Positions 1 to 40,972 of a DNA stretch of 40,972 nucleotides are shown piece by piece. The stretch lies in the NCBI GenBank assembly GCA_015486895.1, contig WFQT01000188.1:1-40972 (forward strand), given 5' to 3'. Source of the stretch: Anaerolineae bacterium. GTDB taxonomy: Bacteria > Chloroflexota > Anaerolineae > JAADDB01. How positions within the stretch are numbered: position 1 is the stretch's first letter; each line of letters starts with the position of its first letter. The position numbers were made by a program, and so were the translations under genes. The notes under the pieces are model-generated. The model searched no databases. It saw nothing but the letters and a program-made list of their open reading frames with translations, and was not told where the DNA came from.

Positions 1-2
1 AC

Positions 3-638
3 GGAGGTAGTGGGGATGCGCTTCCTCTTAAGTTGGGTAAGAACACTATCGGCCGTCAAGATGACAATGATGTTACGCTGCGCGATTCGACAGTTTCCCG
101 ACATCATGCGGTGATTTTTGTGGAGCGCGATGTGGTGACCCTGCAGGATTTGGGTTCCAGTAACGGGACTTTTGTGAACAACCAGCGTTTGAGCAAAGTG
201 CGGAGCCGGGTAGAGCCGGGTGTCAATATCCGTTTTGGAAATCAAGAATTTACTCTCCGCAAAGACAACGCGAGTAGTGATGATACGGTTCATCAGAGTA
301 ACAAAAGAGAGCCCCAAAACGGATCCGCCCAGGCTAAACAAGTTGATTCTAAGCAACTGAAACCGGCCTTTCTGGTTGATGGTGGAGGGCAGCGCATACC
401 TTTGCAGAAAAAAGAAACGAAAATCGGCCGTAGTCCGGCTAACGATGTAACACTGAATGACCAGGCTGTTTCCACAAATCATGCTGTCATTACTGTGAAG
501 GAGGGGAAGTTTGTCCTGCGCGATTTGGATTCGACTAATGGCACCATAGTCAACGGAGCGAAAGTAAAGGAACATGTATTGCAGCAAGATGACATAATCC
601 AGTTTGGCAAAGCGAAATATGTATTCCAGGTCGGTTGA
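3..638 (+). CDS. Protein with two tandem FHA domains (5' end truncated by window edge)
   Basis: The frame is open to the window edge (GGSGDALPLKLGKNTIGR...). FHA signatures are GR..(N)DVTL..STVSRHHAVI...DLGSSNGTFVN and IGRSPANDVTLNDQAVSTNHAVI...DLDSTNGTIVN. Confidence 0.93.
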   Translation, partial: GGSGDALPLKLGKNTIGRQDDNDVTLRDSTVSRHHAVIFVERDVVTLQDLGSSNGTFVNNQRLSKVRSRVEPGVNIRFGNQEFTLRKDNASSDDTVHQSNKREPQNGSAQAKQVDSKQLKPAFLVDGGGQRIPLQKKETKIGRSPANDVTLNDQAVSTNHAVITVKEGKFVLRDLDSTNGTIVNGAKVKEHVLQQDDIIQFGKAKYVFQVG

Positions 639-693
639 GTACGCTCGCTGACATTTTAGCCACCATCAGATTCGTGATAGGAGGAAAAGAAAC

Positions 694-3642
694 ATGAGAA
701 AGTCATTCTCTCAGTATTATTGGAGTGTTGTTGTCCTCATTGCAACACTTGTGATCCTCGTGTTGATAGGAGGGTATACCACGCTGGCTATGACAGAGAA
801 AGCAGACGCCGCAACTACAATGTTCAAGCCGAAGCCTCTAGATGTTATTCTGGTTGTTGACCAATCGCACAGTATGTTCACGATTAGCGATCCTTCCCAG
901 GTCATTACAGATACTCAGGGGAGGCCCATTGGTGAGATTCCTCCTGTGCGGCAATTGGCAGCTCAGTATTTCGTGGATTATTTGCATGTGGATCAAATAC
1001 CCAGTGTCGAAAACAGGGTTGGCATAATTTACTTTGGAGAGAAACCCGAACTGGCAGCTCCCTTGACAAATGTTTCCACGGATCAAAATGTCAGACACTT
1101 GCACGATATATTAGAGGCAACACCCCCTGATTTGCATTGGACAGACACAGATGCCGCTTTCGAAGAAGCTTATAAGGTACTATTCAAGAGTCCCCAAGCC
1201 GATTCCAGCCACGAACACGTGGTTGTGTTCCTCTCTGACGGGCTTCCCCAGATTATCTATCCCTGGCCCATCGAAGACAGCACGAAAAAAGATGGGACGC
1301 CATTAGAGGGTAAGAGAAGTTACTATCTGCGTCACAAGAGGATTATCGAGCAGTTCAGTGAGAAAGGGGTGAGGTTTTATACTATTATTATTGCCAAGAC
1401 CGGATATGTGGATTACAACGACAAAGCACTCCAAGACCCTAAAATGGCCGGGCTTGGTTTCAAGAACTTCGCAAATCTGTGGCAGCAGGCCGCGACCGCG
1501 ACGGGTGGAGATTATTTCCGCTTGAGCGTTGGCAAAAATAACAGTCTGAAGCGCTCGGACCTGTTGGCGATTTACCACGCCATTTTGGCCAATCTGCTAA
1601 GTATTTCGCCATTACAGCGCTACCAAGGGGGGGTAACCGCCCCTGACCAGACTGTGCCTATTACAGTCGGTAAATGCCGGAAATTGTTGATTACAGTGCA
1701 GAAGGGCGAGAGTAATACCGAGGTTAGTCTCAAGACACCGGATAACCAGCTCATTCCTCCAACTACGGTGCGATCGACTTATGTGATCTACAAAGTGGAG
1801 AACCCCCCAACAGGGAGTTGGTGGCTTCGTTTCCAGGGCGGGCAGGGGACAAACTACAATGTCAGCCTGGATTGCGCGGATATTACCCTGCAGGCCAGGT
1901 TTCTCTCTCCGGGAAGTAGTTTCCAGCAATGCAAGCCCATGCCTATAGCTGTTAAGCTGGTTTCTGAAACCGGGGAACCTGTGAATGATGCACTGGTGGG
2001 GGTAAATATCCTTCTTCCTGATGGTAGCACGAAATCTTTGGCTTTGGACAATCGCGGACAGGGCTTGTATCAAAAGACATTCACAGAAACTAAGCAAGAG
2101 GGGAAATATCAACTTTCTTTGGAAGGTCATCAAGGAGATAAGATTGCCAAGCGTGAAAAGGGAGTCTCCTTGTTGGCTGTACCTTATTTAAGTCTTATCA
2201 GCCCTAAGTCCGGAATTCAGTTGCCGGGTGGCACTCTCTCCGTTGAGGCCGGGGTGAAAGTTGCGTGCGCATTAGCCTCGGGAGATGCGGATATCAGTAA
2301 CGGGAAGGCTACGGTTCGCACTTACCTGATCAGAAGCGATGGCACTAAAACGGCGCCCATCGAGCTTGTTGACGACGGGCGCAACGGTGACCACAAAGCG
2401 GGCGATGCTGTTTTCACTGGCGCTTTTTCTCAAGTTCAGAAAGGTGCATACGCTTTGGTGGTGGACCTCGCGGTTCCGGCGTTGAACGTTCAAGATCACA
2501 TCAAGGAGCAGATCACAGTAGGGATGCCGCCAACAAAAACACCTACGCCTACGGAGACACCTGTCCCCACAGCTACGCCAACTGCCACGCCGGCAAATGC
2601 CGGCCATTGGGTCGGGAAAAACAACATCACTGTTCGGGCCGGTACAAAGGGAGAAATACCATTACACTTTAACAGTTCGGGCTTGAAAGACGGGCAAGTA
2701 GTGCGCGTGAAACTCACAGGCGTGCCGGCCGGGCTGGCCCTGCATACGGACCGGGTCCAGATCTTGCCGGGGAAGAAAGACACAACTGCAGTACTTCATT
2801 TTTCGGTGGCGAAAGAGTTAGCGCCGGCCAAAGGTAAAAGCAAGAAAGTCTATGCCGGTACTTTAGAGTTGACCTATCCTGATGGCAAGACTAAGCATGA
2901 TCAGATAAGCTTCACAGTCTTGCCGCCGCCTACCTCTCCATGGGCGTATATCATCATTCTGGTAGTACTGTTGGCAATTGTCGGTGGACTACTTGGTGCG
3001 TACGTTTTCGTCCACGGACGTGGCCAGTTGGTTGGCAGGCTGGTATACGATAGTGCACCGGAAGGCACCGACACGTCTGATATTGACTTGTATGGTAACA
3101 AGTACGATCTGACACTGGATGAAATGCCAAGCTATGAAGAGGGAGAGACTATCCCTGAAGCAGAGAGCGACGATAATGACGGTCTTGGTGGGTACGATAG
3201 CTATGAGGAAAACGACAGCGTGGGGCCTCAAGATGAGCCGTTACATGCAACACTGACGTTTTTCGCTCGCCGAGGAAATCAGGAGGCGGTCTTGAAAGTT
3301 ACTGAAAGTAATAAAGCTGTCTCTGTTAACGGCGGTCTGCTAAGTCAAGGAGAAACCAAGAAACTAAATGATGGGGATATCATTGAAGTGGGTAGTTACA
3401 AATTGCACTATGAATATTTAGGTGTTTCCGGAAATGAAGATGAAGGTTGGCAGACAGAAGAAAACGGATGGGATACAGGGGAATACGGGGATTATACTGA
3501 AGGAGATGACACGGGTGAATACAGTGGTGGCGGTTTCGGAGACTCTGACCAAGGAACTGGATACGACACTGGTAGTTCCGGTGACTATGATCAGGGAACT
3601 GAATACGATGACAGCGGAAATGATGGTTACACAGATTATTGA
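694..3642 (+). CDS. Membrane-anchored VWA-domain protein with degenerate FHA-like cytoplasmic domain and acidic tail
   Basis: N-terminal hydrophobic anchor; MIDAS motif DVILVVDQSHS; Thr/Pro linker TPTPTETPVPTATPTATP; TM WAYIIILVVLLAIVGGLLGAYVFVHG; FHA-like C-terminal half NGGLLSQGETKKLNDGDIIEVGSYKLHYEYL; D/E/G/Y-rich tail. RBS aggagg upstream. Confidence 0.9.
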   Translation: MRKSFSQYYWSVVVLIATLVILVLIGGYTTLAMTEKADAATTMFKPKPLDVILVVDQSHSMFTISDPSQVITDTQGRPIGEIPPVRQLAAQYFVDYLHVDQIPSVENRVGIIYFGEKPELAAPLTNVSTDQNVRHLHDILEATPPDLHWTDTDAAFEEAYKVLFKSPQADSSHEHVVVFLSDGLPQIIYPWPIEDSTKKDGTPLEGKRSYYLRHKRIIEQFSEKGVRFYTIIIAKTGYVDYNDKALQDPKMAGLGFKNFANLWQQAATATGGDYFRLSVGKNNSLKRSDLLAIYHAILANLLSISPLQRYQGGVTAPDQTVPITVGKCRKLLITVQKGESNTEVSLKTPDNQLIPPTTVRSTYVIYKVENPPTGSWWLRFQGGQGTNYNVSLDCADITLQARFLSPGSSFQQCKPMPIAVKLVSETGEPVNDALVGVNILLPDGSTKSLALDNRGQGLYQKTFTETKQEGKYQLSLEGHQGDKIAKREKGVSLLAVPYLSLISPKSGIQLPGGTLSVEAGVKVACALASGDADISNGKATVRTYLIRSDGTKTAPIELVDDGRNGDHKAGDAVFTGAFSQVQKGAYALVVDLAVPALNVQDHIKEQITVGMPPTKTPTPTETPVPTATPTATPANAGHWVGKNNITVRAGTKGEIPLHFNSSGLKDGQVVRVKLTGVPAGLALHTDRVQILPGKKDTTAVLHFSVAKELAPAKGKSKKVYAGTLELTYPDGKTKHDQISFTVLPPPTSPWAYIIILVVLLAIVGGLLGAYVFVHGRGQLVGRLVYDSAPEGTDTSDIDLYGNKYDLTLDEMPSYEEGETIPEAESDDNDGLGGYDSYEENDSVGPQDEPLHATLTFFARRGNQEAVLKVTESNKAVSVNGGLLSQGETKKLNDGDIIEVGSYKLHYEYLGVSGNEDEGWQTEENGWDTGEYGDYTEGDDTGEYSGGGFGDSDQGTGYDTGSSGDYDQGTEYDDSGNDGYTDY

Positions 3643-3741
3643 TAACCGTGTTCGACAATTACGCTGCCTTTGGGACATGTCATGTAAGTAATGGAGATGA
3701 TTAAGTCATTGTCATAAGATATTCAGCCAAACTACAGGAGG

Positions 3742-6507
3742 ATGAAAATGGCATATTACGATGATGTTGCTGCAGGCGAAGAAGAAGAATTGGCGCCAGA
3801 AGTGACCATGGAATTCCGACCGACATTGATTATTGGCTTGGGTGGTACAGGTCATGAAATATTGGTACGCTTAAAGGCCCGGTTTTTGGACACGTACGGA
3901 GAGAAAATCTCTCACGTCATTAAGTTGATCTCGTTCGATACGGCGGACGAAAGCATTAATGTGGTTTCGGAAAAAGGGCGACTGGTAAGTCTTACCAAAG
4001 ATGTGGAGTTGGTCAACATTGGTCACGTTCCGGTGGGCAGTATTCTTAGAAATTTGGATCGTCACCCGACCATCAAGGCCTGGTTGCCTACCAATCTGCC
4101 GGTGCGCGCTATCACGGCTGGCGCTAAAGCAATCCGCCCTTTAGGGCGGTTAGCGCTTTTCTATCATTACAGCCAGGAGGCGCGCGTCCGTGATCGCTTG
4201 TTGACCTCGATTCGCTCTTTGACGAATATAAAGCTCAAAGGCGAAGTAGGGGAAGGCGCTGTTGTCGCAAAAACGCGAGGGTTGAATGTCTTCATCGTTG
4301 CGTCTGTATGCGGTGGCACTGGAAGCGGTACCTTTATCGATATGGCTTACTTGACCAAAAAGCTCATCGAGAATAACGGCATACAACCAGAATTTTGTTT
4401 CATAAATGGGATGTTGGTACTTCCCCAAGCGTTTGCCATGGTTGCTTCGGATGCCATTATGGCCAATGCTTATGCTTCCCTTCGCGAATTGAATTACTTC
4501 TCGAAAGAGGGTAACTATTATGCGAAGTATCCAGATGGGTTAGAAGTCCAAATTCACAACCGACCGTTTAATATTTGCTATCTCATCGATGCTGTCAATG
4601 AAAATGGTAAGACATTGACCGGCTTAGAGGATTTAGCTCCGATGATCGCTGAGAGTATTTTCCTGCAAATTGGCTCTCAGGTGGGTAAGGCCACGCAAAG
4701 CGTGTTCGATAATGTGAAGAGCCTGGATCGCATGGAGAACGGGGAACCTACAGCATTTAGCAGCTTAGGTACGGCGTCTTTGGTTTTTCCGGCCAAACGT
4801 ATCATTGAGGTCTGTTCGTATCGTTTCGGCCAGGCTTTGATTCGTGAGGCTGTCACGCATGATCCTGACAAGGGAGCAGTGCCGGAGCTTGTACGCCAAT
4901 TCCAAGAGAAAAGTCATGTGCTGCCGAAGGCACTTCTAAGTGATGTGATGCGTGATCCGAAGGGGCGAGAAATCAGGATTGGACTGGAAGCCAGCAAAGA
5001 GATTCGTGACGCTAATCGTGAAGAGGTATTGAAGCGGACTGAATCATTTGTCCAGAATTTCGAAATCCGACGCTTGAATGGCGATTACATGAAATTGGGT
5101 AATAGCAATGCCAAACGCATAACAGCTAAACTACGCCAAGACTTGGTTGCCGAAACGCACAGAATCGTTGATGATCCTCAGCTAGGGCCTGTGCTGGCTG
5201 TGTTGTTCCTGGAAAGGCTGGATACTGAGTTGAAGAAAATGTTGGCTGCACTCGATAAAGAGCGGCAACGACTCAGCGGGCAACTAAATGCCGTAAAGAA
5301 GCAAATCAACGGTGTGAAAGCCGGTTTTACGGCTGCCTTGAATTCGTTTCCATTGGGAAGAGGTGGACGCATCGCCAAAGCTAGAGATGAATATCTCTCG
5401 GTACGGCAAAAACAGTTCACGCTCCAGCTCGAGATCATGAAGCGCAACCTTATTCTCGGCGCTTTGTCAGATTTCGACAGTGAGGTCGCAGAGTCGAGAA
5501 AAGCCGTCGGTATAATGGTCGACAAGTTTAACGCGGTGGCTCACCGTTTCGAGCGGGAGGAAAAGGAAGCACGAAGGGGCGAACGTTTTGCTCAAATGGT
5601 GCTGACAACGGAGATTACCGATGATAAGGACTTGGACCGCTATTATGGCGAACACGCAGGGGCGGTAGCTGAGAATTTCAACCGCTACCTGGAACGGATC
5701 GGCAGCCTTTACGATATAGGAAAGAAAGATGAAATAACCATTGGCAGAAGCATTTTTGAATTCTCGCAAGGTCTGTTCCAGCCTCTCTTCGATATTCATT
5801 TGGAAGACCTGATTCGCGAGAAACGACACGCCATATCGCCAGAAGAGCGGCTGGAAGATTTGCGCACGGATTCAGTGCCATTTTGGAATTATGAGGCTGC
5901 TAAAATGACGGGCGGTGGCGAGATGGAATCCATTCGCGTCATTGGCGTTGAGGACAAGAACACGTCTCTGTATCGGGATGCCATTCGCAAAGGGGAGACT
6001 TTGATTTCCACACGAGATCCCCATCGCCTGACCGTTTTACACTCGAAGCATGGTTTGCCACTCTTCGCATTGCGTCAACAAGACTTTTACGCGAAGAAAT
6101 ACGAAGAACATTTGCGGAAACGCGTCAGTCCTTTGCACCTGTTTCCTGATTTGCCCTGGTTGGAAGGTGAGGAAGCTGCACACCAATGGTTTGCTTTGGG
6201 TCAGGCTTTTGGATTAATCAAGAAAATTGGTGTGTGGTACTACTGTCAGCCCAAAGACAGTTTGGAGGTAGAGGTCAAACTAGATCAAGGATTGCGTCAG
6301 TCATTAGATGCGTTCACTCAAAACCAACAGCTCATTGATGACATCAAAGGACAAATTGAAGCCAAAATCAGGAATATGGGGAACAAGAAAGCTATAGAGG
6401 TTTTGCAGGAATATCAAGACCGCGCTTTGGCTCGAGATCCCGAAGTGCGACAACTGGAGATTCATTTGAAGAAACTGGTTAGGGAATTTGCTAACCAGAT
6501 GGAATGA
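3742..6507 (+). CDS. Tubulin/FtsZ-like GTPase (Tubulin_2-like family)
   Basis: N-terminal TLIIGLGGTGHEIL nucleotide loop; tubulin signature VCGGTGSGTFIDMAYL; coiled-coil-like central region. ATG at 3742 or 3748, preceded by aggagg. Confidence 0.88.
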   Translation: MKMAYYDDVAAGEEEELAPEVTMEFRPTLIIGLGGTGHEILVRLKARFLDTYGEKISHVIKLISFDTADESINVVSEKGRLVSLTKDVELVNIGHVPVGSILRNLDRHPTIKAWLPTNLPVRAITAGAKAIRPLGRLALFYHYSQEARVRDRLLTSIRSLTNIKLKGEVGEGAVVAKTRGLNVFIVASVCGGTGSGTFIDMAYLTKKLIENNGIQPEFCFINGMLVLPQAFAMVASDAIMANAYASLRELNYFSKEGNYYAKYPDGLEVQIHNRPFNICYLIDAVNENGKTLTGLEDLAPMIAESIFLQIGSQVGKATQSVFDNVKSLDRMENGEPTAFSSLGTASLVFPAKRIIEVCSYRFGQALIREAVTHDPDKGAVPELVRQFQEKSHVLPKALLSDVMRDPKGREIRIGLEASKEIRDANREEVLKRTESFVQNFEIRRLNGDYMKLGNSNAKRITAKLRQDLVAETHRIVDDPQLGPVLAVLFLERLDTELKKMLAALDKERQRLSGQLNAVKKQINGVKAGFTAALNSFPLGRGGRIAKARDEYLSVRQKQFTLQLEIMKRNLILGALSDFDSEVAESRKAVGIMVDKFNAVAHRFEREEKEARRGERFAQMVLTTEITDDKDLDRYYGEHAGAVAENFNRYLERIGSLYDIGKKDEITIGRSIFEFSQGLFQPLFDIHLEDLIREKRHAISPEERLEDLRTDSVPFWNYEAAKMTGGGEMESIRVIGVEDKNTSLYRDAIRKGETLISTRDPHRLTVLHSKHGLPLFALRQQDFYAKKYEEHLRKRVSPLHLFPDLPWLEGEEAAHQWFALGQAFGLIKKIGVWYYCQPKDSLEVEVKLDQGLRQSLDAFTQNQQLIDDIKGQIEAKIRNMGNKKAIEVLQEYQDRALARDPEVRQLEIHLKKLVREFANQME

Positions 6508-6884
6508 AGTGTTCGGCGGCGGTTTTTCTAAGGGTAACTATTACCAGCCCGATTTAATGGCTGTTTTTGAGAATGACCTCCTTGCCAAACAGTAATTTCC
6601 AGCAGAGACTCGGGCTGGTAGCATTCAGCAATGGGAATTACAGCGACAATTCGGGGAAAGACTGTTATTGATTCAGAACTGCATTAATGTGTGTTGGCTC
6701 TAAAGTGGTTGCTGCAAGCCCATTTTACAGACCATGCGGTTTGAGCCATCATATTTGACGCATGTTCTTGTTTGTGTCTCCAAGAATTTGGTGTATTCTG
6801 AACAACTCGGGCGAGGAATCAGTTTATCAGACGAAATTAGCTTTGGGTCAGACTCCGATGATTGTGGAGAAAAGAGGTGCTGCA

Positions 6885-9800
6885 ATGGAAAGAACGATAA
6901 GACAGGCATTAATTGTAGGTATTGGAGATACCGGGATAGCAGTGCTTTCAAGACTGCGGGAACGCCTTGTCCACTTATCAGATGGGAAAGGAGTTCCTGT
7001 CATATCGCTTGTTGGGATCAGCGAAAATGGTAACTTTCCGAGAAACGAGCTTCCTGCAGGAGAGGAGGTACAGCCTATCCATCAAATTACTTTGTCCGCA
7101 AGATCTGTAGATGATGCTGTTTTGCAATTGCTGTCACCCGAGCTTCAAGAAGCAATCATAGCGATGAAACCGGCTGGACAATCTGAGGCGTCTACCCGGT
7201 TGACCGGTTGGCTGAAGTTTTTCTCTAACGCGCCGTTTATCGAATCCACACTCCGGCAATGGACGTTGCAGGTCATAGACACGGCCGCCAAAGATAAACT
7301 CAAGAACATGGGCATGGGAGTTCATTCCACTGCGGCCCTGGATGTTTTCGTTGTTGGGGCATTAAGCGATCCTTTTACCAGCGGCACGTTAGTCGAGTTT
7401 CCCTACTTGCTTCAGCATATTTTGGAACATCAGATGATTGCGGAACGCATAACTAAGCGTTACGCCGGTGTTCTTTTTTTACCGGTTTTTGCCGACGAGA
7501 CTCACGATGGTGAAGATATTAATGAACGTCGTAAGAGAGAGTATACGCAACAGGCTAACACCTATGCCGCTCTAAAGGAACTGGACTATTACATGGACCA
7601 GGGGCATTACAAGATGAGTTTTGATCCGGGGTTGCGAGTAGAACAGATTAGGGCACCTTATGACTACGTTTATTTGGTTGATGCGGTGAATGAAGCCAAT
7701 CAAAGGATCCCTACCCGCTCTCAGATGACCGAAATGGTAGCTGAATGGTTCGATCAGACTTTGACCACCACAATGGGCGAAGAACTGAGCAAGCAAAGTA
7801 CGCAAGGCGGAATAGCGCGTTCCTTTGGGAAATTGGCGGTTTACAGCGGTTTTGGGCTTTCAGCCTATATTTTACCTGTGGAAGAGACTATTGACGTTGG
7901 TGCAATCCGTTTGGGGCTGGATATGCTGGGTCGCTCTAAGGGGTTGTTGAAAGAGCAGCCCCCGGAAGCCATCGAGCCGGTCGTTTTCTCCGCAGTAGAT
8001 AAGGACGGGGTTGTCGCTCGGCTGCGTAATGGTAATGGGGGCGACAAAAAGATTGCCGCTTATACAAACCAATTTGACAAGCCTTTCCGGCATATGGCCC
8101 CTTACGACCTGAAAGCCTTTTTTGAGACGGTTTATAAATCGTTTGGACATAATTACACCAGGCTTCTGCCGGTTATTGAAAGGAATATGGCGACTAATCT
8201 GGAAGACCTTCTCGATGAAAAACAAAAAGAGGTCGAAGACAAAGCCTTTGAGCTGATCGATGATAACCATATCGGCGGTATTTCCCTGGCTATCCGTGCC
8301 TTGCAGTCACTGACGGAGCGTTTGAATAAGTTAGTCGCTGTAGAACGCGGGAACTTGGACTTGATAACTGGTCAATTGAAAGAGGCAACTGAGGATGTGA
8401 CTAAGACACAAGCAGCTCATGTCGCTGCTGTTTATGCTTTTTATCCGGAGGATTGGAGAGAGCAGATCGTTGTCTGGGGTGGTTTGATTGGTTTCTTGGT
8501 ATTTTCATTTTGGCTGTCTATTACATCGTTTCTGTTCGCTAAAGACAATTTGGCTGGTTTAGTTGCTGAGTGGAGCGGCGGTGATCTAAGTTTTTTAGCT
8601 CGCGCTGGCTTACAACTGGCTACTTTTCTCTTCCTTATCGCGGCTCTGTTTGCTGTGGGCGTGGCCGGATATAATGCCTACCACTGGTGGAAGCGTACTC
8701 GCTCTAATTATGTCTCTACCCTAAAAACAAGATTGACAGATGCTCTAAAGAAGGTTGTGACCTCTATGACGCTTCATTACTTTTCCGCTATAGAAAGGGT
8801 GAGTAAAGAGGTCAACGGCCAAGTTGTAGATTTGCGGGATAAAGTGGAAACCGTCCAGGATGCGTTGCAACAACGGTTTGCTGCGCCTCATGCGTTGTAT
8901 GGTTCGCGACGTTTCTTGCTGGAAGAGTCTTTACTGACGGAAGAAGATTTTGATGAGTTTTATGAAGAGATTGTTGGGGGTTCTGTCGAGGACGAACTCT
9001 ATAGATTCTCCCAGCCGGAGCAATATGGCACTATTTCCGGATGGCGGGATATGGAGCCGAAGGAAATAGAAGACAAGTTACTTGCGTTTGGCAGGGGATA
9101 TCTGTCTCCGGGATTGAAGGAAAAGGATGTCGAGACGCTTTTAGTCAAACATGCTCAGTTGAGTGAACCCAACGAATCTGGAAGACACCCTTACTCTCCA
9201 ACGGCCAATGATGAGGATGCTAAGATTCGTGCTGTACAAGAGAAAATGAAAGATTTGATCGACTCTGCCAAGCCATTCTTGCGCTATAATTCCACGGCAC
9301 TTGATACAGCGGTAAATCCGTCGTTGATTCAGGTAGTTGGTTTTCTCCAGGCTAACAATGATGATTCTTTGGTACAAAAAGCGGTGGAGCAAATTGGTAT
9401 TGGCTCTGGGGCAACAATCCAAACAGTGCGTGTACCCGATCGCTATCATATTATTTCCATGTCAGTCCGGCATGGCCTGCCTTTGTCTGCCGTTAGTATG
9501 CTTGCGAGTTATCGAGAACAGTATAGCCGGTTTCGGGCCAGGAATGAGGTAGGTTTGCATGCCCAAAGCAAGTATCTTATGTTGCCGGATATTTTCCCCC
9601 TCCGTTTCGAGGGAAAGATTATATCAGAACCGCAAGAAGCGGTTGCTCTGGGCCTCGCTTTTGGCAAAGTGCACTGGAACTCGCGCCAAAAGCGCTACGA
9701 GTGCCAGTATCATGACAATTTCCTGGAAAAGAATATTGTCGTGCCTCTGGGAGAGGATAAAACTGCCGCCACAATGTTTCTACAAGAGCACGTGGAGATA

Positions 9801-10067
9801 CTATCAATCCTCTCTGAACAAATCGATGAAGATGTAACCCGTAGAAGTCGACAAAAACTGAGTGTGAGTGCTCTGGGAGATACGGCAGGCGAAAGTGCTA
9901 CAATTACGACGGAATCTGCTAAAGGCATCGTGGGCGGTAATCGTTCAGTTATTAAGTTCTTGCTCGATTACCTGGAAAAGAACAAAAAGAGTAGAAGCAA
10001 ACGAAAAGCGTTAGCCGATTGGGAAATTCTTGTAATCGAGGAGTATATTACTAAATTGAGAAGATAA
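6885..10067 (+). CDS. Membrane tubulin-like paralogue with degenerate GTPase signature
   Basis: Start MERTIRQALIVGIGDTGIAVLSRL preferred (gaggtgctgca upstream). It aligns with the preceding gene (YAALKELDYYMDQGHYK...YDYVYLVDAVNEANQ / YASLRELNYFSKEGNYY...FNICYLIDAVNENGK; RHGLPLSA / KHGLPLFA) but GGTGSGT is replaced by SDPFTSGT. Two TM segments (IVVWGGLIGFLVFSFWLSITSFLF; LATFLFLIAALFAVGVAGY). Confidence 0.85.
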   Translation: MERTIRQALIVGIGDTGIAVLSRLRERLVHLSDGKGVPVISLVGISENGNFPRNELPAGEEVQPIHQITLSARSVDDAVLQLLSPELQEAIIAMKPAGQSEASTRLTGWLKFFSNAPFIESTLRQWTLQVIDTAAKDKLKNMGMGVHSTAALDVFVVGALSDPFTSGTLVEFPYLLQHILEHQMIAERITKRYAGVLFLPVFADETHDGEDINERRKREYTQQANTYAALKELDYYMDQGHYKMSFDPGLRVEQIRAPYDYVYLVDAVNEANQRIPTRSQMTEMVAEWFDQTLTTTMGEELSKQSTQGGIARSFGKLAVYSGFGLSAYILPVEETIDVGAIRLGLDMLGRSKGLLKEQPPEAIEPVVFSAVDKDGVVARLRNGNGGDKKIAAYTNQFDKPFRHMAPYDLKAFFETVYKSFGHNYTRLLPVIERNMATNLEDLLDEKQKEVEDKAFELIDDNHIGGISLAIRALQSLTERLNKLVAVERGNLDLITGQLKEATEDVTKTQAAHVAAVYAFYPEDWREQIVVWGGLIGFLVFSFWLSITSFLFAKDNLAGLVAEWSGGDLSFLARAGLQLATFLFLIAALFAVGVAGYNAYHWWKRTRSNYVSTLKTRLTDALKKVVTSMTLHYFSAIERVSKEVNGQVVDLRDKVETVQDALQQRFAAPHALYGSRRFLLEESLLTEEDFDEFYEEIVGGSVEDELYRFSQPEQYGTISGWRDMEPKEIEDKLLAFGRGYLSPGLKEKDVETLLVKHAQLSEPNESGRHPYSPTANDEDAKIRAVQEKMKDLIDSAKPFLRYNSTALDTAVNPSLIQVVGFLQANNDDSLVQKAVEQIGIGSGATIQTVRVPDRYHIISMSVRHGLPLSAVSMLASYREQYSRFRARNEVGLHAQSKYLMLPDIFPLRFEGKIISEPQEAVALGLAFGKVHWNSRQKRYECQYHDNFLEKNIVVPLGEDKTAATMFLQEHVEILSILSEQIDEDVTRRSRQKLSVSALGDTAGESATITTESAKGIVGGNRSVIKFLLDYLEKNKKSRSKRKALADWEILVIEEYITKLRR

Positions 10068-10849
10068 CAGGGTGGTTGTGTATTGTTCGCAGCGGTGAAT
10101 TACAAGAAATTTTGCTCGTTACCAGTCGGCCGTTTCAGTGGGGAGATGATTGGTAAAATGGCATTCTGCTTTTTGCCGACTTATTCTGATACATTGGTGT
10201 TGTCCGGGAGAGATGTAAGGAATCTGCGGAGAACCTACGTAATCAGCGTTCCACTTGACCCAGATTGAGCAGTTACGCTCTCTCAATCTATTAGGGTGAG
10301 AAAAAGATGATGAGGCGAGAGACGGACGCATGTTGGGAAATAGCTCGTTTCCTTTCGCGTCTCCGTGATTGGTCGAGTGCTGTTGACAGGTCTGTTGAGT
10401 AACAGGTTCGACGAATTCGCTAAACAACTAAAGCTCAGCTCTGCTATGTTTGGAGCCTGCCTAAACTATCCATAGAAAATGATTTGACAGGGAAGCAGCC
10501 TGCCAGTTGTGTGTTCGTTGCTTTCGAAGCTGTCTCTGCGCGTTCTGTACTCCTTGCAGCTTCCGTTTCCAGCAGGTGGGTAACCAGTATAGAGCGTCAA
10601 TCAAAATGGGAAAGTAACATTACTTAGGACATTGCTAATATTGCGACATTGTAAGTTTTACTTGTTGAAGCGTCATGGTGGGCTATCAGGTGCATTTTAC
10701 AAGAATAATTGGGGCTGTTACCTTGACTGTGGACGCGAGATGGTGGATATGACCTGATATCGACGGGATAATGCAGGGTTTGGACAAATCGGGGGGCTGG
10801 ATGCTCATTCTTTTTTTCACGCCAAGTGGGCTACGCAGAAGGAGGAATC

Positions 10850-13630
10850 ATGTCTTTGCAACCTGGCATGCATTTAGGACGCTATGAAATTGTGGCTCTA
10901 CTCGGGGAGGGTGGATTCGCTAATGTCTATGAGGGCTACCAACGCGAGTATGACCGGCGGGTCGCCGTAAAGGTGCTTCACGAGTGGTTGGCCAAGGATG
11001 CACGCATTGTAGCCAGATTTAGGGAAGAGGCGATCAAAACATTCAACCTCCAACATCCCAATATTGTGCGTGTGTTGGATTTTCAGGAGGATCGCGGTCA
11101 TTATTTCATCGTGATGGAACTTGTAAATGGCCAGTCGTTACGCCAGCTAATCAATGCTCGTGACGCGACAGATTTTGTGCACGATGATGTGGCTGCGACT
11201 CGTCTTCACGATGACGCTAATGCCAAGACGCAGCTTCACCAGCTCTCCTCTTCTTATCAAGAACTCGATCTCGGCATCATTTCCAGCATTTTTCGGGATG
11301 TGTGTGCTGCGCTCACATACGCGCATGGCGAGCAGATCATTCATCGCGATGTGAAACCGGACAATATTCTGGTGGCGAGGGACGGCCGGGCATTGTTGGT
11401 GGATTTTGGTATTGCTAAAGCCCAGGATGAAGCGCTACATCTGACTAGTACCGGTGTGCGAATTGGCTCGGCTTTATATATGGCGCCGGAGCAAATCCGT
11501 GTGTCTGGCAAGCAAGAAAGCGATTATCGTTCCGATATTTATTCTTTGGGCGTCACTTTATACGAAGTATTGACCGGAACACCCCCTTTCGTCGCGAGAG
11601 AGGCGCAAAGCATCTGGAGAATGCATTTGGAGGACCAGCCGATTCCTCCCTCACGGCAGAAACCTGATTTACCTGAGCGACTCGACGCAGTTGTGCTCAA
11701 ATGCTTGGCGAAAGACCCAAACGATAGGTACCAGAATGCTACAGATGTTGCTCAGGCGCTTTCCGATCTGATAACACCCAAACCTATCACGATCTTGTTC
11801 TCCTCCACGCCACCGGTGACTGCCAAGAAGCGTCGCGAAGAGAAAGCGAAATTGGTATGTCCGGCATGCGGATATGATTTTCATGCTACGGATGTCAAAG
11901 CTATCTGTCCGGCGTGCGGGTACGAGTTCCCTGCTGAAGAAGGGGGACAAGCTTTCTCCCAGCGAGAGGCACGCGCCAGTAAATTCCTGCGTGATTTGGG
12001 CCTCAGTGCGGACTTATCACTTGATGTGAAGGCTTACGAGTATGACAAGAGCATCAAGACGCCTCTCCAGGCAGCTACCAGGCATGCTGTCGAACATGCC
12101 AAAGAAGTTTTCGCCGATGGTGTCGTTGTTCTTCCTGAAGAGAGTCCTGATCTGCCCCAGAAATACACTGACACCAGCGCTGCCTTGTTTGATGTAGCAG
12201 CATTGATGGAATCCCAAGCCTTGAAAGAATTTCAGGTTAAGCGAACGGCCCGGCGATATCGGCGACAGTCAGTCCATAAGGCGCGAGCATTGGCCTGTGC
12301 GGTAATAGGCAAATATCACACGTCGTTGGCTGCCTCTCGCGAGAACCACGATGAGGTGGTGAAGGGATACGAACAGTCTGTCAACTGGTATCAGAGGGCT
12401 CAGGAACACGGCAAGCAGAGCGATGAGCAAAGGGAGGCATTGACATCTCGCTTTGAGGCTGCGGAGATGCTCGTCAAGCTCATTTTGGACTTTCCGCCAG
12501 AAGGACAGGATCGATTAGCAGAGCAGGCTGTGCGCGTGTTTGATGATTTGCCACCTGACTTTTGGGGTGCTGAAGCAGATAAGAAGAAAGCAAATAGTTA
12601 CCGGGGACTGTATGCCGAGAAATTGGAGACGATAGAAAGAGCTAAGAAGGAAATTGCTAATACGCAAGCCACAACCCTCGGCTATGGGAAGAAATGGCGT
12701 GCTTCTGATGAGAAATCTTTACTGGCGCCGTTACGCGCTCGGTTAAATACGTTGTTTGCACAACAACTGCCTTCGCTGTTGCCTCATGACGCTGAAATAC
12801 ATTTGACGCTTTGGATTGGCATTTTTCTCTTATGGCTTTTAGGGCGCGCACTGCTCCCACTTGGATCTTTGATCCGGGCTGCACACGTGTTAGCATTGCT
12901 GCCAATGCCTCACTTTTTATCTCCTGCCATTGGATTGATTGGGACTGCCATCAGCGGCCTGTTGATTTTAGCGCCGTGGATTTTAGGGTATTGGGGTGGG
13001 TATGGGCGCGCTCGTCCCAGCGTAAAGCATTTCAACCAGATCGATCTAATCCTTTCTTTTGTTGCCATTCTGACGCTATTGCCGTGGTTGGGGCTCTGGC
13101 TTTATGGGGCCTTACTGATGGGTTTGGGGGTTATAGCCGGTAGATATTTGGACAAAAAGAGAGCTTTCAAACGTGGGGATAAAGTAGGTATGGTTATTGG
13201 AGGTGCGTTGTTGGTGCTCTTTTTGCTCTATCTCGTGCTTTATGCTGCACCGCTCACTTTGGTGTTGGCGGCGCTTGTCGGCTTGGCCGGTTGGCTGAGT
13301 GGTGACTATCTGTGCCGGTTGGATGTGACGTCCACGGCGTTACAGCAGATCAACGAGAATCTCTCGTTGCTGGAAAAAGAGTCGACGCTCCTTGTGGCTC
13401 GGCTGCTGTACAGTGTGGATCGGGATGAGTTCGTGAATGTGGAAGCGTTGAAAAGTGGAACTGAGGACTTTCGAAACGGGTTAACCGAGATCGTTTTCGA
13501 CGGTAGTACGGGCTGGACGGTCAAGGGACTCGTAATGCAGTTGAAGAAAAGCACGATTTCTCTTTTGCGCCATGGGGTGCAGGAAGCAAGCGTCAGATTG
13601 AGAAAAGGCAAAGATCGGCAACAGAATTAA
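10850..13630 (+). CDS. Ser/Thr protein kinase with double CPACGY zinc-ribbon and C-terminal TM helices
   Basis: LGEGGFANVYEG, VAVKVL, IIHRDVKPDNI, DFGIAK, APEQ; CPACGYDF...CPACGYEF; several hydrophobic helices. ATG 10850 preceded by aaggagg. Confidence 0.93.
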   Translation: MSLQPGMHLGRYEIVALLGEGGFANVYEGYQREYDRRVAVKVLHEWLAKDARIVARFREEAIKTFNLQHPNIVRVLDFQEDRGHYFIVMELVNGQSLRQLINARDATDFVHDDVAATRLHDDANAKTQLHQLSSSYQELDLGIISSIFRDVCAALTYAHGEQIIHRDVKPDNILVARDGRALLVDFGIAKAQDEALHLTSTGVRIGSALYMAPEQIRVSGKQESDYRSDIYSLGVTLYEVLTGTPPFVAREAQSIWRMHLEDQPIPPSRQKPDLPERLDAVVLKCLAKDPNDRYQNATDVAQALSDLITPKPITILFSSTPPVTAKKRREEKAKLVCPACGYDFHATDVKAICPACGYEFPAEEGGQAFSQREARASKFLRDLGLSADLSLDVKAYEYDKSIKTPLQAATRHAVEHAKEVFADGVVVLPEESPDLPQKYTDTSAALFDVAALMESQALKEFQVKRTARRYRRQSVHKARALACAVIGKYHTSLAASRENHDEVVKGYEQSVNWYQRAQEHGKQSDEQREALTSRFEAAEMLVKLILDFPPEGQDRLAEQAVRVFDDLPPDFWGAEADKKKANSYRGLYAEKLETIERAKKEIANTQATTLGYGKKWRASDEKSLLAPLRARLNTLFAQQLPSLLPHDAEIHLTLWIGIFLLWLLGRALLPLGSLIRAAHVLALLPMPHFLSPAIGLIGTAISGLLILAPWILGYWGGYGRARPSVKHFNQIDLILSFVAILTLLPWLGLWLYGALLMGLGVIAGRYLDKKRAFKRGDKVGMVIGGALLVLFLLYLVLYAAPLTLVLAALVGLAGWLSGDYLCRLDVTSTALQQINENLSLLEKESTLLVARLLYSVDRDEFVNVEALKSGTEDFRNGLTEIVFDGSTGWTVKGLVMQLKKSTISLLRHGVQEASVRLRKGKDRQQN

Positions 13631-13674
13631 AGTTAGCATGAACAGTCATGGGAAAGCGGATCGGGGAGGAAGGT

Positions 13675-15402
13675 ATGAGTATTGCGGAATATTCCAATGT
13701 CATTGATCACCTACCGTCCATCAGGGAGATTAGAAATCTCCATAGGGCTAAGACAGGAACTCACACTCATGGTGATGTTTTCTTACTTCATCATACTGGC
13801 AATGAGGGAGTGGTTTTGAAACTCTTGTTCGAAAAACTGGTGAGCGATCAGGCATTCCAGTCGGGATTTCTTAAGGCCGCTGCGATAGCGGCTAAGTTGG
13901 AACATCCCAACTTTGTCCGCGTGTTTGGCGCCAAAAAGGTGGGCAACCAAGTGGTGTTGGCGATGCAATACGCTGACAAGGGGAGTCTCAGTGATGTCTT
14001 GGATAAGGCCGACGATAACAAACTTTCTCTCGACAAAGCGGTTCGAGTTTTAGCAGGTATCTGCGCTGCGCTAGAATACGCACATGAAAAACGAATTACG
14101 CATTGGAACATCAAGCCGGGGAGCGTATTGTTAACCAGAAATGATCAGGTTAAGCTCGATGCCTTTGATTTGGTTATGGCAATGATGGAAGCGCACGGAG
14201 GTGGGAATGCCCGTGATACCGAGGTAAAAGGTTTGGGGTCCGTGTTTTACGAAATGGTAACGGGATTACCTTACGACGAAGATACCACAAGACTGGGCAT
14301 TATTAGACCTGGAAAATTACGGAAGGTTATTAGGCGGTCGTTGGAAAGTGGTAACGGCAATCCTTATCGGAATGTGAGTCAGTTTTGCGAGGATTTTAAG
14401 AGATCTCTCCCTAAATCAGGGGGAGTGCTTGTGGCACTTGGCGATGTTTATCGCACAGCTAAACAAAGGCTAACTATTCGGTGGGAATATCCTGTTGAGC
14501 TTGATTCTGATTATTATCCTTCAGCGATTCGGTTGAACCGGGATGGGGATGTCTATTTGCTTTTGTCGTCTCGATCACAAAATGCGGGTCTGGTTTATTT
14601 TTACGACAAGCGATTTGCTGGCAAAGCTCGGCAGGAATATTCAATCGAGGGGATACCGATCAATGCATTTTTGTCCGACAATGGTGGCATTCTTTACATC
14701 GTGATACGTGGCCAGACTAACGAGTTGAGGATTTTGGAGTGGGATACTTCAAGAAAGAAATGGATTCAGGACTGGTATGTCCCTGGCGATGGGATCAGGC
14801 AGATATTGAGAATTAGAAATGATGGTAGGTTTCTTCTTGTCGAGGAGAACCAGCTTGTTATATGGGATGCCTTTCGCGGTCAATCGAAAGCAGTGAACGC
14901 AAAGTTAAGGAACAAAGAGATTATCTTGGCTGCTTATAAGGACGAGGGTGGCATTAGGATTATTTCATCACTTATCAAGAATTCTACTAGCACTGACCTA
15001 TGTATAGATATCTCTCGATTTGTTCTTGATGGTACAATTTTCTGTCGCCACCTGGACGAGCAGCAAGTTGGCGGGGATAATGATGAGCCAATGGAACGCT
15101 CGGTGCCAGCCGCCGGCCGTCGTTATTTGGGTTTTCGTATAGACGATTTACGGCTGTTCTTTTTTGATATTTCAAAGCGATCTGTTGTTTCAGTCAAATT
15201 GCCGTACAATTATGCCACTTGCGCCTCTACAATTGGCGAGCCCACTGGTGAACTGGCCATGCTGAATAAAGATATTGCCAAGGAAAGTCTTTTGTGGTGG
15301 GTCGGAAATAGAAGCGTAGCTGTTGCCATACAACAAAACCGTGAACGATTCGTACGGATCTATCCTTTGACGTACCTTCATCACATCTTGGGAGTGGGTT
15401 AA
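13675..15402 (+). CDS. Pseudokinase with C-terminal beta-propeller-like region
   Basis: Kinase fold recognisable (VVLKLL, LEHPNFVRVFG, ALEYAHEK) but HRD becomes HWN (THWNIKPGSVLL), DFG becomes DAF, and APE is absent. Repeated YLLLSS/LYIVIRG/LLVEENQLVIWD strand-rich segments follow. ATG 13675 preceded by gaggaagg. Confidence 0.8.
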   Translation: MSIAEYSNVIDHLPSIREIRNLHRAKTGTHTHGDVFLLHHTGNEGVVLKLLFEKLVSDQAFQSGFLKAAAIAAKLEHPNFVRVFGAKKVGNQVVLAMQYADKGSLSDVLDKADDNKLSLDKAVRVLAGICAALEYAHEKRITHWNIKPGSVLLTRNDQVKLDAFDLVMAMMEAHGGGNARDTEVKGLGSVFYEMVTGLPYDEDTTRLGIIRPGKLRKVIRRSLESGNGNPYRNVSQFCEDFKRSLPKSGGVLVALGDVYRTAKQRLTIRWEYPVELDSDYYPSAIRLNRDGDVYLLLSSRSQNAGLVYFYDKRFAGKARQEYSIEGIPINAFLSDNGGILYIVIRGQTNELRILEWDTSRKKWIQDWYVPGDGIRQILRIRNDGRFLLVEENQLVIWDAFRGQSKAVNAKLRNKEIILAAYKDEGGIRIISSLIKNSTSTDLCIDISRFVLDGTIFCRHLDEQQVGGDNDEPMERSVPAAGRRYLGFRIDDLRLFFFDISKRSVVSVKLPYNYATCASTIGEPTGELAMLNKDIAKESLLWWVGNRSVAVAIQQNRERFVRIYPLTYLHHILGVG

Positions 15403-18400
15403 TGATTGACCTGATATTTGACTTCCTAAACAATCTGCTTGCCAACTGGATATGGGATGTTGCCGGTCATGATCTTGTGATTGCAGGCGCCATATCAGTT
15501 GTGTTGCTTTTACTCGCGGTTGCTCGTTTTCAGGAAGGTGGATCAGCAGATAGTAAAGTGTCTGCTTTATGGAAAATCTTGCTGGCACAGTCTACTAAGA
15601 TCCTCTTCTTTTTGTTTGGTGTTGCCTGGGGAGTCTTGTGGTTTGAGACGGGATTTGTCGCGGCTGGTCGATGGGTACCTAAGCTAATGCTTTTGGTTTT
15701 TGCCTTGGTTCTTGTTTATGTGGTGTGGAGCTTTCGCACGGAGAACTGGGTGTGGTGTTATGCTGTCTTGATGGTCGCGCTCTTTATTATGTTCTTGTAT
15801 CCTACCCCTGCCAGTTGGGTTCACGGTGACTTGGCTTCTGTGTACGTCGAGGTATCTCCCAGGTATAGGGAAACCGCGTTACAAAATGTGCAGATAGGGA
15901 GTGAACTGGCTCGTCATCACATATATTCAACTATAAAGTTCTCATGGGCGGGCGCAAAGAGGCAGAATCCGGTCAGGTATCTACAATATATTAGACGTAA
16001 CGCTTTGTATGACGCGGCGGTTATGATCACGGATGACGGTGAGAAAGACAGTAATTGGCACATTTCCTTCGATCCTCCGATTAACGGTACTGATCGCATT
16101 ACTGTTACAACGCATGTTAGTATGGAGTATGTAATATCCGGCTACTTGGCACGATTGAGAATCTCGCACGGGTTGGACGCACCTTCTTACCACGACATGT
16201 CGACATTCTTGGAGTTATTGTTTCCCATGGGAAAAGTGTCTGGATGGGAAGGGCTACCAGATGAATCATTCAAGTCACTGGATGTTGCGACTCGAACGAT
16301 ACCTGACTTGTCCTACTTGATTCTCAAAAGCGCCTTCCAAACGCGAAACTGGGACTTGTTGAATTGGAAAGTGCCCACCAGTGATCTGGACTTGGAATCG
16401 TGGAGCAAAAAGCGAGTCGAAGATAGTTCGGACAAAGAGACCCGGAAAAACGTGAAGTTTGCCAAGCAGTTACTATTGCTGGGCATAGCTATTCAAAGAC
16501 GCGAGTTAGATTCTGCCGTGGAGTTAGACAAAAACCTGCATGACGAAATGACTGCTTGGGGGGAAAGCCTCCCGTCTTCACTGACAACGAAATACTACAT
16601 TTTGCACGTCAAATTGGGATTATTGTATATTGATCTTTCTAAGGACAGGGTGCAGATAGGGTCTGATGATCTCAAACATCTCATGAAAAAGGGGGAAGCT
16701 TATCAAGATGAAAGAGACTTACTATTGGGTCAAATATATCTGGACTATAGCAGTTTGATTGGGAAAGGAGGCCTTGCTGACAATGAGCGCATGTCCGAGG
16801 CGGCAAAACGATTGCAATCGGCCTGTACAGAAGCTGTTCATACCGATAGTCCCCTTTCCGGTATCGAGGCGTGTTACTGGGGATATGATAGGATCCCACC
16901 GGTATTGAGCACTGTTGACTGGATGGGTCAGGCACAGAAAATAGCCGATAGATACCACATATCTCTGAAGGAAGCATTTGTCGAAAACGCAAGAAGTAGT
17001 ATTGAGGCGATCCAGGCTGAAAAAAAGATTGAGCTCCCTATTCAGCTAATGGCATTTGTGCCGTCAACTGAACGTTCATCCAAAGAGATTGTTCTACGTA
17101 TTAAGGACGAATACAACAAAGACGCGGGTACGTGCGTGCTCAAGTTACAAAATGGTATAGGTTCACACGATGCAATACAGGAATACCGGAGTGATTCTTC
17201 TTGCAAAGTGACGGTGGGCACAGATTACCACTATCGCTGGAGTGAAAACAAACAGCATAGCGGCACTATTACTTTAAAGCCACGAAAATATTTCCTGTAT
17301 TGGACACCTTCAGGTGGGACAGAACGAAAGTTTAGCCTTGTACCCCTGGTGCTGGACTTACGCCCCATGCCGATCGATATTCATTTGGAATTTCAGCCGC
17401 AACAGAGATTCCATGTTGTCGGAGAGCCTATTACCCTGACAGCGTATTTTCGAGGCAGTTTATCTTCTGCTCACGCTTCAGAGCTTATGAATATGATTTC
17501 CACTCACGTGAAATTCAATGCAGAAATTCGGCCAGCCGCACCTTTGCACGGTAAATGTCCCCTAGAAACCCCTGTTCCACTGAATACTGACGGTTCACAG
17601 GTCGTTAGTGGACGATGGATTCCCCGTGTGGGGGCGTGTGATGCATACAATGTTCGAGTTAAAGGTGTCTCGCTCGGTCACGTAGTATACATTGGAACGA
17701 TGCCCTTGCAATCGCAGGTCATAAAACTGGATAATATTGTGCCTTGTACCATGCAGATTGCTGACAACAATGTGGTCTGGATTTATGGCGGCCCCTCTGC
17801 TCAACACTATGACCGGATAAAGAGGCCAGAAGCTGGTGAAACTTTCAAAGTGACTGGGAAGGATGCTTTTAATGAAAGGTGGGTGAGGATTGATCTTGGT
17901 GACGGAAAAGAAGGGTGGATATACAACAGCCCAGGTCATGTCATAGTACATGGCTCTCTCTCGGATGTTCCGATACTAGACAAGAGGCCACCATCCAATC
18001 CACACGTAATTACCGTTCGGGATGTAATTTTGCTTAGTGGACCTGGGGAGCGGTGTGAGAAAGTGTCTAAGATGGGACCTGGTACAGATTTGAAAATCCA
18101 GGCGCAGAGTGTGGATGGACAGTGGTGGAAGGTCCAGTACAAGGGGGGTACTGGATGGATTAGGAAAGATAATGTAGGCCAGGTTCAGGGTACAACCGAA
18201 GAAATCAAGGCCTTGTGGCCCTTGGACGTCAAGATAGTGAAGGAAACTAACACGTACGATTCGTATGGAGATTATGGGAGTAAAGCCCTTGTCGGCGATC
18301 GTTTCAGCGTTACAGGAAAAAGCCAAGACGGGAAATGCTTACAAAGCTATTTGGGCGACGTGTCAGGAGTTTGGATTGATAGTAGCGCTGTGGAGTATAT

Positions 18401-19319
18401 CGCGGGGAATATATGTGCAGTACCCGTAGTACGGAAAGATTGCCCAAAGCGGTCTCCACAGGGACCATACGTGTTGGCCAAGGGAAATGATGTGCCGCTG
18501 CATTCCGGGCCTGGGCAACAATGCGGTATAGTGACAACAGTGACTTCCGGCACGGAGCTCGCTGTCACAGCTCAGAGCGCGGATCGAGAATGGTGGAAAG
18601 TTAAATACACAGGCACCAGTGGATGGATAGCGAAGGGTCATGCGAGCCAGATCCGGGGGGCGGACAAAGAAATTGAGCCTTTGTCACTATCAAAAGTCAG
18701 GATATTGAAGAATACCGATATCTACGACTCGTCTGGCAATGTCGAGCACAAAGTTTACGCGGGCGATTATTTCAGTATTGTCGGTAAGAGCGGGGATGGG
18801 AACTGTTTGCAGGGTAGTCTCGGCGATACTGCCGGAGTTTGGATTGAAAGCAGCGCAGTGGAATACGCCAAAGAAAACGTTTGCGCTGTGCCCGTAGTGC
18901 AAGCAAAGTGTCCTGAACGGCACACATTTGTCCCTCCATGCATAGACAACTATACAATCCTTTTCCCGCGTCCTGGTGCTACTATTAGTGGGAACGTAAC
19001 CATTACGGGGAATATAGCTGTTTCTGGCTTCCAGCAATATAAGGTAGAGTATGTGAAGTTGTCTGACGACGCGAGATTGCGAGTGGAAAGAGAAAATGGG
19101 GTCCCAACTCCAACACCGTTACCGGATGGGAAATGGCATGTAATTGTTAAAGGTGTGAAGGCTCCCGCGCATGCGCATGAGCTGGCTACTTGGGCTACGA
19201 CTTCCGTTCCTGATGGAGTATATGAATTACGTTTAGTCATCGATTATGTCCAGAACGGCCACTGGAAGTATGAGCCCAGGTGTCGCATTCGGGTCAGGGT
19301 GCAGAACAAAAAGCCGTAG
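15402..19319 (+). CDS. Large membrane protein with N-terminal TM bundle and multiple extracytoplasmic SH3b-like domains
   Basis: The ATG overlaps the upstream stop (taATG). About four N-terminal TM helices; repeated WWKVKYTGTSGWI / WVRIDLGDGKEGWI SH3b motifs. Confidence 0.85.
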   Translation: MIDLIFDFLNNLLANWIWDVAGHDLVIAGAISVVLLLLAVARFQEGGSADSKVSALWKILLAQSTKILFFLFGVAWGVLWFETGFVAAGRWVPKLMLLVFALVLVYVVWSFRTENWVWCYAVLMVALFIMFLYPTPASWVHGDLASVYVEVSPRYRETALQNVQIGSELARHHIYSTIKFSWAGAKRQNPVRYLQYIRRNALYDAAVMITDDGEKDSNWHISFDPPINGTDRITVTTHVSMEYVISGYLARLRISHGLDAPSYHDMSTFLELLFPMGKVSGWEGLPDESFKSLDVATRTIPDLSYLILKSAFQTRNWDLLNWKVPTSDLDLESWSKKRVEDSSDKETRKNVKFAKQLLLLGIAIQRRELDSAVELDKNLHDEMTAWGESLPSSLTTKYYILHVKLGLLYIDLSKDRVQIGSDDLKHLMKKGEAYQDERDLLLGQIYLDYSSLIGKGGLADNERMSEAAKRLQSACTEAVHTDSPLSGIEACYWGYDRIPPVLSTVDWMGQAQKIADRYHISLKEAFVENARSSIEAIQAEKKIELPIQLMAFVPSTERSSKEIVLRIKDEYNKDAGTCVLKLQNGIGSHDAIQEYRSDSSCKVTVGTDYHYRWSENKQHSGTITLKPRKYFLYWTPSGGTERKFSLVPLVLDLRPMPIDIHLEFQPQQRFHVVGEPITLTAYFRGSLSSAHASELMNMISTHVKFNAEIRPAAPLHGKCPLETPVPLNTDGSQVVSGRWIPRVGACDAYNVRVKGVSLGHVVYIGTMPLQSQVIKLDNIVPCTMQIADNNVVWIYGGPSAQHYDRIKRPEAGETFKVTGKDAFNERWVRIDLGDGKEGWIYNSPGHVIVHGSLSDVPILDKRPPSNPHVITVRDVILLSGPGERCEKVSKMGPGTDLKIQAQSVDGQWWKVQYKGGTGWIRKDNVGQVQGTTEEIKALWPLDVKIVKETNTYDSYGDYGSKALVGDRFSVTGKSQDGKCLQSYLGDVSGVWIDSSAVEYIAGNICAVPVVRKDCPKRSPQGPYVLAKGNDVPLHSGPGQQCGIVTTVTSGTELAVTAQSADREWWKVKYTGTSGWIAKGHASQIRGADKEIEPLSLSKVRILKNTDIYDSSGNVEHKVYAGDYFSIVGKSGDGNCLQGSLGDTAGVWIESSAVEYAKENVCAVPVVQAKCPERHTFVPPCIDNYTILFPRPGATISGNVTITGNIAVSGFQQYKVEYVKLSDDARLRVERENGVPTPTPLPDGKWHVIVKGVKAPAHAHELATWATTSVPDGVYELRLVIDYVQNGHWKYEPRCRIRVRVQNKKP
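17998..18918 (+). repeat. Tandem duplication of a two-SH3b module (about 150 aa per unit) inside the 15402-19319 CDS
   Basis: ...LLSGPGERC..WWKVQYKGGTGWI..TYDSYGDYGSKALVGDRFSVTGKSQDGKCLQ..SSAVEYIAGNICAVPVV versus ..PLHSGPGQQC..WWKVKYTGTSGWI..IYDSSGNVEHKVYAGDYFSIVGKSGDGNCLQ..SSAVEYAKENVCAVPVV. Confidence 0.85.
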
Positions 19320-19771
19320 CAAGTTGTAGCGGTGATTCTCTGCGAGACGGTGTCGTGGCCAGGGGGGTATCATGAATCTGGCGCTCCACTGCGGAGGAAA
19401 AGAGTGGTAAATTATGGTTCTTGCCAACATTGGGCGAAGCCACTCCTTGGAGAGGTTCGCTTTGTTCACTTCCGGGCGCCAACCAGTCTGACTGCGATCT
19501 CACTGATGCTGACTGGCATTCGGCAGCCCCCAGGTTGCCGGTGGGTTCCTTCTGGTGCGGTATAGTTCACAGCGGATGGCAGTAACAATGCCATTTGGAG
19601 CAGTCTGCGCTTTAGCCGCATCGACGACGCGACGGCGTGGCCTCGAGATGGCAGGTTGCGGACTTTGTTGGAGCGCGACAAGAGTTTTTTTGACGCTCTG
19701 CGGCTCTACGGCCGGTATTTTCAAAGGATTTATCGTTAGTCTATGGCACACTATTGCGGATGAAAATTGAG

Positions 19772-19803
19772 ATCAGCGTGCATCAGCGTTAATCAGCGTT
19801 CCA
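19772..19803 (+). repeat. Three 10-bp-spaced ATCAGCGTNN iterons
   Basis: gATCAGCGTgcATCAGCGTTaATCAGCGTTCCA; units start at 19772, 19782 and 19792. Confidence 0.8.
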
Positions 19804-19833
19804 TTTTCGAGAGCGAATGGGGGGGGGAACAAC

Positions 19834-20706
19834 ATGTTCAACTGGAAACGGGCTGTCTTGGTATTATCGACATCGTTACTCGCGACTATTCTGCTTTCTG
19901 CTTGTTCTTTTCAGGTGAACGTCTATGTGCATAAAGGGGAGAAATGGAAAGTCGAAGAAAAACTGGCTATGCCGAAGAACTTGGGCAGCCTCGGCCTCCA
20001 GATGGAGGGATTGGGCATCAACTTGCCACTGAACACGGAGTTGCCGCTGACTATGGCTTTCAATCAGATGACGGCTGCTTGTCCGCAACACGGGTGGGAA
20101 TGCAAAGTAGACAAATCCACCAAGAAGGACGGGACAATCTTTCTGTTCACGGCGCAAGGTCAGGGCTATGATTCTTTGCAGACATTCCTTAATTCCGCGG
20201 GAACTTCTTTTGGGCAGCAGTTCCAGGGAAAAAGCGGAAACATCGCGATCCCTTCGCTCACCGTTCGGGAAGAGAACGGCGGGGTGCACATTGCTGATGC
20301 TTCCGTTGGCGCCCAGCCGTTGACTGCAGAATCGAAAGCGTTGATTGGCTCACTGTTTCCGGTAAAAGTTCGCATTCACGGCCGGAAGATCATTGGTAGC
20401 AATGCCGATGAAGTCCAAGGAGGCACAGCTATCTGGAATTCGGCACGTCCGATAGATGTGACCTTGGTCCCCGGCGGTGCCACATCCTTGCCTGCCATGC
20501 TGGGGTTGGCGCTTGCCGGAGTTGTAATTGTATTTGGCCTCGTAGTGGCTGCCATAAAGCTGTTGCCCTCCAAATTCTCTTTTGGCAAGGTACACAACGT
20601 ACCTCCCGAATGGGGCAGTGACACATGGGGAAACGAGGGCGAGCCGGACTACGGGGAATCTGCCTCTTTTGACGAGTACGGAGATGATGCAGATGAGTGG
20701 TCTTAA
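19834..20706 (+). CDS. Lipoprotein with second, C-terminal TM anchor and acidic tail
   Basis: Lipobox LLSAC at residues 20-24; C-terminal TM MLGLALAGVVIVFGLVVAAIKLL; tail PEWGSDTWGNEGEPDYGESASFDEYGDDADEWS. Confidence 0.85.
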   Translation: MFNWKRAVLVLSTSLLATILLSACSFQVNVYVHKGEKWKVEEKLAMPKNLGSLGLQMEGLGINLPLNTELPLTMAFNQMTAACPQHGWECKVDKSTKKDGTIFLFTAQGQGYDSLQTFLNSAGTSFGQQFQGKSGNIAIPSLTVREENGGVHIADASVGAQPLTAESKALIGSLFPVKVRIHGRKIIGSNADEVQGGTAIWNSARPIDVTLVPGGATSLPAMLGLALAGVVIVFGLVVAAIKLLPSKFSFGKVHNVPPEWGSDTWGNEGEPDYGESASFDEYGDDADEWS

Positions 20707-20750
20707 CGTTGAATTGCGGTATAGTTAGGGTTGAGAGCGGGGAAAAGCAA

Positions 20751-22973
20751 ATGACGGACCAGGATATTCCGTTGCTTCATGATGATAAAACGCGGCTTCG
20801 CTCAGAGCGAGGTTCCTCGCGCTCGCGAGCCGGTGAAAATCCTGACGAACTTAAAACGCGGTTGAAACCGGATGGGCGATTGGCGGAAAGCGGCGCAGAT
20901 AACGGTCTTGTGGTAGCCGGTTATACCACTATACGTCGTATCGGGGCGGGGGGATTCAGCACTGTCTATCAGGCTCGCGATGCCGCAGGCCGTGACGTAG
21001 CGATAAAAGTTTTGAACGAGAACTTTGCCCATTCTGAAGATATTTTAGAACGTTTTCGACGGGCTGCAACGATTGTGGAGAAGTTTGATCATCCTAATAT
21101 AGTGCATGTGTTGGGACTGGTTGACGCCGGCGGCCGGCCGGGGCTGGTCATGGAGTTTGTCCAAGGGAGAACCTTGGAAGAGGTCGTACAAGAAGAAAAC
21201 GGACTGCCCGTGGATCAATCCATTAGCATTGCCGCTCAAATGTGTGATGCTTTGGCTTATGCGCACAAACGGGGTGTGATTCATCGTGATGTCAAACCGT
21301 CGAATATCCTTTTGCTACCTAAGAATGATCACGCACAAGAGGGCTGGATCGCCAAGCTGACGGACTTTGACATTGCCAAGATTGTCACCGAGACTGGATT
21401 CACTCATTCCGGGACACAAATGGGGACGCCGTACTTTGTAGCCCCGGAACAGTGGCAAGGAAAACATGACATTGATGGCCGGGCTGATGTTTTCAGCTTA
21501 GGCGTCGTCTTGTACTACATGCTTACAGGTACCGTGCCTCAAGGGCGCTTTGGCCACCCTTCTGATACCAACCCGGACATACCCCGCCGGATTGGAAGTG
21601 TTATCCTGAAAGCCGTTGCCCTAAACAGGGACATTCGTTATCCGGATATGGTTGCTCTAAAGAAAGCGTTAGTGGGCGACAGGGTAACGAAAGCTTCTCA
21701 AGATATTCCATTTGAGTTCCGTTTGGGAGTACAAGCACATAGTTTGGACGAATTGGTTGACCAGTGTGATGCAGACTGGGCTACAGGACTGCAGCATCTT
21801 GAGGATGGCGACATTCTTATCTGGCTGGAACGTGTCAGTCCGGATCTTGTGCCATGTGTACAAAGTGCTATAGCTGGGACGGGAAATCGTGATGAGGCAT
21901 TGGAAAAGACGTTGCACTGCATAGATCCGTTTCTGCCGTGGCCAGTGCTGGAAACAGATCCGTTTTCGCTAAATTTTGAGGAACTGGCCCCCGGCGAGCA
22001 GCAAACAAGAACGATAACGATTCACAATCCCAGTCGCGGCTATTTGTTAGGGCAGATTGCTGAAACGCCTGAATGGATAACCGTGGGGTCAGAGGTGTTC
22101 AGGTGTTTGGCAGGGGAGAGCCGGACGATAAGTATTCAGGTGCAGGTACCGGAAAAGGCCCAATCACAGGCTATGAATGGGGCGTTGCGATTGGAGTCTA
22201 ACGGCGGGAATGCCAGTATCCCTGTTTCTGTGACTGTCGGGCGGCGACTCTTGCTTCGGCCTGACTACTCCGTGGGCTCGTTGGAAGAGTTATGTGATAG
22301 TGCTCAGCATGATTGGTACCAGATTCGTGCATTGTTATACAACGGCACGTTAGCTGACTGGTTGCGTCAGAGTTTACTTCTCTTCAGTCTGGCGAATGCG
22401 GCCAAAGACGTCGTGTCCCGGGAACAGGATCGTGATGCCGGTCTTTTCGGTTTCTTGGCGGACAATTGTCCAGATCCCAAGCGATGCTTGCCGCCAAGAT
22501 TAGTCACCCGGTCGACTCGCGTGGGTTTCGGTAAAGGCATTCGTCAGCTAGACCCTGTTCGGGTAACTATCCGAAATATTGGCGGCGGCGATTTGCGGAG
22601 TTTGAAGATCGTTGGTCGGCCAAATTGGGCAAAAGTGAGAATAGCCAAAGCAGGTCAGCGACGTGTACTCGTTGAACTGGCCGGGGAAAGGCGTAAAGCC
22701 AACAGTAGCGTTTCGGTAGGTGTTGTGAAGTTCTCTTTGCCTGATGATAATCCAGTGCCTAAATGGGGCAGTGTCAAGATAGGAATCACCATGGAAGTTC
22801 CGCTTGTGTTAAGGCTCTTTGAACAAATTATCTCTTGGCGGGTGTTGGTTGCCGGTCTTCTGATCGGGACTGCTGGAGTGATTTTGGCCCACTTTGTTGG
22901 CTGGCAATGGGTGTTACTGGTGGTTGTTGTCAGTGTGGTCAGCTTTGCAATAGTGTTCTATTCGTTTTCATAG
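20751..22973 (+). CDS. Membrane Ser/Thr protein kinase (paralogue A) with duplicated helical/Ig-like modules
   Basis: IGAGGFSTVYQA, VAIKVL, HRDVKPSNILL, DFD (variant DFG), APEQW; two copies of a SL(D/E)EL..C...W..../Ig-like module; C-terminal TMs. ATG 20751 (MTDQDIPLLHDDKTRL). Confidence 0.92.
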   Translation: MTDQDIPLLHDDKTRLRSERGSSRSRAGENPDELKTRLKPDGRLAESGADNGLVVAGYTTIRRIGAGGFSTVYQARDAAGRDVAIKVLNENFAHSEDILERFRRAATIVEKFDHPNIVHVLGLVDAGGRPGLVMEFVQGRTLEEVVQEENGLPVDQSISIAAQMCDALAYAHKRGVIHRDVKPSNILLLPKNDHAQEGWIAKLTDFDIAKIVTETGFTHSGTQMGTPYFVAPEQWQGKHDIDGRADVFSLGVVLYYMLTGTVPQGRFGHPSDTNPDIPRRIGSVILKAVALNRDIRYPDMVALKKALVGDRVTKASQDIPFEFRLGVQAHSLDELVDQCDADWATGLQHLEDGDILIWLERVSPDLVPCVQSAIAGTGNRDEALEKTLHCIDPFLPWPVLETDPFSLNFEELAPGEQQTRTITIHNPSRGYLLGQIAETPEWITVGSEVFRCLAGESRTISIQVQVPEKAQSQAMNGALRLESNGGNASIPVSVTVGRRLLLRPDYSVGSLEELCDSAQHDWYQIRALLYNGTLADWLRQSLLLFSLANAAKDVVSREQDRDAGLFGFLADNCPDPKRCLPPRLVTRSTRVGFGKGIRQLDPVRVTIRNIGGGDLRSLKIVGRPNWAKVRIAKAGQRRVLVELAGERRKANSSVSVGVVKFSLPDDNPVPKWGSVKIGITMEVPLVLRLFEQIISWRVLVAGLLIGTAGVILAHFVGWQWVLLVVVVSVVSFAIVFYSFS

Positions 22974-22996
22974 TTTCCATAATGGAGGCACTAACA

Positions 22997-23263
22997 ATGA
23001 TAAACGAGGAGAAACTGTTGACGGATATTTTTGTTGGTGTGGTTGCTGGGTTAACAATAAGCTTTATCACTTGGCTTCTGCAAGGTACTATCCATTTAGT
23101 GGCAAAACACCCCTGGTTAATTCTGATTTCTGGAGTTGTCGTTGCGGTAATTACTGTTCTTGGTATTTTCTACTACCGCTACGTATCAGAACCAATTGTT
23201 TCCTCGCCAGTAGAGACCTTTGAGGATAATCTCAGCGGAGAAGATGAAAAGGATTATATTTGA
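22997..23263 (+). CDS. Small two-TM membrane protein with acidic C-terminal tail
   Basis: MINEEKLLTDIFVGVVAGLTISFITWLLQ...HPWLILISGVVVAVITVLGIFYYRYV...FEDNLSGEDEKDYI; GGAGG 8 nt upstream of ATG 22997. Confidence 0.7.
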   Translation: MINEEKLLTDIFVGVVAGLTISFITWLLQGTIHLVAKHPWLILISGVVVAVITVLGIFYYRYVSEPIVSSPVETFEDNLSGEDEKDYI

Positions 23264-23309
23264 TTGTAGAGGAAAGTATAGTTTTGCTTGAGAAAGGAGA
23301 GAGTTGGTG

Positions 23310-25505
23310 ATGGACCAAAATATTCCATTGCTCCACGATGATAAAACTAAACTTCGCAAAGAGCAAGATCAGTCGCGCTCACAGGCAGGTCAAAGTTCTG
23401 AAGAGCTTAAAACGCGGTTAAAACAAGACGGGCAGCCGGCGGAAAGCAGTGCAGACAATGGTCTTGTGGTAGCCAGTTATACCACTTTACGCCGTATTGG
23501 CGAGGGGGGCTTCAGCACTGTTTACCAGGCTCGCGATGCCGCAGGCCATGATGTAGCGATAAAGGTGTTGAATGAGAATTTTGTCGATTCCAGAGAGATT
23601 TTAGAGCGCTTTCGGCGAGCTGCAGCTATTGTAGAGAAATTCGACCATCCTAACATTGTGCATGTGTTGGGACTGGTTGATGTTGGCGGCCGGCCGGGGC
23701 TGGTCATGGAATTTGTTCAGGGCAAGACTTTAGAACAAGTGATTCAAGAAAAGAGTGCGTTAGGTGTAGACCAAGCCGTCAACATTGCCGTGCAAATGTG
23801 CGATGCTTTGGCTTATGCTCACGAAAGGGGTGTGATCCATCGCGATGTCAAACCATCCAATATTCTCTTGCTGCCCAAAGGAAGCGATAGCCAAGAGAAA
23901 TGGGTTGCCAAGCTGACTGACTTTGATATTGCCAAAATCGTCACCGAAACCGGATTTACACGTTCTCGCATCCAGATGGGGACGCCGTATTTCGTAGCTC
24001 CGGAGCAGTGGCAAGGCAAACATGACATCGATGGCCGGGCCGATGTGTTTAGCTTGGGGGTGGTCCTGTACTACATGCTCACGGGCACAGTGCCTCAAGG
24101 GCGCTTTGGTCACCCTTCAGACACAAATCCTGGCATACCCCGTAGGGTCGGTAGCGTTATCCTGAAAGCTGTAGCTCTCAATAGGGACATTCGTTATCCC
24201 GACATGGCTGAGTTGAAGAAAGCATTAGTCGGAGACAAAATGACGAAGGCTACTCGGGACATTCCATTCGAGTTTCAATCTGGGCCGCCAGCGCACAGCA
24301 TATACGATCTGGTTGAGCGATGCGACTCTGATTGGGCGACAGGACTGCAGCATCTCAAGGATGGTGATATTCTCATTTGGCTCAAGCGCGTAAAGCCAGA
24401 ACTTGTGCCATGTGTGCAGAAGGCAGTGGCTACAAAGGGGAACCGTGATGAAGGCTTGGAGGAGGCCTTGCACTGCATGGATCCGGCGCTTCCGTGGCCT
24501 GTGCTGGAAACAGAGCCTCTTTCGGTGAGCTTCGGGGAGTTAGCACCTGGCGAGCGCAGATCAAAAACGATAACGATTCATAACCCTAGCCGAGGTTTCT
24601 TATCCGGTAAAGTGGGCAAAATGCCGGAATGGCTCCAAGTCAAAGGCAAGGTGTTTCATTGCCATACCGGGGGCAGTCAAAAGTTAGTTTTAGTAGCGAA
24701 GGCACCGTCAAAGCCGTCGTTCGGGCCTGTAGAGGGAGAGTTACGAATTGAATCTAACGGCGGCAAAGCGACTATTCCTCTTTCTATGACAGTCGCTAAC
24801 CGGCTATTGATCCGATCTGACTTTTCTGTCAGTACGTTGTTAGAGCTCTGTCATGTTGCTCGTCAGGAGTGGATCCGCATTAGGAGGCTATTATATGATG
24901 GCTCCATAAGCGACTGGCTACGGGAAAGCCGCCTGCACTTCAAGATAGCAAATGAGGCGAAAAAGATCATGACGACCGAGGATGATCGCGACGCAGGCCT
25001 CTTCCACTTTCTACAGGAACATTGTCCTCAACCGGAATCTTGTTTGCCGGCAAAGCTAGACACCAAAACATCCACCGTCGATCTCGGTAAAGGGCGCGGC
25101 AAACTGCCGCCTGTGCGCATCAGAGTCAGAAATACGGGCGGGAACACGTTGCAGAATTTGGCAGTTAGCGATCGGTCTCCTTGGATACGGGCCGACATCA
25201 TCAAAACCGGCGACCATCAGGCCATTGTCGAAGTTCTTGGCAGTGGACGTCACCTTAGCCCCGGAGTACGACAAGGTTTTGTCAAGCTTTCCGTCCCCGA
25301 TTCTCCTGTGCCTGCCTGGGGGAATACGACCATCGATGTAAACATGGAAGTTCTTCCGTCGTTTCCCAAGTGGTTGGTATTTGTCATCATCTTGTTGGCG
25401 GTGGCAGGTGTAGCTATGGGGTTTGTTATTGACTGGCGAATTTCGCTTAGCATCACTGGCGCACTTATTGTCAGTGTGTTAACTGTCTTCTCGCTTTTGT
25501 CGTAA
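23310..25505 (+). CDS. Membrane Ser/Thr protein kinase (paralogue B of 20751-22973)
   Basis: Near-parallel sequence over its full length to the preceding kinase: MDQNIPLLHDDKTKL, HRDVKPSNILLLP, DFDIAK, duplicated helical/Ig-like modules, C-terminal TMs. Confidence 0.92.
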   Translation: MDQNIPLLHDDKTKLRKEQDQSRSQAGQSSEELKTRLKQDGQPAESSADNGLVVASYTTLRRIGEGGFSTVYQARDAAGHDVAIKVLNENFVDSREILERFRRAAAIVEKFDHPNIVHVLGLVDVGGRPGLVMEFVQGKTLEQVIQEKSALGVDQAVNIAVQMCDALAYAHERGVIHRDVKPSNILLLPKGSDSQEKWVAKLTDFDIAKIVTETGFTRSRIQMGTPYFVAPEQWQGKHDIDGRADVFSLGVVLYYMLTGTVPQGRFGHPSDTNPGIPRRVGSVILKAVALNRDIRYPDMAELKKALVGDKMTKATRDIPFEFQSGPPAHSIYDLVERCDSDWATGLQHLKDGDILIWLKRVKPELVPCVQKAVATKGNRDEGLEEALHCMDPALPWPVLETEPLSVSFGELAPGERRSKTITIHNPSRGFLSGKVGKMPEWLQVKGKVFHCHTGGSQKLVLVAKAPSKPSFGPVEGELRIESNGGKATIPLSMTVANRLLIRSDFSVSTLLELCHVARQEWIRIRRLLYDGSISDWLRESRLHFKIANEAKKIMTTEDDRDAGLFHFLQEHCPQPESCLPAKLDTKTSTVDLGKGRGKLPPVRIRVRNTGGNTLQNLAVSDRSPWIRADIIKTGDHQAIVEVLGSGRHLSPGVRQGFVKLSVPDSPVPAWGNTTIDVNMEVLPSFPKWLVFVIILLAVAGVAMGFVIDWRISLSITGALIVSVLTVFSLLS

Positions 25506-25761
25506 GGTATTATTGCGGTGGACTTGTTCTCTTGTGCCGAGTACCCAAAGACAGGGTTTCTCAGGCCGATTGCTAAGTTAGAGAGTGCAGCCCCCGGGGA
25601 GTGCGACAGGGGCGTTCTTGGGCTCTTTGCATCTTCATGGTTCTGTTTCAGAGATATGCAGAAAGAGGAAGCTTGTTCGCTGTCTACGGAAATAGCGGAA
25701 TGCAGGTTCTGCTTTTATCGTCTAAAGAAGCAGTTGTTATGAAACAATACGGAGCACAGCG

Positions 25762-26892
25762 GTGGAAAAACAGAATGACTCGGCAAAAAAAGAAATTGAT
25801 GAACGCAATACTGCAGCGGACGGAGAACAGGAAAGGGAAGCGAGTGGGGAAATGCCCGAACAGCAACCGGAAGCGGTCGGGAAAAGTTCTGCAGACGGAT
25901 TGACTCAACCGGCCGACGAAGAGACAATAGCTTCGGGCGAAGAAGAATTCGACGCTTTGCTCACGACACCACCACAAATTTCCCCTGAGTGGGGGAAAAT
26001 AGTACGTTCGTTGCTGCTATTTTGGGCTAACGGCGCTCTTTTGGCTATTGTCACGGTCTATTTGTTAGAACAATATGCATCGCGACCTTTTGCCATCCAC
26101 ATTAATTATTCCATCTTAGCGTTAGAGGTTATTTCTGTTCTCGTTCTTGGCTTTATGGTGGGTAGCGCTTGGGGCGGCCCCGGAAGGTTCTCTTTGCTGG
26201 GACTATTCTTGGGATCGATGGTTACTATTCCGGTGGTAAGCTACCTCTTTTTGTTGACGCTGTCACAATTTAAGCATTTGTACGTTTCCGGTCAGGAAGA
26301 CTTAAGCTACATCGTTATTGTCGCAATCTGGATAGTTGTTTTTGGCCTAATTGGCGCTTTGTGGTTGCCGGTAAAGTCACGACGCAGTGCGTTGTTGGCG
26401 CTCCTTCTCATCTTCTTGGCGGCTCTAACCGTCGGTTGGTTTTTCTCTCGAGGTGATTTACAGTTTGCAGCGACAAAGTATCGTATGCTAGACCGAAACG
26501 TACCGGTTCCCTATGCAAATATTTCCTGGACTCCATCGGTGCCCACTCCAACATCGACACCGACCTTCACACCAACGGCTACATGGACACCATCACCTCC
26601 CGTCACAACAATTCCTGCTACCAAATCCGTTTCGCCAAAGGCGGTATTACCTGCGGCCCCGGTTATTATCCAGGTCGGTGGGCACGTGCGGATTGTCAAT
26701 ACTGGCGGCAAGCGGTTGCGCATCAGGGAGAAGCCGAGCACAAGTGCGAAGATATTGTTAGCGGTGGAAGAGGGAAAAACGTTACTCGTTTCCGGTGGGC
26801 CTGTGAATGCTGATGGTTATACCTGGTGGCAAGTGAAACAAGGTTCCATCGTTGGTTGGGCCGCCCAAGACTGGCTCAAGCCGGTGCGATAA
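25762..26892 (+). CDS. Multi-TM protein with extracytoplasmic SH3b domain
   Basis: GTG start, ggag upstream; about five TMs; linker TPTSTPTFTPTATWTPSP; SH3b RLRIREKPSTSAKILLAVEEGKTL...YTWWQVKQGSIVGWAAQDWL. Confidence 0.85.
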   Translation: MEKQNDSAKKEIDERNTAADGEQEREASGEMPEQQPEAVGKSSADGLTQPADEETIASGEEEFDALLTTPPQISPEWGKIVRSLLLFWANGALLAIVTVYLLEQYASRPFAIHINYSILALEVISVLVLGFMVGSAWGGPGRFSLLGLFLGSMVTIPVVSYLFLLTLSQFKHLYVSGQEDLSYIVIVAIWIVVFGLIGALWLPVKSRRSALLALLLIFLAALTVGWFFSRGDLQFAATKYRMLDRNVPVPYANISWTPSVPTPTSTPTFTPTATWTPSPPVTTIPATKSVSPKAVLPAAPVIIQVGGHVRIVNTGGKRLRIREKPSTSAKILLAVEEGKTLLVSGGPVNADGYTWWQVKQGSIVGWAAQDWLKPVR

Positions 26893-26943
26893 TCAGACCA
26901 GGATCACAGACAGAGATACAAGCAATTTGAGCGGGGAGCGAAG

Positions 26944-28971
26944 GTGGCAGAGCTTATTGGTAAGACATTAGGACAATATCAGATTGTCGAGGAGGTCGAC
27001 CGTGGAGGAATGGCGGTAGTATACCGGGCCTATCAACCTTCGCTGCACCGCTATGTGGCTATCAAGGTGTTACCACCGCAATTGACCCTTGACACGACCT
27101 TTGTGCAGCGCTTTTTGCGAGAAGCGCGTGCCGCTGCCCAACTGGAGCATCCCAATATCGTTACCATCTACGACGTGGGCGAGCAAGAGGGTATCTATTA
27201 CATTGTTATGCCGGAGTTGAAGGGCGAATCGTTGCGCCGTTTGATCCGGCGTGAGGGAAAGTTGCCGTTAGCGCGTGTGGTTCACATTGTGAGCCAGATC
27301 GCGTCGGCGCTGGACTATGCCCACGCACACGGATTTGTGCATCGAGACATCAAGCCAGGGAATATCATTGTGGATGGGGATGACCATGCCACACTGACGG
27401 ACTTTGGGATCGTCAAGGCGGCGGAGGGTGCCCAACTGACTCGGTCTATGATGATGATAGGCACGCCGGAGTACATGTCGCCGGAGCAAGCCAAAGGAGA
27501 AAGGGTAGGGCCGGCGACGGATGTCTACTCACTGGGGATAACGACGTATGAGATGTTGGCGGGGAGAGTGCCATTCAAAGCGGATAGCGCGCCGGCACTC
27601 TTGCACAAGCAAGTATATGAGCGGCCGAGACCGGTTGGTGTTTATGCTACGGATTTGCCGTCGGGTGTAGCTGGGGTGTTGAGCAAAGCGTTGGCCAAGG
27701 ATCCGGTGCAGCGTTTCGAGAGCACGGGGGAGTTTGCGGAGGCGTTGCAGGATGCAGCGGCGGGCAAGCCATTTCATTGGGAGGAAGCGGAAGCGTCGAC
27801 GGTCGTCTACTCGCAGGAGACCCGTGGAGAGGATTTGAGAAAGTCGGGAGAGCGCATATCTCCGGTGCGGACGCTGACGGAGGCCGCCCGCCAATTAGAG
27901 GAAGCTGGCAATGTGGAAGGAGCACTGACCACCTATCGCCAGGCCCTGGAATTAGCCCGATCCGACCCGGCGCTGGCCTCCCTGGAGCGGAAGATTGCCC
28001 TCACCGTGCAGGATCTGGCGGAGCGGCAAGAGAGGGCAGAGGAAACGGTTCCTGTGCCGTCCCCCGCGCTTCCCAGGACGACTGCGGTTGAACATGCGGC
28101 GCGAACAGGTAGCGAAAGCCAGCGCAGGCAATTTGCTATAGTACTATTGGTATTCGTGAGCTTGTTGATCGTTAGCCTTGTGGGCGCACTGGCTGCGTTC
28201 GGTGTTATCTTACCACGAAGAAGTGCTCTCTTGCCTTCCCCCACTGTTGGAACGACTGAAACGGCGACAGTGCGTGCCTTCAGGGAATTGGCAACTATCC
28301 CAGCAAAGGTAGGGAGGCTTCCAATGACTACACCTACGCCGACTGTAACGCCGACCGCAACGGCGACAACGACACCAACTTTTACGCCTGTTCCTCCCAC
28401 AGCAACCGATACGCCTGTGCCACCGACGACAACTCCGACCTCAAGATGCCGGTTGGCTGTCGCCCGGCAATTTGCTGCTATTTGGGATTGGGACAAACTT
28501 GGCTGTGCGCTCGCTAAGACGGAGATCACGTGGTCAGCGTGGGAAGCTTTTGAGAGGGGATATATGTTTTGGCGCAGCGACATAGATAGGGTCTATGTTC
28601 TATACTCGGGAGCGAGTGACAACAAAACAGCCGGCCAATGGATGAAGTCTTCCCCTGATTGGGTGTGGCAGGGAGATAACCCAAATGGAATCGGACTTTC
28701 ACCTCCACCGGGGTTGCATGAACCAAAGCGAGGGTTTGGCTGGCTCTGGCGAACGCATTTGGGTGGACCAAATAGCAAGATAGGTTGGGCGCTGGCAGAA
28801 GAGCGAGGATTCTGTGCCGAGATACAGTCTTTCGAGCATGGTTTCCTTCTGCGGGGGGGAACTATACGTTCCTGTATTGACGAGAAAATCAATGAGCCAA
28901 GGACAACACACCCTGCCTTTACCTACATTTTGTTGACCGTGTATGGGGATGGGGAATGGCATCTACATTGA
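26944..28971 (+). CDS. Membrane Ser/Thr protein kinase with repeated W/G-rich extracellular domain
   Basis: VDRGGMAVVYRA, VAIKVL, HRDIKPGNII, DFGIVK, PEYMSPEQ; TM IVLLVFVSLLIVSLVGALAAFGV; Thr-Pro linker; LGCALAKTEITWSAWEAFERGYMFWR and IGWALAEERGFCAEIQSFEHGFLLR repeats. GTG start. Confidence 0.92.
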   Translation: MAELIGKTLGQYQIVEEVDRGGMAVVYRAYQPSLHRYVAIKVLPPQLTLDTTFVQRFLREARAAAQLEHPNIVTIYDVGEQEGIYYIVMPELKGESLRRLIRREGKLPLARVVHIVSQIASALDYAHAHGFVHRDIKPGNIIVDGDDHATLTDFGIVKAAEGAQLTRSMMMIGTPEYMSPEQAKGERVGPATDVYSLGITTYEMLAGRVPFKADSAPALLHKQVYERPRPVGVYATDLPSGVAGVLSKALAKDPVQRFESTGEFAEALQDAAAGKPFHWEEAEASTVVYSQETRGEDLRKSGERISPVRTLTEAARQLEEAGNVEGALTTYRQALELARSDPALASLERKIALTVQDLAERQERAEETVPVPSPALPRTTAVEHAARTGSESQRRQFAIVLLVFVSLLIVSLVGALAAFGVILPRRSALLPSPTVGTTETATVRAFRELATIPAKVGRLPMTTPTPTVTPTATATTTPTFTPVPPTATDTPVPPTTTPTSRCRLAVARQFAAIWDWDKLGCALAKTEITWSAWEAFERGYMFWRSDIDRVYVLYSGASDNKTAGQWMKSSPDWVWQGDNPNGIGLSPPPGLHEPKRGFGWLWRTHLGGPNSKIGWALAEERGFCAEIQSFEHGFLLRGGTIRSCIDEKINEPRTTHPAFTYILLTVYGDGEWHLH

Positions 28972-29151
28972 ATTTGGTAACCGTCATGGCTTTACCACCC
29001 GTCTTGTATAAGGCTATTTCATCTTATATAGAACGACTAACTTCATCTGTTTTAGATTTGCCCCTGGGTTGCGGAACAAGCATTGCAGTGGATAAATGTT
29101 GGCTTTTGTAAAAACGGATTTTGTCTCGGTATTCCTGCCAAGGAGGGAAAC

Positions 29152-30711
29152 GTGCGTGATGATACTACCCTGAGGATAGAAGTAGCTGGATACCAGATTT
29201 TGGAAGAAATCGGCCGCGGTGGCATGGCGGTTGTCTATAAAGCGCTACAAGTAAGCTTGGGACGCGAGGTTGTGCTAAAAGTATTGTTGCCAAATCTTGC
29301 TGCCGATGAGGAATTGGTACAGCGTTTCCAGCGAGAAGCAAAAGCTGCTGCCGCGCTTAAGCACCCTAATATCGTTACGATTTACGATGTGGGGCATGAC
29401 GAAGATTACTACTACATTGCCATGGAATACATCAAAGGTTATTCTTTACAATCCTATTTGCAACGCCAGGAGAAGCTTGATTCAGGGGAGGCTTTGCACA
29501 TTTTGCGCGACATCGCCTTTGCTTTGGACTACGCACACGATCATGGCTTTGTGCACCGCGATGTCAAGCCAAGTAACGTTCTGATAGAGGCAGAGACAGG
29601 TCGTGCTGTTTTGACAGATTTCGGTGTGGTAAAAGCTATCAGCGATGCAACACGACGTCTAACGCACACGGGCGCATTCATTGGCACCGTTCATTATGCT
29701 GCGCCGGAGCAGATACAGGGACATGAAATTGACCAGCGCGCTGATCTTTACGCTTTGGGCGTCATGGCATATGAGATGTTAAGTGGGCATTTGCCCTTCG
29801 AGGGCAATACGTTAACTGTTATGCATGCCCAGGTTTATGAGCAACCTCCCCACGCTACGGAATATAATCCTGAGCTATCACCTCAAACGGATAGCATCTT
29901 GCAGCGCTCCTTGGCTAAAGCCCCCGGGGATCGTTTTGAAAGTGCAGCAGCCTTTGTGGAAGCGCTACAGAACGCGTTTGCTCAACCTTTTTCCGCTCCT
30001 TCTGTTCCTAAGAAGAAATGGCCAAAAAGGAAATGGTCGTTGAGGGAGGCATTCGTTGCGGCTGCAGTGCTATTCGTGGGGACAGTAGTGGCCGCTTTAG
30101 CAGGTGGCCTGATTCCACTACGGCCCGCTTTGCCTACTGCTACGGTTCCGGTTGTCATCACTCAGCCACCTGGGAGCACGCGAACAATGACGCTGACACC
30201 AACATCGAAAGCCTCATCGACATCCCAGGCTGTGGTAGTGAATCCTTCTCCTTCGCCGAGCACTACACTCGCACCTACGGACACGGCGACACCTACACTT
30301 ACTCCTACGCCTACTCTGACGAATACACCGACGGCTACGGCTACGCCCCGTCCGGAAGCAGTGGTGCAGGCAGCCACCTTGAATGTGCGTTCTGGCCCTG
30401 GCACTTTGTACCCGGTGATCGGCAAAGTGCATCAGGGGCAGATTCTTTTGATCAAGGGCAAGAATTCGGATGAAACGTGGTGGCAGATATGGCTGGAAAG
30501 TGGAGCACTCGGTTGGGTCTACAAGAGCCTGGTGGCGTCGCGTGGCGCTATAGCTGTTGTTCCTGTTGTGCGGAATATCCCCACACCACCGCCGACGGCA
30601 ACTGCCACTCCGACGTCCGTGCCGCCGACCAATACGCCTGTTCCGGTGCCACCGCCAACGCCTTTGTCGCCTTTGCCAACGCCCGTGCCCACCTGGACGC
30701 CAAGGCCGTAA
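29152..30711 (+). CDS. Membrane Ser/Thr protein kinase with extracytoplasmic SH3b domain
   Basis: GRGGMAVVYKA, HRDVKPSNVL, DFGVVK, APEQ; one TM; Thr-Pro linker; LNVRSGPGTLYPVIGKVHQGQILLIKG...WWQIW..GALGWVYKSLV. GTG 29152 preceded by aaggaggg. Confidence 0.92.
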   Translation: MRDDTTLRIEVAGYQILEEIGRGGMAVVYKALQVSLGREVVLKVLLPNLAADEELVQRFQREAKAAAALKHPNIVTIYDVGHDEDYYYIAMEYIKGYSLQSYLQRQEKLDSGEALHILRDIAFALDYAHDHGFVHRDVKPSNVLIEAETGRAVLTDFGVVKAISDATRRLTHTGAFIGTVHYAAPEQIQGHEIDQRADLYALGVMAYEMLSGHLPFEGNTLTVMHAQVYEQPPHATEYNPELSPQTDSILQRSLAKAPGDRFESAAAFVEALQNAFAQPFSAPSVPKKKWPKRKWSLREAFVAAAVLFVGTVVAALAGGLIPLRPALPTATVPVVITQPPGSTRTMTLTPTSKASSTSQAVVVNPSPSPSTTLAPTDTATPTLTPTPTLTNTPTATATPRPEAVVQAATLNVRSGPGTLYPVIGKVHQGQILLIKGKNSDETWWQIWLESGALGWVYKSLVASRGAIAVVPVVRNIPTPPPTATATPTSVPPTNTPVPVPPPTPLSPLPTPVPTWTPRP

Positions 30712-30765
30712 GCCCATTCTTGCGTTTGTGTCTGGGGTGGGAAGTTGCGAAGGAGGAGATTCGAT

Positions 30766-33700
30766 ATGCCAAGACTGAACCGATGGTTCTTGATAGCACT
30801 GATGTTAGGCCTGTGGGTGACCGTTCTGTTTCATTGTGCCATGCCCGGGGAAGATCGAGCGGTGGCTGCGCCCGCTGTGCCAACGGGTGAGACAAGGTTG
30901 ACGTCCGATATGGGGACGCCGCTGCCTGGCCTCTTACCCCAATGGCCCGTCACGACAAATGGACGAGCACCTTTTATGCCGACGGCGGGGAAGATGCGTG
31001 GACAATCTACCGGCGCTCAGGTCAGCACGCCGTATCACTATTTTCTTTTTTCGATCGGCGCCCAGCCTCCGGTGGGGCAATTTGACTATCCCTGCGGCGT
31101 AGCCGTTGCTCCCGACGGCTCTATTTATGTGGTGGATAGCGGGAACAACCGCATCCAGCATTTCAGCGCCAACGGTACTTTCTTGGCTACATGGGGCTCC
31201 CTGGGTTCCAGCGATGGGAAGCTCGATCACCCTGCCGGAGTGGCTGTTGCTTCGGACGGCTCTGTCTACGTAGCCGATAGCGGGAACAACCGCATCCAGC
31301 ATTTCAGTGCCAATGGCGTGTTTTTGGGCGAATTCGGCTCGTATGGTTCCGGCGGCGGGCAATTAGAGCAGCCGGGTGGTATTGCCGTGGCTCCAAATGG
31401 GACGATCTATGTAGCAGACACTGGCAATCATCGCGTCCAGCATTTCAACGCTACCGGCGATTTCTTGGAGACATGGGGATATTATGGCTCCGGCAATGGG
31501 CAGTTCAATCATCCTGAGGGTATTGCTGCTGCTCCCGACGGCACTATTTACGTCGCAGACACTGACAACCACCGCGTTCAACGTTTCAGCGCCACAGGGA
31601 GCTTCTTGGGAAAATGGGGTGCCCGTGGTGCCAGCGATGGACAGTTCAACCACCCTCGGGATGTTACTGTGGCGCTCAACGGCAGCATTTACGTGGCAGA
31701 CAGTGATAACTTTCGAGTTCAACGCTTTAGTGCTGCCGGGGCTTTCTTAGGAAAGTGGGGATCTCGCGGCTCCGGCAATGGGCAATTTAGCCACCCACGT
31801 GGCATTGCTGCGGGGCCCGATGGCACAGTCTACGTGGCGGATAGTGATAATCACCGCATCCAGCGTTTCAGTGCTGTTGGAGCTTTCTTAGGAGAATGGG
31901 GGTATCAGAGTGCTGACGGTGGGCAGTTTGATCACCCGCGTGGGGTGGCCGTGGCACCCGATGGCACATTCTATGTGGCGGATACTTACAATCATCGTGT
32001 CCAGCATTTCAGCGTCAGCGGGGCTTTTCTGGGGATGTGGGGAAGTGGCGGTTCCAGCATTGGACAGTTAGACCACCCGCGCGGAGTTGCTGTAGCTCCC
32101 GATGGCACGGTATATGTGACGGATACCTACAACCACCGCATCCAACGTTTCAGCGCTACCGGGGTCTTCTTGGGAAAGTGGGGCTCTCATGGCTCCGGCA
32201 ATGGGCAGTTCAACTTGCCATTCGGTGTTGCAGTAGCTCCTGATGGCACAGTTTATGTGGCTGATACTTACAATCACAGCATCCAGCATTTCAACGCTAC
32301 AGGGGTCTTTTTAGGGAAGTGGGGATCCCGTGGTTCTGGCGCTGGACAGTTTGCCTATCCGGATGGTGTTGCTGTGGCGCCCGACGGCACAGTTTACGTG
32401 GCGGATACTAACAATAACCGCATCCAGCGTTTTAGCGCTACGGGGGCCTTCCTGGGGGAATGGGGATACTTTGGGATTGGTGATGGACAGTTTAATTATC
32501 CGGTTGGCATTGCTGGAGCTCCTGACGGCACAGTTTACGTGCTGGATACAAACAACCATCGGATCCAGCATTTCAGTGCCATCGGGCAGTTTCTTGGAAA
32601 ATGGGGCGCCGAAGGCGCTGGCGATAGGCAATTCTACTATCCAGATGGCGTTGCTGTAGCCCCCGATGGTAAACTCTACGTGGCGGATAGTGGGAACGAT
32701 CGCATTCAGGTTTTCGGTACAGCCTATCCCAATACCTGGCGCGGTGCATATTTCGCCAACCGCTGGCTTACCGGTGCGCCTGCTTTGATCCAACAAACGT
32801 CCGCCCTTGACTTCGACTGGGGATTTAATTCTCCGGGACATAGCGTGCCCACCAATGATTTCTCGGCGCGCTGGCAGCGCTATGTTTGGTTCGATAGTGG
32901 CACTTATCGCTTTGATATTAGCGTGGATGATGGGGCACGTGTTTGGGTAGATGATAATCTGATCATTGAATCGTGGCGAGATCCTCAAGTTGCTAACTTT
33001 TCTGCGACGGTGCACCTGCTGGCCGGTTACCATCGCATGCGCGTGGAATACTACGAAAGGTCCGGGGGGGCGCATTTCAGATTGACCTGGTCTGTGTTGG
33101 AGACGCCGACAGCGACACCCACGTCTACGTTGACGCCGACCCGCACACTGACGCCCGTTTGTGACTCTTACGAACCCAACGACACACCTGGTGATGCTTG
33201 GGGGCCATTACATTTCGGACAGACATATAGTGCCAAATTCTGTCGTGGTGATAATGACGATTTTTATTTCTTCAACGTGTCGCAGGTCTCTCCAATTAGA
33301 GTGCTTTTGCAGTTGCCGAGCAGTTTGGTGGGACACGTTGGCATGATATTGTACGACAGTGACTTTGATATAATTTGTCAAGCATTGCCGGTGAACGCAC
33401 AGGATTTTTGGCAAACATGTGATATTGGGAGGGTAGGGCGTTATCTGCTGCGGTTGTATCCGGAGACGGGGTATCACGACAATATCCAAACGTATGTGTT
33501 TCAGGTGGATCATGCCTCTCCTTCGCCTACTCCCACACCCACATTTACACCGACGCCGACAGCGACAGCAACGCCCACGGCGACGCCTACGCCCACGGCC
33601 ACGCCTGTTCTGCAGTTCGTTCCCTGGTTGCCGTATCATTACTTCGTCTGCGATGGTTATGAGCCAAACAATAACAGATATAAGAATCCTTGGGGGCCGC

Positions 33701-34011
33701 TCCACTCGGGGTGGCCGTACCGGGCTAAACTGTGTAAGGGCGATGAGGATAACTACTACTTTGACACGACAAGAGCGGAGGATGTGCAAATTCGTTTGCA
33801 ATTGTCAAGTCGTTTGATCGGTCATACTTCCATCTGGCTTTATGCACAGAGTGACTTGAGCAAGACCATTTGTGGAACAGGACCGGTCAAAGCGATAGAT
33901 TACAATGAGACCTGTCATGTTGCCCATGCCGGACGTTACGTCGTGCGCCTTTATACTGACGGCGTTGGAGACAATGTGCATTCGTATACTTTGCGGGCCG
34001 TTTACCGATGA
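30766..34011 (+). CDS. Secreted NHL-repeat (12 units) / PA14 / Cys-containing C-terminal domain protein
   Basis: Signal peptide MPRLNRWFLIALMLGLWVTVLFHCA; 47-aa repeats GQFxHPxGVAVAPDGTVYVADTxNHRIQRFSATGxFLGKWG; PA14-like YVWFDSGTYRFDISVDDGARVWVDDNLIIESW; two EPN...WGPL...C.GD.D.YYF domains. Confidence 0.93.
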   Translation: MPRLNRWFLIALMLGLWVTVLFHCAMPGEDRAVAAPAVPTGETRLTSDMGTPLPGLLPQWPVTTNGRAPFMPTAGKMRGQSTGAQVSTPYHYFLFSIGAQPPVGQFDYPCGVAVAPDGSIYVVDSGNNRIQHFSANGTFLATWGSLGSSDGKLDHPAGVAVASDGSVYVADSGNNRIQHFSANGVFLGEFGSYGSGGGQLEQPGGIAVAPNGTIYVADTGNHRVQHFNATGDFLETWGYYGSGNGQFNHPEGIAAAPDGTIYVADTDNHRVQRFSATGSFLGKWGARGASDGQFNHPRDVTVALNGSIYVADSDNFRVQRFSAAGAFLGKWGSRGSGNGQFSHPRGIAAGPDGTVYVADSDNHRIQRFSAVGAFLGEWGYQSADGGQFDHPRGVAVAPDGTFYVADTYNHRVQHFSVSGAFLGMWGSGGSSIGQLDHPRGVAVAPDGTVYVTDTYNHRIQRFSATGVFLGKWGSHGSGNGQFNLPFGVAVAPDGTVYVADTYNHSIQHFNATGVFLGKWGSRGSGAGQFAYPDGVAVAPDGTVYVADTNNNRIQRFSATGAFLGEWGYFGIGDGQFNYPVGIAGAPDGTVYVLDTNNHRIQHFSAIGQFLGKWGAEGAGDRQFYYPDGVAVAPDGKLYVADSGNDRIQVFGTAYPNTWRGAYFANRWLTGAPALIQQTSALDFDWGFNSPGHSVPTNDFSARWQRYVWFDSGTYRFDISVDDGARVWVDDNLIIESWRDPQVANFSATVHLLAGYHRMRVEYYERSGGAHFRLTWSVLETPTATPTSTLTPTRTLTPVCDSYEPNDTPGDAWGPLHFGQTYSAKFCRGDNDDFYFFNVSQVSPIRVLLQLPSSLVGHVGMILYDSDFDIICQALPVNAQDFWQTCDIGRVGRYLLRLYPETGYHDNIQTYVFQVDHASPSPTPTPTFTPTPTATATPTATPTPTATPVLQFVPWLPYHYFVCDGYEPNNNRYKNPWGPLHSGWPYRAKLCKGDEDNYYFDTTRAEDVQIRLQLSSRLIGHTSIWLYAQSDLSKTICGTGPVKAIDYNETCHVAHAGRYVVRLYTDGVGDNVHSYTLRAVYR
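31040..32720 (+). repeat. 12 tandem coding repeats of about 141 bp (NHL blades)
   Basis: Twelve consecutive 47-aa units read from the translation with almost no length variation. Confidence 0.9.
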
Positions 34012-34098
34012 TGTCGTTTTGCCGCAAATGGATAATCGATTTAACCCATAAACGAATTAAGGCGTGGGGCGTACAGCGAGAAATAGAAGGGGAGAGGC

Positions 34099-34428
34099 AT
34101 GAGGGACAAAAGCTTGATTGGCCAGACGCTGGATCGCTACCGCATCACAGAGATGCTCGGCAAAGGGGGGATGGCGGTAGTCTACAAAGCACATGACGAG
34201 CACCTGGATCGTGATGTCGCCATCAAACTCATCCGCAGCACTGCTTTCCCACCGGAGCAGTTGGATAATGTCCTGAAACGCTTCAAGCGTGAGACAAAAG
34301 CGCTGGCTAAGCTGTTCCATCCAAATATCGTCAGGGTATACGATTACGGCGAGAATCGGAGTGCACCCTTTTCCATGGTACTGCTAGAATTCTGTTGCGC
34401 CAATCAATGTTCTGTCATGAGGGGATAG
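34099..34428 (+). pseudogene. Truncated Ser/Thr kinase fragment (N-lobe only)
   Basis: LGKGGMAVVYKAHDEHLDRDVAIKLI...FHPNIVRVYDYGE, then unrelated SMVLLEFCCANQCSVMRG and stop. No HRD or DFG. The next kinase starts 2 nt later. Confidence 0.75.
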
Positions 34429-34429
34429 G

Positions 34430-36412
34430 ATGAGAAAGTTAGGTGATTACCGCATTTTGCAGGAAATAGGCTCTGGCGGCATGGCAACCGTTTACCTGGC
34501 CACCGACAGCCGCACAGGACAGAAGGTGGCGCTAAAAGTATTACACGCCGATCTGGCTCAAAACTCGGTTGATGTGGCACGCTTCCGGCGCGAAGCAGAA
34601 GCGGCTATGCGTCTCCAGAACCCTCATATCGTCAAAGTTCTGGATTTTGGCCAGGCAGGCGATCGCTACTTCATTGCGATGGAGTTCGTGCAAGGATTGA
34701 CCATCGCACAGTTGATCAAGAAAAAGGGAAATTTGTCTGTTGAGCAGACTCTGGCTATCGCGTTGCAAGTTGCAGAAGCTCTCGCAGAAGCCGATCGACA
34801 TCACATCGTGCACAGGGATATCAAACCGCAAAATATTATGATCACGGATAGTGGTTTGGTCAAAGTAACTGATTTTGGGATTGCTAAGATTGTAGGGGAA
34901 GAAACGCTGACGCCGGATCGGTTTTTTGCGGGGAGTCCTCGTTATGCTGCACCGGAGCAGGCAGGAGGCAGCCATGTTGACATTCGGGCTGATATTTATG
35001 CCCTCGGCGTCTGCATGTACCAGATGCTGGCGGGCGTGGTGCCGTTCGACGCCGATACACCGTTGGCCATTATGCAACAGCATTTGGAGAAAGACCCAGG
35101 ACCGTTACACAATTATGCTGAAGTGCCGCGTGGTGTTGAGCAATTGGTCATGAAAGCTTTAGCTAAGGATCCAGCACAAAGATTTCAATCGCCGGCAGAA
35201 ATGGCGGGAGCGTTGAAGCAACTGCAGTTGAACGGTGGTGAACCATTGCCGGAGAGCGACGAAACCGTGGTCAGACAATTGCCTAATGTCCGGGAAACAA
35301 ACACGGCCATCGAACCAGAGGAGCAGCGTGAACAAAACGTTCCATCAAGATGGGCAGTAACGCACTTACCGTGGTGGCAGACGCCGCTTGTGAAATTTGT
35401 CATTGGTTCTTCCATTGTGGTTGCTATCCTTTTCTTGTGGCAACCGCCATTTGTTAGGGCGGCTGCGAAAGCCGTACAGAATCTGTTTGGGTCAATGCCA
35501 ACGGCTACGTTGACGCTTACACCGACCGTAACAACGCTTCCCGACAGGATAACATTGAGTTTGCGCGCTGCTGAAATGACACAGGTTACCGTTCAGGTTG
35601 ACGGAACGGACAAATTTGTTGGTGTCATGGCCAAAGGGGAAACGAAAACATGGCACGCACAGTATGTAGTCTCGGTTGAGTCCATTAATGGTGGCGCTCT
35701 ACAAGTGACATTGAACCGCGTGACGCTGGGTACATTAGACCCGGCGAACAGTTACATTAAGCGGACCTGGATATTCGAGAATGGAAAGGTAGTAGAGGCC
35801 CCTCCGGTCGTACCGACCTCGACGCTTACACCGACGCCTACAATAACGCCTCCGACCACGATGACACCTACACCAATACCGACACGGACACCGACGGTAA
35901 CATTTACATGTACGCCGAGTCCGACCGGCACGCCAAGCCCCGCGAACGCCCCACGACCTGTGAATACCCTGCAGTCGGCAAGTACGCCGAGGCCGGCGAA
36001 CACGCCGAGGCCGGCGAACACGCCGAGGCCGGCGAACACGCCGAGGCTGACGAACACGCCGCGGCCGACGAATACGCCAAGACCGACGAATACGCCGCGG
36101 CCAAGGCCAACACCTACGCATGCAGTGGCTAACGCACGTATCTTTGGACATTTCCGGGTAACGGAAGGTGGCCATACCCATGGTTTCACGAAAGGACGCA
36201 TCGAGTTATGGCATCAAAACCGGAAAGTGGGCAATACATCACCAGCCTGGGAGAATGGATATTTCGAGTTTAGTGGCCTGCCTGCCGGTAATTATCAAGT
36301 TATTGCCATTACTATCAAAGGCTATTACTTTGTGACGGGCAATGAACACGATGTTGACAATGTGGAAAGCGGTCACGCATACGGCCCACTGGATTTCGCC
36401 GTGAAGCCGTGA
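34430..36412 (+). CDS. Membrane Ser/Thr protein kinase with DUF4115/RodZ-like and carboxypeptidase-regulatory-like extracytoplasmic domains
   Basis: GSGGMATVYLA, VALKVL, HRDIKPQNIM, DFGIAK, APEQ; one TM; ITLSLRAAEMTQVTVQVDGTDKFVGVMAKGETKTW..., PRPANT repeats, GYFEFSGLPAGNYQVIAI. Confidence 0.9.
   Translation: MRKLGDYRILQEIGSGGMATVYLATDSRTGQKVALKVLHADLAQNSVDVARFRREAEAAMRLQNPHIVKVLDFGQAGDRYFIAMEFVQGLTIAQLIKKKGNLSVEQTLAIALQVAEALAEADRHHIVHRDIKPQNIMITDSGLVKVTDFGIAKIVGEETLTPDRFFAGSPRYAAPEQAGGSHVDIRADIYALGVCMYQMLAGVVPFDADTPLAIMQQHLEKDPGPLHNYAEVPRGVEQLVMKALAKDPAQRFQSPAEMAGALKQLQLNGGEPLPESDETVVRQLPNVRETNTAIEPEEQREQNVPSRWAVTHLPWWQTPLVKFVIGSSIVVAILFLWQPPFVRAAAKAVQNLFGSMPTATLTLTPTVTTLPDRITLSLRAAEMTQVTVQVDGTDKFVGVMAKGETKTWHAQYVVSVESINGGALQVTLNRVTLGTLDPANSYIKRTWIFENGKVVEAPPVVPTSTLTPTPTITPPTTMTPTPIPTRTPTVTFTCTPSPTGTPSPANAPRPVNTLQSASTPRPANTPRPANTPRPANTPRLTNTPRPTNTPRPTNTPRPRPTPTHAVANARIFGHFRVTEGGHTHGFTKGRIELWHQNRKVGNTSPAWENGYFEFSGLPAGNYQVIAITIKGYYFVTGNEHDVDNVESGHAYGPLDFAVKP
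35980..36112 (+). repeat. 18-bp tandem repeats (PRPANT/PRPTNT linker)
   Basis: (ccgaggccggcgaacacg)n, identical for three units then diverging. Confidence 0.85.
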
Positions 36413-36608
36413 CGGGGATAAAGTAGAACAAGAACGGCCATGATACATAGATAGCGTGGGCTCGCGCGGGTTTTTCTTTTCCTGCTCTGCTTGACTCGAA
36501 GGGACAGAGAGAGTATTATTCCTTGTATTGGAACACATTTAAACATAGATGCTTACGTTTTTAAAGCTCTTGGACACAATGATTGCAGAGTCGTCACAGC
36601 TTGCAGCA

Positions 36609-37093
36609 ATGGAACACCAGAATAGTCCGATAGAAAAAGTAATCGCCGTATGTCGGACGGAAGTAAAGGTTGATCGAGCGTGGGAGGGAACAGAAAGTAT
36701 ATGGTGTGCCGGGTCAATTGAAGAAATGACTTCAGGCAAGATGGCCGAACCTTCTGAAGGCGAAACACCATTTCTGGACAAAGCGGGATTCAGTGAAGTG
36801 CTTCCGCCGTTTCTAAAGGTTTCCTTCGCTCAGGGCTGGTAGTGCGATTACTGCTGCTATTCTTGACCAATGACGCTTTTTTGGCTTTTGTCACGGTTTG
36901 TTGGATGGAACAATTCGTGTAAGCGACCTGTGCTAGATCGTTTCTTAAATCCCCATTCGCTGTTCCTGTGGCAGGCTACCTTTGGTTTTTTAGCGAGCTG
37001 GTGAAGGCTGACGGTTATACTTGGTGGAAAGTGAGTCGATGCACGGCTATGGGTTAGGCCGCTCAATAACTTGCTCGACTCTGTGCAATGCAA
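36609..37093 (+). pseudogene. Decayed copy of the multi-TM SH3b gene at 25762-26892
   Basis: MEHQNSPIEK versus MEKQNDSAKK at the start; gctgctattcttgaccaatgacgcttttttggcttttgtcacggt versus gctgctattttgggctaacggcgctcttttggctattgtcacggt; gctgacggttatacttggtggaaagtgag versus gctgatggttatacctggtggcaagtgaa; frameshift and internal deletion. Confidence 0.75.
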
Positions 37094-37412
37094 TGGCTAT
37101 TGGCGGTTCTGTACTTTATAAATAGTGATGATTTCGCTCATTCAATCAAGAATGTGTTTTCATCGGCAAACTGGCGGGATTGTTAGCTTACAAAAAGCCT
37201 AAGTTGTTTTGTTGAAAGATGGTATCGCTTTTTGTGTTTCGTCTTGCTCGGGAAGGGAATAATGCTCTGCTAAGGGCTTTGCCCTGGACAATACTTTTAT
37301 AGAGTTAGTGTTAGAGTTAGTGTCTATCTCAACGGGAAACGAGGCGTGAATCGTTTTGTTTGACTGTCTGGCGGCAAGGGTCAAATAGAATGTGCGGAAG
37401 GAAGGGGAAAGT

Positions 37413-39230
37413 ATGTCAGGAAAGATGAGGCTGTTGTTAGTCATGTTATTCTTCGGCATTGGGCTGGTTATGTTGCCTCGCAGCGTGGTGTACGCACAGA
37501 ATGTGGGGGGCGGGGGTACGACGGCTTCCAATGCTCAGATGTACCTTAACTTGCTAACGCCGAATGCCTTTACGATATCCACCGTTGCTGTCAATCATCG
37601 GCAGAAAATGAATACTACCGGCCTCAATAATACTCTTCTCGGTAAGCAGTTCAAGACAGCCGGCAAAAGCCTGCAAGCCGTCAAAGCCATCGACAGCCCC
37701 AGAATCGATGGCGACCTTAGTGAATGGGCTAACGTGCCTTATGTGACGTTGAATGCCTCCACGGCGGACTACCATGCCGGCAAAGAACCTTATCCAAGCA
37801 CAACCGATTTGAGTATGAATGTTTTTTCCGCCTGGAATGATTCATTTGTTTGGTTTGCTTTCGCGGTCACAGACGATGTGATTGTAGAAGATAGTACATC
37901 TCTATGGAAGGACGATGAGATAGAGCTGGGTATTGATGGACTAAATGATCACGAGGCACACTGGTTTGAAGATGATCATCAGTATTTATTCACGGCCAAC
38001 GGTCGCGACAGTGACTTTGGGCAAAGGACGCCCACCGCTATAACTTTCGCCGTTCGGAGGGTGTTGGGCGGTTGGAACGTAGAGGTCCGAATTCCGCGTT
38101 CCGAACTTGGCTTTGCCAGCACGCCTTTGCTTGTCAACCAGATAATCGGTTTCAATTTGGGTCTTCATGACGATGATGATGGTGGTGATTATGATACCCA
38201 TCTCATTTGGCGCGGAAATAGTACAAACAACAGCCAGGATTATGGGAAGTTGATTCTGAGCGGGTTGACGTATGCCTTTCAAGCTACGCCCACGCCTGAA
38301 CCAACGGTTATCCCTACTGTTACCCCAACGCCTACACCTACGTCAATGCCTGCGCCTGATAACGACGACATAGATAGAGCTACGTACATATCGGTGTCTG
38401 CTGCTTCTTTTGCCAGCACATACACTGAAAAAACTTCAGGAGCCACGACTGCGGCAGATGATCCGAATCTGGAATGCGTTTCGGGTCAAAGATACCATTC
38501 AGTTTGGTATCGCATTACGCCATTGGTGAATAGTCGGCTAACGATTGATACTTTCGGGAGTCAGTACGACACAGTGTTGGCTGTCTGGACAGGAAAACGT
38601 GGTGCCTTGCATTCTGTTGGGTGCAATGATGACAGCGATGGACAATCTCAGTCCCGTCTCGCCGTTGATGTGCGGGCAGGGACAGTCTATTATATTGAAA
38701 TCGTTGGTTTCAGTGTAGAAAGCTATGGCAACCTCACTTTCAATGTGTACTCTGTTCCGTCAGTGTCCACTGCGACGCCTACACCTACGGCAATGTTTAC
38801 ACCGACGCCAACAAATACGCCTGCTCTGCAGTTCATTCCCTGGTTGCCGGTTCGTCACTTCGTGTGCGGCGCATATGAACCCAACAATAACAGATACCAA
38901 AATCCCTGGGGACCGCTTCTCACTGGCTATTCCTATAATGCTATGTTGTGTGCGAAAGATCCTGAGGACAACTATTATTTTGATACGACGACTACTGATA
39001 ACGTGCAGATTAGCTTGCAATTACCCAGCAAATTGGTCAGCCATACGGCAATCTGGCTTTATGCGCAAAGCGACTTGAACAAGACTGTCTGCGGCACCGG
39101 GCCGGTCACGGTAGCTGATTACAGTAAGACATGTCATATTACCCACACGGGGCGCTATATTATCAACATCTACACTGATGGCGTAGTAGACAATGTTCAT
39201 CCGTATATATTGCGGATGACTTACCGGTAG
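37413..39230 (+). CDS. Secreted protein: CBM9-like domain, PPC-like domain, C-terminal Cys-containing domain
   Basis: Signal peptide; DSPRIDGDLSEWANVPYV...WNDSFVWFAFAVTDDVI...DDEIELGIDG (CBM9-like); CVSGQRYHSVWYRI...; C-terminal domain matches the end of the NHL protein. Confidence 0.88.
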   Translation: MSGKMRLLLVMLFFGIGLVMLPRSVVYAQNVGGGGTTASNAQMYLNLLTPNAFTISTVAVNHRQKMNTTGLNNTLLGKQFKTAGKSLQAVKAIDSPRIDGDLSEWANVPYVTLNASTADYHAGKEPYPSTTDLSMNVFSAWNDSFVWFAFAVTDDVIVEDSTSLWKDDEIELGIDGLNDHEAHWFEDDHQYLFTANGRDSDFGQRTPTAITFAVRRVLGGWNVEVRIPRSELGFASTPLLVNQIIGFNLGLHDDDDGGDYDTHLIWRGNSTNNSQDYGKLILSGLTYAFQATPTPEPTVIPTVTPTPTPTSMPAPDNDDIDRATYISVSAASFASTYTEKTSGATTAADDPNLECVSGQRYHSVWYRITPLVNSRLTIDTFGSQYDTVLAVWTGKRGALHSVGCNDDSDGQSQSRLAVDVRAGTVYYIEIVGFSVESYGNLTFNVYSVPSVSTATPTPTAMFTPTPTNTPALQFIPWLPVRHFVCGAYEPNNNRYQNPWGPLLTGYSYNAMLCAKDPEDNYYFDTTTTDNVQISLQLPSKLVSHTAIWLYAQSDLNKTVCGTGPVTVADYSKTCHITHTGRYIINIYTDGVVDNVHPYILRMTYR

Positions 39231-39637
39231 GCGATAGTGTAACAAGCCTCCGAGAGAGACGGAGTTATAAAAAGAGTGTGGATAACCTCATTGTAACGGG
39301 CGACATTTTTCGATTCAGTACGCAAATGAACTTATCTTGTAGTGTCCTTCCGTTTTCGACGACAATCTTACCATGGGTTTGTGAAGGTTCTGTGAAGAGC
39401 TCCTGTTTTCTGGCAAGTTAACAGGGGCAGGTAGAGCATGACGCCCTGCGTTCTGTTTTCTATTTGTCATTTTTGGCTATCAATATTGACCGCTTGATAC
39501 GGGTTTCTGATATCAAGTTGATAAAGGTTTTGGGCTGTGATACGTTTGCCTAAGACAGATGCAACCAAAGGTGAGCCGATCGACTCAATATCATGTGGAA
39601 AGCAAACGTCACTACTCGCAAGGAGATATTTGTCACA

Positions 39638-39655
39638 GCGGCGACACGTTGCCGC
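39638..39655 (+). repeat. REP-like hairpin upstream of transposase
   Basis: GCGGCGACACGTTGCCGC imperfect palindrome. Confidence 0.65.
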
Positions 39656-39676
39656 AGGGCAAAAACGGAGGACTGT

Positions 39677-40204
39677 ATGAACTGGCCACATGCTCCTACC
39701 CATTGGCTGTTCGAGCCGGGCATCTATGTTGTCACTGCAGCCACCTATAAAAAAGTGCACTACCTCAACACTCCGGTCCGGAAAGATTTCTTTCAACAAT
39801 CCTTGTTTGCCATCGCTGCAGAGTTTGGCTGGCGTTTGCAGGCTTGGGCGATTCTGATCAATCACTATCACTTTGTTGCAGCATCTCCTGAAAACCCGGA
39901 AACGTTGCGCCGATTGATCGGCAAACTACACATGACCACCGCCAAGGAAATTAACCGCCAGGATGGGCAGCATGGACGCAGAGTGTGGTATCAGTACTGG
40001 GATACTCGCGTTACCTATCAGAAATCTTATCTGGCGCGGTTGAATTATGTCAACAATAATCCTGTTAAGCATGGATTGGTGGGTAATGCCGAGAATTATC
40101 CCTGGTGCTCGGCAGCATGGTTTGCTCAGAATGCATCGCTGGCATTTGTAGAGACCGTAAAGCGGTTCAAAATAGATCGTGTGAACGTTTACGATGACTT
40201 TTGA
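39677..40204 (+). CDS. REP-associated tyrosine transposase (RAYT/Y1_Tnp, IS200-like)
   Basis: Histidine motif NHYHFV (HUH-type), WYQYWDTRVTYQKSYLARLNYVNNNPVKHGLV, NYPWCSAAWF; gga ggA upstream of ATG 39677. Confidence 0.9.
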   Translation: MNWPHAPTHWLFEPGIYVVTAATYKKVHYLNTPVRKDFFQQSLFAIAAEFGWRLQAWAILINHYHFVAASPENPETLRRLIGKLHMTTAKEINRQDGQHGRRVWYQYWDTRVTYQKSYLARLNYVNNNPVKHGLVGNAENYPWCSAAWFAQNASLAFVETVKRFKIDRVNVYDDF

Positions 40205-40261
40205 TCTTGAATTGCGCTTTGGACTGCTTTGGACTGCGCTATCTTGATGGCGCTTTCAAAA

Positions 40262-40279
40262 GCGGCGACACGTCGCCGC
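40262..40279 (+). repeat. REP-like hairpin downstream of transposase
   Basis: GCGGCGACACGTCGCCGC, perfect stem; same orientation and one nucleotide different from the upstream copy. Confidence 0.7.
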
Positions 40280-40330
40280 AGACCAAAGTGGGCTGTGCCA
40301 CCTTGATGGCGCTTTCAAAGGCGGCCAGGC

Positions 40331-40903
40331 TCACAACCGCGTGCGCTGCTTGATCCGCCGCCCACGGCCGCGCGTTCGTCGCGGCGGACGAGGGGGCTGC
40401 ACGACGAAGGTGAGTTTCTCCAACATGTTCAACGACACTTCGGTCGGCACCAACTGTCCCAAGATGGTCAGCAGGACGCGAACACGCTCCGGGCCGGAAA
40501 GCTGGCGGTCGAACAAAGCGTACTTCCCTTTTAAGGCGCCTTTGGTAATGGCCACGCGATCACCTTTGTGGAAAAGCTGCCCCCGGGCGTAAACTTCCCC
40601 GCGCGTTTGGGCGATGTAAGCCCGGACACTCTCGATCACGTCTTCCGGAACCGGCAGGAGTTGGTTGTCGAATTTGGGCAGGCTGCGCACGCCCGGCGTT
40701 TGCCGAAGCGCGTAAATGGGGAATTCTTCCAGGTTCAGGCGCACAAACAAATAGTGCGGAAAAAACGGCACGCCCTCTTTTACCTGCCCCTCCGGAGACC
40801 AGAGAGGCAGGTAAACTTCCTGTTGGAGTATCGCCTCGATGAAAAAAGCAACCTTTTGTTCCCAGTGCGGCTTCGTATAAACCAAATACCATTGTACCGA
40901 CAT
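40331..40903 (-). CDS. NusG/RfaH-like transcription (anti)termination factor
   Basis: MSVQWYLVYTKPHWEQKVAFFIE...VYLPLW...PFFPHYLFVRLNLEEFPIYALRQTPGVRSLPKFDNQLLPVPEDVIESVRAYI (NusG-N) and GDRVAITKGALKGKYALFDRQ (KOW). Confidence 0.9.
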   Translation of the reverse strand: MSVQWYLVYTKPHWEQKVAFFIEAILQQEVYLPLWSPEGQVKEGVPFFPHYLFVRLNLEEFPIYALRQTPGVRSLPKFDNQLLPVPEDVIESVRAYIAQTRGEVYARGQLFHKGDRVAITKGALKGKYALFDRQLSGPERVRVLLTILGQLVPTEVSLNMLEKLTFVVQPPRPPRRTRGRGRRIKQRTRL

Positions 40904-40972
40904 ATGACGTACTCCTCAGAAAATAAAATGAGACGCAGATAAACGCAGGCTGCGCACGCAGATAAAAAATCA

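Follow-up and report, generated by a model that had tools for sequence, protein, structure and literature searches.

FtsZ is tethered to the membrane by separate adaptors (FtsA, ZipA, and SepF). A locus in an Anaerolineae bacterium (Chloroflexota) raises the question of whether a tubulin-like GTPase could have a degenerate copy of itself as its membrane partner. The window analyzed here, 40,972 nucleotides, is the whole of contig WFQT01000188.1 (assembly GCA_015486895.1), and genes further upstream may be missing. It contains two neighboring genes, here called A and B, for which a preliminary description had proposed a tubulin-like GTPase and a membrane-embedded pseudo-GTPase paralogue that together form a heteromeric polymer anchored by its inactive subunit.

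Protein A retains the GTP-binding loops of the FtsZl1 family

The A and B open reading frames are both real and both lie on the + strand. Protein A (3742..6507, + strand), which probably starts at the ATG at 3748, six bases 3' of an AGGAGG, matches Pfam Tubulin_2 (PF13809) above the cut-off (8.1e-66) over profile positions 1-355 of 356, and A and B are the only two Tubulin_2 matches in the whole genome. Tubulin_2 corresponds to the FtsZl1 family, which was described from operons with vWA and kinase genes (Makarova and Koonin 2010, PMC2875224). In the passages of that paper on the family, its members combine an N-terminal FtsZ-like domain, a coiled coil, and a C-terminal domain, an architecture common to A and, more distantly, B; the operon context with a vWA protein and protein kinases is likewise found in the window (694-3642 and 10826 onward, respectively), as is coexistence with a canonical FtsZ in this genome. 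Because a canonical FtsZ is also encoded, the A/B pair probably does not serve as the FtsZ of cell division.

In A, the T1 loop is intact (GLGGTG), and a pattern search located the T4 GTP-binding signature CGGTGSGT (4309..4332, + strand); the exact T4 pattern is present as a single copy in the whole genome (at 4312-4331), and glycines 191, 192, and 196 are 100% conserved among A relatives. The AlphaFold2 model of A, of fair quality (pLDDT 79.5), consists of a tubulin-like domain, a three-helix coiled coil, and a C-terminal alpha/beta domain. The coiled coil is soluble (residues 429-612), with a short turn at 534-540, and by hydropathy this stalk has no transmembrane (TM) segment. Confidence is low for region 313-336 in the T7/H7 area, where all A proteins and no B protein have N324. 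Compared with PDB folds, the model gave weak matches alone, with the long helices dominating the search, and a search of PDB sequences found no relatives.

Protein B has degenerate loops and a predicted membrane hairpin

Protein B (6762..10067, + strand) also matches Tubulin_2 above the cut-off (3e-28, profile positions 1-353 of 356) and aligns with A by BLASTP in the N-terminal half (1e-23) and in a second, C-terminal block that includes HGLPL (1e-7). Because a ribosome-binding site precedes MERTIRQALIVG and other B proteins begin at about this point, the coding start is most likely the ATG at 6885, which opens MERTIRQALIVGIG with AGAGGTG upstream and would give a product of about 1060 residues compared with the 1101-residue open reading frame. 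The T4 site of B reads VGALSDPFTSGT where A has VCGGTGSGT, and when 31 A proteins are aligned with 34 B proteins, the degenerate loop corresponds to LSDPFTSGT (ORF residues 201-209; 7362..7388, + strand). The T1 loop is degenerate too (GIGDTG). Because an intact T4 loop of the GGGTG(S/T)G type is present in A but not in B (SDPFTSG), we classify B as a degenerate paralogue and not as a standard FtsZl1/Tubulin_2 member. We infer from the loops that B does not use GTP, with the proviso that loss of T4 is not proof of lost nucleotide binding.

Hydropathy analysis and AlphaFold2 place a TM hairpin at about ORF residues 569-635 of B (8466..8666, + strand). By hydropathy, it comprises two strong hydrophobic helices (residues 569-587 and 609/617-635). 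In the AlphaFold2 model, which is of modest quality (pLDDT 62), helices span residues 506-560, 565-597, and 609-707 and the domain order is that of A; a coiled coil after the FtsZ-like domain, followed by a C-terminal domain, is present in both proteins, consistent with the common HGLPL block. The hairpin sits at the tip of the coiled coil between the arm formed by residues 506-560 and the helix that runs back (609-707), where A has its turn. The best PDB fold matches of the B model were CetZ, FtsZ, and tubulin (best 8.6e-5); matches to alpha-pore-forming toxins were discounted as generic long-helix similarity. Judged from its sequence, B is very probably inserted in the membrane.

The VCGGTGSGT of A, the degenerate loop of B, and the matched blocks quoted in the preliminary description are all present in the sequences, and its view of B as a degenerate, membrane-embedded paralogue of A agrees with the Tubulin_2 match, the BLASTP alignment, and the two hydrophobic helices. 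By analogy only, mitofusin, atlastin, and bacterial dynamin pairs (5owv) likewise combine an NTPase-fold domain, a helical stalk, a tip hairpin, and paired paralogues. Dynamin-like proteins differ from B in having an unrelated GTPase fold, whereas in B the loop is degenerate, and the PDB match to 5owv is a weak match to the stalk.

The contrast between an intact and a degenerate copy recurs among relatives

To see whether the contrast extends beyond this window, A/B pairs were gathered from genome searches together with a scan of 85,000 species genomes, the contigs being scanned with a profile built on a subset of the A alignment. T4 was compared in 31 A and 34 B proteins, a few rows being near-duplicates. 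GGT[GN] was kept in all 31 A proteins, 25 of them with the exact GGTGSG, and was intact in none of the 34 B proteins, in 29 of which the first T4 glycine is replaced by Asp or Glu. Conservation of the T4 glycines and threonine (191-194 and 196) falls from 96-100% in A to 4-22% in B, and N324 goes from 100% of A to none of B, while the fold positions G34, L247, E249, L281, and P350 are still conserved at 85-100% in B. The same A/B contrast in about 30 other loci makes it more than chance; thus, the suggestion that one intact and one degenerate signature are the rule holds for this set, and the 34 B proteins include no ortholog with an intact loop.

The hairpin follows the same division. TM segments were counted by hydropathy rather than with a trained predictor, leaving out two B proteins cut by contig ends; on this basis, at least one hydrophobic stalk segment is present in 29 of 32 readable B proteins and two, i.e. 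a hairpin, in 26, compared with none in 31 A proteins or in 19 solo FtsZl1 proteins at a threshold of 1.6, below which some A stalks reach hydropathy values of 1.25-1.54. Three B-like proteins have no clear TM segment (L120, L181, and L182).

As an unbiased check of the pairing, a B-only profile was run over 150 genomes of the class. The clear B matches sit directly behind an A, except in G002 (L194), where B is present on a 19.8 kb contig that yielded no A; the B of G044 (L195) follows a truncated FtsZl1 frame. The possibility that the two never co-occur is thus contradicted, and the tandem order vWA, A, B recurs across Chloroflexota. The reverse does not hold: several chloroflexotal FtsZl1 genes have no B downstream (including those of L045, L049, and L051), A is mostly solitary outside Chloroflexota, and in the phylum of G601 (labeled Armatimonadetes) the B model found mostly one match per genome. 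Because A proteins without a B neighbor exist, B is not obligatory and A can work without it. Outside the phylum, G600 (labeled Bacillota) encodes a B with an LDDPLASG loop and a hairpin on a contig different from that of its A genes, and this B falls inside the B clade; the genomes searched around G600 numbered about 149, all from the phylum to which it belongs. L103 and L116 (both labeled Acidobacteria) also carry B, but the B of L116 is so like the chloroflexotal B of L177 that the L116 label may be wrong. Finally, G605 has three tandem FtsZl1 copies, all with CGGTGSG and none with a TM hairpin, so that tandem duplication alone does not yield the A/B pattern.

A probable ancient duplication and a second, differently built pairing

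In a 52-row tree, the B proteins form one clade with support of 86/90, which is not strong and for which the long branches are a caution. A recent duplication within the lineage of the window, grouping its A and B together, was rejected (p 0.006). A and B tree distances correlate (r 0.86 for 24 pairs; 0 of 5000 permutations), a mirror-tree correlation that partly reflects the species tree and that co-inheritance with the species would equally give. B evolves faster and is more diverged than A. From these alignments and trees, the best explanation is that A and B go back to an ancient duplication within FtsZl1 (Tubulin_2). The faster evolution of B might also be expected of a decaying, pseudogene-like duplicate; yet open frames of 800-1100 codons in about 30 loci, a hairpin gained and kept, an acidic residue held in the lost loop, and a single deep clade conserved across many genera contradict decay, which we regard as extremely improbable.

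A different architecture, type II, pairs an A-like protein of about 1200 residues, mostly with GGTGAG, with a large degenerate partner that has a signal peptide, a vWA domain, TM segments, and a C-terminal Tubulin_2 domain. The loop is intact in nine of ten A-like copies compared with none of nine membrane-anchored copies, in which it reads GGFGSG, GGM-SG, or DQVGSG. In L170, a type II pair (3513 residues) was considered as a Rosetta-stone fusion and rejected as unreliable, since a signal peptide falls in mid-protein and the sequence linking the two parts looks untranslated. A common origin for the type I B and the type II degenerate protein was rejected (p 1e-38), and because the type II degenerate group lies outside the B clade, the pairing of an intact copy with a degenerate, membrane-anchored one appears to have evolved two or more times. 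A stronger version of this idea, an obligate two-subunit machine in which an integral-membrane pseudo-GTPase subunit anchors a polymer and which arose twice (type I with hairpin B, type II with vWA-TM-tubulin), we hold only tentatively and think rather less likely than its negation.

The neighborhood suggests phosphorylation control

The gene order in the window is a double-FHA gene, a vWA gene with an FHA tail, A, B, kinase genes, and genes for SH3 and other membrane proteins. The double-FHA protein (33..638, + strand; Pfam FHA 4.8e-44) lies at the contig start and its gene is perhaps cut. The regular upstream partner of A, the vWA protein (694..3642, + strand; Pfam VWA_2 1.1e-8, FHA 0.0033), has an N-terminal TM segment or signal at residues 12-30, an extracytoplasmic vWA domain carrying a DQSHS MIDAS-type motif, a TM segment at 753-771, and a cytoplasmic FHA domain; it also has a weak YtkA-like match (E 0.0025). 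A Ser/Thr kinase with a zinc ribbon and C-terminal TM helices (10826..13630, + strand; Pfam Pkinase 1.2e-49) is a possible functional neighbor. In pair-bearing relatives, the gene upstream of A nearly always encodes a vWA protein with TM segments, and in L033 the run reads FHA, PP2C phosphatase, kinase, FHA, FHA, vWA-TM-FHA, A, B. Of the vWA partners, those of the window, L033, L034, and L101 have the FHA tail, which was not found in the eight others recognized in relatives. No RNA families were found within the window by Rfam.

These neighbors invite a reading without filaments, in which A and B would be the cytoplasmic receivers of the vWA-FHA protein and the kinases, or part of a GAP1-N2-type conflict system. 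The regular vWA-TM gene and the FHA, Ser/Thr kinase, and PP2C neighbors fit such a signaling platform, and tubulin genes are reported in GAP1-N2 neighborhoods, two of them in Firmicutes, in the part of that study dealing with these systems (Kaur et al. 2020, PMC7159879). According to the same account, the Firmicutes systems combine two coiled-coil tubulin genes with vWA proteins, as does the window with its weakly YtkA-like vWA protein, but are centered on a GAP1 GTPase. A Pfam scan of 19 window proteins recognized neither a GAP1-type GTPase nor another GAP1-N2 component, and a defense-system reading based on PADLOC was rejected, the matches being essentially generic kinases and a weak match to the helical region of B (E 0.0093). 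We consider the filament-free platform unlikely, while retaining it as an alternative.

B as a candidate membrane receptor or subunit for A

The reading we favor, with somewhat better than even confidence, is that B serves A as a pseudo-GTPase receptor or subunit in the membrane, within a vWA/FHA/kinase operon. A and B would work as a pair at the cytoplasmic membrane with A as the GTP-binding member, and we judge direct contact between them probable. B has shed the T1 and T4 phosphate-binding loops and retained the fold and the C-terminal domain; because it lost the loops and has the tip hairpin, it would equip the membrane with a tubulin fold that resembles A but does not switch. As a membrane receptor or inactive subunit, B might recruit, nucleate, or cap A in a GTP-dependent manner, and the TM vWA protein beside A and B, together with the Ser/Thr kinase, FHA, and, in relatives, PP2C genes, suggests that phosphorylation may control the pair. 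An adaptor, a nucleator, or an inhibitor role of B would explain the same facts.

The heteromeric filament of the preliminary description would have A and B in a mixed protofilament with B as its built-in membrane anchor, following the logic of alpha/beta-tubulin or of bacterial dynamin pairs. The two are same-fold paralogues, in tandem and co-inherited, and all FtsZ-tubulin proteins characterized when FtsZl1 was described form filaments according to the authors (PMC2875224). The mixed polymer nevertheless seems to us a minority possibility, since the T6-H7 filament elements could not be identified by the discoverers in FtsZl1 in the main-text account (PMC2875224), part of the corresponding A region (313-336) is of low confidence with N324 missing from all B proteins, and B has diverged further than A, as an equally constrained lattice subunit would not. 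That filaments are formed at all, by A or by A with B, we judge somewhat less probable than not; this estimate is kept low because the discoverers did not identify T6-H7 elements and because the T7 region of the A model is of low confidence.

In chloroplasts, the degenerate FtsZ homologue ARC3 caps or disassembles. By analogy, B could restrain A at the membrane or promote its turnover there, as a capping or disassembling pseudo-subunit. A degenerate paralogue with retained fold positions is compatible with this and nothing speaks specifically against it, but an anchor accounts at least equally well for the constant tandem arrangement and the regularly present hairpin; we consider an inhibitory role improbable, and a receptor or subunit for A remains our preferred reading of B.

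Relation to known systems

FtsZl1 operons and the two-tubulin Firmicutes systems are thus already known. The degenerate membrane tubulin paralogue is apparently unreported: we found no report of one in the openly accessible literature, subscription papers being mostly outside the search, and the literature yielded no experimental function for FtsZl1. The main-text passages of the FtsZl1 description (PMC2875224) mention no paired paralogue with a degenerate loop and a membrane hairpin, both of which B has, and the Firmicutes tubulin pair, compared by description, is called neither degenerate nor membrane-embedded in the relevant part of that paper (PMC7159879).

If a tubulin paralogue without its GTP loop does serve as the membrane component, this would amount to a different route to a membrane-bound cytoskeleton. 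The pair also gives the little-studied FtsZl1 family a concrete test, namely whether A reaches the membrane by way of B.

Arrangement of the gene pair in the window

In the window, the gap between the gene of the intact FtsZl1/Tubulin_2 protein (A) and that of its degenerate, hairpin-bearing paralogue (B) is unusually long, spanning 377 bp (6508-6884) when measured to the probable start of B, compared with mostly <100 bp in relatives; neither an RNA family nor a clear promoter was found when looked for in this gap. Two genes past B lies a gene for a kinase-like protein (13648-15402), the product of which has HWNIKPGS in the catalytic loop rather than the expected HRDxKxxN and DAF at the DFG position. 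Based on these altered motifs, this protein is likely a pseudokinase. Separately, the same contig carries at least five further Ser/Thr kinase genes (20697-36412), the products of which have C-terminal TM segments and, in some cases, SH3 or other domains located past these segments.

Relatives and type II pairs in other genomes

Genome G605 contains three FtsZl1 genes in tandem (L227), all with intact CGGTGSG and none with a TM hairpin. A B-clade protein is encoded in a non-Chloroflexota genome labelled Bacillota (L228:3328-7056); it has a long insert within the tubulin domain together with the hairpin, and there is no adjoining A on its contig stretch.

In the type II pairs (L171, L172, L173, L174, L175, L176, L183, and L047), the first member is a soluble A-like tubulin and the second a protein of 1400-2400 aa with a signal peptide, vWA and TM regions, and a degenerate Tubulin_2 domain at the end. 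At L170, a single frame of 3513 codons (5299-15840) spans both type II proteins. A true fusion is disfavoured because a signal peptide lies internally, which suggests that this frame reflects read-through of a spacer.
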